Origin: Verrucomicrobia bacterium S94
GTDB lineage: Bacteria > Verrucomicrobiota > Kiritimatiellia > Kiritimatiellales > Pontiellaceae
Assembly (NCBI GenBank): GCA_004299845.1
Contig: CP036201.1
Coordinates: 2,914,001-2,978,000 of the forward strand
Direction of reading: 5' to 3'
DNA: 64,000 bases
In this document: in pieces, positions 1 through 64,000 of the stretch
How the letters are laid out: each line of letters opens with the position of its first letter
Numbering within the stretch: the stretch's first letter is position 1
Notes under the pieces: generated by a model
What the model saw: the letters and a program-made list of their open reading frames with translations, nothing else
The model's database searches: none
Told to the model about the DNA's origin: nothing
Position numbers and translations under genes: made by a program

Positions 1-1474
1 GATCTTCCTTTTCGGCAGAAACGTCCTCCGCAACCGCATTCAGCAGAACCGACCGTATAGTCTCCTCTTCGCTGGCATGAGCCAGCACGGTCACCTGATC
101 TCCCCCGTGCAGATGAGTCGATCCCTTGGGAGCGATCAGCAGTTTACCCCGCGTAATCAAAGTAATCACCGCCCCGGCAGGAAGCTGAAGTTCGGCGATG
201 GTTTTACCGACCACTCCCTGAGGGTCGGGCAGATCCACGACAATCAAATCGAAATCGCTTTTACTCATGGTAACGAGCTCCAGATTGAACAAGGGCCTGG
301 GACGCATCGGACAGGTCAGCTTCAACCATTTTGCCAGCACCCCCAGCGTGCTTCCCTGCACTGCAATAGACAGAAGGACCGCAAAGAAAACCATGTTGAA
401 AATATCCTGCCCGACGGCCAGTCCGGCAGCGGCGGGATAGGTGGCGAGCACGATCGGAACCGATCCGCGCAACCCGGCCCAGGCGATAAACATTTTATCC
501 TTCCATCCCAGGCGCATACCGATCGTTCCGATTAAAACCGCCAGCGGGCGGGAGATGAACGTCAGAACCGCGAAAACAATAATTCCCTGCATCCAGATGT
601 TCGCCCATTGGTGCGGAAACACCTGTAGTCCCAGCATGACGAACATGGCAATGTTGGCCACGGTGGAGAGCGCCGCTGAAAAGTTGGTCACCCCCTGTTT
701 ATGAACAAAGGGCCGGTTCCCCATCACATAACCGGCAACGAAAACCGCAAGCATGCCGCTGGCCTGAAGCGCATCTGCAATGCCGTAAGTCAGCAGGATC
801 ATGCCCAGCGAAAGTACATAATAATGTCCCCGGTCCTGAGGGCTCAGCCGATTAAACAGCCACAGACCTGCGCGCCCGATCGCCCACCCCACCAGCGGTG
901 CCGCCGAAAATTTCCAGATAAATTGAACCACGGTCATCGGCAGAGCCGTATCGGACGAAGTCAGCATGCCCAAAACAGCGGCCGTGAGCAGCACGGCCAT
1001 CGGGTCGTTGGCCCCGCTTTCAATTTCAGTAATTGAAGAGAGCTTTTTCGGAAGCGACTGCCGGCGGAGAATCGAAAAAATGGCCGCTGCATCGGTGGAG
1101 GAGATAATGACGGAAAGCAGAATCGACTGTTCAAACGGCCATTCGAGAAGATAGCGCAAGACCCCGAAGGTGGTGGCTGCAGTCAGAATAACGCCCCATG
1201 TAGCCAGGCCTCCGGCCGGCAGGGCCACCGCCTTAAAGTCCGATTTCCGGGTCGAGAAGCCGCCATGAAAAAGAATGAACACCAGGGCCAGGTTTGCGAT
1301 CTGCTTCGTTAGACCGATGTCGTCGAAGTACCAGAGATTGAGCACATCACTGCCGCAGAGAATTCCGGCACACAGCGCAATCAGGATGACCGGGACGCTC
1401 CAGCGGTCCAGCCATACGGCGGCAAGAACAACTCCGATCAGAATCAACGATCCTATTAAATACACCGAATCCAT
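1..1474 (-). CDS. CPA1-type cation/proton antiporter with C-terminal TrkA-C (RCK_C) domain, 3' end cut by window
   Basis: Membrane antiporter of the NhaP2/CvrA type, expected to exchange K+ or Na+ for protons across the inner membrane. Reading the complement from 1474 gives a start MDSVYLIGSLILIGVV followed by a long series of hydrophobic segments. Near the window edge the soluble end reads GSTHLHGGDQVTVLA, typical of the TrkA-C regulatory domain that follows the transporter in the NhaP2 family. The frame stays open to base 1, so the C-terminus is missing. An alternative start three codons upstream (1483, METMDS) is possible and neither has a strong Shine-Dalgarno. The family assignment is solid; the exact ion cannot be read from sequence. 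It diverges from the small gene at 2056. Confidence 0.85.
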   Translation of the reverse strand, partial: MDSVYLIGSLILIGVVLAAVWLDRWSVPVILIALCAGILCGSDVLNLWYFDDIGLTKQIANLALVFILFHGGFSTRKSDFKAVALPAGGLATWGVILTAATTFGVLRYLLEWPFEQSILLSVIISSTDAAAIFSILRRQSLPKKLSSITEIESGANDPMAVLLTAAVLGMLTSSDTALPMTVVQFIWKFSAAPLVGWAIGRAGLWLFNRLSPQDRGHYYVLSLGMILLTYGIADALQASGMLAVFVAGYVMGNRPFVHKQGVTNFSAALSTVANIAMFVMLGLQVFPHQWANIWMQGIIVFAVLTFISRPLAVLIGTIGMRLGWKDKMFIAWAGLRGSVPIVLATYPAAAGLAVGQDIFNMVFFAVLLSIAVQGSTLGVLAKWLKLTCPMRPRPLFNLELVTMSKSDFDLIVVDLPDPQGVVGKTIAELQLPAGAVITLITRGKLLIAPKGSTHLHGGDQVTVLAHASEEETIRSVLLNAVAEDVSAEKED

Positions 1475-1483
1475 GGTCTCCAT

Positions 1484-1989
1484 CTCATTCTCTGATATTT
1501 TTTATTGGGCGATGCCCCTCGGACAGCGCCAACGGCGTGTAAGCGTTGTATGAATTCCCGAAAAGGGAATCTATCATATTCTGTTTGTTTTACGCTGAAA
1601 ACCGGCTTCTTCCTGTAACAGATCAGCGAACCCGGCATTAGATGATTTTTCGCATCATCCCCCTCATTGCAGCCCGGTTCCGACCCATAGTGTTGCTCTC
1701 GCTCTGGATTGTCTGTAATAGAAAACTCTCAATTTTCGGAAAACAATCCGCAGGTCATCTGTCAGTTCAACTTCACACAACTACGACCACATGTGCCGTC
1801 GAACAAACCGGGGACAAACGCCCCATGCGGGATATTTCGCCCCGTTTCCTCAGGCAGCAGCCGACCGGAAAAATCTTTATACCCGACCAAGCCGCATCAA
1901 AAAGATAACGCCCTAACCCCTATCAGTAGCGCCCGTTATACCAATTACCATATCCCTCCATCAACATCTTCCGGACCGTCCGCCTTCAC
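1484..1989. other. Intergenic region upstream of the sigma-54 promoter
   Basis: About 500 bases without a convincing gene. It holds a perfect inverted repeat at 1554-1570 (ATTCCC, loop GAAAA, GGGAAT) just upstream of the antiporter start, and otherwise nothing I can name. Enhancer sites for the -24/-12 promoter at 1990 would be expected here, but I see no clear copy of the block found upstream of the other modules. Confidence 0.5.
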
Positions 1990-2006
1990 GGGCATACTTG
2001 TTGCAT
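1990..2006 (+). promoter_or_regulatory. Sigma-54 (-24/-12) promoter for the small basic protein/HPF genes
   Basis: GGGCATACTTGTTGCAT has the invariant GG-N10-GC spacing (GG 1991-1992, GC 2003-2004) and the TTGCA form of the -12 element. The -24 element is GGGCAT where TGGCAC is the consensus. Transcription would begin near 2015, about 40 bases before the start at 2056. An NtrC-type activator is encoded 2 kb downstream. Confidence 0.75.
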
Positions 2007-2055
2007 TGGGGCACTCATCATTTGGATAGCATCAATAACACGAAAGGAGATGACT

Positions 2056-2166
2056 ATGTCCAAAAAGAAGCAGGGGCGTAAAACGCCGAAGCTGACGCTC
2101 AAGGAAAAGAAACGGCTCCAACGGGAGAAAAACGGAATTGTCGCCGGGAAGGCGGTCGCCCGTTAA
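2056..2166 (+). CDS. Very small lysine-rich protein (36 aa)
   Basis: Unrecognised 36-residue protein, starting MSKKKQGRKTPKL and very rich in Lys and Arg, so probably bound to nucleic acid or ribosome; that is inference from charge alone. A strong Shine-Dalgarno (AAAGGAG, 2043-2049) touches a first ATG at 2050, so the second ATG at 2056 has the right spacing and is chosen. It is the first gene after the sigma-54 promoter at 1990 and precedes the HPF-like gene by 155 bases. Co-expression with a hibernation factor suggests a stationary-phase or stress role. Confidence 0.6.
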   Translation: MSKKKQGRKTPKLTLKEKKRLQREKNGIVAGKAVAR

Positions 2167-2176
2167 CGGGCACAAC

Positions 2177-2280
2177 GTCCCTCCTTCCGCAGCCATGCGG
2201 CGGGAGGGACAGAGCCGTTTCAAGTTCAGACAGCACATCACGTGCTGAACGGGCTTAAAGAGGCGGGGAATTTCCCCGCC
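2177..2280 (+). other. Two strong hairpins between the small gene and the HPF-like gene
   Basis: The first pairs GTCCCTCC (2177-2184) with GGAGGGAC (2203-2210), with an inner CCGC/GCGG extension. The second pairs GGCGGGGAA with TTCCCCGCC (2262-2280). Neither is followed by a T-run, so they look more like RNA-stability or attenuation structures than simple terminators. Confidence 0.5.
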
Positions 2281-2321
2281 GTTGAAATCTCAGGATAACC
2301 CTTGGAAAAGGAGTTGATGTC

Positions 2322-2723
2322 ATGCACACAATCAGGCCAATCCGGTCCACCGCTTCTTACTTCAATCATCCGTCCTGTACGGGTATTCCCGTGACGGTCC
2401 GGTTCCGGCATATGCACGGGTCACAACACATGCTTACTGTCGTGGACCAATTGATGGAAAAACTTGATAAATACGCCCTGTCGAATGCGCACGTCACCGT
2501 GGTGGTCACCAAAACCCGACACCATGAAGATAAGGGTGCTTTCGAAGTGAAAATTCGGTTATCGGTTCCGGGCGAGCCGCTCTATGTGGCCCGAAGCCGG
2601 GAAACACTGGGAGCGCACGACGGGGTCTATCATGCACTGGCCGATTGTTTCGACCGAATCGAACGTCAGCTCGTCAAACGCCATGGTTACCGCATCGCCC
2701 GGCGCACGGCCCCGGCCCGATAA
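2322..2723 (+). CDS. hpf: HPF/RaiA-family ribosome hibernation factor (short form)
   Basis: Predicted to bind the decoding centre of the small ribosomal subunit and silence or dimerise ribosomes in starvation. The 133-residue protein has the S30AE pattern: a first strand at about residues 24-32 (PVTVRFRHM), a helix (VVDQLMEKLDKY), strands around VTVVVTK and FEVKIRLSVPG, and a second helix (YHALADCFDRIERQLVKR) ending in a basic tail. It lacks the dimerisation domain of long HPF. The start has a good AAAAGGAG (2307-2314). About 22 residues precede the first strand, more than in typical short HPF. The sigma-54 promoter at 1990 fits the common link between hpf and rpoN. Confidence 0.75.
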   Translation: MHTIRPIRSTASYFNHPSCTGIPVTVRFRHMHGSQHMLTVVDQLMEKLDKYALSNAHVTVVVTKTRHHEDKGAFEVKIRLSVPGEPLYVARSRETLGAHDGVYHALADCFDRIERQLVKRHGYRIARRTAPAR

Positions 2724-2958
2724 ATCGAGCCCGAAACACTCGGAAATAAAGACTGCACCCGCCCGCTCGACTTCTGCGCGCCGGCGGATGCAGAGTTACC
2801 GTGGTCAATGCCGAAGGATCAAACGGCCGACCAATCAACACTCACCCCACGGTTTCCGCACCATATGAAGACGTACATCAGCCCCGTGAAGGCATTCACC
2901 CCATCCAGCCAATCGAAAACAAATATTCATACCGGACAAAGAGCAGGAGCGGCAGACG

Positions 2959-4125
2959 GTGGACAAACCCATTCCCTATGATAGATTTTCCGGCATGCAT
3001 AATGAGGGCAAAGAACACATCGAACGGAAACTGCAGGAGCGGGTTAAAGAGCTCAGCTGCCTTTATGCCATTGCGCAGGTTTCAGGTAATCCGGCCGCTT
3101 CGCTGGAAACGATTCTGAAAAGGGTAGTCAAAGCACTGCCGGAAGCCTGGCAGGAACCGGAACGTGCCCATGCCCGGATTGAACTGGATGACCGCGTGTT
3201 CGGGACGCCGGACCTGCCGGTTGCCGGAAAAAGCCTGGCGGAACCGATTACCGTGCGCGGACAAAAACGAGGAACCATTTCCGTAGGGTATGAATCTGCG
3301 GATATCCCCGTACTGGCGGAAGAAAAAAAACTGCTGAAGGAGGTCGTCCGGCAGGTGGGGCTGATTATCGACCGGCGCGAAACCGCCGAAGAACAGCAGC
3401 GTCTGCATGCCAAACTCCACCATGCCGACCGCCTGGCCACTATCGGCAAACTGGCCGCCGGCGTTGCCCATGAACTGAACGAACCACTCGGAGGCATTCT
3501 GGGCTTTACACAACTGCTGGCCAAAACACCGGATCTTCCAACACAGGCCTGCCGGGATCTTGCAAAAATAGAGGCCGCTGCACTGCATGCCCGCGATACC
3601 ATCCGGCGGCTTATGACCTTTGCCCGGCAGACTCCTCCGCGCGATATTCGGCTTGATCTCAACCGGCTGATTAAAGAGAGCGAATCAATTTGGCAGCCGC
3701 GATGCAGCGCTTCGAATATTCAGATCGACTATGCCCTCGACCCGGATCTCCCCGATCTGGTGGCCGACGACGGTCAGCTGCGGCAGATGGTCACCAACCT
3801 GATCGTCAATGCGATTCAGGCCATGCCTGATGGAGGCAGACTGCATATTGCCACGGCCCGGGACGGGAAACAGCTGGAACTTACGGTTTCAGATACCGGA
3901 TGCGGTATCGAGCCGGATGTGCTGCCGAGTATTTTCGATCCTTTTTTTACGACGAAAGATATCGACGAAGGAACCGGCCTCGGTCTCTCGGTAGTGCACG
4001 GTATTGTTACCGGACACGGGGGAACGATCCATCTGACCAGCACTCCCGGTCAGGGCACTACCGCCACGGTCCGACTGCCGCTGTGCCGCCCATCGCACAC
4101 AGGAGCATATGATGAAAAAAAATAA
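2959..4125 (+). CDS. Soluble sensor histidine kinase (NtrB-like)
   Basis: A 388-residue kinase without membrane segments, so it senses a cytoplasmic signal. The order is an N-terminal coiled start, a divergent GAF-like domain (about 30-140), a HisKA domain with the H-box GVAHELNEPLGGI (phospho-accepting His171), then HATPase_c with N-box NLIVNAIQA, G1 DTGCGIE, an FDPFFTTK box and GTGLGLSV. It starts with GTG at 2959 behind AGGAGCGG. Its end overlaps the next gene, an NtrC-family regulator, by 17 bases, so the pair is cotranscribed and very probably cognate. The signal is unknown. The neighbours suggest energy, carbon or nitrogen starvation. Confidence 0.9.
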   Translation: MDKPIPYDRFSGMHNEGKEHIERKLQERVKELSCLYAIAQVSGNPAASLETILKRVVKALPEAWQEPERAHARIELDDRVFGTPDLPVAGKSLAEPITVRGQKRGTISVGYESADIPVLAEEKKLLKEVVRQVGLIIDRRETAEEQQRLHAKLHHADRLATIGKLAAGVAHELNEPLGGILGFTQLLAKTPDLPTQACRDLAKIEAAALHARDTIRRLMTFARQTPPRDIRLDLNRLIKESESIWQPRCSASNIQIDYALDPDLPDLVADDGQLRQMVTNLIVNAIQAMPDGGRLHIATARDGKQLELTVSDTGCGIEPDVLPSIFDPFFTTKDIDEGTGLGLSVVHGIVTGHGGTIHLTSTPGQGTTATVRLPLCRPSHTGAYDEKK

Positions 4126-5437
4126 ATCCGAGCGCATACTGGTTGTCGACGACTCCGCCGATACCCTTGAAGTCGTACGCCGCAATCTTTCCTCCGCCGG
4201 TTATGATGTCCACACGGTGCCCGGAGTTGCGGAAGCGGTCCGGGCTCTCGACGCGCTGGAGATCGACCTCGTGATTACGGACCTGCGCATGCCCAGAACC
4301 AGCGGGCTCGATCTGATCCGCCACGTACGGGAAAACTATGCCGATACCGAAATTATCATGATCACCGGCTACGCCTCCGTGCCCGGCGCGGTTGAAGCGA
4401 TGCAGACCGGTGCCTACACCTATCTGGCCAAACCGTTTACCGATGAGGAACTGCTTAAAGCGGTTACTCAGACCGTTGAACGCCTGCAGTTACGTCGTGC
4501 AGTTGATGAAACGGATGCCCCGCCGCCGGGCCAATGGGGCCTGCTGGGTCAATCCCGGGCCATGCAGAACGTTTATCACTCCATTGAAAAAGTGTCCGAC
4601 AGCTCGGCCACGGTGCTCATTCTGGGCGAAAGCGGAACCGGCAAGGAACTGGTCGCCCGGGCCATACACTACAACAGCCGCCGGGCAAACGCTCCGTTTA
4701 TTCCGGTCAACTGCGGCGGCATTCCGGACGGACTGCTTGAAAGCGAACTTTTCGGTGCCCGGAAAGGTGCCTATACCGGCGCACTTGAATCGCGCACCGG
4801 TTTTTTCCAGGCGGCGGAGGGCGGCACTATTTTTCTGGACGAAATCGCCGAACTGACCATGCCCATGCAGGCGGCTCTGCTACGCGTGCTGCAGGATAAA
4901 GTGGTCTACATGGTCGGCGATCGCGAACCGCGAAAAGTCGATGTGCGCGTAGTCGCAGCAACCAATAAGAAACTGGAATCGATGGTTGAAAAAGGGACAT
5001 TCCGGGAAGATCTGTACTATCGGATCAATGTCGTTCCTGTTGCCATTCCGCCCCTGCGGGAACGAAACGGCGACATTCCGCTGCTGGTCCGTCACTTTGC
5101 AGCGCGTTTTGCAGCGGAACTCGGCAAACCGGCCCCGGCCTTTGATGACCCTGTACTTGAAACCTTTGAAACCTATGCCTGGCCGGGCAATGTCCGCGAA
5201 CTTGAAAATGTAATCCAACGACTGGTTCTGATGGCAGAAGGTGAGCGTGTCACTGCCACACAGCTCCCGCAACTGATGCGCTTCAGCGCGAACCGGGCCG
5301 CGCCGCTGCGCTCACTGCATCAGGTTGAAGCGGAACATATCCGGACCGTGCTCGCCAGTGTCGGCGGCAACAAAACCCGTGCGGCCGAGATACTGGGCAT
5401 TGACCGTAAAACGCTGCAGAACAAACTGAAAACATAA
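4109..5437 (+). CDS. NtrC-family sigma-54-dependent response regulator
   Basis: Activator that, when phosphorylated, oligomerises and uses ATP to open sigma-54 promoters. The receiver has phospho-acceptor Asp58 (VITDLRMPR) and Lys108. The AAA+ domain has Walker A GESGTGKE (173-180), the sigma-54 contact loop GAYTGA (220-225; Tyr replaces the usual Phe, a known variant), Walker B TIFLDE and the R-finger region FREDLYYR. A Fis-type helix-turn-helix closes the protein (NKTRAAEILGIDRKTLQ). The start is ATG 4109 behind AGGAG at 4101. The three sigma-54 promoters directly downstream, and the one at 1990, are its obvious candidate targets. Confidence 0.93.
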   Translation: MMKKNKSERILVVDDSADTLEVVRRNLSSAGYDVHTVPGVAEAVRALDALEIDLVITDLRMPRTSGLDLIRHVRENYADTEIIMITGYASVPGAVEAMQTGAYTYLAKPFTDEELLKAVTQTVERLQLRRAVDETDAPPPGQWGLLGQSRAMQNVYHSIEKVSDSSATVLILGESGTGKELVARAIHYNSRRANAPFIPVNCGGIPDGLLESELFGARKGAYTGALESRTGFFQAAEGGTIFLDEIAELTMPMQAALLRVLQDKVVYMVGDREPRKVDVRVVAATNKKLESMVEKGTFREDLYYRINVVPVAIPPLRERNGDIPLLVRHFAARFAAELGKPAPAFDDPVLETFETYAWPGNVRELENVIQRLVLMAEGERVTATQLPQLMRFSANRAAPLRSLHQVEAEHIRTVLASVGGNKTRAAEILGIDRKTLQNKLKT

Positions 5438-5459
5438 CGCCTGCCAAACGGGGCGTTTC
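5434..5459 (+). terminator. Weak intrinsic terminator after the response regulator
   Basis: AACGCC and GGCGTT pair directly after the stop codon, followed by a short TTTCT. The stem is short and the T-run poor, so termination would be partial. Confidence 0.4.
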
Positions 5460-5493
5460 TACCCGCACGGGAAAATAGTCTGCACTTTCCGCC
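5456..5493 (+). promoter_or_regulatory. Candidate enhancer (UAS) of module 1
   Basis: A 38-base block containing TTTCTACCCG, a palindromic CCCG-N2-CGGG (5462-5471) and GTCTGCACTTTCCGCC. It matches 7008-7045 at 33 of 38 positions, and both copies lie about 150-165 bases upstream of a -24/-12 promoter, the usual place for an NtrC-family binding site. Confidence 0.55.
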
Positions 5494-5637
5494 GGACAAC
5501 TGCTCACCTTCCATGCAGCACGGACTCGCCATTTCAAAATATGCTTCCCCCGCAACCAGCGACCCCTGTTGTAATTGCGAATTGGTATGCGTCTGTTTCC
5601 TCCCTTTGATCCATATATTGCCGGCAGGTTCGTTGCG

Positions 5638-5654
5638 TTGGCACACTCGGTGCA
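5638..5654 (+). promoter_or_regulatory. Sigma-54 promoter of module 1
   Basis: TTGGCACACTCGGTGCA has a near-consensus -24 (TTGGCAC) with GG at 5640-5641 and GC at 5652-5653, exactly ten bases between. Start of transcription is expected near 5665, about 33 bases before the first gene of the module. Confidence 0.85.
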
Positions 5655-5697
5655 CTGGGTAATGCACAATCAATCTACACCACGGAGGGAACCCGGA

Positions 5698-6120
5698 ATG
5701 AAGGAACAGATCATCATTATGACCCGGCCGGACTACGCGCGCCTTACCCGGATTATTGAAGAGCAACATAACCGGATCCCGTCAACCGACAGGACAGCCT
5801 TCAAAAATCTGAAAAGGAAACTGGCATGCGCAAAACGGGTTGCCGAACACGACATTCCTCCGGATGTCGTAACCATGAATTCCGAGGTTCTGGTTTTCGA
5901 ACAGGAACTTGGCAGCGATAACAGCTTCACGCTTTCATGGCCGGATGAAGCCGGAATATCGCAAACTCGAATTAATGTGTTCACCCCACTGGGTACAGCT
6001 CTTCTCGGGAGCCGCGTCGGACAGGAAATCGAATGGCCGCTTCCTGACAGAATCTGCCGGCTGAGGGTCGAGGCGGTTTTATTCCAACCGGAAAATAATT
6101 CAGCATGCGAAACATGCTGA
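5698..6120 (+). CDS. Rnk/GreA-C-like protein, module 1
   Basis: A 140-residue protein of the Rnk (nucleoside diphosphate kinase regulator) type: an N-terminal helical segment (residues 8-50) and a GreA/GreB C-terminal FKBP-like domain, recognisable from the sequence NVFTPLGTALLGSRVGQEIEWPLP. Rnk-like proteins bind RNA polymerase near its secondary channel; the effect here is unknown. The start at 5698 follows GGAGGG at 5684-5689. It is the first gene after the module promoter and is followed 12 bases later by the Usp-like gene. Paralogues with the same partner occur at 7414 and 9608; all begin MKE with a following IIMT motif. Confidence 0.75.
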   Translation: MKEQIIIMTRPDYARLTRIIEEQHNRIPSTDRTAFKNLKRKLACAKRVAEHDIPPDVVTMNSEVLVFEQELGSDNSFTLSWPDEAGISQTRINVFTPLGTALLGSRVGQEIEWPLPDRICRLRVEAVLFQPENNSACETC

Positions 6121-6132
6121 AGAAGGTTCAGC

Positions 6133-6915
6133 ATGAACCAACATATCCAAAATGCCGGACCGGTGCTGCGCAGAGCCGAAGAAGAAGAAACGTTCGGGTA
6201 TGTGAATTTTCTTGCTTCCTGTAATAAAACGCTCCGGAATGTTTTTGTTCCGAGCTTCTCAGACCCAAAGGACGAAACCCAGGCAGTGAACGAAATCTAC
6301 CGCCTTGCCGGGGAAAAGAAGATTCATTTGATTATATCCGAGTGGCTGAACAATACCCGGGCTATGCAGGACCTGATCCACATCGCCCAAAAATATGAAT
6401 TACCGGCGGTTTTTGTGCGGGCGGAAAGTGCCCCGAAAATCGGCCGGATCGTGGTGTCTACGGGAGGCGGACCGAATCGGTATAATCAGATAAAATTGGC
6501 GCGCGAAATATCTGCCAGAAATGCGGTGCCCGTAACTATCCTGCATTGGACCGGAGCCCTTAATCGCGGCTCGGAAGGCACAATCGCCGAAAACCGGCGA
6601 TTTGAAAAAATGTGCCGGCGTTTACTCGGTAAACAAGAGGAATTTCTGCAATGCAACGGTCCCGATTTTGCAAGTGCCGTTGCCGGAACACTTCGTCCGG
6701 ATGACCTGCTGATCATCGGAGCAACCAGTCCATTCCGGCTAGTAACCGATTTTTACGGATCCCTGCCCGACCAACTGGCCAGGGCCATTCCGAACCCACT
6801 GATCATGTGGTCAAGCCCGCCGTTAAGTCTCCCCGGTCTGCGCCGTCATTTGTGGAGCCGGATCATTCAGCCACTGCGGATTCCCGGAGAAAGAAAAGCG
6901 CCATCCCCTCTCTGA
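6133..6915 (+). CDS. Universal-stress-protein-like protein, module 1 (no EIIA domain)
   Basis: A 260-residue soluble protein with two Usp-like halves. The first contains LIISEWLNNTRAMQDL; the second has RIVVSTGGGPN and a C-terminal DDLLIIGATSPFRL, the ATP-loop-like pattern of Usp proteins. The paralogue at 7850 is 408 residues and continues into a PTS EIIA domain; this copy stops at the equivalent of its residue ~255. A frame just past the stop reads RKKSAIPSLMNNLPAP, faintly like the linker of the paralogue, so the EIIA domain was probably lost by deletion. It shares one transcript with the Rnk-like gene. Usp membership is fairly clear; ligand and function are not. Confidence 0.7.
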   Translation: MNQHIQNAGPVLRRAEEEETFGYVNFLASCNKTLRNVFVPSFSDPKDETQAVNEIYRLAGEKKIHLIISEWLNNTRAMQDLIHIAQKYELPAVFVRAESAPKIGRIVVSTGGGPNRYNQIKLAREISARNAVPVTILHWTGALNRGSEGTIAENRRFEKMCRRLLGKQEEFLQCNGPDFASAVAGTLRPDDLLIIGATSPFRLVTDFYGSLPDQLARAIPNPLIMWSSPPLSLPGLRRHLWSRIIQPLRIPGERKAPSPL

Positions 6916-6998
6916 TGAACAACCTTCCGGCCCCACACAAAACCGGCTCTCTCGAAAACCCCCGCTCTCCGGGGAAGGATTTCCTGCTATAAAAAAAC

Positions 6999-7019
6999 GA
7001 CGGGTAATTTCTACCCGTC
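6999..7019. other. Perfect inverted repeat overlapping the module 2 enhancer
   Basis: GACGGGTA (6999-7006) and TACCCGTC (7012-7019) pair perfectly. A run of seven A precedes it, so on the minus strand it would resemble an intrinsic terminator. On the plus strand it separates module 1 from module 2. Confidence 0.5.
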
Positions 7020-7045
7020 CGGGGCAATTGTCTGCACTTTCCGCC
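7008..7045 (+). promoter_or_regulatory. Candidate enhancer (UAS) of module 2
   Basis: Second copy of the block at 5456-5493, with TTTCTACCCG, CCCG-N2-CGGG (7014-7023) and GTCTGCACTTTCCGCC. It lies about 155 bases upstream of the -24 element at 7181. Confidence 0.55.
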
Positions 7046-7178
7046 CCCACATCCACGCAAGCCCGCCACGCCGTTTTAAATATTTTAAATTCACAATCAT
7101 CTAACGGCCTAGAGAATACTGGAATTCCGCCCTCCCGCATGCCTTCCCCTCCCACCGGATGCCGGCAGTTTTACTGCG

Positions 7179-7196
7179 TTGGCACACCCGGTGCAT
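7179..7196 (+). promoter_or_regulatory. Sigma-54 promoter of module 2
   Basis: TTGGCACACCCGGTGCAT: GG 7181-7182, GC 7193-7194, ten bases between, nearly identical to the module 1 promoter. Transcription would start near 7206, 26 bases before the leader ORF. Confidence 0.87.
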
Positions 7197-7231
7197 TAGG
7201 GTAGTCAACCTAACAGCAAGGAGGTCGAAAC

Positions 7232-7417
7232 ATGGCTTTTCATTTTATGTCAATACTAGGGCAACGAACCAGAGAACGGCATCAGCTTTTTGCTGAACCA
7301 CACCTGATCGGCACACCCACACCCATTCCCCGGCTTTTCCCGATCCTGTGGCGCATGATCCGCATACACCGGCAGAAGCAACTGAGTCACAACAACACGA
7401 ACGGAGTACTGAAATGA
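7232..7417 (+). CDS. Short leader protein of module 2 (61 aa)
   Basis: Unrecognised 61-residue protein with a strong AAGGAGG (7218-7224). Its stop codon overlaps the start of the Rnk-like gene (ATGA at 7414-7417), so translation is probably coupled. It shares TPIPRLFP-x-L-x-R and surrounding positions with the N-terminal extension of module 3 (9410-9607); 11 of 15 residues match around this motif, and the two upstream parts can also be aligned (RERHQLFAE with QERKKLLAD). Conservation between two diverged modules supports a real protein rather than an accidental frame. Module 1 has no equivalent. Function unknown. Confidence 0.55.
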   Translation: MAFHFMSILGQRTRERHQLFAEPHLIGTPTPIPRLFPILWRMIRIHRQKQLSHNNTNGVLK

Positions 7418-7836
7418 AAGAACAAGCAATCATTATGACCTGGCCGGACCACGCGCGGCTCACCAAACTGCTCGAAGAGCATCGTATCCAGAATCCTCGT
7501 GCAGACCGCAAAGCCTTTGAAAAACTGGGTCGGGAACTGGCTCGAGCGCAACTGATGACCGCACAGGACATTCCCGCAAATATCATTACCATGAATTCCC
7601 AGGTACAGGTTTTCGATTTGGAACTCGGCGATGAATACACCTTCATACTCTCCTGGCCAGGTGAAGCTGATATATCCGAAAACCGCATCAACGTACTCGC
7701 CCCGTTGGGCATGGCCCTGCTCGGCAGCCGCGCTGGTCAGGAAATCGAATGGCCGCTTCCGGAGGGAAAATGCCGGTTGCGAATCGATAAAATCCTGTTT
7801 CAACCGGAAAACAATACAACATGCGAGACATGCTGA
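7414..7836 (+). CDS. Rnk/GreA-C-like protein, module 2
   Basis: A 140-residue paralogue of the protein at 5698, with the same helical N-terminus and FKBP-like GreA C-terminal domain (NVLAPLGMALLGSRAGQEIE). The ATG at 7414 overlaps the leader stop, so it is probably translated by coupling. The Usp-EIIA gene starts 13 bases after it behind AAGGAG. The protein ends ENNTTCETC; the module 1 copy ends ENNSACETC, a cysteine-pair tail that the module 3 copy lacks. Confidence 0.75.
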   Translation: MKEQAIIMTWPDHARLTKLLEEHRIQNPRADRKAFEKLGRELARAQLMTAQDIPANIITMNSQVQVFDLELGDEYTFILSWPGEADISENRINVLAPLGMALLGSRAGQEIEWPLPEGKCRLRIDKILFQPENNTTCETC

Positions 7837-7849
7837 AGGAGATGTAAAA

Positions 7850-9076
7850 ATGAATCACCAACCGATCCGGATGGCCGTACTGGCTGCATGCGGAACTGAA
7901 GAGGAAATGTTCGGGTATGCGGAACTCTTCGCACCCCGTAATGATGTCCGCCACCACCATGTGTTTATTCCGGGATTCGCCCTTCCGAAAGACGAAGAAC
8001 GGGCGATCACTGAAACCCGGCATCTCGCCGGAAACAGAAAACTCGATCTGATTATATCCGAGTGGCTGAACAACACCCGGGCTATGCAGGACCTGCTACA
8101 GCTCGCCCAGAAACGCAGGTTCCCGGTGGTTTTCGTGCGGACTGCACATGAACCGCAGATTAGCCGAATTGTGGTTGCAACGGGAGGCGGCCCAAACGTC
8201 TATGAGCAGATGTGGCTGGCGCGACAGACGGCAGCCAGGCTCAATGTTCCCATGGAGATCCTGCACTGGACTCCGGCATTGGATTCCGCCCCGCGCGATG
8301 GTCCCGAAGACACCGATCCGCTTGAAAAAATGTGCCTGCGCCTATTCGGCATGCAGGTGAATACAATTCACTGCTGCGGCCCTGATTTTACAGGCACGGT
8401 GGCCGATACGCTGCGTCCGGACGATCTGCTGGTGATAGGGGCTCCAAGTCCGTTACGGATGGTGGCCGACTTTTCAGACTCCCTGCCCGATCAACTGGCC
8501 AGGACGGTTCCGAATCCGATGATCCTGTTGTCGACCCCTTCGCCGAATCACACCAACCTGCGCCGTCTCCTGTGGGGCCGGCTGATCAAACCCCGGTTGC
8601 ATTCCCGCCCAAAAAAAGAAGTGTTGGAAGGCCTGATAGACAACCTTATACGCCATAACCAACTGCCGCCGGGAAGTAGAAAGGATATGCTCGAACGCGC
8701 ACTGCAACGCGAGCAGGCGTTCTCCACGGCTGTGGATTGCGAAACAGCCTTCCCTCACATTAAACTGCCGGGTTTCTTTGGCGTAGCAGGTACATTGGGG
8801 ATTTTCCCCGACGGCATCGACTTCGGCAGCGAAGACGATACGCCGACACGCTTTGTATACCTGCTCGTTACCCCCGAAGGATTTTGCGACGAATATCTTG
8901 CCATCCTCTCGAAAATATCCAGGCGAATGCTTGATCCTGCAGTCCGCAAAGCCCTGCTGATCAGCAAAACCGCAGCTGAGGCCGTTGAGATTCTTGAGCC
9001 GCACCAGGATCTTCCGCTCGAGTGCACTTTGTATAAACCGATCACTCACCGGCAACAGAAAGCCGCAGCGCTATAA
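7850..9076 (+). CDS. Usp-like protein fused to PTS EIIA-Ntr-type domain
   Basis: A 408-residue two-part protein. Residues 1-230 are Usp-like (LIISEWLNNTRAM, RIVVATGGGPN, DDLLVIGAPSPLR). Residues about 258-384 match the PTS EIIA type-2 (PtsN/EIIA-Ntr) fold: LIRHNQLPPGSRKDMLERAL, then ETAFPHIKLP with the phosphorylatable His303, and KISRRMLDPAVRKALL near the end. EIIA-Ntr proteins are phosphorylated by a PTS-Ntr chain and regulate nitrogen, potassium and sigma-54-linked functions. A Usp-EIIA fusion would let phosphorylation state and a nucleotide signal meet in one protein; that is inference. The start at 7850 has AAGGAG at 7836-7841. The reading frame is intact. Confidence 0.75.
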   Translation: MNHQPIRMAVLAACGTEEEMFGYAELFAPRNDVRHHHVFIPGFALPKDEERAITETRHLAGNRKLDLIISEWLNNTRAMQDLLQLAQKRRFPVVFVRTAHEPQISRIVVATGGGPNVYEQMWLARQTAARLNVPMEILHWTPALDSAPRDGPEDTDPLEKMCLRLFGMQVNTIHCCGPDFTGTVADTLRPDDLLVIGAPSPLRMVADFSDSLPDQLARTVPNPMILLSTPSPNHTNLRRLLWGRLIKPRLHSRPKKEVLEGLIDNLIRHNQLPPGSRKDMLERALQREQAFSTAVDCETAFPHIKLPGFFGVAGTLGIFPDGIDFGSEDDTPTRFVYLLVTPEGFCDEYLAILSKISRRMLDPAVRKALLISKTAAEAVEILEPHQDLPLECTLYKPITHRQQKAAAL

Positions 9077-9356
9077 CGCTCTGCCGCAGCAGTCCCGGAC
9101 TATGGAGAATGTTTATCGTTTCATTGAGCATGATTTCCGGTGGACCTGCCGTGGTGCGGGTACCGGGGAATATTTCCCCGGATGCGGAATCAGACCGCAC
9201 TCTTTCCTACAGCGCACCCGGTATCTGCCGGATGCAGCTATGGCATATACAAAAATTTCCTTCACTTCATAATTCATCGCTTCCGTTGGTGATATACCTA
9301 TTTTCCCGTCATTAATATTGCTCCGTTCCTCTCGAAAACCATCCGGTTTCCCCCCG
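9077..9356. other. Intergenic region with palindrome and candidate module 3 enhancer
   Basis: Holds a perfect inverted repeat CCGGGGAA-TAT-TTCCCCGG at 9163-9181, followed by GACCGCACTCTTTCC (9193-9207). The latter resembles GTCTGCACTTTCC of the module 1 and 2 blocks and sits about 160 bases upstream of the -24 element at 9359, the same geometry. No gene is seen. Confidence 0.4.
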
Positions 9357-9374
9357 TTGGCATATCTGGTGCAT
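9357..9374 (+). promoter_or_regulatory. Sigma-54 promoter of module 3
   Basis: TTGGCATATCTGGTGCAT: GG 9359-9360, GC 9371-9372, ten bases between. Transcription would start near 9384, 26 bases before the TTG at 9410, the same distance as in module 2. Confidence 0.83.
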
Positions 9375-9409
9375 AGAGAACCCGACCTCGATAGCAAGGA
9401 GATTGGAAT

Positions 9410-10033
9410 TTGAGAACAAAACGGACTGCGGGTCTGCTGAAGCTGGTGCAGGAACGCAAGAAGCTTCTGGCTGATACCTATATGGTCGTCAGCAGCTCAG
9501 CCACCCCTATTCCCCGGCTTTTCCCGACGTTGCGGCGTATTATGCGGAAAGCGCCGGGAAATAAACGAGAATTACCACTGAACCCAAGAAAGAAGGAATA
9601 CAGAAATATGAAAGAATCATCCATTATCATGACCTGGCCCGACCACGCTCATCTTACTGAACTGGTCGAGAAGGAACGCAGTGCTGCTTCCCCCGGTACC
9701 GATCACGACGCCATAGAAAAACTGGCCAGGGAACTGGCCAGGGCTCAACTGGTGGCCGGATGCGATATCCCTCCTGATATTGTCACCATGAACTCCCAGG
9801 TCAGAGTTTCTGATCTGGATCTGGGCGATGAATACACCTTCACGCTCTCCTGGCCCGACCGGGCAAATGTCTCGGAAAACCGGATCAATGTACTTGCCCC
9901 GCTCGGAATGGCGTTACTGGGCAGTCGCGTTGGACAGGATATTAAGTGGCCGCTGCCCCAGGGAACCTGTCACCTGCATGTGGAGGAGATCCTGTTTCAG
10001 CCGGAAAACAATATGGTCAGAAGCGCAGGCTGA
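9410..10033 (+). CDS. Leader sequence fused in frame to Rnk/GreA-C-like protein, module 3
   Basis: One open frame codes for a 66-residue leader-like part (with TPIPRLFPTLRRIMR, as in the module 2 leader) followed directly by a Rnk-like protein beginning at Met67 (9608). The upstream start is TTG at 9410 with AAGGAG at 9396-9401; the internal ATG at 9608 has its own AAGGAA. Either a 207-residue fusion, a 141-residue protein from 9608, or both are made. The Rnk part has the usual GreA C-terminal domain (NVLAPLGMALLGSRVGQDI). Compared with module 2, loss of the leader stop has joined the two proteins, which argues that they work together. Confidence 0.65.
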   Translation: MRTKRTAGLLKLVQERKKLLADTYMVVSSSATPIPRLFPTLRRIMRKAPGNKRELPLNPRKKEYRNMKESSIIMTWPDHAHLTELVEKERSAASPGTDHDAIEKLARELARAQLVAGCDIPPDIVTMNSQVRVSDLDLGDEYTFTLSWPDRANVSENRINVLAPLGMALLGSRVGQDIKWPLPQGTCHLHVEEILFQPENNMVRSAG

Positions 10034-10036
10034 AAT

Positions 10037-11265
10037 ATGTCGGGAATAACATCAAAGCAGACCCATACAGCCGTTCTGGCAACGCCCGGAATGGAAGAAA
10101 AAATGCTCCGGTATGCACGCCTGCTGAGCGACAACCGGAACGCTGATCTTCACCACATTCCTATCCCGGCGATTGCCGTTGCTCAGGACGAAGCCGTCGC
10201 CGTTGCCGAAGTCCGGAACCTCTTCTCCTCCACGAAGCTGAATCTGCTCCTTTCCGAATGGATGAAAAGCCCCCGGGCCATGCAGAATATGATTCAACTC
10301 ACCCGCAGACGCGGCGTAACCGGCATTTTTTTCCGCACAGGAAACGGACGTAAAATCGGCAGGATCGTGGTGGCAGTCGGCGGAGGCCCGAATCTCTATG
10401 AGCAGCTGTGGCTGGCTAATGTAGTGGCCAAACACCACCGGCTTCCGGTTGCGGTCCTCAACTGGGCCGACGGAATCAGAAATACATTCAGCACATCCAC
10501 GCCCGCAATAGCTGACCTCGAAAAAATAAGCGTACAGCAGCTCGGTATGGAGATCGAAATCCTGGAATACTCAGGCCCTTCGCTGGTCGATGCCGTACTC
10601 AAACATCTCCGCCCCGACGATCTCCTGGTTATCGGGGCCCCAGTCCGTTGCGGCTGGCCACCGATTTTACCGGATCACTGCCCGACCAGCTTGAAAAACA
10701 GACGGATCATCCACTGATCATGCTGGCCCGCGCCCCGCAGGAACAAAACAGTCTGCACCGCCTGTTCTGGGGACAGCTGGCCTGTCCGGACTTAAAGGTG
10801 CGAAACAAGGAAGAGGCCCTGGAAAAGCTGGTGACAAACCTGATCCGCCATAATCAGCTTCCGCCCGGAAAGAAAAGATCCATTCTGGAACGCGCCCTCA
10901 AACGCGAACAGATTTCATCCACTGCGGTGGATTGTGAAACCGCCTTTCCCCATGTTGCGCTGCCGGGATTCTACGGCGTGGCCGGAAGTATGGCCATCTG
11001 TCCGGACGGGGTTGATTTCGGGAGTTCCGGCGGCAAGCCGTCCCGCTTCCTTTTCCTGTTGATTACGCCGGAAGGCTATTGCAGTGAATACCTGGCCATC
11101 CTTTCAAAAATATCAAAACGGATGATCGATCCGGCTGTCCGTGCAGCATTGCTGAAGGCGTCATCGCAGCAGGATATCCTCAACATTCTGGAACCTGCTC
11201 CGGATGAACGGTTCGCAATCAACGCATCGCCCCGACAGCGACAGAAACAGCATGCAAAGCCATGA
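10037..11265 (+). pseudogene. Usp-EIIA fusion, module 3, with one-base frameshift
   Basis: Paralogue of the gene at 7850. The first frame (10037-10717) covers the Usp-like part to DDLLVIGAP, then goes out of frame. The second frame resumes at once with SPLRLATDFTGSLPDQLE and runs through an intact EIIA-type domain (ETAFPHVALPG with the active His) to 11265. Adding one C to the run at 10638-10641 restores the whole protein of about 410 residues. Both halves remain well conserved and free of other damage, so this may be a sequencing error in a C run instead of a true pseudogene. Confidence 0.75.
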
Positions 11266-11566
11266 TTTTCCCCATCACCGAATACGACGCTGTTCCCGGC
11301 GGTAAACCCGCTATTCTGGAAGGAATCTTCCGCAAACGTTAATACCCCGGAAATTACGCGCCCTTTGCTCCGCAAAGAGGCCCGTCCTACAACCATGTAG
11401 GACGCGGTTTCCGCGGGGGCCGCGTTTTCAAGATCGCCAAGAGGAAGACGCCGATCAGCCGGGGCGCGCCCTTTTTTCGTAAAGAAGCCCGTTCTGCACC
11501 TTGTGTACACTCCCCGGGTGCAGATCACATTTCCCACATAAAAACCGCATTCACCCGACACAAACG
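11266..11566. other. Intergenic region with hairpins
   Basis: Contains GTCCTACA-ACCA-TGTAGGAC (11384-11403), a perfect 8-bp stem, then CGCGG/CCGCG pairs, and GGGCGCGCCC followed by six T (about 11463-11478), which could end transcription on the plus strand. No gene is seen. It separates the plus-strand stress region from the minus-strand pdxH. Confidence 0.45.
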
Positions 11567-12205
11567 TCAGGGAGCCAGCCGTTTAATCGTCCATCCATCG
11601 CCGGAACGGGTGTATTCGAAACGGTCATGCAGCCGATGGGCACCACCCTGCCAGAATTCAATGATCCTCGGTTGTACCCGGTAGCCGCCCCAGAAATCAG
11701 GTAATGGAATTTTTCCCTGACTGAATTTTTCCTTCATGGCATTAAACTGCTTCATCAGCATCTGCCGCGACGAAATCGGCCGGCTCTGTGCCGATGCCCA
11801 CGCCGCCAGCTGACTCTCGGCCGGACGGCTTGAAAAATATTTCAATGATTCCGTCAGACTGACCCGCTCAGCCGTGCCGCAGATCTTTACCTGACGTTCC
11901 AGCATATGCCAGGGAAAATGCAGACTGACCTTTGCATTATCCGCCATATCCTGTGCTTTACGGCTTTCATAGTTGGTATAAAAAACAAAGCCCCGCTCAT
12001 CCAGATGCTTTAGTAATACAATCCGCTGGCTCGGCTGTCCCTCCGCATCCACCGTAGCCAGAACCATGGCCGTGGGATCGGTTATCTCCGCCTTTACCGC
12101 CTGATCAAGCCAGCGTTCAAACTGCCGGACCGGATCTTCCGACAAATCCTTCCGATGCAGTCCCTCCTTCAGATATTCCCTGCGCATGGATTCCAGATCA
12201 ATCAT
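11567..12205 (-). CDS. pdxH: Pyridoxamine/pyridoxine 5'-phosphate oxidase
   Basis: FMN enzyme that makes pyridoxal 5'-phosphate from the pyridoxine or pyridoxamine phosphates with O2. The 212-residue protein is close to E. coli PdxH (218). Visible family signatures are [10 protein letters not shown] at the N-terminus, [19 protein letters not shown] and SRKAQD for FMN and substrate binding, and the C-terminal [13 protein letters not shown]. The start at 12205 is preceded by AAAGGAACG; an open frame extends further upstream but overlaps the neighbouring gene and is not conserved in type. It lies 16 bases after the ferredoxin gene and is probably cotranscribed with it. Confidence 0.93.
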
Positions 12206-12221
12206 GTTCGTTCCTTTCAAA

Positions 12222-13271
12222 TCATCGGGCGCGACCTTCTGAAACCTGCCCACCATGGGCATGGTTGAAGCGCTCAAGCAGGGGAATATAATGCCGGTAC
12301 CGTTCCAACGGAATATTGTTCTGCCAGAATCCGCCCAGGCGGGCAGCCCCGATACTGCCGAAAAAGAAAACCACGATACACACCGCATACATCCAGGGCC
12401 GGATTACGAAACGATGTCCCCGGGTACTCAACTGCAGCGTCTTTTTGACCGGGCAAACCGCCACGCACCGCAGACAGGCATGACACTCATCGGACCGGAC
12501 CGCCCCCGCACAGTGCACCCTGATATTCGCCGGGCACACTTTCGTGCATTTCCGGCAGTCAATACAGCTCCCGGCATCACGCCGGATTTTCCAGGGACTC
12601 AGCCAACTGGTCATGCCGAGCAGGGCGCCATACGGGCAGAGGTAGCGGCACCATACATTACGGACCAGCAACGACAGCAGTGTGAGCACCGAAAGCGTTA
12701 CAATCGTGGGAGTTGATGGATCGAGAAAAAAGACCAGCATCTTCAGATCGGCGATCTGATTATACGGACTGTAGATAAAGGCTTTCAGTGCTGAACCCGG
12801 CATCTTCAGCAGAATGATCCAGCAGAAAAAACCGAGCAGCAGATATTTGATACTGCGCAACAGATAATCGAACCACCGCCGCACCACCAGCGGCTGCCGG
12901 AACAGCAGTTTCTGCACGGCGTTCAGCATTTCATTAATCACTCCAACCGGACAGACCCAGCTGCAGAAACCCCGCTTCAGCAGCAGGGCGGTCAGCAGAA
13001 TCACAAGAAACAGCACCAGTCCCGCCGGATGAATCCGGTTGAAATCACCGGACACGATCCAGAGCTTCAGGCTCATCAGCGAACTGATCGGCAGAAAGGC
13101 CTCCACCCCCGGCGGCCGTTCAACCACCTGTTCCGCCCCAGCTGCCAACTGCTGATAAAACAGATAAAACCGGAACCCGATCCAGATTGTGGATGCCGCA
13201 AAAATTCCCTGCACCAGCCTCCGCAGCAGCATGGCATCACTGCATTTTTTCAGAATTTCACCACGGTTCAT
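12222..13271 (-). CDS. NapH/CcoG-like membrane polyferredoxin
   Basis: A 349-residue inner-membrane iron-sulfur protein with about five hydrophobic segments. It has two CxxxCP motifs at the membrane ([16 protein letters not shown]) and two 4Fe-4S ferredoxin clusters ([12 protein letters not shown] and [12 protein letters not shown]). This is the architecture of NapH, NosR C-terminal and CcoG/RdxA-type proteins, which pass electrons from the quinone pool or help copper-protein assembly. No nap or nos genes are nearby. The neighbour at 13456 is a Met/Cys-rich outer membrane protein, so a copper-related electron-transfer role is possible. Start Met at 13271 (MNRGEIL) with AAAGGG; a longer frame to 13346 exists. 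Confidence 0.75.
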
Positions 13272-13455
13272 TCGAAGCCCTTTCGCCAGTGCGTTAAAAG
13301 AGCCGTTGTAATCGAATTTAAAACCGCCCGCCTTGATCCGGATCAAGAAACCGCAGAACCCCGGAACAGCTATTCACCCTCCATATTTCCCGTTCGGAAT
13401 CTTTTTCACTATACACGAAAAACGGATCGATTGCCCGTTTCAGATGGAGGAGCCG

Positions 13456-14442
13456 CTAAAACGCAACCTGCAACCCGCCGATCACCATCCATTGGGTTTC
13501 CAGCTGCGGGCCGTCGAGCTCCTGATACACCGGTGCACCGCCTTCGAGCGCCAGACGGACCGTGCTCCACCGGTAATCAATCCCCGCCAGCAGATCCACC
13601 TGCATGCCCGCACGCAGATCCGGGTCGGCCAGCGGGGTCATCATCGGATTCAGCTCCGGATCCGCGCCATCAATATTTTCCACCCGCGAACCTTTCAGAC
13701 GCAGCGAAACAGCAGACGATTTACACAGATCGCGAGAACCCCAGATATTCAAGCCGTAACGATTGCCCAACGTATAGTCGTTATCATTTTCATTCAGGTA
13801 AAATGTACCGTTCACCTGCCCGCCCCAACCCCAGCCGTTAGCCAGACCGGTGTAGGTGATACCCGGGATCAGACCGAACGAACCGGAACCCGGCTGCATT
13901 GAATACGGAAGACGGCTTCCGTCATTTTCCTCATCAATCGAACCCGTCGGAAAACCGACCGCCAGATTGACCAGCAGCTGTTGGACCGATGACGACCAAA
14001 GGCGATACGTACCCGAAAGCTTCAGGTCTCCGAATCCTTCCGAGTTCATTTCCATGGGCATGCTCATAGCCCCCATTTCCATATCCATGTCATTGATGAG
14101 ATACGGCAGCATCAGACCAATGGTCAGATCATTCATCGGCGTATACATCGCCCCGAACATATGCATCTGCATGTCCATGCTTTTCGGACGCATCATATAG
14201 CCCGAAACATCGTCATCGGTTCCATCCATGCTCATGAACATGTAACGATACGACGTCATCCAGGCCTCTTTATGATGCACATGATCGCCCATCACTCCAA
14301 TCGGTGCACGCGGTTCGTGATTGCAGGCACACACCTCCGCACATCCGCAGTCCTCGCCGCATGCCGCACAGTCTTCGGCAGAGGCATCCGATACTACGAC
14401 AAACAACATAACCGACAAACCGGCCAACCTATAACGTATCAT
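13456..14442 (-). CDS. Met-, Cys- and His-rich outer-membrane protein, probable metal handling
   Basis: A 328-residue exported protein. A signal peptide (to about residue 22, DASAE) is followed by a cysteine cluster C-AAC-GEDCGC-AEVCAC and then HVHHKE. The middle contains many methionines (MRPKSMDMQMHMFGAM, DMDMEMGAMSMPMEM), a pattern typical of Cu(I)/Ag(I) binding sites. The rest alternates in beta-barrel fashion and ends in an aromatic C-terminus (GGLQVAF) typical of outer-membrane barrels. It resembles the MetA-pathway/transporter-like barrels annotated near copper genes. The start has GGAGAGAAG upstream. Metal specificity is inference from residue composition. Confidence 0.65.
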   Translation of the reverse strand: MIRYRLAGLSVMLFVVVSDASAEDCAACGEDCGCAEVCACNHEPRAPIGVMGDHVHHKEAWMTSYRYMFMSMDGTDDDVSGYMMRPKSMDMQMHMFGAMYTPMNDLTIGLMLPYLINDMDMEMGAMSMPMEMNSEGFGDLKLSGTYRLWSSSVQQLLVNLAVGFPTGSIDEENDGSRLPYSMQPGSGSFGLIPGITYTGLANGWGWGGQVNGTFYLNENDNDYTLGNRYGLNIWGSRDLCKSSAVSLRLKGSRVENIDGADPELNPMMTPLADPDLRAGMQVDLLAGIDYRWSTVRLALEGGAPVYQELDGPQLETQWMVIGGLQVAF

Positions 14443-14710
14443 TCTTCTCTCCTGGATATGAAAAGTCCCACAGGTACGAAAACCGGCCCACTCTGTCGAA
14501 TTTCAATAAGCAACATTATCGGGCCGTTCCAACCGGCGGAATGCCGCAGACTGTACACAAACGCCTGCGCCCGGCTTTGAATAATCGTAGATCCGAGTGA
14601 AAATATTCTGAATGAGTCATATTGACTCTTATCAGTCCTTCCCATGAGTCAAAATGTATCGCAATTTGCTGCATCTCCGTAAAAATCCCTGTATTTTTAC
14701 TTTTTCAGAA
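14443..14710. promoter_or_regulatory. Regulatory region with inverted repeat upstream of the GH130 operon
   Basis: Contains GAGTCA-TAT-TGACTC (14614-14628) and a further half-site TGAGTCA at 14645-14651, about 65-100 bases upstream of the -24/-12 promoter at 14713. This is the position expected for an enhancer-binding protein. It differs from the block found upstream of the Rnk-Usp modules. Confidence 0.5.
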
Positions 14711-14728
14711 CTGGTACACCCGATGCTT
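14711..14728 (+). promoter_or_regulatory. Sigma-54 promoter of the GH130 operon
   Basis: CTGGTACACCCGATGCTT: GG 14713-14714 and GC 14725-14726, with ten bases between. The -24 is TGGTAC (one change from TGGCAC). The start codon at 14834 is about 97 bases after the expected transcription start. Confidence 0.68.
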
Positions 14729-14833
14729 GAGGCGATTTTGCAGGCAAAATACCCACGGGATACCCGCAATTTTAACGGCCGCATTTCCCGCCTGTCATTA
14801 TGTAAATAATCCTGATCAAGAAAGGGTTTTGAT

Positions 14834-16288
14834 ATGGCACAGCCCACTAGAAAAGCACTGTTACTGCATCCGGATGTGAACCGGGTTTTTTTCAGACCCT
14901 TCATGCCGAGTTCGGAAAACCGAACCATCAAAATTATCGCCCGGGTCATGTCACTCTCCGAGAGCCGGGTCAAAGCGGAATGCGCCCGGGTTCTGGCCGA
15001 TTTTGAAAAACGTCACAGTAATCTGCGCGCATTTCTGCTCGAGCGCTTTGATGACATCAAAGAGCATCTCATCGCCGATCAGCCGATGTCTGAGGCCCGC
15101 AAACTGCTGCTCGGGGCCTATTTCACGCAGGAATATGCGCTGGAGGCCGCCGCCCTTTTCAACCCGTCGATTGTGCCGCACCCCGATCAATCCGGCACGA
15201 AAGAAGGCGAACTCCGCTTCATTCTCAGCCTGCGCTCCACCGGCGAGGGTCACATCTCCTCCATCACGTTCCGCACCGGAAGTGTCGATGCTTCCGGCTC
15301 CATTCAGATCGATCCGACCGAACGCTTTGTAACCGCCGCCCGGCCGGAGCCGAACCCAACCTATGAAAAGGAACTTTTCCTGCGCAAACTCGGCGAACTG
15401 GGACTTCAGTCCCCCTGGGTTAAAGAAGTCACCGCCGAACTGAAGCCGGAATTCACCCTGCTTCAACTTGAAGAACAGCTTCAGGCCCACCTCTCCCGTA
15501 ACCGCTTTCTCGAATCCAGCCAGAAGGAGGCCGCCACTGCCATCCGTGCACTGGCCCACGCCAACTACGAACTGCGCTTCAATCCGGATCAGCCCATCAG
15601 CCAGCGCGCCATCTTCCCCTCCACTCCGGCGGAAAAAAAAGGATTGGAAGACGCCCGTTTCGTCGCCTTCCGGGACGGAGGAAAAACCACCTATTATGCC
15701 ACCTATACCGCCTACGACGGTCATATGCTGCTTCCGCAGATTCTACAGACCGATGATTTTGTGAACTTCCGGATCAGCACCCTGAACGGTTCCCAGATCC
15801 AGAATAAAGGCATGGCACTGTTCCCGCGCAAAATCAACGGCCGCTACGCTATGATTTCACGGCAGGATAACGAAAACCTGTTCCTCATGTATTCGGATCA
15901 CCCCCATTTCTGGTACGAAAAACAGGCGCTCCTCCGCCCTTCATTCCCCTGGGAATTCATGCAGATCGGAAACTGCGGATCGCCCATTGAAACCGAACAG
16001 GGCTGGTTGCTGATCACCCACGGCGTCGGCCCGATGCGCCGTTACACTATCGGGGCCATTCTGCTCGATCTCGACGATCCGTCGAAAGTCATCGGACGCC
16101 TTAAAACCCCGCTGCTTTCACCCAATGAACAGGAGCGCGAGGGCTATGTCCCCAACGTCGTCTACAGTTGCGGCGCACTGATTCACAGCGGGCGCCTTAT
16201 TCTGCCCTATGCGGTCAGCGATCGCTCCACTACGTTCGCCACGTATGAACTTGATCAGATTTTTGAATCCATGAATACGAATCGTTAA
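14834..16288 (+). CDS. GH130-family glycoside phosphorylase-like protein (long N-terminal part)
   Basis: A 484-residue protein. The C-terminal two-thirds (from about residue 250) has the five-bladed propeller pattern of GH130 beta-mannoside phosphorylases: GLEDARFVAFRDG, the ALFPRKINGRYAMISRQDNEN block, IGNCGSPIETEQGWLLITHG. The first 250 residues are helical and charged and are seen in one class of GH130 proteins. GH130 enzymes split or form beta-mannosidic bonds with phosphate. It begins the three-gene operon and is separated by 17 bases from the glycosyltransferase. A second, shorter GH130 lies at its end. The start at 14834 follows AAGAAAGGG. Confidence 0.82.
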   Translation: MAQPTRKALLLHPDVNRVFFRPFMPSSENRTIKIIARVMSLSESRVKAECARVLADFEKRHSNLRAFLLERFDDIKEHLIADQPMSEARKLLLGAYFTQEYALEAAALFNPSIVPHPDQSGTKEGELRFILSLRSTGEGHISSITFRTGSVDASGSIQIDPTERFVTAARPEPNPTYEKELFLRKLGELGLQSPWVKEVTAELKPEFTLLQLEEQLQAHLSRNRFLESSQKEAATAIRALAHANYELRFNPDQPISQRAIFPSTPAEKKGLEDARFVAFRDGGKTTYYATYTAYDGHMLLPQILQTDDFVNFRISTLNGSQIQNKGMALFPRKINGRYAMISRQDNENLFLMYSDHPHFWYEKQALLRPSFPWEFMQIGNCGSPIETEQGWLLITHGVGPMRRYTIGAILLDLDDPSKVIGRLKTPLLSPNEQEREGYVPNVVYSCGALIHSGRLILPYAVSDRSTTFATYELDQIFESMNTNR

Positions 16289-16305
16289 ACCAACAGGAGA
16301 CCGAT

Positions 16306-17535
16306 ATGAGAATAGGATTTGTATCCACGTTTCCTCCCATCGAATGCGGAATTGCCACATATACATATGATCTGGAAAACGCGCTGCGCATGCAGAACCA
16401 CGAAACCTTCATTATCGCCCCGCCCGGCGCAAAGGGCAGCAACGTACACATTGCGCTCTCGACCAACGGGGCAGCACCTTTTGCCGAACAGGCGTTCAAC
16501 GTGGCCTGCACCCAGACTCCGGACTGCATCCACGTGCAGCACGAATTCGGACTCTACGGAGCTCAACGCGGTGTGGAGATCATCGGATTCCTCACCCGTT
16601 GCAGCATAGCCGGCATTCCAACCGTAACCACGTTGCACACGGTAAACAGCGATTTCCCGCATACTGAACGCGAAATCATCCGCCGCATCGCCACCGAAAG
16701 CCGGGCCCTCATCGTACACGAACCGGAACAGCGCAGAATCCTGCACCGCTTCGCTCCGGAAGCCGCCGACCGTATTCACGTCATCCCGCATGGCGTACGT
16801 AACACCGCCCCCATTGCCCGGGCCAAACAGAAACTCGGGCTCTCCGGAAAAAAAGTGGTGCTGCTCTGTGGCTATTACCGCCCGAGCAAAGGATTTCACC
16901 GGGCACTGAACTTCATGCCCGACGTTTTCCGGCAGTTCCCCGACACCCTGCTGGTTCTTGCCGGAAAAACCCGCAATGCCGCCTCCGACCATTATCGACA
17001 GGAACTGGTGGAACAGTTCAGACAGGCCGGCTGCTCCAACCGCATCCGTGTCTTCCACGGTCAGTTTCCCCAATACACCTTCGATGCCCTGATTTCCGCC
17101 GCCGATGTCGTGGCGATGCCCTACGAACGCGGCGCGCAGAGTGGAATTATGGCCCAGTGCATTGCCATGGAAACACCGGTGGTCGCCTCGGATCTCCCCG
17201 CGTTTGTCAACGCCGTCGGAAAAACCGGAGCCGGACTGATTGCCTCTTCAGATGAAGCCTTCAGCCATCAGATTATCCGCCTGCTGAGCGATTCCGCTTT
17301 ACGGAAGAATACCCTGAAAAACATCCGCCGCTTTAAACAGCGCAATGCCTGGGTAAAGATCGCCCTGCAGCATGAAAGCATTTACACCGGACTGCTGCCG
17401 GCCGGCACAGAATACATCTATCTTCCGCCTCCAGATGCCGGAGGTATTCCCGAGAATATCGGGCTCGATACCCCCGATTTCAGTCCGCGCCCTTCCGGCG
17501 GAACCTCCCAGCGATGGAGGACGGCCCATGATTAA
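16306..17535 (+). CDS. GT4-family glycosyltransferase
   Basis: A 409-residue GT-B fold, cytoplasmic, retaining glycosyltransferase. The N-terminal domain starts MRIGFVSTFPPIECGIATY, the typical glycine-rich acceptor loop. The C-terminal nucleotide-sugar domain contains VLLCGYYRPSKGFHRAL and AMPYERGAQSGIMAQCIAMETPVVASD, the family's E-x7-E region. It lies between two GH130 genes and its last eight bases overlap the second one, so all three are translationally linked. Likely role: building or remodelling a mannose-containing oligosaccharide that the GH130 enzymes phosphorolyse; donor and acceptor are unknown. Confidence 0.85.
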   Translation: MRIGFVSTFPPIECGIATYTYDLENALRMQNHETFIIAPPGAKGSNVHIALSTNGAAPFAEQAFNVACTQTPDCIHVQHEFGLYGAQRGVEIIGFLTRCSIAGIPTVTTLHTVNSDFPHTEREIIRRIATESRALIVHEPEQRRILHRFAPEAADRIHVIPHGVRNTAPIARAKQKLGLSGKKVVLLCGYYRPSKGFHRALNFMPDVFRQFPDTLLVLAGKTRNAASDHYRQELVEQFRQAGCSNRIRVFHGQFPQYTFDALISAADVVAMPYERGAQSGIMAQCIAMETPVVASDLPAFVNAVGKTGAGLIASSDEAFSHQIIRLLSDSALRKNTLKNIRRFKQRNAWVKIALQHESIYTGLLPAGTEYIYLPPPDAGGIPENIGLDTPDFSPRPSGGTSQRWRTAHD

Positions 17536-18580
17536 ACGGCATCCTGAAAACCCGCTGATCACCGCCGCTGACGTTCCGCCGTCCAACCCGGCCTACCGGG
17601 TTCGCGGAGCCTTCAACCCGGCGGCAACGGAATACAACGGAGAAATCATCCTGCTTCTGCGCGTCGCCGAGGATGTCCCCCCGCAGGAGGGACGTATCGC
17701 CGTGCCCTACGTGACATTCACCGATGGAAAGGGCCGGCCGGACGTGCTCGATGTTGCCCTGGACGATCCCGACGTGCAGCTCAAGGACACCCGCGGCGTG
17801 GTTTATCAGGGGCAGGATTATCTCTCCACCCTCAGCCACATCCGCCTGGCCCGGAGCTCTGACGGCATCCGTTTTTCTGTTGATCCGGAACCCTTTCTTT
17901 TCCCGGCCGATGAAACCGAAAAATTCGGCGTCGAAGATGCCCGCATCACCCGCCTCGGCGAAACATGGTGGATCAATTATACAGCGGTTTCAGAAGACGG
18001 CTGGTACACCAAACTGGCCTCCACCCGCGATTTCAAAACCGTCGAACGGCACGGCTGTATTTTCCATCCGCAGAACAAGGATGTCTCCATCTTCCCCGAA
18101 AAAATAAACGGGAAATACTGCGCGCTGCACCGCCCGAACAACAGCGGTTTCGGCCGCCCCTCCATCTGGTATGCCGAATCTCCGGACCTCATTCACTGGG
18201 GAAACCACCGTTGCCTCATCCGGCCGCGCGACACGGAGTATGAACGGCTGAAAATCGGTGGCGGCGCCCCCTGCATCCGCACCTCAAAGGGCTGGCTGCA
18301 GATCTACCACGGCAAGGGGGATGGAGAGCGCTACAGCCTCTTCGGCCTGCTGCTCGATGCCGACCATCCCGACCGGGTGATCGCCCGCGGCGAAAAGCCG
18401 CTGCTCCAGCCGGAAATGCCCTACGAAAATGAAGGCTTTTTCCCGGGCGTGGTCTTCACCAACGGCATCGTTGAGCGCAATGGCATGCTCTATATCTACT
18501 ATGGCGCGGCCGACGGCATCACCGCCCTGGCCACCGCCGACAAGGAGGAACTCGCTGCAGCACTGCTCCATAGCCGGTAG
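17528..18580 (+). CDS. GH130-family beta-mannoside phosphorylase-like protein (short form)
   Basis: A 350-residue protein close to the usual length of GH130_1/2 phosphorylases. Family blocks are RGAFNPAATEYNGEIILLLRV, FGVEDARITRLGETWWINYT, IFPEKINGKYCALHRPN, IGGGAPCIRTSKGWLQIYHG and YENEGFFPGVVFTNG. It probably acts on a beta-mannosyl-glucose or manno-oligosaccharide with phosphate. The ATG at 17528 overlaps the glycosyltransferase stop and is used in place of a longer frame that starts inside that gene. Its stop codon lies within an inverted repeat shared with the convergent arsA gene. Confidence 0.87.
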   Translation: MIKRHPENPLITAADVPPSNPAYRVRGAFNPAATEYNGEIILLLRVAEDVPPQEGRIAVPYVTFTDGKGRPDVLDVALDDPDVQLKDTRGVVYQGQDYLSTLSHIRLARSSDGIRFSVDPEPFLFPADETEKFGVEDARITRLGETWWINYTAVSEDGWYTKLASTRDFKTVERHGCIFHPQNKDVSIFPEKINGKYCALHRPNNSGFGRPSIWYAESPDLIHWGNHRCLIRPRDTEYERLKIGGGAPCIRTSKGWLQIYHGKGDGERYSLFGLLLDADHPDRVIARGEKPLLQPEMPYENEGFFPGVVFTNGIVERNGMLYIYYGAADGITALATADKEELAAALLHSR

Positions 18581-18590
18581 AACCGGCTAT
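18570..18590. terminator. Inverted repeat spanning the stops of convergent GH130 and arsA genes
   Basis: ATAGCCGGT (18570-18578) and ACCGGCTAT (18582-18590) pair perfectly around a 3-base loop. The stop codons of both convergent genes fall in it. There is no long T-run, so it may be a Rho-protected end or a weak bidirectional terminator. Confidence 0.45.
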
Positions 18591-20359
18591 ACCGTCAGTT
18601 GTTTCAAACTTTCCGGACTGTTCAGCTCGTCCCCGATCCACGGAGAAATCACGGTCTGTTTCGAGGACAGTCCGGAGGCGATTTCCTTGATGTAGGTCGT
18701 TTCGTGCAGCCCTTTGGCGCAGAGCACCGGATCCGTCGTACCGGATACCGCAAAACTGCGGTTGATAATCCAGCCGTACGGTTCAATATCCGCGCGGCGG
18801 AGATCGCGCTGCAGGTCGGCGGCCTCGTGCGTCGGGGTGGCTTCCGGCAGCGCAACGATCAGCACTTTTGTAAATTCCGGGTCGCGGATACGCGGCAGCA
18901 GCTCTTTCACTTCGGCCGGAATATCGTCGGCGGACTTGGCGACTTCGCGGTGATACGCCTCGGTCGAATCGAGCAGCAGCAGCGTGTGTCCGGTCGGCGC
19001 CGTATCGAGCACGATAAACTGGTCCGACCCCTTCGCCACCGTCTGGGCAAACGCCTGAAACACAGCAATTTCTTCAATGCACGGAGAGCGGAGTTCCTCC
19101 TCGAGCAGCGCCAGATCATCCTCCGAAAGCTTCCCGCGGTTCTTTTCGAGAATGCCTTCACAATAGCGCTGCGTCTCCGCTTTCGGATCAATCCGGCTCA
19201 CCTGCAGATTATCCAGGCCGCCGCCGATCGTTTCAGCTACATGCGCAGCCGGGTCGGTGGTGGACAGCAGGACCGAATGGCCGCGGCGCGCCAGTTCGGC
19301 GGCGATGGCGGAGGCCATGACGGTTTTCCCGACGCCGCCTTTGCCCATCGTCATAATCACGCCACGCCCCGGTGCTTCCAGGGATTGGAAAAGGGCGTCC
19401 CACTCACTGACGTTTTCCAGGGCATTGGAAAGCGCATCACGCAGCGCATCGGGAGCGTCCTGCCACGCCGGATCGGCCTGACCGCCGGCCACAGACTTCA
19501 AGGCCTCAACGCCCATCACGCCATGCGGGCGGAACGGCACCTCGCTTTTGGGCAGCGCCTCAAAAACAGCCGGCATGGCAGCAATCGCCTTCAACGATTT
19601 GAATGCAAAGGCCTGCCCGACCGCATCAGACGTTTCGTCGGCATAAACTCCGTTCAGAATCAGGTGCTGGTTCGTCAGGCCCAGCTCTGCCAGCTCAGTA
19701 CTGGCGCGCGCGGCTTCAGCCAGGCTCATCGGCTCGGCGCGGGCCACGAGTGCCAGCAGGGTCTGCTCCGGATTTTTCAGCGCGTTAACCACCTGTTCAT
19801 AAAGTGCTTTCTGATCCGCCAGCCCGGCAACCGGACCCAGACAGGAGGAGCCGGTTTCATTCCCGGCAATAAACTCGTTCCACGCCGACGGCAGATTCAG
19901 CAGCCGCAGGGTATGTCCGGTCGGTGCCGTATCGAGCACGATATGATCGTAACCGCCGATCATTTTTTCGTCGCCGATCATTTTGGAGAATTCATTGAAT
20001 CCCGCAATTTCAACCGTGCAGGCCCCGGAAAGCTGTTCCTCCATCTGCTGCACCGCTTCATCCGGCAGTACGCCGCGATACGGCCCGACCATGCGTTCGC
20101 GATATTCTTCAGCCGCAACCATCGGGTTGATATTCATGGCGTCAAGTCCCGGAACACCGTTAACCGGCACCGGCTTTGACCCGAGATCCGTTTCCAGCAC
20201 TTCATGCAGATTCGACGCCGGATCGGTGCTGATTAATAAAACCTTTTTTCCTGCTTCCGCCAAACCGACCGCCACCGCACAGGACATCGAGGTTTTACCT
20301 ACCCCGCCCTTGCCGGTGAAAAACAGAAACCGTGTCGCTTTATTCAATAGTGCATTCAT
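18587..20359 (-). CDS. arsA: Arsenical pump-driving ATPase ArsA
   Basis: A 590-residue duplicated ATPase that energises arsenite efflux. Both halves have a P-loop GKGGVGKT (residues 16-23 and about 337-344) and the ArsA/Get3 signature DTAPTGHT. Length and the paired nucleotide sites match ArsA (about 583) rather than the single-domain Get3. It is the last gene of arsR-acr3-arsC-arsD-arsA. ArsA usually couples to ArsB; ars operons that pair ArsA with Acr3 and ArsD are also known. The start Met at 20359 is 57 bases after arsD. Confidence 0.95.
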   Translation of the reverse strand: MNALLNKATRFLFFTGKGGVGKTSMSCAVAVGLAEAGKKVLLISTDPASNLHEVLETDLGSKPVPVNGVPGLDAMNINPMVAAEEYRERMVGPYRGVLPDEAVQQMEEQLSGACTVEIAGFNEFSKMIGDEKMIGGYDHIVLDTAPTGHTLRLLNLPSAWNEFIAGNETGSSCLGPVAGLADQKALYEQVVNALKNPEQTLLALVARAEPMSLAEAARASTELAELGLTNQHLILNGVYADETSDAVGQAFAFKSLKAIAAMPAVFEALPKSEVPFRPHGVMGVEALKSVAGGQADPAWQDAPDALRDALSNALENVSEWDALFQSLEAPGRGVIMTMGKGGVGKTVMASAIAAELARRGHSVLLSTTDPAAHVAETIGGGLDNLQVSRIDPKAETQRYCEGILEKNRGKLSEDDLALLEEELRSPCIEEIAVFQAFAQTVAKGSDQFIVLDTAPTGHTLLLLDSTEAYHREVAKSADDIPAEVKELLPRIRDPEFTKVLIVALPEATPTHEAADLQRDLRRADIEPYGWIINRSFAVSGTTDPVLCAKGLHETTYIKEIASGLSSKQTVISPWIGDELNSPESLKQLTV

Positions 20360-20415
20360 ATGACCTCACCCGCCTACTCATATATATTAAAGGCAACCAA
20401 GCCTTCGGTGACTGT

Positions 20416-20766
20416 TCAGCAACAACCGGTACAGCCGGAACAATCCTGCACATCTAACAAAATCTCCGCCATGCCAAGTCGTTCAGCCAATGTTTTCAAC
20501 TCCGGATATTTTCCGCTGCTAACCACCTCATCATCAATCATCACAAACGGCAGCGCATCCGTGCCTTTTTCTTTCAGTACGCCGGCAACCGGTTCTTTGG
20601 TATATTCAGCCGGTTCCTGTGAAAGATTATAACGTTCCACTTTCACACTGCACGGATCGAGGTTTTTCAGAAAGTTGGCTAACTGCACCAGTTCGGTATC
20701 CACATCCGGACCGCAAACTCCGGAAGAACAGCACATGGCGGGATCATAGATTTTCAGTGTTTTCAT
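20416..20766 (-). CDS. arsD: Arsenite metallochaperone ArsD
   Basis: A 116-residue cytoplasmic chaperone that hands As(III) to ArsA. The conserved Cys12, Cys13 and Cys18 are present (MCCSSGVCGP), with a thioredoxin-like fold pattern and PFVMIDDEVVSSGKYP. A C-terminal cluster CSGCTGCC supplies extra thiols, as in ArsD proteins with second and third cysteine pairs. It overlaps the arsC stop region by four bases (20763-20766) and sits directly before arsA, the usual arsD-arsA order. Confidence 0.93.
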   Translation of the reverse strand: MKTLKIYDPAMCCSSGVCGPDVDTELVQLANFLKNLDPCSVKVERYNLSQEPAEYTKEPVAGVLKEKGTDALPFVMIDDEVVSSGKYPELKTLAERLGMAEILLDVQDCSGCTGCC

Positions 20767-21227
20767 TTCATTTCTCCTGATAGTTCTTCAAGTGTATCGG
20801 GCAGTGTTTCCACAAAGGCACGGATCTGATCGCGCACTTCCCGGTAAGCCGCAAGCTGCTCTTCTTCCGAACCGCCCTTTTCAGCAATTTCTTTTGCCAT
20901 CCGCGGGGGATCATCGAAACCGACGTGCATCACTTTGGCCCCGCCGGGAAAAAACGGGCAGGTTTCGTGAGCGTGATCGCAGACGGTAACGACATAATCG
21001 ATCTGCGCATCTTTGAATTCGTCGATGTGCTGCGATTTGTGGCCGGAAATATCCACCCCGGCCTCGGCCATGACCTTCACCGCATTCGGATTAAGACCAT
21101 GTGTTTCAATACCGGCGGAACAGACATCGATTTCAGCGCCCTTCAGCGCGCGGGTCCAGCCCTCAGCCATCTGACTGCGGCAGGAGTTTCCGGTGCAGAG
21201 ATACAACAGATTTATTTTTTTACTCAT
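20763..21227 (-). CDS. arsC: Thioredoxin-coupled arsenate reductase ArsC
   Basis: A 154-residue low-molecular-weight-phosphatase-type arsenate reductase. The catalytic loop is C11-TGNSC-R17-S, and the redox cysteines on the flexible segment are visible in VTVCDHAHETCPFF. It reduces As(V) to As(III) using thioredoxin. The Met at 21227 (MSKKINLLYLC) has AAAGGAACG; an open frame runs 29 codons further upstream without a better start. It is followed by arsD with a four-base overlap. Confidence 0.94.
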   Translation of the reverse strand: MSKKINLLYLCTGNSCRSQMAEGWTRALKGAEIDVCSAGIETHGLNPNAVKVMAEAGVDISGHKSQHIDEFKDAQIDYVVTVCDHAHETCPFFPGGAKVMHVGFDDPPRMAKEIAEKGGSEEEQLAAYREVRDQIRAFVETLPDTLEELSGEMK

Positions 21228-21327
21228 TACGTTCCTTTGGGTTAATGCTGAACTGCGGAATGTACACAACGAATATTCATGCGGATCGACATCCATGCCT
21301 GCCGCGACTTCCACGGCTTAACTGGCA

Positions 21328-22374
21328 TTAATGCTTAAACCAGCCCTGGGTCCGGTTGGCAAAACTGACCAGTGCCAGCATCACGGGAACCTCCACCAGC
21401 ACCCCGACAATCGTGGCCAGTGCCACCGGCGAGCTGGTACCGAAGAGCGCAATCGCCACCGCCACCGCCAGTTCAAAAAAGTTCGACGCACCGATCATTC
21501 CGGCCGGGGCCGCCACATTGTACGGAAGCTTCATTACTTTTGCTCCCAGATAGGCAATAAAGAAAATCAGTGCAGTCTGGAGAATCAGCGGCACCGCAAT
21601 CAGACCGATGTGTACCGGGTTTTTGATAATCACATCGCCCTGAAAAGAGAAGATGATCACGAGAGTAAGCAGCAGCCCGGCAATCGTCGTATTGCCGAAC
21701 TTTGGAAGAAACGTGTTTTCAAAATATTCCTTCCCTTTGGTCTTCAGCATATGCCCGCGCGTCAGCGCCCCGGCGGTCAGCGGCACCACCACAAACAGAA
21801 CCACCGAAAGAATCAGCGTATCCCACGGTACAAAAACATTACTTACGCCGAGCAGGAATTTAACGATCGGCACAAACGCCACCAGAATAATCAGGTCATT
21901 CGTCGCCACCTGCACCACCGTGTAGGCCGGATTGCCCTTCGTCAGATGACTCCACACAAACACCATCGCCGTGCACGGTGCCGCGCCGAGCAGCACCGCA
22001 CCCGCCAGATAGTCTTTCGCCAGATCCGCCGGAATCAGGCTTTTAAAAAGCACATAGAAAAAGAGCCACGCAATGCCGAACATGGTGAACGGCTTGATCA
22101 GCCAGTTCACCACCCAGGTCAGATAAAGCCCCTGCGGATTTTCACCCACATGCTTCACCGATTTAAAGTCGACCTTCATCATCATCGGATAAATCATGAT
22201 CCAGATCAGTACCGCCACCGGAATCGATACATTGGCATATTCCAGTTTTCCCAGAAATTCCGGAATCGCCGGCAGAAACCGCCCGATCAGAATCCCGGCC
22301 ACCATGCACAGCGTCACCCATACCGTCAGATATTTTTCAAAAAAACTGATGCCTGTATCTTTTTCTTCGCTCAT
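21328..22374 (-). CDS. acr3: Arsenite efflux permease Acr3
   Basis: A 348-residue inner-membrane transporter with about ten hydrophobic segments. The Acr3 core motif LLGAAPCTAMVFVWSHLTKG, with the conserved membrane cysteine, is present, and further on APAGMIGASNFFELAVAVAI. It exports arsenite, here probably with ArsA. The start chosen is MSEEKDTGISFFEKYLTVW at 22374; a frame extends upstream but would overlap arsR. About 100 bases separate it from arsC. Confidence 0.95.
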   Translation of the reverse strand: MSEEKDTGISFFEKYLTVWVTLCMVAGILIGRFLPAIPEFLGKLEYANVSIPVAVLIWIMIYPMMMKVDFKSVKHVGENPQGLYLTWVVNWLIKPFTMFGIAWLFFYVLFKSLIPADLAKDYLAGAVLLGAAPCTAMVFVWSHLTKGNPAYTVVQVATNDLIILVAFVPIVKFLLGVSNVFVPWDTLILSVVLFVVVPLTAGALTRGHMLKTKGKEYFENTFLPKFGNTTIAGLLLTLVIIFSFQGDVIIKNPVHIGLIAVPLILQTALIFFIAYLGAKVMKLPYNVAAPAGMIGASNFFELAVAVAIALFGTSSPVALATIVGVLVEVPVMLALVSFANRTQGWFKH

Positions 22375-22460
22375 AGCTATTCCCAATTTTATCTTTCGCT
22401 CCGACCTCATCCGCGAAACGGCGCTGCCATCCGCGGTCTTCTTCTGATCGAATAAACGCT

Positions 22461-22835
22461 CTAGTTCGGACAGCAATCCTCGCCGCGCTGCATCCGGCAC
22501 AGATCCTCTCGCGTCATACTCACAATTTTTTCCAGGGCCTGAAAATCGGCATTTAATTCATCCGTATCAGTCCTCGCTTTTTCCAGCCACTGAAACAGCG
22601 GTTCCGACCCCTCCGGCTTCGTCAGAAAATAATAAACCCAGCGCCCGTCCTTACGACTCCCGACCAAACCGGCCCGCTGCAGAATGCCCATATGGCGCGA
22701 TGCCGTCGCCCCGCTCACCTGCAGCAGCTCCGTCACCTGACAGGCGCAAAGCTCGTCATACCGCCCCAGCGCCGCAATCACCCGGAACCGGTTTTTATCC
22801 GAAAGCGCCTTTAAAATATTTAATGTTGTTTCCAT
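22461..22835 (-). CDS. arsR: Arsenite-responsive repressor ArsR
   Basis: A 124-residue winged-helix repressor of the ArsR/SmtB family. The As(III) site lies in the first part of the DNA-binding region (DELCACQVTELL), matching the ELCVC type of ArsR. The recognition helix follows (VSGATASRHMGILQRAGLV). C-terminal Cys residues (MQRGEDCCPN) may add ligands. It is first in the ars operon, and a perfect palindrome lies 20 bases upstream. Confidence 0.93.
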   Translation of the reverse strand: METTLNILKALSDKNRFRVIAALGRYDELCACQVTELLQVSGATASRHMGILQRAGLVGSRKDGRWVYYFLTKPEGSEPLFQWLEKARTDTDELNADFQALEKIVSMTREDLCRMQRGEDCCPN

Positions 22836-22854
22836 GGCCCTCTTTATAGTTAGT

Positions 22855-22868
22855 CATTTAGCTAAATG
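22855..22868 (-). promoter_or_regulatory. Probable ArsR operator
   Basis: CATTTAGCTAAATG is a perfect 14-base palindrome 20 bases before the arsR start. AT-rich dyads of this type are the usual ArsR-family sites, and the position suits autorepression of the ars operon. Confidence 0.65.
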
Positions 22869-22978
22869 TCAAATTAGAATTGTGTTAACTGCGTGAAATC
22901 AGAAAAAGACTGCGCATCCTGCGCTTTAAATGAATACGGTGTTCATCTATTCATGTTTGGTTTTTATATGAGGTACTT

Positions 22979-23131
22979 ATGTCTGAAGCGTTTTTTGAAC
23001 ATCCAATACTGAATTCCCCATACGCGTATCCATCCCGCCATGGGGAACTGGATAAACAGGGGCAGCCCACACAGAAAATTGCCGAAGCCCGACGCACAGC
23101 GGCGGCAGTTTCGCCGGGAGGTTCCCTATGA
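22979..23131 (+). pseudogene. Stub of a type III-like restriction endonuclease (N-terminus only)
   Basis: Fifty codons reading MSEAFFEHPILNSPYAYPSR, then GELDKQGQPTQKIAEARR. From memory this matches the conserved N-terminus of the BPTD_3080-type/type III Res-like restriction endonucleases, which normally continue for roughly a thousand residues. Here the frame ends with a TGA that overlaps the ATG of the Fic gene. It is best read as the leftover start of a deleted restriction gene joined to downstream DNA. Confidence 0.5.
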
Positions 23132-24246
23132 ATGCCGTAAAATACCACGCCGGTAAATTTCCACCGCAGAAACTGGATCTGGAACGACTGTTGCCGCTGA
23201 TCGATCCGGCCAGTTCGGCCGTAGCCCGCTACGACGGCGTACTTTCGGCCATTCCAAACGTCGCCGTATTGCTCAGCCCGCTGACCACCTAGGAAGCGGT
23301 GCTTTCGTCGAAAATTGAGGGCACACAGGCTACCATGGGCGAAGTGCTTGAATTTGAAGCGGAAGACGGCCGGAAAAAAGTTCCTGAAGAAAAACGGAAA
23401 GATATTCAGGAAATCCTCAACTACCGCCGGGCGATGCGCCATGCGGAAGAACAGCTGCAGACCCTGCCCCTCTGTCAACGGGTCATCAAAGACGTTCACC
23501 GGATTCTGCTGGACGGCGTGCGGGGCCAGGGGAAATCCCCCGGAGAATACCGGCGTGTACCCAACTGGATCGGCCCCCACGGCTGCACCATGGAAGAGGC
23601 CCGGTTTATTCCCATATCCGCCGGTGACCTGAACGATGCAATGGGGAAATGGGATCGCTATATCAACTCCGACGCGCCGGACCGGCTGCTTCAGCTGGCC
23701 ATTCTTCATGCCGAATTCGAGGCCCTGCACCCTTTTCTCGACGGAAACGGACGCCTGGGCCGGATGTGCATCCCGCTCTTTATGCATCAGGCCGGACTGA
23801 TCCAGCGCCCGATGTTTTACATCAGCGCCTATTTTGACGCCAGCCGCGACGAATATTATGACCGCTTGCTGGCGGTTTCCCGCGATGACGACTGGAGCGG
23901 CTGGTGCGGCTTCTTTTTAAACGCGGTGCGCACCCAGGCGGAGCGGAATCTTGAAAAAGCCACAGCCGTTCTGGATCTCTACAGCCGGATGAAGCTGAAA
24001 ATGGTTGAAATTTCCCACTCCCAGTTTGCGATTCACGCCTTGGATTGGATTTTTGAGAAACCCATTTTCAGCAGTACGGATTTCATCAAAGCTTCCGGCA
24101 TCCCCAAACCCACGGCCTCTCGTATTCTTCAGGTGCTGAAAGACGAGGGGGTGCTGGACGTTTGGCGACAAGGACGAGGCCGTCAACCGTCGGTTTACGC
24201 CTATACAGAGTTGTTGAATGTTGCAGAAGGATACCAGGCATTTTGA
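23128..24246 (+). pseudogene. Fic-domain protein interrupted by one stop codon
   Basis: The frame from ATG 23128 encodes a Fic_N region, then TAG at 23290-23292, then continues in the same frame without further damage to 24246 (373 codons in total). The stop falls in LLSPLTT-stop-EAVLSSKIEGTQ, where related proteins have a sense codon (a single C-to-T change from CAG would explain it). The SSKIEGT segment is the autoinhibitory motif. The active site HPFLDGNGRLGR is intact, followed by a C-terminal winged helix (FSSTDFIKASGIPKPTASRILQ). Fic enzymes AMP-ylate or otherwise modify target proteins. Restart after the stop would give a shortened, possibly deregulated enzyme. Confidence 0.85.
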
Positions 24247-24605
24247 TTAAGAGCACCTATAGTATCTTCAAGACGGAAGGAACGCAATATGGAGTGGTTT
24301 TAGCGCTTACGTCTCACTTTTTAAACACAAAGGCATTTGTGTCTCAAAAAACGTAAAAAATGAGACACAAAGGCGTTTACAGCTCATACGTGAGATGCAA
24401 CAGCACACCCCTTTTATTCGGTAAGTTGCCAAAAGAATATTTTGAAGAAGCAGAAGCATGGCAGGCGGAAAGAAGAAGCTACACCGTCTCAACGAAATGA
24501 AATTAAAAGTTGTGTTAAACCCGGTGTTTTTTCAGATTGTTGCAAAATCGCGCCGATCATATTTATAAGGGCAGACCATTTTTATTACGAAACGAAGGAC
24601 AGCTG
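24247..24605. other. Intergenic region with inverted repeat
   Basis: AT-rich gap inside the decayed island. TTTGTGTCTCA (24336-24346) and TGAGACACAAA (24361-24371) form a perfect 11-base inverted repeat around a 14-base A-rich spacer. A related GTCTCAC and ACACAAAGGC lie just upstream (24311-24334). No gene is seen. Confidence 0.45.
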
Positions 24606-25010
24606 ATGGCGACTAAGTTTTTTACGAATGAGGAGAAGAATACGCTTCTGAAAAAATTTGAAGGGGTTTTTGCTCACAACCAGAACATTCAGTTCTTCGA
24701 TGCGTTGGTCGGATACTTCCGAGCCTCCGGATATTTTGCCTTACGGCCTCATCTGGATCACGTGCCGCATAATTCGAATTCTCGTCGGCATCAATGTGGA
24801 TAATCTTCTGGCTCGATCTCACGTAAAGAGACTTTTGTTTAAAGGGAACCCGCAGCAAACCATCGAAACCTTTCTTCAGGAGGCGAAAGAGGATATTCAG
24901 ATCGGCGGTTGGCCGCCGTCACGCATCGTCTCTTTTATTCATTCCAACCCTCGAAAATGCATGGTCCTTTCCTGGATACCCGAAGGTCTGATGCGCCGCA
25001 TCAGATGAAG
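24606..25010 (+). pseudogene. Frameshifted N-terminal stub of a PLD-domain helicase
   Basis: The first frame starts MATKFFTNEEKNTLLKKFEG and reaches LRPHLDHVPH; the second continues IRILVGINVDNLLARSH to FLQEAKEDIQ. Together they resemble the N-terminal phospholipase-D-like nuclease domain of large SNF2-type helicases of restriction or defence systems. One extra A near 24772 shifts the frame, and similarity stops near 24900, after which the sequence is unrelated. The rest of the helicase (many hundreds of residues) is absent, so this is a genuine remnant. Confidence 0.6.
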
Positions 25011-25021
25011 ACCGCTCCATC

Positions 25022-25050
25022 TTGACGCGTATCCGATCTTTCACTACACC
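25022..25050 (+). promoter_or_regulatory. Possible sigma-70 promoter of the NifX-like gene
   Basis: TTGACG (25022-25027), 17 bases, TACACC (25045-25050). The ATG at 25058 would lie almost exactly at the transcription start and no Shine-Dalgarno is seen, so the message could be leaderless. Confidence 0.35.
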
Positions 25051-25057
25051 TTGCGCC

Positions 25058-25438
25058 ATGGAACCGAAAAAAACAAAACCGATTCGCGCGGCCGTTGCCA
25101 CTAAAGACGGCATTTCCATTAATCTGCATTTTGGTCACGCCAAAACGTTCTGGATCTATGAACTGCAGGCCGGTCAATTTACACTGCTGGAAAAGCGGGA
25201 CGTCGATCATTACTGCCAGGGCGGATCCGGCGATTCCTCGGCCATGCAGAAAATTCTGCAAACCCTGACGGATTGCCGCTGGGTATTTGTTGCCCGCATC
25301 GGGGACGGACCGATTGCAAAACTCAACGCCATCGGCGTCGAACCCGTGGATACCTTTGCTCACCTGGGCATCGATGAAGCGCTCAAGTCGCTTGCCTCCC
25401 AGCTGGACGAACCCGCCGGCGGTACAGCCTCGGAATAA
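25058..25438 (+). CDS. NifX/NafY-family (dinitrogenase iron-molybdenum cofactor) domain protein
   Basis: A 126-residue single-domain protein of the family that includes NifX, NafY and the C-terminus of NifB (PF02579 type). Visible features are IRAAVATKDG at the first strand, the conserved HFGHAKTFWIYE, a loop with one Cys-rich spot (DHYCQGG) and WVFVARIGDGP. No nif genes are nearby, so it is one of the many non-nitrogenase members, which probably bind a metal cluster or metalloid. It is convergent with the ArsR-family gene at 25458, so it belongs to the neighbourhood of a metal(loid) locus. Confidence 0.7.
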   Translation: MEPKKTKPIRAAVATKDGISINLHFGHAKTFWIYELQAGQFTLLEKRDVDHYCQGGSGDSSAMQKILQTLTDCRWVFVARIGDGPIAKLNAIGVEPVDTFAHLGIDEALKSLASQLDEPAGGTASE

Positions 25439-25457
25439 CGCACCGGGTATTGCGGAA

Positions 25458-25760
25458 CTACGGTTCGGCCGGCGTTTCGTGGATGCAGCATTCGTCTTTT
25501 AGAAATTCGATCAGTTCGTCCAGACGTTCATATTGCGGCGCACAATACAGCGTCCGGCCCTTCCGGCACTGTATGACCAAGCCAACGGCAACCAGTCGGC
25601 TGATGTGGTGCGATAACGTGGAAGCCGGGACATTCAGTTCCGCCTGAATGGCTCCGACCGGAACCCCCTGCCGACCGCCTTTGACCAAATATCTGAAAAT
25701 GGACAGGCGCGTTTCATGCCCCAGTTCCGCCATCTGTTTTGCCGCGTCCTTTATCTGCAT
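25458..25760 (-). CDS. ArsR-family regulator of the ArsP-like locus
   Basis: A 100-residue winged-helix regulator, distinct from ArsR of the ars operon. It starts MQIKDAAKQMAELGHETRLS behind GAAGGG. The recognition helix region reads NVPASTLSHHISRLVAVGLV. The C-terminus contains LKDECCIHETP, whose cysteine pair plus His could sense a metal or metalloid. The longer frame upstream lacks a good start and would cover the operators. It is divergent from the permease gene and two dyads lie between them. Confidence 0.85.
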   Translation of the reverse strand: MQIKDAAKQMAELGHETRLSIFRYLVKGGRQGVPVGAIQAELNVPASTLSHHISRLVAVGLVIQCRKGRTLYCAPQYERLDELIEFLKDECCIHETPAEP

Positions 25761-25778
25761 GAGTGCCCTTCTATAATT

Positions 25779-25851
25779 CCATGTTTCTAGAAATATGGTT
25801 TGACGATACTCTTCGTCATACATATTTATATTTCCACGAAAGTAGAAATAT
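25779..25851. promoter_or_regulatory. Divergent control region with two dyads
   Basis: CCATGTTTCTAGAAATATGG (25779-25798) is a near-perfect 20-base palindrome centred on TTTCTAGAAA. A second dyad, ATATTTC-N10-GAAATAT, lies at 25828-25851. Both share the TTTC/GAAA half-sites, and they lie between the ArsR-family gene and the permease it probably controls. Confidence 0.6.
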
Positions 25852-25918
25852 CGATGAGGAAAGTCAATGGCATTGCCGATTGACCGAAAAAACATCGTTA
25901 AGGAATCAGGTATAGAAT

Positions 25919-26980
25919 ATGAATCGTGTTCAGGAAATCGCTATCGAAGCCGGCCGCGACGGGGCCGGCGGGGTGAACGGATGGCTTTCTGAAATCATCA
26001 GCCGGGGTTTATCCGAACTCGACACCGGGCTCTCGCCCGACCTGACCGCCGGAATTTCAAAAGCCCTTGCAACGTTTATTTTTATCTTTGCCGAACTGAC
26101 CCTGCTGTTTCTCTCCATCAGTTTCATCATCGGCATCCTGCAAAGCTATATTCCCGCCGGAAAAATCCAGCGCATGCTCAATAAAAAACGCGGCTATATG
26201 ATGGCGGCACTGCTGGGTGCCGTCACGCCGTTCTGTTCCTGTTCGACCATACCGTTTCTGAAAGGGCTGATCCGGGCCGGTGCCGGCTTCGGCGGCATCA
26301 TCGTCTTCCTGCTGGCCAGCCCCTTGCTCAATCCCATTATTATCGGTCTGTTCTTCATCAGCTTCGGACTGAAGGTCGCGATCTACTATTTTGCGGTTGC
26401 CATGGGCTTTTCGATTCTTGCCGGCATCCTTCTGGAACAGCTGGGTTTCCAAAAATATATCCGGCCGATCAGCAGCACAGCGGATGAACCGTGCGGATGC
26501 GCCGAACCCGCCTCGGAAAGCAGCCCCTGCTGCGATACACCGACGGCAAATACACAACCGGCCACATGGAGCACACACTGCCGGAAAGCGTGGAAGCAGG
26601 CTGTTTCCGATTTTAAAGGCGCTTTCTGGTTCATGCTGGGCGGAGTACTTATCGGCTGCATAATCTACGGTTTTGTTCCCGAATCCTTTATCAGCCGTTA
26701 CGCCGGCGGCAGCAGTCCGCTGGCCGTACCGGTGGCGGCGGTTGTGGGCGTTCCGCTCTACATCCGTGCCGAAGCGGTCATTCCAATCAGCCTCGGACTC
26801 GTCGATAAAGGAATGAGTCTCGGAGCCGTAATCGCCTTCATCATCGGAAGCGCCGGAGCCAGCCTGACCGAAGTCGTGCTACTCAAATCCCTCTTCAGAA
26901 ACCCCATCATCGCAGCCTTTCTGATCGTGGTATTCACCATGGCTATTCTTGCCGGCTATCTGCTGCCGTTTTTTCTCTAA
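25919..26980 (+). CDS. ArsP/DUF318-family permease
   Basis: A 353-residue inner-membrane permease with about eight to ten hydrophobic segments. The family hallmark GAVTPFCSCSTIPFLKGLIRAG is present; in ArsP-type exporters these cysteines take part in transport of trivalent organoarsenicals, while other members are linked to Cu or Zn. The central loop carries a dense cysteine cluster (EPCGCAEPASESSPCCD), suggesting thiol metal capture. A second transport motif GVPLYIRAEAVIPI follows. AAGGAA lies upstream. It faces the ArsR-family gene and is followed 15 bases later by a MerT-like gene. Confidence 0.85.
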   Translation: MNRVQEIAIEAGRDGAGGVNGWLSEIISRGLSELDTGLSPDLTAGISKALATFIFIFAELTLLFLSISFIIGILQSYIPAGKIQRMLNKKRGYMMAALLGAVTPFCSCSTIPFLKGLIRAGAGFGGIIVFLLASPLLNPIIIGLFFISFGLKVAIYYFAVAMGFSILAGILLEQLGFQKYIRPISSTADEPCGCAEPASESSPCCDTPTANTQPATWSTHCRKAWKQAVSDFKGAFWFMLGGVLIGCIIYGFVPESFISRYAGGSSPLAVPVAAVVGVPLYIRAEAVIPISLGLVDKGMSLGAVIAFIIGSAGASLTEVVLLKSLFRNPIIAAFLIVVFTMAILAGYLLPFFL

Positions 26981-26995
26981 CCAAAGGAAATATCT

Positions 26996-27424
26996 ATGAA
27001 AAACAAAACCTCTTCTTTCAGCTTCTGGGTCACTATCGGCAGCGGTTTTCTTGCGCTGTTAGGCTTTGTCTCCGGATGTGCCTTTCCCGCAATCGCCGCT
27101 TTACTGGCCGCATTGGGCGTGAGCAGCGGATTCATCTCCGTCATCAAGCCACTGCAGCCCTGGCTGATTTCAATGGCGGCCCTCTCATTGGCTTTCGAGT
27201 TTTATAAAGCCTACCGGCCTTTACCGAAAAACGCTCCATGCTGCGGATCACGAACCAGAACACGCATTGTGCTCTGGTCCCTGCTGGTGATTTTCGTCGG
27301 ATTAATGATTATTGGAAAAATGAAGTCCATGCCGGCCGATCCAGCAGACACACCTTGCACGATCCCCGCCCAGCCGTCCACCTGTCCGGCTTTTTTCCAG
27401 CCGGAAACCGGTTGCAGCCAATAA
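26996..27424 (+). CDS. MerT-like small membrane protein with Cys-rich tail
   Basis: A 142-residue protein with about three membrane spans. The segment GCAFPAIAALLAALGVSSGFI followed by LQPWLISMAALSLAFEFYKAY resembles MerT and related mercuric-transport proteins. Cysteines occur in the first membrane span (GCAFP), in a loop (CCGSR) and in a soluble tail (four Cys in the last 30 residues). It is cotranscribed with the ArsP-like permease and the genes probably handle one metal or metalloid. Mercury, arsenic and others cannot be separated from sequence; merA and merP are not seen here. Confidence 0.6.
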   Translation: MKNKTSSFSFWVTIGSGFLALLGFVSGCAFPAIAALLAALGVSSGFISVIKPLQPWLISMAALSLAFEFYKAYRPLPKNAPCCGSRTRTRIVLWSLLVIFVGLMIIGKMKSMPADPADTPCTIPAQPSTCPAFFQPETGCSQ

Positions 27425-27507
27425 GACCGCTCTGCCGCCTCCCTCCACTCAGGGTGCCATATAAATCAGGCTTTGTGATCCTGTGGCCGTTATGCTTACA
27501 TTTCCTC

Positions 27508-28149
27508 ATGAAATTCAAGCACATTATCTGGGACTGGAACGGAACGTTGTGGGACGACACCTGGCTCTGTACCGACATTAATAATCATATGCTGGAACGC
27601 CGGGGTCTGCCGCGGATCGATATCAGAGTATACAGAGATAAACTGATCTTTCCGGTCGATCAATATTACTGCCAGCTGGGTTTCGATTATTCGAAGGATC
27701 CCTACAACGTGCTGGCCGAGGAGTTTATCGAAGAATACACCGACCGGCGATTCAGCTGCCCGCTTCATGCCGGTGCAAGAGAATTGATCGCCGAACTCCA
27801 GACGCTGAATGTTCCCCAGGCCGTTTTATCCGCTTATCAGCATGATACGCTGATCGAAGCACTGAACCATTTCCAGCTGCTGAACTGTTTTGATGAGGTC
27901 ATCGGTCTGAATGATATCTATGCGGCCGGCAAAGTGGAGAACGGCTTGAGGTATATAGGGAACCTGAAAACAGATCCTTCCGAAGTTCTGTTCATCGGCG
28001 ACACCCTGCACGATTTCGAAGTGGCCACAGCCATGGGCGTTAACTGCGCGCTCGTCGCTCATGGACACAACAGCCGCCCGCGCCTGGAATCCACCGGTGC
28101 GCCGGTGTTCGACGATATCGCTCGTCTCCGCGGATACATACTCGGCTGA
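27508..28149 (+). CDS. HAD-superfamily hydrolase, phosphoglycolate-phosphatase-like
   Basis: A 213-residue soluble phosphatase. Motif I is DWNGTL (Asp9 as nucleophile; Asn replaces the second Asp of the usual DxD), motif II includes VLSAY, and motif IV is FIGDTLHDFEVA. The cap domain inserted after motif I is helical, as in class I HADs. A small phosphate ester is the likely substrate. The start at 27508 lacks a clear Shine-Dalgarno; a longer frame overlaps the MerT-like gene and is rejected. Confidence 0.82.
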   Translation: MKFKHIIWDWNGTLWDDTWLCTDINNHMLERRGLPRIDIRVYRDKLIFPVDQYYCQLGFDYSKDPYNVLAEEFIEEYTDRRFSCPLHAGARELIAELQTLNVPQAVLSAYQHDTLIEALNHFQLLNCFDEVIGLNDIYAAGKVENGLRYIGNLKTDPSEVLFIGDTLHDFEVATAMGVNCALVAHGHNSRPRLESTGAPVFDDIARLRGYILG

Positions 28150-28164
28150 AATATCCGGCATATC

Positions 28165-28420
28165 GACTTCCAGAAGCAACCCACAGATTTTGCTAAAGAG
28201 GCTTTTTTCATAGGGTCGAGACGCGAGCGCTTGGCTCGGGTGCTCCATTTCTTGAGATACCATTCTGCCCAGTATGGGCTCGTGTAGTTCCAGAAGAGCC
28301 GGAAGCTTTTCTTGAGCAGATAAGCGCGGACGCTCTTCAGGTCGTAGGTGAGCTGGAGGGTGCGTCGTCGAAACACAACCATTCTCCGTTTTTTATCAGC
28401 TTCGCATCTCATTGATTTAA
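28165..28420 (-). pseudogene. C-terminal remnant of an ISL3-like transposase
   Basis: The complement reads RRRTLQLTYDLKSVRAYLLK then FRLFWNYTSPYWAEWYLKKW and SRLDPMKK, characteristic of the end of the DDE domain of ISL3-family transposases. The 5' part is absent and the frame then drifts into unrelated codons toward the HAD gene. No terminal repeats are visible. Confidence 0.6.
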
Positions 28421-28635
28421 AATTGGTTGTGACACATTTTTTAGGCCGCTCGCAAAAATGAAAAAGGAAGTCTATTAAGCCCATTTTCCTTTCTCTGTTT
28501 TTTCGGACGGGTTGTAAACGAAATTCCCCTCACCATTTTTGCCGTGGAAAACCGAGTCCGAACATCGCTATTCTGATGTTTTGATCGTTCGAATTCTCTG
28601 GAACTCATAGGATCCTCGGATTTTGTGAGTTCGCA

Positions 28636-29999
28636 GGGGTGCGGAAATGTATGCACCTCTCGTAAGTTGTTGAATTTATGTGGGATTGGCTGGGTATGAG
28701 CAAGAAGAGGTTTGGCGGTAGGTTTAATGTGTTTTGGGTGATTTACATGCTCTTGGCGCACCGTTTTATGCCCAAACATGATGGTCAAATCCAGTTGCTG
28801 TTGTATCAGGTTAAGATGCTCCGAGATCGCATTGATGAGCCGCGAATTATCCCATCTTCGGACGAGCGTGCAGAATTGCTCCGTTTGGGTGCCAAAATTG
28901 ATCACGATATTGCGGAGGTAATGTGCGTGGTGAAGCCGGGAACCTACCGCCGCTGGCCGAGCAAAAAGGCGGATAAATCGAAAAAGGAAATGATTGTTGG
29001 TCGACCGGAAACCGCCGAAGAAACCATTGCACTGATCATTCGTTTGGCTACTGAAAACATCGCGTGGGGCTACAAACGTATTTTGGGCGAACTGAAGAAG
29101 CTGGGCGTTGATATTGGGCTGACGACCATTCGTGATATTTTGAAGCGAGCGGGGCATAAACCATCGCCCCAGAAAACAAAGAGCAAGCCCGTGGTTCCGT
29201 GGTCGGACTTTATCGGTGCGCACATGGAAACGTTGATTGCCTGCGATTACTTTACGAAACCCATCTACACGCTTTTCGGCAAGTTCGACGCCTACGTGCT
29301 GGTCTTTATCCACCTCGGCAGTCGCCGTGTTTTCATGACGCCACCCACGTTTCATCCCAATGATGACTGGCTTAAGATTCAGATTCGCAGTGCGGCGATG
29401 TGGCTCGATGGAATCGGAGTTAAACCCACCTGCCTGATCCACGACGGAGACAAGAAATTCGGGAAGATGTTTAAAGCATTCTGGAAGTCGGAAGGTGTGC
29501 GATGTTTGAAGATCCCTCCGCGCTCGCCGCAGGCCAATGCCTTTTGCGAGTGCTATATTGGGACGTACAAACATCAGTGTTTGAATAGTTTCTTTTGCCT
29601 GAGCCTCGATCAGCTCGATTACATCAACCGAAAATGGGTGACGTACTACAACAACGAGAGACCGCATCAGGGAAAAGACATCGGGAATAACATTCTGCGC
29701 CCCGACTTTACGCCCGTCAGCGAAGGCGAAATCGTGCGCTACGAAGCTCTCGGCGGCGTACTCGCGTGGTACGAACGCGCCGCTTAAACTCTGCCCGATC
29801 ATCAGCAAACCCGAACCTCCCGTTCCAATCGAACGGCTGATTCGCCATGCCCAGATCGCATAAATCCACCTATTTTCGTGACTCTCATTGTCAAATTTCG
29901 CTCTCAACTCTCTTCGTTGACCTACTCGATCTCCCTTAATTCGTTCATTTCACCCTGATTTTTCAGTCATTTTTGGCGTGGATGAATTTCCGCACCCTC
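28636..29999 (+). mobile_element. Complete insertion sequence with terminal inverted repeats
   Basis: The left end GGGGTGCGGAAATGTATGCA (from 28636) matches the reverse complement of the right end (about 29979-29999): GGGTGCGGAAAT-N2-AT-N-CAC is common to both. A single integrase-type transposase gene fills the element. I do not see a clear target duplication. It separates the HAD region from the Rhs region. Confidence 0.75.
28678..29787 (+). CDS. Transposase with integrase (rve/DDE) core
   Basis: A 369-residue transposase of the IS481/IS3-like integrase-core group. The helix-turn-helix part includes WGYKRILGELKKLGVDIG and TTIRDILKRAGH. The DDE catalytic residues lie in IACDYFTKP (Asp190), LIHDGDKKF and the Glu of ANAFCECYIG; YYNNERPHQG is the usual end of the rve domain. 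The frame is intact, so the element may be active. The true start may be the Met at 28696 (MSKKRF). A long reverse frame over the same bases is a shadow. Confidence 0.85.
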   Translation: MWDWLGMSKKRFGGRFNVFWVIYMLLAHRFMPKHDGQIQLLLYQVKMLRDRIDEPRIIPSSDERAELLRLGAKIDHDIAEVMCVVKPGTYRRWPSKKADKSKKEMIVGRPETAEETIALIIRLATENIAWGYKRILGELKKLGVDIGLTTIRDILKRAGHKPSPQKTKSKPVVPWSDFIGAHMETLIACDYFTKPIYTLFGKFDAYVLVFIHLGSRRVFMTPPTFHPNDDWLKIQIRSAAMWLDGIGVKPTCLIHDGDKKFGKMFKAFWKSEGVRCLKIPPRSPQANAFCECYIGTYKHQCLNSFFCLSLDQLDYINRKWVTYYNNERPHQGKDIGNNILRPDFTPVSEGEIVRYEALGGVLAWYERAA

Positions 30000-30200
30000 C
30001 ACCCTGCTATCAAACCGTTTGTTCAATGTGCAGACCTGACCCTGCTATCCACGGAGCTATGCGGCATAACCAAAACAGATCATTGAGTGGTTTAAGACCC
30101 GAGTCCACTTCTGTCTGGCGACGGTTCCAAAGGCCCGCCGGAGGAAAGGAGCAGTGAGCGCCTGCCATGGCGCTCTCTGCGATAGCGGCTCCACATTAAC
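30000..30200. other. Intergenic region
   Basis: Nothing convincing between the right end of the IS and the small membrane gene; only short frames. Confidence 0.5.
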
Positions 30201-30470
30201 TCATCCGCTTTTTTCCCGTATGAAAATTAGCCAACCCACAATCATCAAAAGAATAGAAAGCAATATACAGCATCCCCACCAAACCTGATCGGCTTCAGAT
30301 GCCCCATAATTTTTTGTGCCTTTAGAGGGAAGAAATTGCCACAACTTAAAAAGCTTAACGCATACCCCCGCTAGTACAGGAATACGTAACAAGACAGGGC
30401 GCAGAGCAAACGATAACAAACTACTTAGAGAGCAGGATAGCACTATGTTCAAAATCCATTTTTTATCCAT
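30201..30470 (-). CDS. Small membrane protein, candidate immunity protein of the orphan Rhs tip
   Basis: An 89-residue protein with a hydrophobic N-terminus (WILNIVLSCSLSSLLSFALR) and a second span (WGCCILLSILLMIVGWLIF). No family recognised. It starts 12 bases after the stop of the Rhs tip at 30483, on the same strand, the standard place for an immunity gene. It is richer in A and T than the surrounding Rhs core, as tip-immunity pairs often are. The immunity role is inferred from position only. Confidence 0.5.
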   Translation of the reverse strand: MDKKWILNIVLSCSLSSLLSFALRPVLLRIPVLAGVCVKLFKLWQFLPSKGTKNYGASEADQVWWGCCILLSILLMIVGWLIFIREKSG

Positions 30471-30482
30471 ATCGTCACTCCC

Positions 30483-32290
30483 TTATGGCAACAAGGCGCT
30501 TGCTGTTGGAACAATAACGTTAATTACATCCTCTGACATCGCATCACCTTGCAAAATATTTTCGTATAATTTCCAGTAGCCTGTTGTTGCGTCCACAACA
30601 TCTTTTCCCTTAACCACCTTTGCGCCGAGTGGTGATAAAATAACAGACTCAGAAACACCCTTGGAAAAGTATGCCACGGGCTCCACTGCACTAATTGCAA
30701 GATATGCAAACGTACCGCCCGCACCCCCTTCTTTCAAAACCTGCTCTTTACCCTCACGGAAAGCTATGGGCATATTCTCACCAAGCTCTTGAAAGCCATA
30801 AACAATGCTTCCGACTGCTAATGTTGGCAAAAACTTTGAACTAAGCGGATTAGCCATATTCCATGCTCCGTAGCCATCCGTCCAATCTGTATCCAAGGCC
30901 CAGTCTTCCAGGGAGTCGTAATCCCATCCATTTACCAGTGAAAATGAATCCGCGCACAACCCGTACGGATCGACGAAGAAGAGCGGATTCATATTCGCCC
31001 ACATGTAGACGTTGACTCCGCCATCGATTCCGAGGGGGTCGGGACTGATGAAACGTTTCAAAGAACAGGAATACGCTCTATGAAGGGTTAAATGTAATTC
31101 GGTGTCAATGTCATAGTACACGCCGTAGCCACCCAGCCACCGGAACGGAGTATCTGTTAACCCGATGTGCGTTGCGGTTCCGTACGGCATGTACGCAAAC
31201 TGGTCGGTGACTGCGCCGGATTCGTCCGTCAGCGCGAGGGTGCTGCCGAGTTCGTCGGCGTGATAATAATAGGTATCGCCGTTTGCTTCGATGTGGCAGA
31301 GCAGTTGACTGCCATTCCAGACATAGTAGCGGGTGATGTTTCCCTGAGCATCTGTTTCAGCGAGCGGGCGTTTCAGTCCGTCCACATAATCGATGACGAA
31401 GTAGTTGGTGCCGGAGTTGTGGACGCGGCCGATTCGCGCGCCGCTTGCATCATATACATATTTCGTGTGATTCGTGTCTTTCGTGGTTTCAGTCAAACGA
31501 TTGTTGTAGTCGTACGAGAAGAACTCCGGATCGGAATCCGGCGAACCGATGGATGCCAGCCCGCCGTTGTCGTTATAGCCATACGCGATGTCGGTCCAAT
31601 TGGTGCCCTGCTGGACTCGTTCGGAGATGAGCTGATCGGCATCGTTGTGCGTTTTGATGGAGCGATGTGTCGTCGAAATCGTCGGCGAAATACCGGCATT
31701 GATGCATTCGGTGGTTTTGAAGCCGAGCGCGTTACGATGGATTTCCCGATCCACAAAATTTCCGTGCTTGATGGAGATCATATGATTTTCGGCATCGTAA
31801 CCAAAGGAGGAGTTCACGCCGCTGGGGTATAAGATGCCTGTCAGGCGGTTGGCTGTGTCGTAGCCGAAGGAAATGATTTCCGTGTTATTCGAGTAGGTCG
31901 TGGCAACCGATTCCAGCCGGTTATCGGCACCGTAATTGTAAGAAACAGATAAACCTCCCGGGTAAACAATGCTGGTGCGGTTGCCGTTCAGATCGTACTG
32001 ATTTTCCACCACAGAACACACTGAGGCACAGAGCTGCGTACTGAATACGAGCCGGTTCATTTCATCATAGCCGAAGGTGCATGAGGCATGCGGGGACGCT
32101 TTCCATTCGCATCGTGATCAAACGCGGCGACTTCCACACCCTGATTCGTGATCGCCGTCAACCGGTTCAGCGCATCATATCTGTATTCCGTCAACGCGCC
32201 GGCGACATCTATGCGGGTATTGAGATTGCCTGCTCTTTCAAACTCTATACGCGGCTTCCTTTCCATAAGTGATTTATTACGAACCAATTC
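30483..32290 (-). pseudogene. Orphan Rhs C-terminal cassette (core end plus variable tip)
   Basis: From about 32290 down to 30483 the complement encodes YD repeats and the complete Rhs-associated core ending RFISPDPLGIDGGVNVYMWANMNPLFFVDPYGL, then a unique tip of about 155 residues beginning CADSFSLVNGWDYDSLEDW. The core is nearly identical to that of the full-length gene at 33046-39048. A 13-base deletion near 32092, relative to the intact copy, puts the upstream piece (32057-32287) out of frame with the rest; no signal peptide or promoter is present. This is the classic displaced Rhs tip, kept for recombination. The tip has a hydrophobic segment (GGTFAYLAISAVEPVAYF), and its activity is unknown. 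Confidence 0.8.
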
Positions 32291-32609
32291 TCAGCAAACA
32301 ATCAGGGAATATTAAAATATCGGACCGACCCCTTTATACCGGAGAATATTAAAATATCGGACCGACCCCTTTATGGTATTGAGATTGCCTGCTCTTTCAA
32401 ACTCTATACGCGGCTTCCTTTCCATAAGTGATTTATTACGAACCAATTCTCAGCAAACAATCAGGGAATATTAAAATATCGGACCGACCCCTTTATTTGC
32501 CTGCTCCTTCAAACTCTATACGCGGCTTCCTTTCCATATGTGATTTATTCCGAACCAATTATCAGCAAACAATCGGAGAATATTAAAATATCGGACCGAC
32601 CCCTTTATT
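32219..32609. repeat. Tandem ~120-base repeat, three units, plus extra copies of its end
   Basis: Units at about 32219-32337, 32377-32496 and 32496-32609 each run from TTGCCTGCTCTTTCAAACTC through TTTCCATAAGTGATTTATT to ATATCGGACCGACCCCTTTA. The terminal 30 bases occur four times (ending near 32337, 32374, 32496, 32609). The repeat contains the 5' end of the orphan Rhs fragment and lies exactly between the two Rhs cassettes, so it was probably duplicated during tip exchange. Confidence 0.75.
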
Positions 32610-33065
32610 GGCCGGCTCGTTGCTCCATAATCCTTCATTTATAAGAACCTGATTCAGATAAACGCAGGAACCTTTTTGGATGTTTAAAAAACCAATATAT
32701 ACGTTATGTGCTCCTACAGACTCCCATCCATTTGGTTCTCGGCCCAGAACTTCCTCCGGAATGCCCCAGATGAATACATCATATTTCATATCTCCATTGG
32801 GCGAAACAAAAACCTCATAATCACCAATCAATTTTGAAATTCTCATTCGAGACTCATCGCTACGCCCCTCAATATTTCGCCCGGCAAGCTTAATCACATC
32901 TCCATTGGCAAGTTTAAGTGAAGGACCAGGCAGCACTTTATCCACTTGTTGCAACACATTGGCATTTTCTCTAAGCCTTGAATCCAAGGCAACCGAACCA
33001 AGAGCAAACAAGATAAATAAAAATGCCATCAGAACCGTATATTTATTATTTATTAATTTCGACAT
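32583..33065 (-). CDS. Candidate immunity protein of the full-length Rhs protein
   Basis: A 160-residue protein starting MSKLINNKYTVLMAFLFILFALGSVAL, a signal anchor or signal peptide, followed by a soluble part with no recognised domain. It overlaps the last 20 bases of the Rhs gene on the same strand, the standard toxin-immunity arrangement. The last residues (NKGVGPIF) come from the tandem repeat, so its original C-terminus may have been replaced. If the tip is a periplasm-active hydrolase, an exported or anchored immunity protein would fit; that is inference. Confidence 0.55.
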   Translation of the reverse strand: MSKLINNKYTVLMAFLFILFALGSVALDSRLRENANVLQQVDKVLPGPSLKLANGDVIKLAGRNIEGRSDESRMRISKLIGDYEVFVSPNGDMKYDVFIWGIPEEVLGREPNGWESVGAHNVYIGFLNIQKGSCVYLNQVLINEGLWSNEPANKGVGPIF

Positions 33066-36000
33066 TCTGCTTTTCCCTCTGCTCATTAATCCATTTTTCC
33101 AACTGATTAGGCGTTGAAAGGCCAAAGATGTTCTTGAGGTCGTCACCAAAATTAATTCCGGCATAGGCTGCGTAAAGCTGTACATAATCAACACAGTTGA
33201 AGTGTTTACTCCAAACAACTTGATCTTCTATCGCGATGAGTCCATCAGCCAATTTCTGGACTTTATCATACTGCTCTTGGGTAATAGGAATCCTCAGTGT
33301 TGCATCGGCAATTGAGGTTGGCGAGTCTTGAAAACCATTTCCCTGATCCCCCGAAGTTTTGTGTATTGAAGCAGGAACTCCATCTGAAAACCAAGCACTC
33401 AGCTTACCAATACCCCCCTTAGGATAAAGTCCATAACTATTTCGCTCACCGGCATCATTTTCCAACGTAAACCATCCATGCCCCATATCTCCGAAATCTG
33501 CATTATCTGCGTGAAGGTAAAAAGCTGCTAAGCCATACGGATCAACGAAGAATAGCGGATTCATATTGGCCCACATGTAGATGTTGACGCCGCCGTCAAT
33601 ACCGAGCGGGTCGGGACCGATGAAACGTTTCAAAGAACAGGAATACGCTCTATGAAGGGTTAAATGCAATTCGGTGTCAATGTCATAGTACACGCCGTAG
33701 CCACCCAGCCACTGGAACGGAGCATCCGTTGATCCGGTGCGCGTGGCAGCTCCGTAAGGCATGTACGCAAACTGGTCCGTTACCGCGCCGGACTCGTCCG
33801 TCAGCGCGAGCGTGCTGCCGAGTTCGTCCTGGTGATAGCAATAGGCATCGCCGTTGGCTTCGATATGAGCCAGCAGCCGCATGCCGGCCCAGATGTAGTA
33901 CCGCGTGACGGAGCCGGCTGAATCGGTTTCAGCGAGCGGGCGTTTCAGGCCGTCGGTGTAGTCGATGATGAAGTAGTTCGTGGTGACGGCGGTAGGCGAG
34001 ACGCCTGCGGTACAGATCCGACCGATGCGTGCGCCGGTAGCGTCGTATAAATACTCAACGGAGCAGGATGTTCCGTCTGCATTCACGATCCGATTATCAT
34101 AGTCATATCCGAAGCGCTGTGTTTCTGAGCCCTCTGTGGTGATATTCGTTAAGCACCCGTTGTCGGAATAGGAATAAGCAACGTCGGTCCAGTTGGTGCC
34201 CTGCTGAACTCGTTCGAAGATGAGCTGGTCGGCGTCGTTGTGCGTTTTGATTCTGCGCGCGGTTTCCTGGACGGCGGATTTAATTCCTGCATTGATACAT
34301 TCGGTGGTTTTGAAGCCGAGCGTGTTGCGATGGATTTCCCGATCCACAAAATCTCCATGCTGAATCGAGGTGATGCGGCTTTCTGCATCGTAACCAAAGG
34401 TGGAATGCACACCGTTCGGGTAATCCATGCCGGTCAACCGATTGGCGGAATCATAATTGAACACAAAGCTTTCCGTGTTTTCAGCGTATTCCGTGGTCAC
34501 GCTCTCCAGCCGATTGTCTGCTCCGTAATGATACCCGACCGATAATCCACCCGGATAGACGATGTTCGTGCGGTTCCCGTTCAGATCGTACTGATTTTCC
34601 ACCACAGAACACACTGAGGCACAGAGCTGCGTACTGAATACGAGCCGGTTCATTTCATCATAGCCGAAGGTGCATGAGGCATGCGGGGACGCATGCTCTA
34701 TGATATTTCCATTCGCATCGTGATCAAACGCGGCGACTTCCACACCCTGATTCGTGATCGCCGTCAACCGGTTCAGCGCATCATATCCGTATTCCGTTAA
34801 CACCCCGGCGGCATCTATGCGTGAATCCAGATTACCCACGGCATCATACGTGAATGCGGTCACCTTCCCGATGGCATTGGTGATCGCGGTGACGCGCCCC
34901 TGGGCATCGACCCCGAAATAAACGGGCTTACCCTCGGCATTGCGGAAAACGGTTCGGTTCCCGAGGTCATCATAACCGTATTCTTCGTTCACTCCGGAGG
35001 GCCGGAAGGAGTTCTTCACCCGGCCGAGTGCGTCAAATTCAGTTTTCCACTCTTTTGAAGCCGCATCGACCCGGTTGGTAACACGACCCAGCCCATCCAT
35101 CTGATATTCTTCATAACCGATGGGGCGGAAACGGTGCGTCATCCGGCCGAGTGAATCATAGACAAAGCGGCTTTCGATTTGAAGACCGGAAGGATCGACT
35201 ACGGAGTTAGTGAGGTTTCCGAGGGTATCAAACTGATTCGTGACCACGGAATACATCGAAGACACGGAAACCGGCCGTCCGGCGGAATCAAGGGTGTTGG
35301 TGACGCAGCTGCCTTCGGGGTCACAGCTCATCACAAGGCGGTCCGCCTCGTCGTACAGGTTTGTGGAGCTTCCTCCGTCGGGGAACAGGGTTCCTGCCGG
35401 TTTATAAGCAGGCGTCCAGTAAAATATGCTCGTCTTCCCCCGGGCATCGGTTGAGGTTCTGAGCAGCCCATTGCCGTAGTAGGCTTTAGAGATGACCGTC
35501 TGGTCAGCGGTACCCAGCGCATTCGTTACCGCAATGAGCTGCCTGAGATCATCATAACCGTATGCGGTGGTTTTTCCGCCGACGGTCAGGGTTTTCAGAT
35601 CGCCTTTTGCGTTAAAGACCCGGCTGACTGTTCCGGCATCGGTTGAAGTAACCATTTGTGCATTACCGTAGGAATCGAAATCAGAATAGACCGTAATCCT
35701 TTTTCCGTTTCCTTCCGAGAGCTGACGAAGCAGTCCCTGTGCGGTGTAGGAGTAATCTGTAACAGCCTCTTCCTCGGAACCTTTGGCTGAAACCGTATAA
35801 TCAACGGCATGCTCATCCGTGTAGGCATATTCAGTGACAAGCTGTTCAGCTGTACCGACGGCATTCGTCACCAGCCGCAGATGGTGCTCCGAATCATAGG
35901 CATATGCTGTGATCGTCTGTTCAGCGGTTCCCTCCGCATGAACCTGCATCAGCAGGTTGTGATCGGTGTCGTAAACAAAACGATTGGTTACACCCCGCTC

Positions 36001-39000
36001 ATTGACCGTGCCGGTAATATGTCCCTGCCCGTCAAAGAAGGTGTAGGTTCGGGAACCATCAGCCTTTTCTTCGCTCCAGGTGCGGCCGGTGCTGTCGAAA
36101 TAATATTTGGTCTGATTCCCTAGCGGATCTTCCTCGATACTGCAGTTTCCGATAAAACGGTTCAGCCAGCGGTGTCCACTTGCGGAAATCTGATTCGTGA
36201 CCTGACCGACGGAATTATACGCATTCCGGACGAGAGTAATATTTTCGGGATCCCTTACCCAGGTGATCTGATGCGCACTGTCGTATCCCATGCTCCAGTC
36301 AAAACCGGCGGCATCAACTACATTGGTTAAGTTTTCATCTGAATCATACTGATAATAAACGGTGCGGACCGGTTCCGCGTTATCGCTGACCGAGGTCAGC
36401 AGCCCGTCCGTATAGCTGAAGGTCATTTCAGGACCGAAACTGCTCTGCACGGAGTTAAGATTTGTGCCTCCGGAATATTCGAAAGTAAGCGTATTCCCGT
36501 AAGGATCTTCAATGGTGTCAATCAGGCCGTTGGTGTTGAATGCGTATGTGTTTCCATGACGCTCCTGCATCACATAAACCCCATTGGTTTCCGTCAGCGA
36601 CACGGTCATTCCTTCGGGAGGTGTGAACGAACCATCCGGCTGTTTTACAAACGTAGCCGCCTTCTGACCGGTGTAAACCGTCACAGCCGTTCCCGCCAGC
36701 CGGTCCACTGCCCATTCGGCAATCAGGCTGGCCACAGTCCATGAACGGGCCGTGTCTTCACTTTGAAGAATATCCAGCATCGCCTGATACGCCACGGCGG
36801 CGCCGGCAATATCTTCGAGAGAGCGGTCCATCAGACTGTCGGGCGAAGTATGCTCCTGAACATACATGTTAAAAGAATGATTCCACCCGTATCCCAGTGC
36901 TGTTTTTGCATCAGCAGAACCCGAACTGTAATTCCGCTTCATAACCAGAGGCATCGGGCCGTCCATGGTCAGATCGGTTTTTTCCAGCAGATAGTTTCCT
37001 GATGCCATGTCGACCGGATCAGCGCCTTTCGGGGTCCGGATATTCGCAGCCTCTTTAAAGTCGGCCAGATTCTGGGCATTGATAAGGGTCGGCCCGATCC
37101 GGGAGGACCGGTCTACAGCCCCTCCGTTGGTTTTATCAAGCGCGGCGGTAATGCCGCCGTTTGTAGATACCCCCAGATAAATAATTCCGGTCCATTGGCC
37201 GACACTGACCGGAGTATCCGGGAGAATCAGACATTCGGTATCAGCGGTCAGCAATGCTTCAAAAGAATCCAGTTCATCGGAGGTATAGCCGCTCAGCTGC
37301 GCTTCGACAGAGGCAAAATTATCTGCAGTGACACGGAATACGGTTCCGCCTTTCCGGCAGTGCTCGGCAATGCCCCGCACACTCGATACAGCCAGCCAGC
37401 CCGGCTGATTCTGTTCCCAGATACCGTGTTCGAGCGCACTGCTGATCAGCCCCTGAGCCGATGTACGTTCAATTTTGGTCTCATGAGTATACAGATTGTC
37501 AGCTCCATGCTGAACATCACAGAGTGCATTAGGATAGTCCGACTGGATAAATACTCCGGCTGCGTAAACCTGATGAGAGATTTTTCCATACAGCCCTTCG
37601 CTCAACCGACGGAAAAGGCCCTGAAGATGGAAATAGTCTGTACCCAGCTGCTGCAGTCCAAGCAGAATGGGATCTCCGGAACCCGCCCCGGAAAGACATT
37701 CCGCCAGCTCTTCAGCACAGGCCGCAGAAGCGGCTTTATTCCCAAGATCATTAAACTGAATCGGGAAAGCGTACTGCGCCCCCAAAACGCCCGTGTAGGT
37801 TTTTAAACTGTCATAACCGGTCAGCGTATACGAAGAATTGCTGTAAGTAAAAATCGGAAACACGATGCTGATCGGCACCACATAGCGACCTCCGTCCATC
37901 CCGCCGATACTCCCTTCCACCCAGACTTCATCCCCCAGAAGAACCCGTCCATAACCGGAATCATTAATTTCAATATAAACCGTCCGCGTGCCCAGATCCG
38001 GCAATGAAATATAATGCATCTCACCTTCCGCATAAATTCCCAACTGCTGACTGCCTGTCGGCAGATCATCCTTATTCTGATATGCTGTGGACGAATAAAC
38101 GGTAAAACGGGGAGGGTTCAAACCCGACTCCTGCACAATGTGCTTATCTCCGAAAAAATCCGCCGGCGAACCGTTCGGAAGCTGAGACCTGAATTCAGCA
38201 CATAAATTCGTAGTCAACCCTGTCAGATAGGCATACAGACCATCCTCGTTAAAACCTGAAAAACTGTGATTAGAAACAACACCCCCCACTTCGGCATAAA
38301 GATTACTGCGCACATAAGAAGAAAGTGCGTCTATTCCGACCCCGTCTGTATATTCATACGGTTTGAAAAAGGTATCCAGCTCGATCACCTCACTGCCATT
38401 GGTCAGCGTCACCCAGGTATAAGCAATATTAACCAGTGTATCCCCATCATAATAATACACGGGCAGCTGTTCCGCACTCAATATGGCAAATGCATCATCA
38501 ACACTGTCGACATTCAGCATAGTGCTTAGGTTGCACCCTTCATTATCAAATACAGGCAGAATAACGGCCCCGAAATTATAGGATGCGCCATACCCCGAAG
38601 CTTCCAGCAGCGCAATCAGCAGCGAGGCCTGATCGCAGTCATTTCCCGCACCGTCCTGAATTACCCGCTCCGGTGAGCGTTTGTTTCCTACATAAAATTC
38701 TGAATGAATCTGATTTCGTACAAACTCATAAATATTAGTGGGATTATATTCGAGCGCATAAGCCAGTTCTTCAATGACTGAAGAAGCATTTGAAAACGCC
38801 TCAGAGGAAGCCGACCGGACAGATGATAAAGAAGAGCCATCGACCCTCCCTGCATCCGGGGACTCGATATCAAACTCAGCAAGAGAAAGGGCAGAAACAA
38901 AATTCGACACTGAAAACGCTACAGAATCCTCCCCCTCGAATGTTGGAGAAACAGCATCTGCCGGAGTGAATATCAATGTATTTCCGAATGAACAGAATGA

Positions 39001-39048
39001 CATAGCTGTCGAAATTAAAAAGGTAACAACCTGCTTTTTTTTCATCAT
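33046..39048 (-). CDS. Giant Rhs-repeat protein with transglutaminase-like N-terminus and putative cysteine-hydrolase tip
   Basis: A 2000-residue exported polymorphic toxin. A signal peptide (MKKKQVVTFLISTAMSFCSFG) is followed by a transglutaminase/papain-like domain at about 85-170 (NDCDQASLLIALLEASG, Cys near 138), a domain beginning DPVDMASGNYLLEKTDL that opens the Rhs shell (DUF6531-like), and about 25 YD repeats. The Rhs core ends WANMNPLFFVDPYGL near residue 1840. The last 160 residues are the tip: GHGWFTLEND and KHFNCVDYVQLYAAY (Cys about 1952), a His/Cys pattern like NlpC/P60 or other papain-fold hydrolases. The core autocleavage motif lies at DPLGIDG/DPYGL. It may act in contact-dependent killing. 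Activity of the tip is a guess. Confidence 0.85.
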   Translation of the reverse strand: MMKKKQVVTFLISTAMSFCSFGNTLIFTPADAVSPTFEGEDSVAFSVSNFVSALSLAEFDIESPDAGRVDGSSLSSVRSASSEAFSNASSVIEELAYALEYNPTNIYEFVRNQIHSEFYVGNKRSPERVIQDGAGNDCDQASLLIALLEASGYGASYNFGAVILPVFDNEGCNLSTMLNVDSVDDAFAILSAEQLPVYYYDGDTLVNIAYTWVTLTNGSEVIELDTFFKPYEYTDGVGIDALSSYVRSNLYAEVGGVVSNHSFSGFNEDGLYAYLTGLTTNLCAEFRSQLPNGSPADFFGDKHIVQESGLNPPRFTVYSSTAYQNKDDLPTGSQQLGIYAEGEMHYISLPDLGTRTVYIEINDSGYGRVLLGDEVWVEGSIGGMDGGRYVVPISIVFPIFTYSNSSYTLTGYDSLKTYTGVLGAQYAFPIQFNDLGNKAASAACAEELAECLSGAGSGDPILLGLQQLGTDYFHLQGLFRRLSEGLYGKISHQVYAAGVFIQSDYPNALCDVQHGADNLYTHETKIERTSAQGLISSALEHGIWEQNQPGWLAVSSVRGIAEHCRKGGTVFRVTADNFASVEAQLSGYTSDELDSFEALLTADTECLILPDTPVSVGQWTGIIYLGVSTNGGITAALDKTNGGAVDRSSRIGPTLINAQNLADFKEAANIRTPKGADPVDMASGNYLLEKTDLTMDGPMPLVMKRNYSSGSADAKTALGYGWNHSFNMYVQEHTSPDSLMDRSLEDIAGAAVAYQAMLDILQSEDTARSWTVASLIAEWAVDRLAGTAVTVYTGQKAATFVKQPDGSFTPPEGMTVSLTETNGVYVMQERHGNTYAFNTNGLIDTIEDPYGNTLTFEYSGGTNLNSVQSSFGPEMTFSYTDGLLTSVSDNAEPVRTVYYQYDSDENLTNVVDAAGFDWSMGYDSAHQITWVRDPENITLVRNAYNSVGQVTNQISASGHRWLNRFIGNCSIEEDPLGNQTKYYFDSTGRTWSEEKADGSRTYTFFDGQGHITGTVNERGVTNRFVYDTDHNLLMQVHAEGTAEQTITAYAYDSEHHLRLVTNAVGTAEQLVTEYAYTDEHAVDYTVSAKGSEEEAVTDYSYTAQGLLRQLSEGNGKRITVYSDFDSYGNAQMVTSTDAGTVSRVFNAKGDLKTLTVGGKTTAYGYDDLRQLIAVTNALGTADQTVISKAYYGNGLLRTSTDARGKTSIFYWTPAYKPAGTLFPDGGSSTNLYDEADRLVMSCDPEGSCVTNTLDSAGRPVSVSSMYSVVTNQFDTLGNLTNSVVDPSGLQIESRFVYDSLGRMTHRFRPIGYEEYQMDGLGRVTNRVDAASKEWKTEFDALGRVKNSFRPSGVNEEYGYDDLGNRTVFRNAEGKPVYFGVDAQGRVTAITNAIGKVTAFTYDAVGNLDSRIDAAGVLTEYGYDALNRLTAITNQGVEVAAFDHDANGNIIEHASPHASCTFGYDEMNRLVFSTQLCASVCSVVENQYDLNGNRTNIVYPGGLSVGYHYGADNRLESVTTEYAENTESFVFNYDSANRLTGMDYPNGVHSTFGYDAESRITSIQHGDFVDREIHRNTLGFKTTECINAGIKSAVQETARRIKTHNDADQLIFERVQQGTNWTDVAYSYSDNGCLTNITTEGSETQRFGYDYDNRIVNADGTSCSVEYLYDATGARIGRICTAGVSPTAVTTNYFIIDYTDGLKRPLAETDSAGSVTRYYIWAGMRLLAHIEANGDAYCYHQDELGSTLALTDESGAVTDQFAYMPYGAATRTGSTDAPFQWLGGYGVYYDIDTELHLTLHRAYSCSLKRFIGPDPLGIDGGVNIYMWANMNPLFFVDPYGLAAFYLHADNADFGDMGHGWFTLENDAGERNSYGLYPKGGIGKLSAWFSDGVPASIHKTSGDQGNGFQDSPTSIADATLRIPITQEQYDKVQKLADGLIAIEDQVVWSKHFNCVDYVQLYAAYAGINFGDDLKNIFGLSTPNQLEKWINEQREKQNVEINK

Positions 39049-39064
39049 AAAACCCCAGAACCAA

Positions 39065-40276
39065 CTACTTCACAGAAATTTCTTCCGTAATATTATGTGC
39101 ATCACTCAGGAACGTCCGCTGCGCAGTATCGGAACCGACATAAACGTCGGTTAACCTATCGTCTTCATCGTAATAGAAACGAACTGTTGTAACGGTTCCT
39201 ACAGCGTTTCCTGCATCCGATACCGTGGGATCGGTTCCACCGGTCAACTCCTCAAGATTACTGAATCCGTCATTATCAACATCCCCCAACGCACCGTCAT
39301 CGCCCTCATTAGACAGTGGATCAAAACCGTATTCGGACTCCCAGCCATCATCAAGACCATCGCCGTCGCTGTCTCTATTACAGGGATCCGTACCGAGTGA
39401 AATTTCTACAGCATCCAACAAACGGTCATTATCGTCATCCGTATCAGCAATCAGCGGCGGATTACTTCCGGAAACGCCGGTCAGCTCATCCGGCATACCG
39501 TCGCCGTCTGTATCAATGCCTGCTGCGGGATCGAGCGGAAAGGCATCCGGACCGGGAATCAGATGTTCCCATCCTTCAGGAACGGTCGGCCCGTCACATA
39601 TTCCGTCCAGATCGGTATCCGGATGCTTCGGACTCGAGGCGCCTCCATATGGCGTACCGATGTACTCTTCGAGATTACTGAGTCCATCACCGTCGAAATC
39701 CTCATCGGCATCGGAAATCCCGTTGCCTTCCGGACGGCTCAGCGTATCGGTATCCACCACATCCGGACTTGTTCCGAGCAATCCCGTTTCATAACCGTCG
39801 CTTAATCCGTCACCATCGGAATCATCTGCAACTCCGGCATACAGATAAAACTGATTCATTGATGGATTTCGTCCCGGTCCTTCATCCCAGGTATACCAGT
39901 CGATTATTCCATTATCTGTTCCCGGAAATCCGCGTTCGGCCAGCGTAAAGCGGTGACCATCATACTGTGATGCAAAGCCCCCATCCGGATGTCCGATGCT
40001 CAGACTCTGTGTAAAATAGAATTCATAAACGTGACCGGGAACAGTGCCGTTCAGCCGCCAGCAACAGCTTCCGCTATTCGTTGAAATGCCAAACAGCATA
40101 CCGCCCAGATACAGCACGGGAGTATCCTCAGCCTCTGCAGCCGATCCCGCCACGTCATCGACCCATCCTCCGGAATCCGTTCCGGCCATAGGTACGACAA
40201 TGCAGCCTATCATCCCCGCGGTTCCGAAAATCAGACGCAAATATTTCCACCCTGGAAATCCGCTTAATTTATTCAT
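39065..40276 (-). CDS. Secreted protein with thrombospondin type 3-like calcium repeats
   Basis: A 403-residue exported protein. After a hydrophobic signal (YLRLIFGTAGMIGCIVVPMAG) come about 120 residues of unknown fold and then seven aspartate-rich loops (DSDGDGLSD, DFDGDGLSN, DTDLDGICD, DTDGDGMPD, DSDGDGLDD, DVDNDGFSN and a divergent one), the TSP3/EF-hand-like calcium-binding repeats common in PVC and Bacteroidetes surface proteins. The C-terminus contains FYYDEDDRLTDVYVG, which is YD-repeat-like. It precedes the giant Rhs gene by 16 bases and is probably cotranscribed, so it may help export or display of the Rhs protein. Start at 40276 behind AAGGGA. Confidence 0.72.
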   Translation of the reverse strand: MNKLSGFPGWKYLRLIFGTAGMIGCIVVPMAGTDSGGWVDDVAGSAAEAEDTPVLYLGGMLFGISTNSGSCCWRLNGTVPGHVYEFYFTQSLSIGHPDGGFASQYDGHRFTLAERGFPGTDNGIIDWYTWDEGPGRNPSMNQFYLYAGVADDSDGDGLSDGYETGLLGTSPDVVDTDTLSRPEGNGISDADEDFDGDGLSNLEEYIGTPYGGASSPKHPDTDLDGICDGPTVPEGWEHLIPGPDAFPLDPAAGIDTDGDGMPDELTGVSGSNPPLIADTDDDNDRLLDAVEISLGTDPCNRDSDGDGLDDGWESEYGFDPLSNEGDDGALGDVDNDGFSNLEELTGGTDPTVSDAGNAVGTVTTVRFYYDEDDRLTDVYVGSDTAQRTFLSDAHNITEEISVK

Positions 40277-40853
40277 TCCCTTCCCCTGATTATCATTTAA
40301 CCCCGAAAAAAATCCTGCAATCAACCGACAGATTTACAGGAAAACACAGTAGCACATTATGCTGCATCGGAATTCCCCTCACATAATTGAAGAGCACGTA
40401 TCTTTCCGGAAAAAAAACATCGTAACAAATAAACAATTGAACTTATTTTTAAAACATATTATTTATTGAACTTTCACCGAAATTAAGTGTCGGCATTCCG
40501 CTAAACGGAAAACGCGGCCTGCTTCGCAACAGAAAATACCCACCCATCCCCTGAATCACCTCTGATTCAGAAATAAACACAGTTGCCACAGCCGCAGATT
40601 CGAAAGCCGCACCCCAAGGCTTTAGAATCACATCAGATCGTGGAGAAACCGATTTCCCGAAGAGCGAGAAATGAAGAAACCGAAACCTCTTTCAACCAGT
40701 CAGACTGGAAATTCGATATACGACAGTGTGACAATCTCATCCCCTCTGATGCCAGGTCCCCTCCAGGCTCTCCACCTGGTCCGATTAACACATACGGATC
40801 CATACCACCACCCGCTTAAATCAGAACCCCTCCCGATACATTAACCATCAGTA
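40277..40853. other. Intergenic region
   Basis: About 580 bases, AT-rich in the first half, presumably holding the promoter of the calcium-repeat/Rhs operon (reading left). No clear gene or promoter sequence could be picked. Confidence 0.5.
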
Positions 40854-40884
40854 CAAAAAAAGCGCCCCCGCAGGGACGCTTTTG
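40854..40884 (-). terminator. Bidirectional intrinsic terminator after the porin gene
   Basis: Read on the minus strand: AAAAGCGTCCC, loop TGCGG, GGGCGCTTTTTTT. It starts 21 bases after the porin stop. The plus strand also has a TTTT after the stem. Confidence 0.75.
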
Positions 40885-40904
40885 AAAACGGACAATAAAG
40901 CAGA

Positions 40905-41651
40905 TTACATTTCAGCAGCAAGACTGAGCATACCGACAACACTCACATCGTAAGCTCCTGTAGCATCCGGCAATACATCATCATCAAAATTGGTGATGTA
41001 CGTGAGAGAAGCACCAACACTCCAGGTTTCACCCAGTGCATATCCCAGAGAAGCTCCAATGGATGCATCATTCAGGCCATCATCCAGACCGGCTGACGCA
41101 GGTTTATCACTCTGCAGAATATAACCCACGGAAGCATCGACAGAACCGCTCAGTTCATCCGTAATATCAATGCCGTATCCAGCAGTGAACTCATAATAGT
41201 TCTGACCACTGTAAGCACCACCGCTCATAAAATAACCAGTCAGTCCCAGACCGACACCGGCAATTTCATACCCGGCACCGACATTGAACTCCTTATCTGA
41301 CGTTCCGCCGTAGCTGTAATCACAATAACCAATAAATAAATCCAGACCATCTACAAACGCCGGAAGGCTGTAAGACACATACCAGTCTGTCTCGGAAAAT
41401 TCAGATGTCGAAGCGGCACCATCATTGTCATCCAGATCCCAGTTTGCCCAGGCTCCGAAAGTTACAGAACCATACTCTTCAGGCAAACCATAACCCGATG
41501 CTTCGATACCCGGCTGAAAAACAGCCCCTTCATTCAAGGTTGTACCGCGGAACACATACGCACTGGCAAAATCAAAGGTTGTACTTACGCCGGCGGATGC
41601 AACACCTGCAACCAGACCGGTTGCGATTGTCGTTGTAATTATTTTTTTCAT
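40905..41651 (-). CDS. Outer-membrane beta-barrel protein, TorF-like porin
   Basis: A 248-residue exported protein. The signal peptide ends at about residue 20 (GLVAGVASAG). The mature part starts STTFDFASAYVFRGTTLNEGAVFQPG, which resembles the TIGR02001/TorF family of putative porins, and shows regular alternating strands up to an end MLSLAAEM. It lies 120 bases after glnK on the same strand, so it may be cotranscribed with amt-glnK and provide outer-membrane passage for small nitrogen compounds; that link is inference. Confidence 0.7.
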   Translation of the reverse strand: MKKIITTTIATGLVAGVASAGVSTTFDFASAYVFRGTTLNEGAVFQPGIEASGYGLPEEYGSVTFGAWANWDLDDNDGAASTSEFSETDWYVSYSLPAFVDGLDLFIGYCDYSYGGTSDKEFNVGAGYEIAGVGLGLTGYFMSGGAYSGQNYYEFTAGYGIDITDELSGSVDASVGYILQSDKPASAGLDDGLNDASIGASLGYALGETWSVGASLTYITNFDDDVLPDATGAYDVSVVGMLSLAAEM

Positions 41652-41771
41652 GTTCTTATTTCTCCTTCTGCTTGTTTACTTACTCACTCGAGATTGGGAA
41701 GACGGCCGGCCCCGACAAGAAGTTCCTCGAGGATGCAAAAGGAAATTGCACGGGAACCGGCCGCCTAAAGT

Positions 41772-42119
41772 TTAAGGTTTAACCAATGGCCTCGGGCCTT
41801 TTTCACCGGTACGGATCCGGATGCATTCCGGAAGGTCCAGTACGAAGATTTTGCCGTCACCGATGTTCCCGGTGCGGGCACCGGCAATGATGGCGTCGAC
41901 CGTCATGTCGACAAAATCATCGTTCACGGCGATTTCAATACGGACTTTCTTCAGCAGGTTCACCTCGATATCCGCACCGCGGTAGGTTTCGTGATAACCC
42001 TTCTGCTGACCGCAGCCCATGGCATTGGTTACAGACATTTTGTAGACTTCTTTTTCGTACAGGCTCTGCTTCACTTCATTGAGCTGTTCGGGCTGTACGT
42101 ATGCGATAATCAGTTTCAT
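41772..42119 (-). CDS. glnK: PII signal-transduction protein (GlnK-like) lacking Tyr51
   Basis: A 115-residue PII protein that would bind 2-oxoglutarate, ATP/ADP and block the ammonium channel. It aligns without gaps to E. coli GlnB through the T-loop: [19 protein letters not shown], with Tyr46 and the conserved Arg47/Gly48, but position 51, the uridylylated Tyr, is Ile. The B-loop [11 protein letters not shown] and the C-loop RIRTGEKG are present. It follows amt by 29 bases, the standard amt-glnK pair. Covalent uridylylation by GlnD at residue 51 is therefore not possible; regulation should be by ligands only. Confidence 0.93.
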
Positions 42120-42148
42120 TTTTCGTATCCTTTCGTATCAGCCGGTTC

Positions 42149-43507
42149 TTAGTTCGTAGTGAAGATCTGGAAGCCGTTGTATGCTTCTTCGCCGTGTTCG
42201 CCGATATCCAGACCGCGGAGCTCTTCTTCCTTGCTGACGCGCAGCATACCGACCGCTTTCAGAATCGAGAACAGAATGAACATGGTGACAAACGCCCAGA
42301 CCGGAATGGCGATGGAACCGACAATCTGAGCCGTCCAGTTACCGTAGCCGTCGGAATATTCACCGAAGATGGCCAGCGCAATACCGCCCCAGACTCCGCA
42401 GAGACCGTGAACCGGGAATGCACCCACCGGATCGTCGATTTTCAGTTTATCGAGCAATTTCACACCGGCAACCACCAGGACACCGGCAACAGCACCGATA
42501 ATGATGGCTTCCACATTGGTAACCCCATCACAGTTGGCCGTAATCCCCACCAGACCGGCGAGCACACCGTTGGCCGCCATGGTCAGGTCCGGTTTACGAT
42601 GCATGATCCAGGTGACTACCATGGCCAGTACCGCACCGGCACCGGCTGCCAGCAGTGTGTTCACCGCAATCAGCATAACTGCTTCCGTGTTGTCTTTACC
42701 CACAATGGCGAGCTGTGAACCCGGGTTGAACCCGAACCAGCCGATGAGAAGAATGAATACACCCAGTGTAGCCAGCGGAAGCGAATGCCCCGGCATGGCC
42801 TTGGCTTTTCCTTCCTTGGTAAAACGTCCGATACGCGGACCGAGCACAATGGCCCCGGCAAGAGCTGCAAAACCACCGCAGGCATGTACCACCAGCGAAC
42901 CGGCGAAATCGTAGAAGCCCATCTGGTCCAGCCAGCCGCCGCCCCATTTCCAGTACCCGGAAATCGGATAAATGATCGCCGTCAGTACAGCAGAATAAAT
43001 CAGGTAGGCGCTGAACTTGAGACGTCCGGCGACCGCACCGGATACAATGGTGGCCGCTGTAGCCGCGAAGGCCACCTGGAACAGCCAGTCCACCTGCAGC
43101 GTCAGCGCACCGGCCTCCGCATCCACACCGTTACCGCCGATCCCGAACTGGCCGAAGGCCAAAAATCCGTTGCCATCACCCGGATACATCAGACCGTAAC
43201 CGATGATGAAATACAGAATCATACCGATGGAAAGGTCCATCAGGTTTTTGAACAGAATGTTCACGGTGTTCTTTGCGCTGTTGAAACCGGATTCAACCAG
43301 AGCGAAACCGGCCTGCATAAAGAGAACCAGCACCGCACAGAACATCAGGAACATATTGTCAATTGCATAAGCCCACTCGCCGGCTGTTGCCGCCGCATCA
43401 AATGCAGGCTCTGCTTCGGCAGCATCTTGCGCCAGTGCCGGAGACGCCAGACCAAGCACCAACGCTGCCGCTATCAATGCCGGAATTTTCAACCACTTAA
43501 TTTTCAT
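42149..43507 (-). CDS. amt: Ammonium transporter Amt
   Basis: A 452-residue inner-membrane ammonium channel with a cleavable signal peptide (ALVLGLASPALAQDA), as in many Amt proteins, and eleven hydrophobic segments. Typical blocks are FALVESGFNSAKNTVNILFKN, the DFAGSLVVHACGGFAALAGAIVLGPR region with the pore His, and the second His in DPVGAFPVHGLCGVWG. Start at 43507 has AAGGGTGTAAGG. A minus-strand sigma-54 promoter lies 66 bases upstream, the usual nitrogen control of amt-glnK. The longer upstream frame is rejected because it would run over that leader. Confidence 0.96.
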   Translation of the reverse strand: MKIKWLKIPALIAAALVLGLASPALAQDAAEAEPAFDAAATAGEWAYAIDNMFLMFCAVLVLFMQAGFALVESGFNSAKNTVNILFKNLMDLSIGMILYFIIGYGLMYPGDGNGFLAFGQFGIGGNGVDAEAGALTLQVDWLFQVAFAATAATIVSGAVAGRLKFSAYLIYSAVLTAIIYPISGYWKWGGGWLDQMGFYDFAGSLVVHACGGFAALAGAIVLGPRIGRFTKEGKAKAMPGHSLPLATLGVFILLIGWFGFNPGSQLAIVGKDNTEAVMLIAVNTLLAAGAGAVLAMVVTWIMHRKPDLTMAANGVLAGLVGITANCDGVTNVEAIIIGAVAGVLVVAGVKLLDKLKIDDPVGAFPVHGLCGVWGGIALAIFGEYSDGYGNWTAQIVGSIAIPVWAFVTMFILFSILKAVGMLRVSKEEELRGLDIGEHGEEAYNGFQIFTTN

Positions 43508-43572
43508 CCTTACACCCTTCTGAGGTTTACTTACCTGTCCGGACACCATGCCCGCGACTAGGCCGACCCTTA

Positions 43573-43590
43573 TTGCACCAGGTATGCCAA
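43573..43590 (-). promoter_or_regulatory. Sigma-54 promoter of amt-glnK
   Basis: Read on the minus strand: TTGGCATACCTGGTGCAA. GG lies at 43588-43587 and GC at 43576-43575, with ten bases between. Transcription would start near 43563, about 55 bases before the amt start codon. It is closely similar to the module 3 promoter at 9357. Confidence 0.85.
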
Positions 43591-43808
43591 CGGCGGTTTT
43601 TAAACGCATATAAAAGTCATAACACACTAATGATGAATCATTTAAAATATTATTAGTCCGCCATACACATTTGACCTATAATAAACATATATGTCATTTA
43701 TGTTTTTATTTTATTCTCATATACATTTTTGTTGCATCGCTCGTAAAAAAACTCAATAAAGCCTTCTTTTTGCTATGGATATACCGATTTTGAAGTAAAC
43801 TCATTGGC

Positions 43809-45403
43809 ATGAACTTTGACGTAAAAATTACCAACGGCGCAGTTTTTGACGGATTATCAGATTCTCCAACACACTGCGATATAGGTATTAACAAAAATAC
43901 TATTACAAAAATGGGCGAACTTTCCGCCGCAACCGCCGAAAAAACGATTGATGCGACGGACCTGACCATCTGCCCCGGATTTATTGACACTCATTCGCAT
44001 TCGGACACCTATTTACTCATCGAACCAAGTGCGGCCTCCAAGATCTATCAGGGCATCACCACCGAAATCTGCGGCAACTGCGGCGCCTCCGCCGCCCCGC
44101 TCAACGGCGGCTATAAAATGCCGTCCGACTGGCTCGACAAGGATTACAGCAACCTCCCCGGCTCTCACACCTTCGAAGGTCTGAACAAATCCATCCCCTG
44201 GAAAACAGTGGCCGAATACCGGGAACTTTATGACGCAATCAACCCTGCCATAAACGTGGCGCTGCTGGTCGGCCACAACACACTGCACGCCGGCATCTGC
44301 GGCTACAAACCCCGAACCGCCACCCCCGGAGAACTCAGTGAAATGCTCCGGACGCTGGAAACCGCGCTCGACGACGGCGCCATCGGCCTCAGCTCCGGTC
44401 TGGCCTATCCCCCGGGTCCGCGGTTCCACGGGAGGAAATCATTGAACTCTGTAAGGTCGTCGCAAAAAAAGACGGGCTCTACACCACGCACATGCGCTCC
44501 GAATCCAGCGGGCTGCTCGAAGCCATTGACGAATCGCTCGATATTGCCCGGCGCTCCAATGTACGCTTACAGATTTCCCACCTCAAAGCATCGGGAAGCG
44601 GCAACTGGAACAAAATCGATGCGGCTTTCGCAAAGATCCGTGAAGCCCGACAGGAAATGGACATCGGCTCCGACCGCTACCCCTACACCGCAAGCTGCAC
44701 CGATCTCGACATCGTACTGCCCCTCTGGGCCACCTATGGCGGACGCGACGCCATTCTGGAACGACTGCGCAACAGCGACACACGGGAAAAAATCCGGACC
44801 GAGCTGATGGATAAACCGGACGGGCACTGGGACAACGTCATGATCGGCTCCACACAATTTGAATCCTATAAAGGAAAATATCTGACCGAAGCGGCGGACG
44901 ACCTGAACATGCATCCGGTCGATGCACTTCTTTATCTGATTGATGCAGATGACCTTAAAACCGGCGGCATTTTTTTCAGCATGTCTGAGAAAAATCTATG
45001 GCGCGTTCTCGCCGAACCGTATGTGTCGATCGGCTCGGACGGCTCCATGCGTGCGCCATGGGGGCCGCTCAGTCATGACCACCCGCATCCGCGTGCATAC
45101 GGCAGCCACACCCGGTTTCTGCGTGCGGCGCTCGACGGGAAAACGGTTCCGCTTCCCGAGGCTATTTATAAAATGACCGCTCTTCCGGCACAGCAGTTCA
45201 ACCTGAAAAAACGCGGAATGCTGAAAGAAGGCTACGCCGCCGACATTCTGGTTTTTGATCCGGCGCGCATCAAGGAGGAGACCTCCTACGCCGATCCACA
45301 CCGCCTTTCTGCGGGAATGATCCATGTTTTTGCCAATGGTGTCCATTGCCTCGAAAACGGTAAACATACAGGATTAAGGGGAGGCCGGTTTTTAGACGGA
45401 TAG
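43809..45403 (+). pseudogene. D-aminoacylase/N-acyl-D-amino-acid deacylase-like gene with one-base frameshift
   Basis: Amidohydrolase of the N-acyl-D-amino-acid deacylase family, which frees D-amino acids from N-acyl forms. The first frame (43809 to ~44417) has the metal-binding CPGFIDTHSHSD, the family's GNCG, and GLSSGLAYPPG. The second frame continues from REEIIELCKVVAKKDGLYTTHMRSES through SIGSDGSMRAPWG to YAADILVFDPARI. One missing G or C in CCCCCGGG (44409-44416) explains the break; otherwise the two parts make a full protein of about 530 residues. No other damage is visible, so a sequencing error is a real alternative. Confidence 0.8.
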
Positions 45404-45515
45404 AAATGTTTAAGTACATTAAGGAATATAAAACATAGGTATTAGGCTTGGATATTGGGTGAGGTCCCTTATTTTTCACAGCTCGATTGCCTTTCGTTTA
45501 CACAGGAGATCAACA

Positions 45516-48500
45516 ATGAAAGACTTGAAAAAATCATTAGGCATCGGGGTGGACCAATCCTCGAAAAGCCACCGCAAATCACTGGTTTCATACATCAACC
45601 TGAAGCTTTCCGCTCTGGATCAGCCGATTTATGAAAAAACCGACGGCAGAGAGCTCGATATCGCGTTCGACCTGATCAACAACATCAAGGAGAAAAACCG
45701 TATTCTCCACGACTATCTCTGCCCGGTCGACCAGCGGATTCAGAACTTTCTCAACGAATATCTGAAGGATGCGTGCGATGAAGTGCCGACCCTTCCGAAT
45801 AAAACGCTTACCCTCGACCGCCATGGCCTGGCTCGGGAACTTTCGCTTCCGCCCCACAAAGACGAGTTTATTGCCAACGGCGTGGAATCCTACCGCATCC
45901 AGCAGGGCGTTCTGCACAATCCGAAACACGACCGCCGTACCACCAAAGGCGTTTTCCATATCTGCGAAGGCGGTTTTCCGGTTCCGGCCGACAAGCTGGA
46001 AGTCCCGAAGCAGACCTATGTCAAACTGCTGGAAATTGCGCTCAACCCACCGCAGGATCACCTGCAGCTGCCCTTTACTTCCGCACAGGAAAATAAAGCC
46101 GCCACACAGGTCTCGCTGCTGCTCCGCCCAATGGTCAGCCCGGAAGTCCCCGGATTCCTCCCTGAAAAAAACATGGAAATCCGCTTCTTTGCTCCAGGCA
46201 ACTTTGTCTGCAATCTCGACTTTGTGGAATCCATCTTCGGTAATGCCGGCGATCCCTACCTGCCGGAAAACGACGCAGCCCTCGACCCCGACAGCTGGAC
46301 CGGTTACACCGGCTGCGTTATTCTCGCTCCGCACATCTGCGGTCTGAAGAAAAAGGATCTCGGCCTGCCTTATATTGACGATGCCACCGAACGCCAGGTA
46401 CGCGACGGCATGTGCTGGGCCTCGCCGGACGAACTCTACAACGGCGGCACACCGTTCAAAATTACCGCTCGCGATGAAAACGGTGTAATCGTCACCATCA
46501 TCGGCGACAACTATTTCGGCTACTGCAAAAAAGAAGTAAAAACCCAGATCGGCTATGCCGCCAACCTCTACGGCCTCTGTGAAGAGGAACATGCCGGTGG
46601 CGCACTTGCTCTGCCGCAGTACAACCTGGCGGAACGCTTCTCGCCCGACGGCACCCTGACCAACCTCGACCATACGCTGGCCAATGTCCTGCATGTGATG
46701 GGCGATAAAGTGACGATTCACCCGGAAGGCTATGCCACCGACAACGAACATCCGAACGTCTTCTTTGTTCCGGAAACGGCAGAATTCAGCATTCCGGACC
46801 AGAGTGTCACCTGGTCAAAATCGGGAAAAATCCAACGCCTGAAACTGCTGGAAAACCGGGTTTTTGTATATCCGTCCGGATATCGGGTTACCCTGAAACA
46901 GAGCCCCACCGCCGGCACCTGGCGTCTCGTCGGTACAGTCGCGGAGGGCACGCTCTGTCACAAACCGTGCACGGTTTCCGGCGGCGGAAAATCCGAAATC
47001 TCCAAATCACTGACCGACGCCATGATCTCCGGTTCCATTTTTGTGGCCGATATCGAAAACGACCTGAATGCCGTCCAGGAAATTCTCGATAAGGATTACA
47101 GCGTGCGCTTCAAAGTCCCACGCGAAAAAGGACATAAAACCCGGCCTATTCTTGGAAACGAACGTTCCCTCGGTTCCGTGATCAAACTGCTCAACCCGTC
47201 AGAAGAAAACACCGACGAATTCAATGAGTGGCTCGCCTCCATACCGAACCGCATCAAAGGTCTCGTATTTCTGCTCAAACGCTTCTACCAGCCCGAATGG
47301 GGCGATGACTGGCGCTCGCACCTCAGCGTTGACTTCATCAATGGCGAAAAAGGGCATGAACTGAAGTTCGACGGCAAAAAAGTTAAAGGCAACTACCTGC
47401 GCGTCGGAATGGATAATGAAGGAATCTGGCGCACCTCCAAACTGCGGACCGACTTTATTCCGGCGGAAAAAATCCAGTGGGAGGACGATATCTCCGCATC
47501 TATTGTGGTACCCTCCGAAAAACTGACCGATCTCAACCCGGACTATGCCGGATGCAAATCCGTCAAGATTGTGGACAACTGCGAATCACGTCTGTTCCAG
47601 CGGCCGGACGAAGCCGTCAATCGCGGATTCGATAAAGCTGCGGAGGCCGATATAGCGGCACCCAACAACTTCCTATCCAACTATGCTCCGCTGCACAAAA
47701 GCGTGGCTCAGGAAATTATGGATCACTCGGTTATGTACAATCAGTACACTAAGCCGATGCGGAAGCTGATTAAAAAAGCCGCGGAGTCCAAAAATCCGGA
47801 CCAGCTTTTCGTCGATAGTGCCCAGCCGCGAATCGTCGACGGGAAACCAACCAAAAACCCGCGCTATCTGCAGACCCGTCCCGATCTGGTGAACGGCATG
47901 CCCAAATATCTGGCACTCATGTCCACCCGGCTTTTCCGCAAAATTAAAGCGGGCGACCCGCTGTACACACCGGTGAACGCCGTGCTGCCGGGACGCCGGA
48001 ATAATCCATCGGAACCGGGCATCCGGCCGCTCGCGGTTTACGGACCGATCCACTACCAGGAACTCCCCGAACTGTTCATGGACTTCATCTGCTCTCTGAC
48101 CGGAAAGTCCCCGTCCACCACCGGTGCCGGCACCGAAGGCGCCCTGACCAAAGGTCCGTTCAACGCCCTGCCGGCCACAGCCGATCTGAACAACGCGCTG
48201 CTCTCGTTCATCCTGACCGGAAGCAACGGTTTCAGCACCGCCGCCGGATACATCGGAACCAAACACAAAGTTGAGCACGATATCAGCATCCTGATTCCGG
48301 AACTCTGGTGCAGACTCACTGTAGCCGAACGCGATCCGAAAAATATGATCGCCGCCGGCCAGCTCGAAAAACTCGAAGACTTCGAATACGAAGGCAAACC
48401 GGTGCTGGCCAGCCGCCTCGGCTACCGCATCACCAAACGCTTCGTAAATGACTTCATCGGTAAAGTCTTCGAGGCGCCGAAAACGGTATTTGAACCGGAT

Positions 48501-48965
48501 ATGCTCAAACCCGAGCTACAGGGTATGGATGAATTTGTGGACGGCATTAACAACATTGTCGAAACGCAGCAGATGATTGCTCAGCGTTATATCGACGACG
48601 GATCTGTGGAAAGCTTTATTCCGCCGCTCAAAGCCCTCGTCTATATTATGGCCGAAGGAACTTACAAAGGAATGAATGCCTCCGATTCGGAATTCCGCAG
48701 TATGTTCGAACGCGAAGCGGTCATTGCAAGCGACTGGTACAGAGAACGCCTGAAGCTCAAGCAGCAGAGAAAAGCAGCCGCCTGTCGCAAGCATATCGAA
48801 TACCTGAACGACTTCATCAGCCAAAACCACAATGCCAATGTCGTCGATCATCTGAACTGCAAAGCGCGCCTTGAAACAGTTAAAAAACGGCTCGCCTACG
48901 TGGAAACCGATGCCTACCTCGACGATATCGTCGGTACCATCGGCGCCGACCCCATCGCCGTGTAA
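45516..48965 (+). CDS. Very large soluble protein, probable PPi-dependent PEP carboxykinase
   Basis: A 1149-residue cytoplasmic protein without signal or membrane segments. Its size, and my memory of HKPCTVSGGGKSEISKSLTDA (about residues 480-500, a P-loop-like GGGKSE), point to the PPi-type phosphoenolpyruvate carboxykinase family described from Propionibacterium and Entamoeba, which interconverts PEP + CO2 + phosphate and oxaloacetate + PPi. The ATP/GTP PEPCK signatures are not seen. The start at 45516 follows AGGAG (45503-45507); the longer frame to 45459 lacks such a site. It forms a single-gene unit with a strong terminator. An uncharacterised large protein family is the alternative. Confidence 0.55.
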   Translation: MKDLKKSLGIGVDQSSKSHRKSLVSYINLKLSALDQPIYEKTDGRELDIAFDLINNIKEKNRILHDYLCPVDQRIQNFLNEYLKDACDEVPTLPNKTLTLDRHGLARELSLPPHKDEFIANGVESYRIQQGVLHNPKHDRRTTKGVFHICEGGFPVPADKLEVPKQTYVKLLEIALNPPQDHLQLPFTSAQENKAATQVSLLLRPMVSPEVPGFLPEKNMEIRFFAPGNFVCNLDFVESIFGNAGDPYLPENDAALDPDSWTGYTGCVILAPHICGLKKKDLGLPYIDDATERQVRDGMCWASPDELYNGGTPFKITARDENGVIVTIIGDNYFGYCKKEVKTQIGYAANLYGLCEEEHAGGALALPQYNLAERFSPDGTLTNLDHTLANVLHVMGDKVTIHPEGYATDNEHPNVFFVPETAEFSIPDQSVTWSKSGKIQRLKLLENRVFVYPSGYRVTLKQSPTAGTWRLVGTVAEGTLCHKPCTVSGGGKSEISKSLTDAMISGSIFVADIENDLNAVQEILDKDYSVRFKVPREKGHKTRPILGNERSLGSVIKLLNPSEENTDEFNEWLASIPNRIKGLVFLLKRFYQPEWGDDWRSHLSVDFINGEKGHELKFDGKKVKGNYLRVGMDNEGIWRTSKLRTDFIPAEKIQWEDDISASIVVPSEKLTDLNPDYAGCKSVKIVDNCESRLFQRPDEAVNRGFDKAAEADIAAPNNFLSNYAPLHKSVAQEIMDHSVMYNQYTKPMRKLIKKAAESKNPDQLFVDSAQPRIVDGKPTKNPRYLQTRPDLVNGMPKYLALMSTRLFRKIKAGDPLYTPVNAVLPGRRNNPSEPGIRPLAVYGPIHYQELPELFMDFICSLTGKSPSTTGAGTEGALTKGPFNALPATADLNNALLSFILTGSNGFSTAAGYIGTKHKVEHDISILIPELWCRLTVAERDPKNMIAAGQLEKLEDFEYEGKPVLASRLGYRITKRFVNDFIGKVFEAPKTVFEPDMLKPELQGMDEFVDGINNIVETQQMIAQRYIDDGSVESFIPPLKALVYIMAEGTYKGMNASDSEFRSMFEREAVIASDWYRERLKLKQQRKAAACRKHIEYLNDFISQNHNANVVDHLNCKARLETVKKRLAYVETDAYLDDIVGTIGADPIAV

Positions 48966-48991
48966 ATTTTCCGGCCATGGGAAAAGTGCAG

Positions 48992-49018
48992 AACCCCGTC
49001 ATCCGGCGGGGTTTTTTA
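48992..49018 (+). terminator. Intrinsic terminator of the large carboxykinase-like gene
   Basis: AACCCCG, loop TCATCCG, CGGGGTT followed by TTTT, 27 bases after the stop codon. A classical Rho-independent terminator. Confidence 0.85.
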
Positions 49019-49110
49019 TTTCCGGAAATGAAGATGCGGACCATAAATGCTTGTTTGTCCAACGGTCTATGCAGTAAGCGTCTTCTTTTTAAACCTCAAG
49101 TTGCAGATTC

Positions 49111-49124
49111 TTGACCTGCATCAA
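49111..49124 (+). promoter_or_regulatory. FNR/CRP-type site upstream of the Rid-family gene
   Basis: TTGACCTGCATCAA differs from the FNR consensus TTGAT-N4-ATCAA in one base. It lies 55 bases upstream of the start at 49179, ahead of genes leading into an oxygen-independent haem operon. Confidence 0.45.
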
Positions 49125-49178
49125 GGCGGAATCCCGTCAATCAGGCATGGTCTGTGCGATAACCGATGGGAATGCAAC

Positions 49179-50294
49179 ATGAATGGAATTCTGGACATGG
49201 ATAAATCAAACGTAAAATCGGATCACAGCCTGCAGATTGTGGAATTCCCGCACGGTGGCGTTACTGCACACATTGTCACCGCCCAGGCTACGGAAGAAAC
49301 GATAAACGACGTAATCGACCAGGTCACCGCAGAAATGGCGGCACGCAATGCCCGCATTGCTTTTCAGTATGTTTTCGGTGGCCGCAAATTTTACCCCAAA
49401 GCGGTTTCCGCCATCGAGAAGCTGGACTGGCCGCTGACCCTGCTGCACGGAGACGCCTGCTCCGGCGAAAACATTACCGGCACGCAGTTTATCGCCCTTT
49501 CCGACGCCAAACTGAACCCGGTCATGGATGGAGACCGCATTGTCGGCAACTGGTACGAAACGGCTGACGCCCGTTACTGTCTGCTCGGCGACCTGCGGGC
49601 GGATAACCTCGAACTCGGGCGCGAAGAACAGGCCCGGGCGGTTTTTGAAAAAATGGAACACCTGTTGAAGCAGGCCGACATGGAATTTACCGATATTGCC
49701 CGCACGTGGCTCTATCTCAACAACCTGCTGGAGTGGTACGACGAATTTAATGTGGTCCGCACGAACTTCTTCAAGGAAAAAGGCACGTTCGATAAAATGG
49801 TTCCGGCCTCCACCGGCATTGGCGCCGGCACCGCCGCCGGCGAAGAAATGGTGGCCGCGCTGCTCGCCGTGAAACCGAAACACGACAATGTGAAAGTATT
49901 CCCCGTTCCCTCCCCGCTGCAGTGCCCCGCATTGGATTACAAGAGCTCATTTGCACGGGCCGTGGAAATCGATCAGCCCGGCTCCCGGCTGCTGACCATT
50001 TCCGGAACCGCCAGCATTGAGCCCGGCGGAAAAACCGCCCATCTCGGCAATACTGAAAAACAGATTGAACTGAGTATGGCCGTGGTGCACGAAATTCTGA
50101 AATCACGCGATATGGACTGGAAAAACACCGCCCGCGCCATTGCCTATTTCAAAGATGTCAGCGAGGCGCATCTGCTGGAAAAATACTGTATCGCAAATAA
50201 CCTGCCGGAACTGCCGGTGGCTATTTCCCACGCAGACGTCTGCCGCCACGATCTTCTGTTCGAAATCGAACTCGATGCCGTGAAAATCAAATAA
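49179..50294 (+). CDS. Two-part Rid/YjgF-like protein (chorismatase-related fold)
   Basis: A 371-residue soluble protein. The C-terminal part (about 240-371) contains the RidA/YjgF pattern: GSRLLTISGTASIEPGG, HLGNTEKQIELSMAVVHEIL and TARAIAYFKDVSEAHLLEKY. The N-terminal 220 residues carry a second related half, including EHLLKQADMEFTDIARTWLYLNNLLEWY. Such double-Rid architecture is found in the FkbO/Hyg5 chorismatase group and in uncharacterised relatives. Reaction unknown. Start candidates are ATG 49179 and 49197; neither has a strong Shine-Dalgarno. It precedes hemE by 88 bases in the same direction. Confidence 0.6.
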   Translation: MNGILDMDKSNVKSDHSLQIVEFPHGGVTAHIVTAQATEETINDVIDQVTAEMAARNARIAFQYVFGGRKFYPKAVSAIEKLDWPLTLLHGDACSGENITGTQFIALSDAKLNPVMDGDRIVGNWYETADARYCLLGDLRADNLELGREEQARAVFEKMEHLLKQADMEFTDIARTWLYLNNLLEWYDEFNVVRTNFFKEKGTFDKMVPASTGIGAGTAAGEEMVAALLAVKPKHDNVKVFPVPSPLQCPALDYKSSFARAVEIDQPGSRLLTISGTASIEPGGKTAHLGNTEKQIELSMAVVHEILKSRDMDWKNTARAIAYFKDVSEAHLLEKYCIANNLPELPVAISHADVCRHDLLFEIELDAVKIK

Positions 50295-50382
50295 TTCAGC
50301 CTTCGCGGTGAACACCGAATGCACGGAAGTTGGTTTCTGTTTTTCCGTGTATTCTGCATCTTCCGTGGTTTAGGTTATTTTC

Positions 50383-51426
50383 ATGAGTAATTTAACAACC
50401 CTATCCTGCCGAGAGCGCTTTCTGTGCGCCTGTAAATGCGAACCTGTTGACCGCCCGCCCATCTGGATGATGCGCCAGGCCGGACGTTCTCTGCCTGAAT
50501 ACATGGCCTTGAAAGAATCGAAAAAATTCACCGAACTGGTACAGGATCCGGAAACGGCTGCGGAGGTCACCCTTCAGCCGGTTCGGCGCTTCGGTTACGA
50601 TGCCGCCGTCATCTTTTCCGATATTCTTGTGATTTCTGAAGCCATGGGCGCAAAATACGAACTGCTGGAACAGGGCGGCGTAAAGGTTGATTTTGCACTG
50701 AACTCCAAATCCGATGTGGACCGACTGAACCCGAAAAACGTGCTCGATCATATCGGCTATACACCGGAGGCCATCAAAATCGCCCGGAAGGAACTGGGCG
50801 ATGAACGGGCCATTATCGGTTTTGCCGGTTCACCGTGGACGCTGGCCTCGTTCATGGTCGAAGGCGGCAGTTCCCGCGAAAACCTGCGCTCCCGGGCAGC
50901 GCTTTATGATGAACCGAAGCTGTTTTTCTCTCTGCTCGAAAAAATCACCGAAGCCACCATTGTTTATATTAAGGCCCAGATCGAAGCCGGTGCCGATGTA
51001 ATTCAGATTTTCGACAGCCAGGGCGGCACCCTGGCCCCGAATCTGTTCTGGCGGTATTCCGGACTCTGGATGCAACGGATCATTGATGCCATTGGCGGTC
51101 AGGTTCCAACCATCGTGTTCGCCCGAAACGTTCATCATAACTGGGAAAACGTCATTCAGACCGGCGGTAATGTGCTGGGTATCGACTGGAGCATTGATCT
51201 GCGCGAAACCGCCGACCGTCTTCCCGCCGATGTCGCCGTCCAAGGCAATCTCGACCCCGCGCTTCTGATTGCCCGCCCCGATTCCGCGGCAGAAGAGGCC
51301 GGACGGATCTGCGAATCCATGCGCGGACGGAACGGCTTTATTTTCAACCTCGGCCACGGCGTTCCGCCCAATGCCGACCTTGCAGCCATTCAGGCCGTGA
51401 CGGAAACCGTCCAGAGTTTCAAATGA
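50383..51426 (+). CDS. hemE: Uroporphyrinogen decarboxylase
   Basis: Cytoplasmic enzyme that removes four carboxyls from uroporphyrinogen III to give coproporphyrinogen III. The 347-residue length is normal. Signatures are PPIWMMRQAGRSLPEYM near residue 25, GFAGSPWTLASFMVEGG, and IQIFDSQGGTLAP. The stop overlaps the hemN start by four bases (ATGA). It is the first haem gene in the order hemE-hemN-PPOX-hemH. Confidence 0.96.
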   Translation: MSNLTTLSCRERFLCACKCEPVDRPPIWMMRQAGRSLPEYMALKESKKFTELVQDPETAAEVTLQPVRRFGYDAAVIFSDILVISEAMGAKYELLEQGGVKVDFALNSKSDVDRLNPKNVLDHIGYTPEAIKIARKELGDERAIIGFAGSPWTLASFMVEGGSSRENLRSRAALYDEPKLFFSLLEKITEATIVYIKAQIEAGADVIQIFDSQGGTLAPNLFWRYSGLWMQRIIDAIGGQVPTIVFARNVHHNWENVIQTGGNVLGIDWSIDLRETADRLPADVAVQGNLDPALLIARPDSAAEEAGRICESMRGRNGFIFNLGHGVPPNADLAAIQAVTETVQSFK

Positions 51427-52778
51427 ACAGTATCCGTGTCAGTCTCGACCAGCTTCGCACATACAACCAGCCCGGTCCCCGCTATACCTCCTACCCTCCG
51501 GCCACTCACTTCACCGAAGCCTTTACACTGGACCGCGCCTGCGCAGATACACACTCCCCCCTCTCGCTCTACGTTCATCTGCCTTTCTGCAAACGGCAGT
51601 GCCTGTACTGCGGCTGCACCAACATTGTGACCGGCCAGCAGGGCCGCAGTGCGGTTTATCTTGATTATCTGCAGAAAGAAATGGAACGGCGACGCCCATT
51701 CATCAATGCCGAATCCGACGTCGTGCAGATTCAGCTCGGCGGCGGCACCCCGACCTTTCTGCTTGAAGAAGAACTCGAACGGCTCGGCGAACTGATACAC
51801 CATCATTTTTCCGTCAGCCCGGACGTTGAGGCCGGTGTTGAAATCGATCCGCGCGGCCTGACCCTTGAAAAGGTTCAGGCTCTTCAGCATGCCGGATTCA
51901 ACAGGGCATCGCTCGGCGTTCAGGATACCAATCCCGACGTACAGAAAACCATTGCCCGCATTCAGCCTCTGGAAGTGGTTGCCCAGGCGAATCAGTGGGT
52001 ACGCGATTGCGGCATGACTTCGGTCAATTTTGATCTGATCTACGGTCTTCCGACGCAGACACTGAAATCCTTCGAACAGACCATTGATGATGTGCTGACT
52101 CTTTCACCGGATCGGCTGGCGGTTTACAGTTATGCCCATATTCCCTGGATTAAGCCTTTTCAGAAAACGCTGGAAGACAAACTGCCGGACACCGAAACCA
52201 AGCTTCAGCTGCTGCAGCTGGCCATCGAAAAACTGACCGGCGCGGGGTATGTCTATATCGGCATGGATCATTTTGCCAAGCCGGACGATGCAATGGCGAT
52301 TGCCCTGGCTGACGGCACGCTGCAGCGCAATTTCCAGGGCTACAGCACACTGAAGGGCGTTAATCTGCACGGCTTCGGGATGTCCTCCATTTCACACGCG
52401 GCCGGGCAGTATTTTCAGAACGAAAAAGAGATCGGCGCCTACTACAACGCCCTCGACAACGGAAAACTTCCACTGGTGCGCGGCTACTCCATGACGGATG
52501 ACGATAAAATCCGCTATGCCGCCATCATGCACATCATGTGCAACCTTTACATCGACTACGCCGCCCTGTCCGAAGAACTGGGCGTTGATTTTACGGAATA
52601 TTTCAAGGCCGACCTCGCCTCGCTCGACGATCTCGAAGCCGACGGTCTGCTGCAGCGCGAGAAAAACGGGTTGCGTGTCACCCCGCTCGGCCGCCTCTTT
52701 ATCCGGATCATCGCCATGCGCTTCGATGCCTATCTGCAACAGGAACAGCGTAAAGGCCGCTATTCCCAGACGGTTTAA
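51423..52778 (+). CDS. hemN: Oxygen-independent coproporphyrinogen III oxidase
   Basis: Radical-SAM enzyme converting coproporphyrinogen III to protoporphyrinogen IX without O2. The 451-residue length matches true HemN. The N-terminal PRYTSYPPATHF motif and the cluster loop C-KRQC-LYCGC (CxxxCxxC plus the extra Cys seen in HemN) are present, followed by QLGGGTPTFL and GVQDTNPDVQKTI. The C-terminal winged-helix part (NGLRVTPLGRLFIRIIAM) is typical of HemN and absent from HemW. Its four-base overlap with hemE indicates coupled translation. Confidence 0.95.
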   Translation: MNSIRVSLDQLRTYNQPGPRYTSYPPATHFTEAFTLDRACADTHSPLSLYVHLPFCKRQCLYCGCTNIVTGQQGRSAVYLDYLQKEMERRRPFINAESDVVQIQLGGGTPTFLLEEELERLGELIHHHFSVSPDVEAGVEIDPRGLTLEKVQALQHAGFNRASLGVQDTNPDVQKTIARIQPLEVVAQANQWVRDCGMTSVNFDLIYGLPTQTLKSFEQTIDDVLTLSPDRLAVYSYAHIPWIKPFQKTLEDKLPDTETKLQLLQLAIEKLTGAGYVYIGMDHFAKPDDAMAIALADGTLQRNFQGYSTLKGVNLHGFGMSSISHAAGQYFQNEKEIGAYYNALDNGKLPLVRGYSMTDDDKIRYAAIMHIMCNLYIDYAALSEELGVDFTEYFKADLASLDDLEADGLLQREKNGLRVTPLGRLFIRIIAMRFDAYLQQEQRKGRYSQTV

Positions 52779-52831
52779 CACGCTCCATTTCTTCGCGTGC
52801 ATTCGCACGCAAAGATCGTTAAATTAAATCT

Positions 52832-54160
52832 ATGAAAAAAGTAGCGATAATCGGTGCGGGCATTACGGGATTAACTGCGGCATATGAACTGCAGGAAAAA
52901 GGTATCGACTGTGTCGTATTTGAAGCTTCGGGCCGGGTCGGGGGCTGTATCTCCACCATTCGCAAAGACGGATATCTCGTGGAATGCGGACCGAATTCGA
53001 TCCTCGAAACCCATCCCGATGTTGGGAACCTGATTGTACGTCTGGGACTCGATGGCAATAAACTGCCCGCCAGCCTCTCAGCAAAAAACCGGTATATTGT
53101 CCGCGACGGGAAACCGGCAGCCCTGCCCTCTTCGCCCGCAGCCTTGTTGAAATCGAACGCCTTTTCCTCTCAGGCCAAACTTCGCCTGCTGAAAGAACCT
53201 TTCATTAAATCCAAAAGCAGCGAACAGGAGAGTCTCGCGGATTTTGTTCTGCGCAGGATCGGAAAAGAATTCCTCGACTACGCCATCAACCCCTTTGTCA
53301 GCGGCGTCTATGCCGGGGATCCGGCCCGCCTTTCGGTTAAGTATGCATTCCCAAAACTTTATGCACTGGAACAGGATTACGGTTCTCTGATCAAAGGAGC
53401 AGTCAAAGGCTCCAGAAAACGCAAAAAACGCGCCGAAAAAAATGTGCACGATGCCCGGATGTACTCCTTTGATGAAGGGATGGAAGTGCTGCCCCTGCGA
53501 CTGGCGGAAAAACTCGGCGACCGCATTCGTCTCAATACGCCTGCATCCTCGATTCAGATGATGGAGGAAGACATCTGGCTGGTGAATCGCGAAGAATTCA
53601 GCGATGTCCTCATGGCCATTCCGGCCCACCAGATGCCGGAACTGAATACTCCATTTGACCTGGATCTGTTTGCGGAAATCGAATATCCCGCCGTCACCAG
53701 CCTCTCCATCGGCTTTGAGCTCAATTCTATCATGCATGCGCTCGACGGCTTCGGTATGCTGATTCCGGAAGTGGAACATAAATTTTCCCTCGGCGCACTG
53801 TTTCCCTCTTCGATCTTCCCGGATCGCGCCCCCGGCGGCGCGGCACTGCTGACCGTTTTTGTCGGCGGAGCACGCGCTCCCGAACGGGCCCTGATGAATC
53901 AGGACGAAATGCTCGAAAACGTACTCGATGACCTCCGGGAACTGCTTGGCATAAAAAGTACACCGGACTTCATACACCGTACCGTCTGGCCCAAAGCAAT
54001 TCCGCAGTACACCATCGGCTATGAAAAGTTCCTCAACTGCATGAAGGACATCGAGGCGAATTACAAGGGCATCCACTTCGCCGGTCACTATCGCGACGGA
54101 ATTTCCGTATCCAACTCCCTCCTCTCCGGCCTCAATTTCGCAAAAAGGATATCCTCATGA
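52832..54160 (+). CDS. hemY: FAD-dependent protoporphyrinogen oxidase (HemY-type)
   Basis: Oxidises protoporphyrinogen IX to protoporphyrin IX. The 442-residue flavoprotein begins KKVAIIGAGITGLTAAYELQ (dinucleotide-binding fold) and has VFEASGRVGGCISTI, GPNSILETHPDV and a C-terminal FAD segment GIHFAGHYRDGISVSNSLLSGL. This is the soluble or peripheral HemY type, usually O2-linked, found here beside the anaerobic HemN. Its stop overlaps the hemH start (ATGA at 54157-54160). Confidence 0.93.
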   Translation: MKKVAIIGAGITGLTAAYELQEKGIDCVVFEASGRVGGCISTIRKDGYLVECGPNSILETHPDVGNLIVRLGLDGNKLPASLSAKNRYIVRDGKPAALPSSPAALLKSNAFSSQAKLRLLKEPFIKSKSSEQESLADFVLRRIGKEFLDYAINPFVSGVYAGDPARLSVKYAFPKLYALEQDYGSLIKGAVKGSRKRKKRAEKNVHDARMYSFDEGMEVLPLRLAEKLGDRIRLNTPASSIQMMEEDIWLVNREEFSDVLMAIPAHQMPELNTPFDLDLFAEIEYPAVTSLSIGFELNSIMHALDGFGMLIPEVEHKFSLGALFPSSIFPDRAPGGAALLTVFVGGARAPERALMNQDEMLENVLDDLRELLGIKSTPDFIHRTVWPKAIPQYTIGYEKFLNCMKDIEANYKGIHFAGHYRDGISVSNSLLSGLNFAKRISS

Positions 54161-55164
54161 AGCGTGGTTTTCTGCTGATGAATACCGGTTCACCGGATGA
54201 CACATCCGTGGAGGCGCTGCGGATTTATCTCAAAGAGTTTCTGATGGACCCGTATGTCATCGATCTGCCGTTTCCACTGCGCTACGCACTGGTACACGGG
54301 CTTATTCTGCCGAAACGTCCGGCGGAATCGGCCGAAGCGTATAAAGCGATATGGACCGAAAACGGCTCGCCGCTGATTCACTACTGCAGCAACCTGGCCC
54401 GGGACCTGAATCAAAAAATGAAGGACCCGCTCGAAGCCTGTATGGCCTACCGCAATCCTTCCGTGGCCTCCGCCATCGATAAGCTGCTCAGCCAGGGCGT
54501 TGAGGAAATCGGGCTGCTGCCCATGTTCCCGCACTATGCCATGGCCACCACCGGCGGTTGCACAGCACTGGTGAAAAAAATCCTGAAAGGCCGCGCAAAA
54601 CTGCGTGTTGCTCCGCCCTTCTACCATATCCCTGAATTTATTCAGCCGCTGGCGGATGCGCTGAAGGAGGTAAAAGAGCACATTCTCTTCAGTTATCATG
54701 GTCTTCCGGTGCGCCATATCAAAAAAACCGATCCCACCGGGAACCACTGTATGCAGAAACCCGACTGCTGCTCAACGCCATCGCCCGCCCATGCCACCTG
54801 CTACCGTCACCAATGCTTTGAAACCACACGGTTGATTGCAGAAAAAGCCGGCCTTGAAAAAGAACAGTATACGCTGGCCTTTCAATCCCGCCTCGGACGG
54901 GATCCCTGGCTGGAGCCCTATACGGATAAAATTCTTAAAGAACTTCCGGAAAAAGGCATAAAAGAACTCGCGGTTATCTGCCCTGCTTTTTTCTGCGACT
55001 GCCTTGAAACGCTGGAGGAAATCGAAATCCGGGGACGGGAAACCTTCATGAAAGCAGGCGGGACATCCTTCCGCATGATTCCCTGCCTGAATGATTCCCC
55101 GGCCGCATTGCACTGTCTGGAAACCGTTCTTTCCGATGCCGGAAACTGGCCCTCTGTAACATAA
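54157..55164 (+). CDS. hemH: Ferrochelatase
   Basis: Inserts Fe(II) into protoporphyrin IX to form haem. The 335-residue protein starts MKRGFLLMNTGSPDDTSVEA, carries the family signature FSYHGLPVRHIKKTDP with the metal-site His, and VICPAFFCDCLETLEEI near the end. A cluster of cysteines (CMQKPDCCSTPSPAHATC) follows the signature and could hold an iron-sulfur centre or a disulphide; its role is not certain. It follows PPOX with a four-base overlap. Confidence 0.95.
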   Translation: MKRGFLLMNTGSPDDTSVEALRIYLKEFLMDPYVIDLPFPLRYALVHGLILPKRPAESAEAYKAIWTENGSPLIHYCSNLARDLNQKMKDPLEACMAYRNPSVASAIDKLLSQGVEEIGLLPMFPHYAMATTGGCTALVKKILKGRAKLRVAPPFYHIPEFIQPLADALKEVKEHILFSYHGLPVRHIKKTDPTGNHCMQKPDCCSTPSPAHATCYRHQCFETTRLIAEKAGLEKEQYTLAFQSRLGRDPWLEPYTDKILKELPEKGIKELAVICPAFFCDCLETLEEIEIRGRETFMKAGGTSFRMIPCLNDSPAALHCLETVLSDAGNWPSVT

Positions 55165-55171
55165 TCCGCCA

Positions 55172-55999
55172 ATGGAACCGTTTTATATCCGGACCACCGA
55201 CGGCCTGCAACTTTCGGGAAAATGCCGAACGCCGGAAACGCAGATCAGAGGAGTTATTCTGCTGATCCACGGTCTGGGAGAACATCTCGGCCGTTACGAT
55301 CATGTTGCGCAGATACTGGAAAAGGCAGGCTTTGCCGTCGTCGGTACCGATCTGCGCGGACATGGAAATTCAGAAGGCCGGCGCGGGCATGTTCCGGCTT
55401 TTGAACACCTGCTCGATGATCTGTTTCAGACCCTGAAAAAAACGCGGATAGCGTTTCCCGGGCTACCTGTTTTTCTGTATGGACACAGCCTGGGCGGTCT
55501 GATTGTACTCGATTTTGCTCTGCAAAAGAACATGCCCGATCCGGACGGGATTATTTCATCGGCACCGGCACTGCGGATCTGCGCGGCTCCGCCGGCCTGG
55601 AAGCTGGGAATGGTGAAACTGCTCGACAAACTGAAACTGTATCCTGCTGTTTCCAGCGGACTGGATGACCGCCTGCTTTCGAAGGACCTCAATGTAATCC
55701 GGGCTTATCGAAACGATCCTCTGACCCATGACCGAATCACACCGGCACTCGCACTGGGCATGATGGAATCCGGAAAAAAGTGCCTGAAACATGCCGCCGA
55801 ACTGGCCGTGCCCGCCTTGCTTTTTCACGGCTCCGACGATCGGATCACCGATCCGGCGGCAACCCGGCAGTTTGCAGAAACCGCCGGCGGGAATTGTACC
55901 TTTAAAATGCTTTCAGGCATATTACACGAACCCCATAATGCGCCGGTGAAAAAACAGGTCTTTGAGCTCGTACTGAACTGGCTCAACGACCGGCTTTAG
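55172..55999 (+). CDS. Alpha/beta hydrolase, monoacylglycerol-lipase-like
   Basis: A 275-residue serine hydrolase. Family marks are ILLIHGLGEHLGRYDHVA, the nucleophile elbow GHSLGGLIVLDFA, and the Asp/His region LLFHGSDDRITDPAATRQF and ILHEPHNA. The catalytic triad is complete (Ser of GHSLGG, Asp of GSDDRI, His of LHEPHN). The likely substrate is a monoacylglycerol or lysophospholipid. It starts seven bases after hemH. Confidence 0.87.
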   Translation: MEPFYIRTTDGLQLSGKCRTPETQIRGVILLIHGLGEHLGRYDHVAQILEKAGFAVVGTDLRGHGNSEGRRGHVPAFEHLLDDLFQTLKKTRIAFPGLPVFLYGHSLGGLIVLDFALQKNMPDPDGIISSAPALRICAAPPAWKLGMVKLLDKLKLYPAVSSGLDDRLLSKDLNVIRAYRNDPLTHDRITPALALGMMESGKKCLKHAAELAVPALLFHGSDDRITDPAATRQFAETAGGNCTFKMLSGILHEPHNAPVKKQVFELVLNWLNDRL

Positions 56000-56009
56000 G
56001 GAGAACATC

Positions 56010-56606
56010 ATGAACATCAATATTCTACTTTCCGCAGCATCCATACTCTGTGCCGGCCTTCTGAGCGGTTGTGCGTCTTCATACCACAACGGAAAACTGA
56101 GCGATATTTCGTCATTTCCAACCGTTGAGCAAAAGAAATCCATCTATGTGGACCTCGCTTTTTCGGGCCGGGTGAACGGCGAACCCTGGCCCCGGACCGA
56201 TGCCAACAATCGGGCCTTTCTGGAAAATGCTCTGATTCAAAACCTTAAAGAAAGTGGTATGTTCTCCCGAATAAGCAACCGGGAAAGTGACGCCGATCTT
56301 CAGTTGCTGGTGGCGGTGATTAATGACAAGGAAAAGGATTCGTCCAATGCCACTCTTTCGGCCCTGACCCTGTTTCTTTATCCCAATACCGAAACCGATA
56401 CTTTCCGACTTCTCGCCAGTGTGAAGGATTCCGCAACCGGAAAAACGCAACGGATTCAGCTGCAGGACGGCGTCATCCGACGGCAGCAGTTACTGCTCGG
56501 ACTGCTGGCCCCGTTCAAACCGCACGGACTGGAACTGGAGAAAAGCACCGACCGGCTCATGAATAACCTTATTCTGGAAATGCATAAAACCGGTCTGGTG
56601 AAATAA
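56010..56606 (+). CDS. Lipoprotein of unknown function
   Basis: A 198-residue protein with a lipobox (GLLSGCAS, Cys at about 21), so it should be lipidated and sit in the outer or inner membrane. The soluble part contains MFSRISNRESDADLQLLVAVIN and has a general likeness to small envelope lipoproteins (DUF4136-like pattern); I do not recognise the family firmly. It lies ten bases after the lipase gene and ends 15 bases before the convergent macB. Confidence 0.7.
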   Translation: MNINILLSAASILCAGLLSGCASSYHNGKLSDISSFPTVEQKKSIYVDLAFSGRVNGEPWPRTDANNRAFLENALIQNLKESGMFSRISNRESDADLQLLVAVINDKEKDSSNATLSALTLFLYPNTETDTFRLLASVKDSATGKTQRIQLQDGVIRRQQLLLGLLAPFKPHGLELEKSTDRLMNNLILEMHKTGLVK

Positions 56607-56621
56607 GGCGCTTCCTGAGCG

Positions 56622-58574
56622 CTATTCGTAGCGCAGCGCCTCAATCGGATTGAGCCGGGCTGCTTTACGCGCCGGCCAGATGCCGAAAACAATGCCGATA
56701 ATGGCCGAGAAACCGAACGCCATAAAAATCGAATCTTTCGTAAAGACCACGGACATATTAGCAAAACGCTCTGCCGCATAACCCACTCCGGCCCCCAGCG
56801 CAATCCCAAGGCAGCCGCCGAAAAAACTGATAATCAGTGCTTCGATCAGGAACTGCGACATGATATCGCGGCCGCGTGCACCCAGCGCTTTACGCAGCCC
56901 GATTTCGCGGGTCCGTTCCGTGACGGAAACCAGCATAATGTTCATAATTCCGATGCCGCCGACCACCAGCGCAATTGATGCAATACTCGAAAGCAGCAGC
57001 GACATCACCCGGCTGGTGGAAGACACCGCATCCTGAATCTCGGCCAGATTCCGGATTTCAAACGTACCGCTCGCGGTCCGATGACGCTGCGCCAGCAGCG
57101 CCAGAATATCCTCCTGAGCCCGTTCCATATTTTCCGGCTTATCAATCTGAATTTCGATGCGCTCCACATAATCACGGCCGAACATCCGGCGCATCGCCGT
57201 AGTGACCGGAACAAACGCGGCATCATCATAATCCCGGAACCCGCTGCTGCCCTTTTCCGGAAGCACACCGATCACGGTATAGGTTCTGCGGTTCATCTTA
57301 ACCTTCTTCCCTACGGGATTCTCTCCACCGAAAAGTTCGCGCACCGGCGTTACCCCCAGAACACAAACCATGGCTTTTGAATTTACCTCCTCTTCGGTAA
57401 TAAAACGACCGAGCTGCGGTTCATACGAACGCATGAATTCATAATCAGGATCAACCCCGGTCACCCGGCAGCTCCAGTTCAGGTTTCCTACCTTCAGCTG
57501 AACATTTCCATCAACGGTCGAGCTGACCCCCACCACATGATTCACCTCTTCACGGATAGCTTCGGCATCAGCACGCGACAGCCGCGAAACCGTTCCCTGC
57601 GCCTGTGCCACCCCGCCACGGGAGCGACGTTGCGGCATAAGCATCAGCAGATTCGAGCCCAACCGGCTCATCTGATCCTCCACCGCGGCTTTTGCCCCGT
57701 TACCCACAGCCACCGTGGCAATCACTGCAGCCACCCCGATCATAATTCCCAAAGCCGACAGCGCCGTACGCACTTTGTTGGCCGTCAGCGACCGAATAGA
57801 CTGCTTAACCAGCACCAGCCCTTCATGGATGGATTTCAGGCTGAAACCGCTTTTACCTTCTTCCACCACTTCCCGTTTTTCAACCTTCGGCACTTCCGGG
57901 GCATTCGGATTCGGGGCATCGGAAAGAATTTTTCCATCGCGGATTTCAATAATACGCTGGGCGTGATTCGCCACGTCCGCATCGTGGGTAACCAGAATAA
58001 TGGTGAGTCCGCTGGCGTGCAGCTTGCTCATTACCTCCATAATTTCCTTCGCGCTCTTCGAGTCGAGGTTGCCGGTCGGTTCGTCGGCAAAAATGAGCGA
58101 CGGACTGTTCACCAGTGCACGTGCAATCGCCACGCGTTGCTGCTGACCGCCCGAAAGCTCGTTGGTGTGATGCATCTTGCGATTGCCCAGCCCCACGAGC
58201 TCCAGCATTTTATCAGCAATATCCGTCTTTTTACCGTTACGGGCATAGATCAGCGGGAGGCCGACATTTTCCAACGCACTGGTTCGTTTGAGCAGATTGA
58301 ACTGCTGAAACACAAAACCCATCACGCGGTTACGGAAAGCAGCCAGCTGGTTTTCAGAAAATTTCGTGACGTCTGTACCGTCAATTTCAAACGTTCCGGA
58401 GTCCGGAACATCGAGCAGACCGAGAATATGCATCAGTGTCGATTTCCCGGATCCTGACGCACCGATAATCGCCACATATTCACCCCGCTCAACCGAAAGA
58501 GAGACGCCATCCAGGGCACGGACTTCCACCTCACCCATCTGATAGGTCTTGTGCAGATTTTCAACCCTGATCAT
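56622..58574 (-). CDS. macB: MacB-type ABC transporter (ATPase fused to permease)
   Basis: A 650-residue efflux component. Residues 1-220 are the ATPase: Walker A GASGSGKST, signature LSGGQQQRVAIARAL, Walker B LIFADEP. The permease follows with one membrane span near residue 270, a large periplasmic MacB_PCD domain (about 295-510), and three spans at the end (ALRKALGARGRDIMSQFLIEAL between them). It works with MacA and TolC to expel peptides, macrolides, haem or lipoprotein-like compounds. The stop of macA and start of macB share one base (58574). Confidence 0.92.
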   Translation of the reverse strand: MIRVENLHKTYQMGEVEVRALDGVSLSVERGEYVAIIGASGSGKSTLMHILGLLDVPDSGTFEIDGTDVTKFSENQLAAFRNRVMGFVFQQFNLLKRTSALENVGLPLIYARNGKKTDIADKMLELVGLGNRKMHHTNELSGGQQQRVAIARALVNSPSLIFADEPTGNLDSKSAKEIMEVMSKLHASGLTIILVTHDADVANHAQRIIEIRDGKILSDAPNPNAPEVPKVEKREVVEEGKSGFSLKSIHEGLVLVKQSIRSLTANKVRTALSALGIMIGVAAVIATVAVGNGAKAAVEDQMSRLGSNLLMLMPQRRSRGGVAQAQGTVSRLSRADAEAIREEVNHVVGVSSTVDGNVQLKVGNLNWSCRVTGVDPDYEFMRSYEPQLGRFITEEEVNSKAMVCVLGVTPVRELFGGENPVGKKVKMNRRTYTVIGVLPEKGSSGFRDYDDAAFVPVTTAMRRMFGRDYVERIEIQIDKPENMERAQEDILALLAQRHRTASGTFEIRNLAEIQDAVSSTSRVMSLLLSSIASIALVVGGIGIMNIMLVSVTERTREIGLRKALGARGRDIMSQFLIEALIISFFGGCLGIALGAGVGYAAERFANMSVVFTKDSIFMAFGFSAIIGIVFGIWPARKAARLNPIEALRYE

Positions 58575-59773
58575 TAGCGCGGCCCCCTCCCCATGGTCGG
58601 GGAGAAAAGACTTCCCCTGCCGGACTTCTTCGGGCCCAGACTGACCTGCTTAATCAAAACTTCATCGCCCTCTTCGAGGCCCTCGAGAATTTCGGTATAT
58701 GAACCGTCGCTCACCCCGACTTTAATGGTTTTCGTTTCGGGCTTATCCGGATCGTTAGAAGCCACCAGCACATAACTTTCAACCGAGGATCCGCCGAAAG
58801 GACGGCGGACAGAACTCTGACTTCCGTTCTGCCCCCCGGACATCCCGCCGGGACGGCGTCCACCTTGGCCGAAATTCGCGAGACGCTCCTTTATTTCGGC
58901 ATCAGACAAACCGCGCTCTTTCATCCGTTCAACCATAGCGGCTTTGCGCTGATCCTCCGTCATGGACGAAAAATCCGGGCGTTCCCCACCCCGTTCTCCG
59001 GCACCGCTTTTCACACTTTTCTGCTGAATAGCGGATACCGGAAGTGTGAGCACTCCCTCTTTTTCCTCCACAATAAACTCAAGGTTGGCCGTCATACCGC
59101 TACGGGCGAACGGCGGCAGTTTCCGGCTTGCGCGAACATCGACTTCATACATAGTGACGCTGCTGACCGTAGTGGCATCGTAGGCGATTTTTTCAACCAC
59201 ACAGGGGAATTCATTATCCGGATAGGCTTCCAGTGCCACCACCACCTCCTGATCGGGTTCCACCTGGCCGATATCGGTTTCATCGAGGTTGGCCACAATA
59301 ATCAGATCGTCGGCAATCACCACAACGGAATCGGAGGATGCGATCGACTGCCCCGGCTCAAAGTTACGGGCAATGATGGTTCCGTCCAGCGGAGAAATGA
59401 GCGGTGACGGTTTATACAGCTCTTTCCAGTAGTCATACTCCTCCTGACTGGTCGCCAGCGCGGCATCCAGCAGAGTGGCGCGCTCCGTTGAACTGATCCA
59501 TCCGAGAATCTGACCTTTTTTAACCTTATCGCCTTCATCCACCATCAGTTCTTCCAGTCGGCCGGCGATCGGCGGTTTTACATCCAGACGGTTCCTCGGC
59601 TCCACCTCCCCGGTCGATTCCACGGTGATGCGTATGTCTCTCATTTCCACTTTTTCAACATCATAGTAGGTTTTCGCCCCTTCTTCGTCGCTCCCCTTCG
59701 AGCGCGCCCACCATACGCCGGCACCAACACCGATGACTCCTAAAATTATGACCCACTTCATTGTTCTGTTCAT
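58574..59773 (-). CDS. macA: MacA-type periplasmic adaptor (membrane-fusion protein)
   Basis: A 399-residue adaptor linking MacB to TolC. It begins with a membrane anchor (WVIILGVIGVGAGVWW), then a split biotinyl-lipoyl domain (PPIAGRLEELMVDEGDKVKKGQ and KPSPLISPLDGTIIARNFEPG), a very short hairpin, and a beta-barrel domain. A Gly/Arg-rich insertion of about 75 residues (GQGGRRPGGMSGGQNGSQ) lies in the last third, unusual for enteric MacA and common in environmental relatives. The start at 59773 is one base after the TolC stop. Confidence 0.9.
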   Translation of the reverse strand: MNRTMKWVIILGVIGVGAGVWWARSKGSDEEGAKTYYDVEKVEMRDIRITVESTGEVEPRNRLDVKPPIAGRLEELMVDEGDKVKKGQILGWISSTERATLLDAALATSQEEYDYWKELYKPSPLISPLDGTIIARNFEPGQSIASSDSVVVIADDLIIVANLDETDIGQVEPDQEVVVALEAYPDNEFPCVVEKIAYDATTVSSVTMYEVDVRASRKLPPFARSGMTANLEFIVEEKEGVLTLPVSAIQQKSVKSGAGERGGERPDFSSMTEDQRKAAMVERMKERGLSDAEIKERLANFGQGGRRPGGMSGGQNGSQSSVRRPFGGSSVESYVLVASNDPDKPETKTIKVGVSDGSYTEILEGLEEGDEVLIKQVSLGPKKSGRGSLFSPTMGRGPR

Positions 59774-59774
59774 T

Positions 59775-61052
59775 TTATTCACCCTTCTCAATCGTCTGCC
59801 AGACACTCAAACCCAGTGCATTTTTCCAGCTTGCCTCCGCCCGTGCTGCGGCACGACGGCGCTGCAGGTGCGTTTTACCCTGTGCTATAACGTTACTTTC
59901 AATGGTATCCCAGTCTTCATAGGAGAGCAGGCCCTGCTTATATTTTGCCGTTGAAATTTCAGCGCGCAGCATTTCAGCCTGATAAAGCTCATTCTGAACC
60001 GCCTCATTTTCGACCGCGTTGACATAGTCGTTCCACCGCTGCTGCAGCGTAACCATGAGCGAATTTCCGGTATCGATCAGATCCATTTCCGTCTGAATAA
60101 TCTGCTCCTTGGCCGCAGCAATATCGCTGCTCAGCTGTCCGCCGGTAAACAGCGGAACACTGGCTGAAAGTCCGATCCGCCAGTTTGCATCATAACGCTC
60201 AAAACCTGACCCGTCCCCGATGCCGGCTGAAGCACTGAAACTGACCTGCGGAAACCGGCTGCTGCGCGTCACATTCAGGCCCTGCTCTGCGGCCTCAACC
60301 TGCGTAACGGCAATCGAATAATCCGGCGTCTGCTTCATCAGCGATTCAAGATCCTCCAGCTCCTCCGGAGAAAGAGCCGTCAATTCCCCGACCGCTCCAT
60401 CCACCGGTTTCATCAGCCCGATGGCTGCCGCCAGATTTCGCAGCGCATATTCCAGTTCACGCTTTGCCTCTCTCGATTCATAAACCGCCTGCGAATACTG
60501 CGCTTTCGTGCGCGCCAGCGATCCGGCATTTTCGCGACCGCCGTCGAACCGAAGCTGAATCAGCCGGACGTTGGCCGCCCGTCGCTTTTCAATCTGTTCG
60601 GTCAGCTTGATGAGCTCCTGAGCATAAAGCACGTCGATATAAGCCAAGCGCAGTACATATTCAACGTCGGAGAGGGTCTTTCGATATTGTGCCCGGCCGA
60701 TTTCCAGCTGAGCCAGTGCGCGTCCGCGTTTGGCCACATTTCCGCCCCCTGTGAACAGATCCTGCTCCAGATTAAGCGATGCGCTTGAATTCTTCGTGTC
60801 TGTCCACTCTTCTGAGTTTTCATTCTGCCCATAGGTACCGCTGGCCCGGGCACTGATGGAGGGAAGAAACCCGGCACTGGCTGAGGTCACTCCGTATTCC
60901 AGTTCCCGAATAGCGGCGCGCGCCGCAACAAGATCCGGATTATGCGCCTGGGCTTTTTCCAGACACTGCTCCCAGGTCAGAACAACATTCGTCTGCGCAA
61001 ACGAACCCGTCGTAGCGGCCAGCATAACCGTTAACCATAATCTTTTTTTCAT
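59775..61052 (-). CDS. TolC-family outer-membrane efflux channel
   Basis: A 425-residue outer membrane factor. Signal peptide to about residue 19 (MLAATTGSFAQ), then two repeated helical halves with the usual starts (NPDLVAARAAIRELEYGV and TPDYSIAVTQVEAAEQGLNV) and barrel strands (SISARASGTYGQ, SFSASAGIGDG). It is first in the operon tolC-macA-macB. The start at 61052 follows GGAGAG; the ORF could begin five codons earlier but without that spacing. Confidence 0.92.
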   Translation of the reverse strand: MKKRLWLTVMLAATTGSFAQTNVVLTWEQCLEKAQAHNPDLVAARAAIRELEYGVTSASAGFLPSISARASGTYGQNENSEEWTDTKNSSASLNLEQDLFTGGGNVAKRGRALAQLEIGRAQYRKTLSDVEYVLRLAYIDVLYAQELIKLTEQIEKRRAANVRLIQLRFDGGRENAGSLARTKAQYSQAVYESREAKRELEYALRNLAAAIGLMKPVDGAVGELTALSPEELEDLESLMKQTPDYSIAVTQVEAAEQGLNVTRSSRFPQVSFSASAGIGDGSGFERYDANWRIGLSASVPLFTGGQLSSDIAAAKEQIIQTEMDLIDTGNSLMVTLQQRWNDYVNAVENEAVQNELYQAEMLRAEISTAKYKQGLLSYEDWDTIESNVIAQGKTHLQRRRAAARAEASWKNALGLSVWQTIEKGE

Positions 61053-61145
61053 ATTCTCTCCGTGCAAAGGCAGTAAAACTGAATTGCGCGGAGATTATTG
61101 CAATGAATTATTTAAAATGTCTGTTTTAATTTTCCGCACCGGGAA

Positions 61146-62335
61146 TCAGGGCCGTCTGACCCTTGCGCGATAAAACCGGTTGGAATCGGCCATCGAAACC
61201 GCCAGAACCGTTTGCGAAATGCTGCCGGCAAACCAATCAGTTTCAACCTGCCAGCTGACATTCGTCAAAGACGCCAAATACTGTATCTGGTATTCCCTGT
61301 TGGTTGAACTGCTGAAAACCAGCTGATCGGCCGCGGCGTAGGAGTCCAGTTGAAAAAAAGAACGGCCATCTGTCGGGTCGGTATCCGCAATCCATTCCGC
61401 TTCACCGTCAAAACCGTCACCATCCTGATCTTCTGAGGCGGAAACCCCGGTGGTCGTACCGCATTTTTCATACTCCCATTCATCAGGAATTCCGTCTTCA
61501 TCAATATCATCCACTGCGGAAACAGCGGCAATCTGACCGGCATAGTATTGAAGATCGGCAATGTAGGTTTTATTACCATAAACGGCGGTGCCGGACGGCT
61601 GGTTTCCATAAGTTCCAATGGAGAGCATAATCCCGGCAAGTGCCCACTGACTTCCGTTCTGATAAAAAACACCGCCGCCGGAATCATACGTCGCCCCCTG
61701 AGCCTCATCCGCGATATTATCATCAAAACCGGTTCTCATCATATCGGTTGAGCCATATCCGGTATCGACCATTCCTGAAAAAAAATCCCTATGGTTTTTA
61801 CCCCAGCGCTTCGTCGCCCCCGTATCCCATTTATACCCGGTGTAGACTGTAGGCAGCTCCTCTTCCGTCCATTGAGCATTCCAGCTGACCTCATCCGCGG
61901 CACGGTTTCGCCCGTTTCCAATCAGCGTCAGTTCTGCATTCGCGGGAACTCCGTCAGACTGCACCGTCAAACCGGGCAGGTCAACAGCCCCCCGACCACT
62001 CTGAACATTATCAGGTCCGCCTCGTCCCCCACGCTGTTTGTCAGTCGCGTCCAGCTGTTGGGATCAATGGCATAGCGGTTATCGCCCAGCAGCACACCGG
62101 TTGGATCATCCAGCGATTTTATATGATAGGCCGTAATGAACCAGTTGTTGGAAACATAGGTCACACCCGAATATTTACTGCTGTGATCAATACGGCCCAC
62201 ATAGTCCCATCCCTGCCCTCCGGCAGGAGCATTTGTATTCTGCGCTCCATCACCGCCGGCAACAATGACCGCTCCGGCGTTGAAAATCCGGAAAAACAGA
62301 AAAAGCGTCATTAAAACAATCTTTATTGGTCTCAT
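61146..62335 (-). pseudogene. Secreted trypsin-like serine protease with calcium loops, one-base frameshift
   Basis: First frame (62335-61967): signal peptide (KIVLMTLFLFFRIFNAGA), then GVTYVSNNWFITAYHIKS (catalytic His in TAYH, a variant of TAAH) and ADLIMFRVVGG (catalytic Asp). Second frame (to 61146): VDLPGLTVQSDG, then ATYDSGGGVFYQNGSQWALAG with the active Ser in DSGGG, two calcium loops (DIDEDGIPDEWE, DQDGDGFDG) and a C-terminal beta domain. One missing base in the C6 run at 61988-61993 (plus strand) causes the break; with C7 the protein is complete at about 397 residues. Sequencing error is a serious alternative to true loss. Confidence 0.8.
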
Positions 62336-62450
62336 AGATCTCCGCCTGTAAACAGATACCGCGCAGGGAATCAGTACCGTTTCAGTAGCATATTCCTTTC
62401 CAGTTTACCGACTATTGCTCAAACCGCCGGCTGTGTTATGTTCCGCCCTT

Positions 62451-63176
62451 ATGAATAAGGACAGAATCTATACTGACTCTCTGGCAAAAATCGCTGATTT
62501 CAGTTTCGATGCACAGGTGGCCGATGTGTTCACCGACATGATTGAGCGTTCGGTGCCCGGCTACCGCGCGATTCTCACCATGATCGAAACCCTGACCGAA
62601 CACTATGCCCAGCCCGGCTCCAATCTATACGATCTCGGCTGCTCTCTGGGCGGAGCCACCCTGTCCATGCGCCGCGGCATCCGCGTGGAAAACTGCCGGA
62701 TTGTGGCGGTTGATAATTCAGACTCCATGATCGAGCGCTGTCAGAAAGCCATGGAACGCGACCATAACCCCACGCCAGTCGAAACGGTCTGTTCTGATAT
62801 CCGCGAAATCGATATTCAGGATGCCTCGGTCGTCGTCCTCAATTTCACCCTGCAGTTTATTCCGCCTGCCGACCGTTTCCCGCTCCTGAAAAAAATCTCG
62901 GAAGGCATGCGGCCGGGCGGAGTTTTAATCCTTTCCGAGAAAGTCATTTTCAACGATGAGCATCTCGACAAACTGCTGTTCGATATTCATCACGACTTTA
63001 AACGCGCCCATGGCTATTCCGATCTCGAAATCAGCCAGAAACGTTCCGCACTCGAAAATGTCCTGATTCCCGAAACCATCCCCACCCACCGGAACCGACT
63101 GTTCGAAGCGGAATTCACTTCCGTCGATGTCTGGTTCCAGTGCTTCAACTTCATGTCCATGCTTGCCATCAAATAA
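62451..63176 (+). CDS. cmoA: Carboxy-S-adenosyl-L-methionine synthase CmoA
   Basis: Makes carboxy-SAM from SAM and prephenate for modification of wobble uridine in tRNA. The 241-residue protein starts [20 protein letters not shown] and has the binding motif [30 protein letters not shown] and [15 protein letters not shown], all diagnostic for CmoA. It is followed 44 bases later by cmoB, its partner. Confidence 0.95.
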
Positions 63177-63220
63177 ACCCATGCAGACACGCAGCGTATT
63201 CTTTGCGTCTGCTCCATCCC

Positions 63221-64000
63221 ATGAAAATTGATTATTCCGAACTGTACGAACAGCTGAAAGACTCCGATCTTGAATCCTGGATTCCGCTCCTGCCGGAGCT
63301 TATTGCACACAGCCTCCGCCCGGAACGCCACGGCCTGCTTCCGAAGTGGCAAAAGGTGCTGGAACAACTGCCGGTCGTTGAAAACAATACCGTTGAGCTG
63401 CAATCAGAAGTCCGGGCTGAAGGTACAGTATTTCCAGATCTGGAAAAACAGCTGAAGACCTTTCATCCCTGGCGCAAAGGCCCCTATCACATTCACGGTA
63501 TACACATCGATACCGAATGGCGGTCCGACTGGAAATGGAACCGGGTTGTTCCACACATCCAGCCCCTGAAAGACCGGACAGTCCTCGATGTCGGCTGCGG
63601 AAACGGCTACCACTGCTGGCGCATGGCCGGCGAAGGCGCAGCACTCGTCATCGGCGTTGATCCCTCCGCACTGTTTGTCTGCCAGTTTTTCGCCCTGAAA
63701 AATTTTCTGCATCATCCCCGGGTCTGGGTACTGCCGCTCGGAATTGAAGACGTTCCGAAAACGCCCGGCAGTTTTGACACCGTCTTTTCCATGGGGGTCC
63801 TGTATCACCGGAAATCGCCGGTCGAACATATTGAACAGTTGAAGTCATTTCTGAAACCCGGCGGAGAACTGGTGCTGGAAACACTGGTGGCGGACGGCCC
63901 CGAAGGATATTCCCTGATCCCGCACGGCCGCTACGCCAAAATGCGCAACGTCTGGTTTATTCCTTCTGTCCAGACCCTGGAACTCTGGCTTAAACGCTGC
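63221..64000 (+). CDS. cmoB: tRNA U34 carboxymethyltransferase CmoB, 3' end cut by window
   Basis: Transfers the carboxymethyl group from carboxy-SAM to 5-hydroxyuridine 34 of tRNA, giving cmo5U. The visible 260 residues include [20 protein letters not shown], a segment with the substrate Trp/His residues, the SAM motif [15 protein letters not shown], and [12 protein letters not shown]. About 60 residues are missing beyond the window. The order cmoA-cmoB is common. Confidence 0.94.

Follow-up and report, generated by a model that had tools for sequence, protein, structure and literature searches.

A small basic protein gene kept directly upstream of rnk in Verrucomicrobia bacterium S94 and related genomes

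The window analysed here is a stretch of 64,000 nucleotides (positions 2,914,001 to 2,978,000 of contig CP036201.1) from Verrucomicrobia bacterium S94, and forms part of the single 4.1 Mb contig of which this genome consists. Downstream of a histidine kinase and an NtrC-type response regulator it contains three modules, each encoding an Rnk-like protein and a protein resembling universal stress proteins (USP), and in modules 2 and 3 a small basic protein, here termed the leader, is encoded in front of rnk (Table 1). No title listed in searches of open-licence literature describes this locus, and a search of that literature for Rnk together with Kiritimatiellota gave no match.

Table 1. Features of the locus, in positions of the window.
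Feature	Position	Strand	Basis
Histidine kinase	2959..4125	+	Pfam HisKA, HATPase_c
NtrC-type sigma-54 response regulator	4109..5437	+	Pfam Sigma54_activat, Response_reg, HTH_8
Module 1 sigma-54-type promoter	5638..5654	+	Pattern match
Module 1 Rnk-like protein, without small protein in front	5698..6120	+	Pfam
Module 1 USP-like protein without EIIA domain	6133..6915	+	Pfam, tblastn
Module 2 sigma-54-type -24/-12 promoter	7179..7195	+	TTGGCACACCCGGTGCA
Module 2 small basic protein gene (leader), 61 aa	7232..7417	+	Homology, codon test, ribosome site
Module 2 Rnk-like protein, 140 aa	7414..7836	+	NCBIfam PRK05753.1; Pfam GreA_GreB, Rnk_N
Module 2 tandem USP-like and PTS EIIA domain protein, 408 aa	7850..9076	+	Pfam PTS_EIIA_2; Foldseek
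Module 3 sigma-54-type promoter	9357..9373	+	Pattern match
Module 3 small protein copy, TTG start, no stop, in frame with rnk	9410..9607	+	
Module 3 Rnk-like protein (141 aa) with an ATG and a ribosome site of its own	9608..10033	+	
Module 3 USP-EIIA gene, frameshift near 10640	10037..11265	+	tblastn with module 2 protein

The assignment of the module 2 neighbour of the leader as Rnk is firm at the level of sequence families, with a score of 114.6 bits against the NCBIfam model PRK05753.1 (cut-off 109) and Pfam GreA_GreB and Rnk_N matches that both exceed their cut-offs. The module 1 protein reaches the cut-off for GreA_GreB and has a weak Rnk_N match (14.4 against 23.7), while the module 3 Rnk is 66% identical to that of module 2. 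All three are acidic (pI 4.9-5.4). The grouping of Rnk sequences lends no support to a recent tandem duplication of modules 1-3: the module 2 Rnk clusters with Rnk of other species at 93/95, which is below the level that the tool marks with a star, and those of modules 1 and 3 take no resolved position. The structural model of the USP-EIIA protein is poor (pLDDT 50), and hence its best Foldseek matches, to tandem universal stress proteins (E = 9.2e-5), are only a lead. The module 3 counterpart is split, with its EIIA domain located past the frameshift, residues 9-199 of the module 2 protein aligning by tblastn in one frame and residues 198-387 in another.

The module 2 leader runs from the ATG at 7232 to a TGA at 7415-7417 and, as reported in the initial annotation, this stop overlaps the rnk start (ATG at 7414) as ATGA. 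The joining of the two reading frames described for module 3 was likewise confirmed, in that the 66 codons from 9410 to 9607 are followed directly by the rnk ATG at 9608. The start codon of this copy is TTG rather than ATG; it is preceded by an AAGGAG ribosome site and lies 37 nt past the promoter -12 element, a spacing identical to that of the module 2 ATG. In module 3, rnk retains an ATG of its own, ∼10 nt downstream of an AAGGA, so that Rnk alone may also be made. Homology of the leader and the extension, which had been proposed from the common TPIPRLFPxL, is supported by similarity searches. The module 3 leader retrieved only two sequences from its own genome (E ≤ 10), itself and, at E = 0.007, the leader of module 2, and a profile of nine copies (see below) matched the two window leaders at E = 1.0e-26 and 2.2e-22, values that are not independent since both are rows of that profile. 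Module 1 indeed has no leader, as tblastn of the module 2 leader against positions 5431-5710 gave short chance pieces only (best E = 0.7).

Copies of the leader were sought in other genomes through Rnk. Among 28 genomes of the genus, close relatives of Rnk were found in G001, G019 (two) and G020 (two); G011 has a distant relative and G004 gave a match that is weak and partial. A small basic ORF precedes rnk in all five of the close foreign cases. Two more copies, both in a genome of another family (G107), emerged when 387 genomes of the phylum were searched, which brings the total to nine, two in the window and seven in four related genomes. Each of the nine lies directly 5' of rnk and has a ribosome site at its start. 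They encode 57-67 residues, with a pI of 11.6-12.0, a net charge of +7 to +15 and a best helical moment of 0.48-0.72. The motif IP[RL]L[FI]P is kept in eight of nine copies, the PRLFP core having been lost in one of the two G020 copies (G020b). A stop codon is present in all seven foreign copies, 16-41 nt before rnk, and over all copies with a stop the spacing ranges from -4 nt (module 2) to +41 nt; three of the seven are in frame with rnk, which is about the chance level. One G107 copy (G107b) sits inside an operon, flanked by two rnk genes, of which the preceding one is divergent and shows no leader. A USP-type gene follows rnk in 8/9 copies; it is complete with an EIIA domain in six, lacks this domain in one (G020a) and is frameshifted in module 3. 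No relative of the USP-EIIA protein was found in the 19 kb stretch containing G107b.

The search upstream of Rnk-like genes suggested by the initial annotation thus gave copies in the four related genomes. At 25 more distant Rnk loci of the phylum a pattern search found no leader motif (0/25), the sequence covered being 600 nt upstream in 23 loci and ∼290 nt, cut by the end of the contig, in two (L040 and L045). Profile searches of 28, 387, 43 and 345 genomes, which are overlapping sets and of which the 387- and 345-genome searches scored at most 16 and at most 18 candidates per genome, respectively, found no further convincing copy. When the 43 genomes of the order were searched, E was 8.8e-22 or better for the nine copies, themselves the rows of the profile used, and 0.011 for the next match. 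Seven other new matches in the 387-genome search have E-values of 4.5e-4 to 0.003. The best outsider overall (G334, E = 1.9e-4 in the 345-genome search) was rejected; its frame looks non-coding and it is on a different contig from the Rnk of that genome.

Selection was assessed on a protein-guided codon alignment of the nine copies (62 codons), a procedure that somewhat favours a result of constraint. The ratio omega was 0.49 and omega = 1 was rejected (2dlnL 28.7, p = 8e-8), hence the small protein is selected as a protein. Without module 3 and G020b, omega was 0.385 (2dlnL 34.4). A 17-column core, which was picked after seeing the alignment, gave 0.27 (2dlnL 24.2), the columns outside it gave 0.58 (2dlnL 10.5, p = 0.001), and the value for nine Rnk genes (module 1 dropped) was 0.12. 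When the alignment was made from DNA only, most change was at codon position 3 (0.60 against 0.51 and 0.47). The Ka/Ks comparison of modules 2 and 3 that had been put forward is by itself uninformative (dN 0.84, dS 0.99); with dN this close to dS the pair alone would read as showing no constraint, which becomes visible when the nine copies are taken together. Near-equality of dN and dS in several pairs that include module 3 or G020b (G019b/G020b, 0.49 and 0.49; module 3/G020b, 1.11 and 1.20) means that constraint in those copies may be weak. The possibility that the leader is a chance ORF was ruled out by the nine copies and the codon test. These results show a real, constrained protein gene with rnk as its fixed neighbour (9/9), and the pairing suggests that the two are functionally linked.

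The initial annotation also considered that the leader controls translation. Its position 5' of rnk and the ATGA overlap in module 2 are what would be expected of a regulatory upstream ORF, the translation of which controls rnk by coupling or through an RNA switch. However, the overlap is found in one of nine copies and the gaps elsewhere vary and reach 41 nt, a separate ribosome site serves rnk, selection acts on the amino acids, the module 1 rnk does without a leader, and the G107b copy is internal to an operon and lies behind another rnk. RNA folding of four stretches of modules 2 and 3 was no better than that of shuffled sequences (z = 0.73, 1.31, -0.32 and 0.17) and no Rfam match was found in positions 1-16000 of the window, on which grounds an RNA element was rejected. 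With structure examined in modules 2 and 3, the leader did not qualify as a regulatory leader peptide or as an RNA-switch leader. Translational control is thus unlikely, and the upstream ORF explanation in particular is assigned a low probability.

The fusion in module 3 had been taken as a sign that leader and Rnk interact. A separate ORF is the common and probably the ancestral state of the leader, and the fusion is most simply a derived one, present in one of nine copies, with a TTG start, an internal rnk start and a frameshifted gene following it; as evidence of binding it is weak. The frameshift, the TTG and the diverged N-terminus would all be accounted for if the fusion were without function and due to the decay of a degenerating duplicate or to a sequencing slip in it, although both the leader core and the reading frame of Rnk have stayed intact and the module 3 Rnk differs from those of the eight other leader-bearing copies at a dN of 0.21-0.29 against a dS that is 1.5-3.0 or saturated. 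We regard decay as a serious possibility, somewhat short of an even chance, and it is compatible with the explanation preferred below. Because the leader core is kept in the fusion, the fused leader may still work. It is also conceivable that the small protein is a dedicated partner of Rnk and that the fusion is a record of their contact. Rnk is the sole neighbour kept in 9/9 copies, including G107b with no USP-EIIA relative in its stretch, the two proteins carry opposite charges and the core persists in the fused copy. Nevertheless, the fusion is single and has the irregularities described above, and the module 1 Rnk has no such partner. In the AlphaFold2 model of the fusion, confidence is confined to the Rnk part; the leader part, which 4/21 alignment rows covered, has a block-mean pLDDT of 46-58, and neither its fold nor its docking is reliable. 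Two joint leader-Rnk alignments (A4 and A6), in which the leader core was placed on Rnk sequence, were excluded from modelling. A dedicated partnership is therefore possible but doubtful.

An element of the form TGGCAY-N5-KTGC is located 31-41 nt upstream of eight of the nine copies, and at the ninth, G107b, it belongs to the divergent rnk ahead in the operon. The consensus for sigma-54 promoters is of the type TGGCAY-N5-TTGC, and in 7/8 promoter-bearing copies GTGC stands in place of TTGC. With up to two mismatches allowed, the pattern has four matches in the window, all of them exact, against 0.13 expected; with up to one, it has five in the 4.1 Mb genome (four exact) against none for the pattern read backwards. 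The two genomic sites that lie beyond the modules are followed by amtB-glnK-like and nifH-like genes, which were recognised by eye from their translations. The element, its plausible distance and its sharing with genes of known sigma-54 type indicate that these are probable sigma-54 promoters. A sigma-54-like element is also carried by one of the distant Rnk loci (L044). By inference, the operons would be controlled by the adjoining NtrC-type kinase/regulator pair. An orthologue of the regulator (74-80% identical, E up to 1e-120) occurs in the same 5/43 genomes as the leader; for independent genomes, which these are not, identical sets would arise by chance with a probability of ∼1e-6. The five genomes are few and related, so that their agreement represents a small number of independent events, and of the remaining 38 many are drafts that are not complete.

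A second small protein, very basic and 36 residues long, is encoded at positions 2056-2166 of the window; a sigma-54-like site that has one mismatch lies 50 nt upstream. It is present in the same five of the 43 genomes, in six copies including that of the window (74-100% identical), and has no match above cut-off to a curated family. It strengthens the view that the regulon uses several tiny basic proteins. In addition, a gene of the ribosome-hibernation type (S30AE) was found in four of nine scanned stretches (the window, G001, the second G019 stretch and G020), confirmed by Pfam in three of the four.

A conserved protein of the size of the leader can escape family databases. Pfam has no family for the module 2 and 3 leaders at E ≤ 0.1, and for six others at E ≤ 1 five had no match and one had a sub-cut-off match of 12.1 bits, these scans covering all copies except G020b; NCBIfam has none for modules 2 and 3 (E 0.1) or for three others (E 1). 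The best solved-structure match of the leader profile is a LysR-type regulator (E = 0.01), which is taken as chance. In charge and helical moment the leader would also suit a cationic amphipathic peptide that acts on the membrane or envelope and merely shares the operon, although its core contains proline and the Rnk with which it is strictly paired is related to a protein that binds RNA polymerase in the cytosol. We consider such a role very unlikely.

We propose that the leader usually opens an operon unit driven by sigma-54 and made up of the small protein, Rnk and, as a rule, a USP-type protein, and this gene-level part of the explanation is very probably correct. Module 2 has a short overlap, and according to this scheme module 3, which reads into rnk, would have lost the leader stop and module 1 would have lost the gene. 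The kinase/NtrC pair, sigma-54-type promoters, Rnk, USP-EIIA protein and S30AE gene suggest a starvation or growth-arrest programme. A kinase signal would switch the operons on and the acidic Rnk would bind RNA polymerase, as a review (PMC4598747) describes for the E. coli protein, which has Gre factors and DksA as competitors there. Next to it, the cationic protein, which contains the amphipathic stretch IPRLFPTLWR, would act on the same machinery, be it RNA polymerase, nucleic acid or the ribosome, within an arrest programme that would also include the S30AE gene found in 4/5 genomes. A cationic accessory protein co-induced with Rnk is our best guess from these sequences, and its action beside Rnk is a tentative working hypothesis. 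For the explanation as a whole we see an even chance; the loss of the PRLFP core in G020b and the existence in module 1 of a unit without leader count against it. A bolder and improbable extension is that the genes make up an undescribed arrest system switched by sigma-54, consisting of a matched set of tiny cationic proteins (the Rnk partner of 57-67 residues and the second small protein of 36), Rnk, USP-EIIA and often a hibernation factor, in which one two-component signal would rest both RNA polymerase and ribosomes and the small protein would be a licensing subunit of Rnk, fused to it in one copy.

Small basic proteins, such as RMF and Sra, are known from stationary-phase ribosomes. The leader resembles them in size, in strong positive charge and, in four of the five genomes, in the proximity of an S30AE gene. 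Unlike them, it has no Pfam match above cut-off in the eight of nine copies scanned; no RMF profile is listed among the matches of these scans, and the leader was not classed as RMF-like. The third gene of the unit carries the PTS_EIIA_2 domain, as in the PTS protein EIIA-Ntr (PtsN), and its USP-like front half may resemble tandem stress proteins of the UspE type, judging from a weak model; in contrast to both, the two are here joined in one protein behind Rnk. The module 2 protein belongs with Rnk, the regulator of nucleoside diphosphate kinase, by the PRK05753.1 cut-off, and the model of the module 3 fusion matches the structure of E. coli Rnk (PDB 3bmb) at E = 2.4e-12, whereas the leader motif sets this group apart from the 25 more distant Rnk loci searched by pattern. 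In its account of Rnk, the review cited above gave the protein no known role as of 2015 (PMC4598747). A co-inherited small protein and a defined, probably inducible operon would provide Rnk with a physiological setting and a candidate partner.

The gene for a 36-residue protein lies near a sigma-54-like site (~1991-2005, one mismatch), and among the 43 genomes searched across the order the protein occurs in the same five as both the leader, the small protein encoded directly 5' of rnk, and the NtrC-type regulator. It has no match above the cut-off among curated families. Between its gene and that of the histidine kinase stands an S30AE/HPF-type gene, relatives of which are present in the stretches of the leader-containing genomes G001, G019 (L076) and G020.

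Features in the window and in the related genome G107 (stretch L080)
Feature	Position	Strand	Remark
36-residue very basic protein gene	2056-2166	+	
S30AE/HPF-type ribosome hibernation gene	2322-2723	+	
Module 3 USP-EIIA gene	10037-11265	+	split by frameshift near 10640
Iron-sulphur-type membrane protein and presumed outer-membrane protein flanking the cluster	12222-14442	-	
Sigma-54-type site before amtB-like ammonium transporter and PII-like gene	43574-43590	-	genes recognised by eye
G107 sigma-54-type site with rnk/small protein/rnk unit	L080 9206-10364	-	

Downstream of the sigma-54-type site in G107 come, in this order, a divergent rnk, the small protein and a second rnk, and no relative of USP-EIIA was found in the L080 stretch. 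The frameshift in the module 3 USP-EIIA gene may be real or a sequencing slip.

Sigma-54-type sites also occur outside the modules: besides that before the amtB-like gene, another in the genome of the window (L103, one mismatch) lies upstream of a nifH-like gene, recognised by eye. In the window the cluster is flanked by a membrane protein of iron-sulphur type together with a putative outer-membrane protein; in G001 the translations of L074 4091-7899, judged by eye, point to the same two flanking proteins.

What the first reader, a model, noticed from the sequence alone, without database searches (positions are those of the whole stretch)
30201..39048. Rhs tip exchange caught in the act: full Rhs gene plus orphan tip with near-identical core
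The Rhs core of the 2000-residue protein (about 33530-34850) is repeated at 30960-32290, but after DPYGL the two have unrelated tips, each followed on the same strand by a different small candidate immunity gene. The orphan has no signal peptide and a 13-base deletion. A 120-base tandem repeat sits at the junction. This matches Rhs tip displacement known from enterobacteria, here in an exported Rhs protein with a transglutaminase-like N-terminal domain and no visible VgrG or type VI genes.
Basis: partly seen in the sequence, partly recalled or inferred. Interest (0 to 1): 0.6.

Follow-up and report, generated by a model that had tools for sequence, protein, structure and literature searches.

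The report
Spare toxin tip bordered by transposon
A bacterium carries a large exported toxin gene followed by a spare toxin ending with its own likely antidote, and the seam between them is built from pieces of a small jumping gene that turns up beside such toxin modules in many unrelated bacteria, which suggests it may help shuffle them.

Summary
A 2000-aa exported Rhs protein (33046-39048, -) is followed on the same strand by an orphan Rhs core with an unrelated tip; each tip has its own small gene. The cores are not near-identical: they are 78.5% identical overall, with a 198-bp run of perfect identity in a ~75% background, interrupted by the orphan's 13-bp deletion. That indicates gene conversion. 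The same Rhs gene in three other genomes of the genus carries other, unrelated tips, so this is a genuine polymorphic toxin.

The "120-base tandem repeat" was misread. It is three nested copies of the left end of a RAYT/TIRYT transposon (HUH/Y1 transposase, GGGGTC... ends), joined directly to the orphan core. In 13 genomes of the class, 18 of 94 Y1 transposase genes lie within 3 kb of an Rhs core (0.88 expected), mostly downstream on the same strand. Several orphan cores start exactly at a TIRYT end, one transposase clade is strongly Rhs-associated, and the pairing recurs in other phyla.

Polymorphic Rhs toxins with orphan tips are known; I found no report of the TIRYT link. Whether TIRYTs move the modules or merely settle there is unproven.

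The parts
33046..39048 (-). Full-length exported Rhs/YD-repeat protein, 2000 aa (signal peptide, weak transglutaminase-like segment aa 103-160, DUF6531, RHS repeats, Rhs_assc_core aa 1762-1840)
   Evidence: orthologues with other tips in G416, G267, G185
33049..33528 (-). Tip 1, 160 aa after DPYGL; contains GHGWF...NCVDYV, possibly a permuted papain-like Cys/His fold (inference)
   Evidence: no Pfam, PDB-sequence or plasmid match; one distant relative on another Rhs core (G330); single-sequence AF2 model pLDDT 54 with no Foldseek match
32583..33065 (-). Candidate immunity gene 1 (membrane-anchored small protein); its last codons and stop lie in the TIRYT left end
   Evidence: stop 21 bp inside the first TIR; no family match
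32216..32612 (-). Array of TIRYT (RAYT-B type) left ends: three copies of AATAAAGGGGTCGGTCCGATATTTTAATATT...ATGGAAAGGAAGCCGCGTATAGAGTTTGA plus one short copy (32338-32374)
   Evidence: 82-89% identical to the left end of intact RAYT-B at G000:C1:625444-625779
32225..32240 (-). Junction between the truncated TIRYT coding start and the orphan Rhs core, in frame
   Evidence: (ORF 32057-32287 reads MERKPRIEFERAGN-LNTRIDVAGALTEYRYD)
30958..32232 (-). Orphan Rhs core (about 1.27 kb), frameshifted by a 13-bp deletion at about 32099/32100
31984..32181 (-). 198-bp tract identical to main gene 34577-34787 (gene-conversion tract)
30483..30957 (-). Tip 2 (orphan), 157 aa, unrelated to tip 1
   Evidence: no family or plasmid match
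30201..30470 (-). Candidate immunity gene 2, 89-aa membrane protein
   Evidence: no family above cut-off
30028..30042 (+). Remnant of a RAYT-A type right end (GTGCAGACCTGACCC), on the strand opposite to the orphan
   Evidence: exact match; 0.10 expected with up to 2 mismatches

Best explanation
The locus is a polymorphic Rhs toxin gene with one orphan tip/immunity module behind it, and TIRYT (RAYT subclass 2.1) transposon ends form the module borders. Shown: a TIRYT left end sits in the last codons of the main immunity gene, nested copies of that end follow, and the last copy is fused to a 5'-truncated second Rhs core with its own tip and small gene. The two cores have exchanged DNA. Inferred: the TIRYT transposase, a single-strand HUH/Y1 enzyme, cuts and joins at its GGGGTC ends. 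In doing so it adds partial copies of its ends and joins them to pieces of Rhs genes, producing same-oriented [TIRYT]-[core-tip-immunity]-[TIRYT] units that can be copied elsewhere. Homologous recombination in the shared core can then swap a spare tip into the single exported full-length gene. The tips are inferred to be toxins delivered to neighbouring cells by a route without T6SS, and the small genes to be their immunity genes.
For: Repeat identified as TIRYT left ends. In the same genome a 3030-bp core-tip-immunity-RAYT-A segment exists twice, 2.3 Mb apart, at 99.67% identity; its right border lies at the RAYT-A right end, and in the orphan copy its left border lies next to RAYT-A left-end fragments. 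18 of 94 Y1_Tnp matches in 13 genomes lie within 3 kb of an Rhs core against 0.88 expected, 12 of 18 downstream on the same strand. Orphan 5' ends flush with same-strand TIRYT pieces: 6 of 59 against 1.27 expected within the same loci, P 0.001, not counting the window orphan, which was too short for that search; three of the six follow one 250-bp MITE in G079. A supported clade of 8 transposases from 5 genomes contains only Rhs-adjacent copies. The pairing recurs in Verrucomicrobia, Lentisphaerae, Omnitrophota, Geobacter and Gammaproteobacteria, with the nearest core upstream on the same strand in all 8 loci. Gene-conversion tract. Different tips in the genus.
Against: An unrelated transposase domain (rve_3) is also enriched near Rhs cores, 8 of 70 against 0.87 expected, so Rhs loci attract or tolerate insertions generally. 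Most orphans (53 of 59) have no detectable flush TIRYT piece, and orphan modules without TIRYT exist in the genus, so TIRYTs are not required. Rhs-adjacent RAYTs outside the one clade are scattered on the tree, and in the wider tree that clade includes Verrucomicrobiales copies away from Rhs. At least one TIRYT looks inserted into an Rhs tip rather than bordering it (L098). No transposition event was seen, and toxicity and immunity are untested.
Confidence: 0.55

Rival explanations
1. Passive landing: Rhs arrays are long, dispensable, rearrangement-prone regions where TIRYTs, like other insertion sequences, accumulate and are tolerated; orphan modules arise by ordinary homologous or illegitimate recombination and the TIRYT pieces are bystanders.
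For: rve_3 transposases are also about 9-fold enriched near Rhs cores; most orphans lack a flush TIRYT piece; a TIRYT lies inside an Rhs tip in L098; orphan modules occur without TIRYT in the genus.
Against: Y1 enrichment is stronger (20-fold) with an orientation bias that rve_3 lacks; borders coincide with TIRYT ends more often than random points in the same loci; a clade of Rhs-adjacent transposases exists; the copied 3-kb unit ends at the TIRYT right end.
Confidence: 0.35
2. Classical Rhs tip displacement only: a new tip recombined into the main gene and pushed the old tip downstream as an orphan; the junction repeat is irrelevant debris.
For: Shared core with a 198-bp conversion tract; alternative tips in the genus; orphan rhs-CT/rhsI modules described in enterobacteria (PMC3150448).
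Against: Does not explain why the orphan core begins at a TIRYT fragment here, at G000:C1:2897 kb, at 626 kb and in other genomes.
Confidence: 0.1

Closest known systems
Rhs polymorphic toxins with orphan rhs-CT/rhsI modules (Poole et al. 2011, PMC3150448)
   Same: Full-length gene with conserved core and DPxGL boundary, variable tip, small gene behind it, orphan core-tip-small-gene module downstream without its own export signal
   Different: No VgrG or T6SS; signal-peptide Rhs in what appears to be Kiritimatiellota (inferred from the kin returned); module border made of TIRYT ends
H-repeat (H-rpt) elements in E. coli Rhs tips (PMC3032704)
   Same: An IS-like unit associated with Rhs C-terminal tips; no transposition observed
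   Different: A different transposase (DDE type, from own knowledge); TIRYT is a Y1/HUH single-strand enzyme with GGGGTC inverted repeats
TIRYT / TIRtron elements (PMC3733652; RAYT subclass 2.1 in PMC6006769)
   Same: Y1_Tnp domain, HUH motif, terminal inverted repeats fitting GGGGWSAS, ends found in clusters
   Different: PMC3733652 has no mention of Rhs or toxins and no paper found joins the two; here the elements border Rhs toxin modules
RAYT/REP elements of E. coli and Pseudomonas
   Same: Same transposase superfamily
   Different: The ends seen here are TIRs, not the GTAG-tagged palindromes of REPs

Membership tests
Rhs polymorphic toxin (full-length) | YD/RHS repeats and an Rhs-associated core domain | tested here: met
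   PF05593 E 2.7e-59 and TIGR03696 54 bits over cut-off 32.5
Rhs polymorphic toxin (full-length) | Conserved core followed by a tip that differs between relatives, with a small gene behind | tested here: met
   Three orthologues in the genus carry three other unrelated tips and small genes; tip 1 found in only 2 of 387 genomes of the phylum
Rhs polymorphic toxin (full-length) | Delivery by T6SS (VgrG/PAAR-type; defines only the T6SS-linked branch) | tested here: not met
   No VipA in the genome; the protein has a signal peptide, so another export route is likely (inference)
Rhs polymorphic toxin (full-length) | Toxic tip neutralised by the cognate small protein | not testable with these tools
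   Needs expression assays
Orphan rhs-CT/rhsI module | Partial core, unrelated tip, own small gene, downstream of a full gene, no export signal | tested here: met
TIRYT (RAYT subclass 2.1) | Y1_Tnp domain with HUH motif in the intact copies | tested here: met
   PF01797 over cut-off in RAYT-A and RAYT-B; invariant NHxH in the alignment
TIRYT (RAYT subclass 2.1) | Terminal inverted repeats fitting GGGGWSAS | tested here: met
   GGGGTCAGATCTGCAC / GTGCAGACCTGACCCC for RAYT-A, GGGGTCAGGTCTTGACAT / ATGTCAAGACCTGACCCC in L035 and others; motif from PMC3733652. RAYT-B ends are GGGGTCGG and fit only approximately
TIRYT (RAYT subclass 2.1) | Complete element in the window | tested here: not met
   Only left-end pieces and one 15-bp right-end remnant remain
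TIRYT (RAYT subclass 2.1) | Demonstrated transposition | not testable with these tools
   Only a 99.67% identical 3-kb duplication with TIRYT borders
H-rpt of E. coli Rhs | DDE-type H-repeat transposase | tested here: not met
   The transposase at the borders is Y1_Tnp

The most novel reading that the evidence does not exclude
A lineage of TIRYT single-strand transposases is specialised for Rhs loci and acts as a cassette system: it borders, copies and reorders [core-tip-immunity] modules within and between genomes of several phyla, feeding new toxin tips to full-length Rhs genes by core recombination.
Probability: 0.3. Interest if true: 0.85.

Novelty: new variant of a known kind. Interest (0 to 1): 0.6.

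Why it matters
How Rhs tip modules arise, move and end up behind full-length genes is an old open question; the E. coli H-repeat never showed movement. A recurring link to a compact HUH transposase with defined ends gives a concrete, testable candidate, and would give TIRYTs, whose role is unknown, a biological context in bacterial competition.

Tried and rejected
Near-identical cores: rejected, mosaic. Tandem repeat as a recombination site of Rhs itself: rejected, it is transposon sequence. Plasmid relatives of the locus or tips: none. Viral-contig relatives of tip 1: none. Tip domains by Pfam, PDB sequence, AF2 and Foldseek: nothing usable. Exclusively Rhs-bound transposase clade: true in the sampled class, but a wider tree adds Verrucomicrobiales copies and one uncultured genome away from Rhs, so 'specialised' is weakened to 'strongly associated'. 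GGGGWSAS motif density at orphan 5' ends alone is a weak signal (6 of 59, P 0.036). Literature: no paper in the held open-access library joins RAYT or TIRYT with Rhs; subscription papers could not be searched.

Full report
WHAT IS THERE. On the minus strand of the window lies, in order: a 2000-aa Rhs gene (33046-39048) with signal peptide, DUF6531, RHS repeats and an Rhs-associated core; its 160-aa tip; a small gene (32583-33065); a repeat array (32216-32612); a second, 5'-truncated Rhs core (30958-32232) with an unrelated 157-aa tip; and a second small gene (30201-30470). The window lies at 2.914-2.978 Mb of a single-contig 4.1-Mb genome.

THE TWO CORES. They align over 1317 bp at 78.5%. The identity is a mosaic: one stretch of 198 compared positions is perfect (orphan 31984-32181, main 34577-34787), while the rest is 75% identical. 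Perfect identity over that length at all codon positions in a 75% background is best read as gene conversion. The 13-bp deletion lies inside this tract, so it is younger than the exchange or arose with it; it breaks the orphan frame. The main gene is a real polymorphic toxin gene by anatomy: orthologues in three other genomes of the genus (G416, G267, G185) keep the N-terminal part and core and carry three other unrelated tips with other small genes, and tip 1 occurs in only 2 of 387 genomes of the phylum. No T6SS sheath gene is present in the genome.

THE JUNCTION REPEAT. Read on the minus strand, each unit is AATAAAGGGGTCGGTCCGATATTTTAATATT...ATGGAAAGGAAGCCGCGTATAGAGTTTGA, that is, a transposon left end followed by the first codons of a Y1/RAYT transposase. 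It is 82-89% identical to the left end of an intact transposase gene elsewhere in the genome. The intact copies carry PF01797 above cut-off, the NHxH (HUH) motif and terminal inverted repeats that embed the stop codon, for example GGGGTCAGATCTGCAC and GTGCAGACCTGACCCC for RAYT-A. These fit the TIRYT/TIRtron class with the GGGGWSAS motif (PMC3733652), which PMC6006769 equates with its RAYT subclass 2.1. The left end has cut into the 3' end of the main immunity gene and supplies its stop codon; the same is seen with a different TIRYT family at the second Rhs locus of this genome and in G023. Behind the orphan's small gene lies a 15-bp exact remnant of a RAYT-A right end.

THE SAME ANATOMY ELSEWHERE IN THE GENOME. 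The genome has only five Y1_Tnp matches; three adjoin Rhs genes. At 614-633 kb (L009) a 2066-aa Rhs gene is followed by its small gene, RAYT-A, RAYT-B and an orphan core with a DUF4329/JAB-like tip. At 2.895 Mb (L010) a 3030-bp copy of the core-tip-immunity-RAYT-A segment (99.67% identical) sits between RAYT-A left-end fragments and a duplicated RAYT-A right end. The RAYT/core joint there shares only TGC, which points to illegitimate joining.

SURVEY. In 13 genomes of the class chosen by contig number (60 or fewer) and presence of both families, 18 of 94 Y1 matches lie within 3 kb of an Rhs core (0.88 expected; Poisson P 7e-18, not corrected for near-duplicate copies); 12 of 18 are downstream on the same strand. 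A control domain, rve_3, is also enriched (8 of 70, 0.87 expected) but not with that orientation. Of 59 orphan cores, 6 have their 5' end within 100 bp of a same-strand TIRYT piece against 1.27 expected for random points in the same loci (P 0.001); the window orphan was missed by that protein search and would be a seventh. In G079 three orphan cores follow one 250-bp internally deleted TIRYT (MITE) with both ends, and two of them share the same joint. In G038 and G010 the core begins directly after the RAYT right end...CTGACCCC|core or ...GTGACCCC|core.

TREE. Among 36 RAYT-type transposases of these genomes plus G010, one clade (support 99/98) holds eight copies from five genomes, all beside Rhs, and none of the 21 copies found away from Rhs. 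The G010 member was fetched because it lay near Rhs, so it adds some selection. In a wider tree with 80 loci from other species, the association is still clustered (14 changes versus 22.2 in shuffles, none of 500 as low), but the clade gains Verrucomicrobiales and one uncultured genome without Rhs nearby. Eight of those 80 loci carry an Rhs core within 6 kb, from at least five phyla, with the nearest core upstream on the same strand in all eight; two of them are one 7.7-kb sequence.

MECHANISM. Shown: TIRYT ends at module borders, nested partial ends, a copied unit, gene conversion, tip variety. Inferred: TIRYT single-strand cutting and joining creates or moves modules; core recombination swaps tips. 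The main rival is passive insertion in tolerant loci; the enrichment of an unrelated transposase and the many TIRYT-free orphans keep it alive.

NOVELTY. Rhs toxins, orphan modules and TIRYTs are each known. An IS-like unit with Rhs tips is known in E. coli (H-rpt; PMC3032704), with another transposase and no observed movement. I found no open-access paper that joins TIRYT or RAYT with Rhs, so the link appears new, with the caveat that subscription journals were not searched.

Noticed in passing
L036 5777-7324 (-): One open reading frame joins an Rhs core end to a complete RAYT protein (about 515 aa).
   Followed up: partly
L009 11856-12083, L048 4700-4886 and 5904-6060, L010 3348-3772 and 6795-7111, L040 9905-10108: TIRYTs carry nested partial copies anchored at their left or right ends, each with a precise outer end and a variable inner break, as if abortive copying were repeated.
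   Followed up: partly
L098 and L100 1-7669: A 7.7-kb stretch with an Rhs gene and a TIRYT inside what looks like a second tip is 99.6% identical between a Rheinheimera genome and a Paraglaciecola MAG: recent transfer or a binning error.
   Followed up: partly
window 28678-29787 (+): IS481/IS3-like transposase (rve_3) next to the orphan module.
   Followed up: no
window 39065-40324 (-): Secreted-looking protein with TSP3 repeats directly upstream of the Rhs gene, possibly in the same operon.
   Followed up: no
window 5697-10416: Diverged direct repeats of about 1 kb (67-68% identity).
   Followed up: no
L009 3003-9203 (+): Second full Rhs protein with teneurin-like TTR, NHL and YD-shell domains.
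   Followed up: no
L010 7305-7882 (+): RelB/RelE-like toxin-antitoxin pair beside the copied Rhs-TIRYT unit (by eye, not tested).
   Followed up: no
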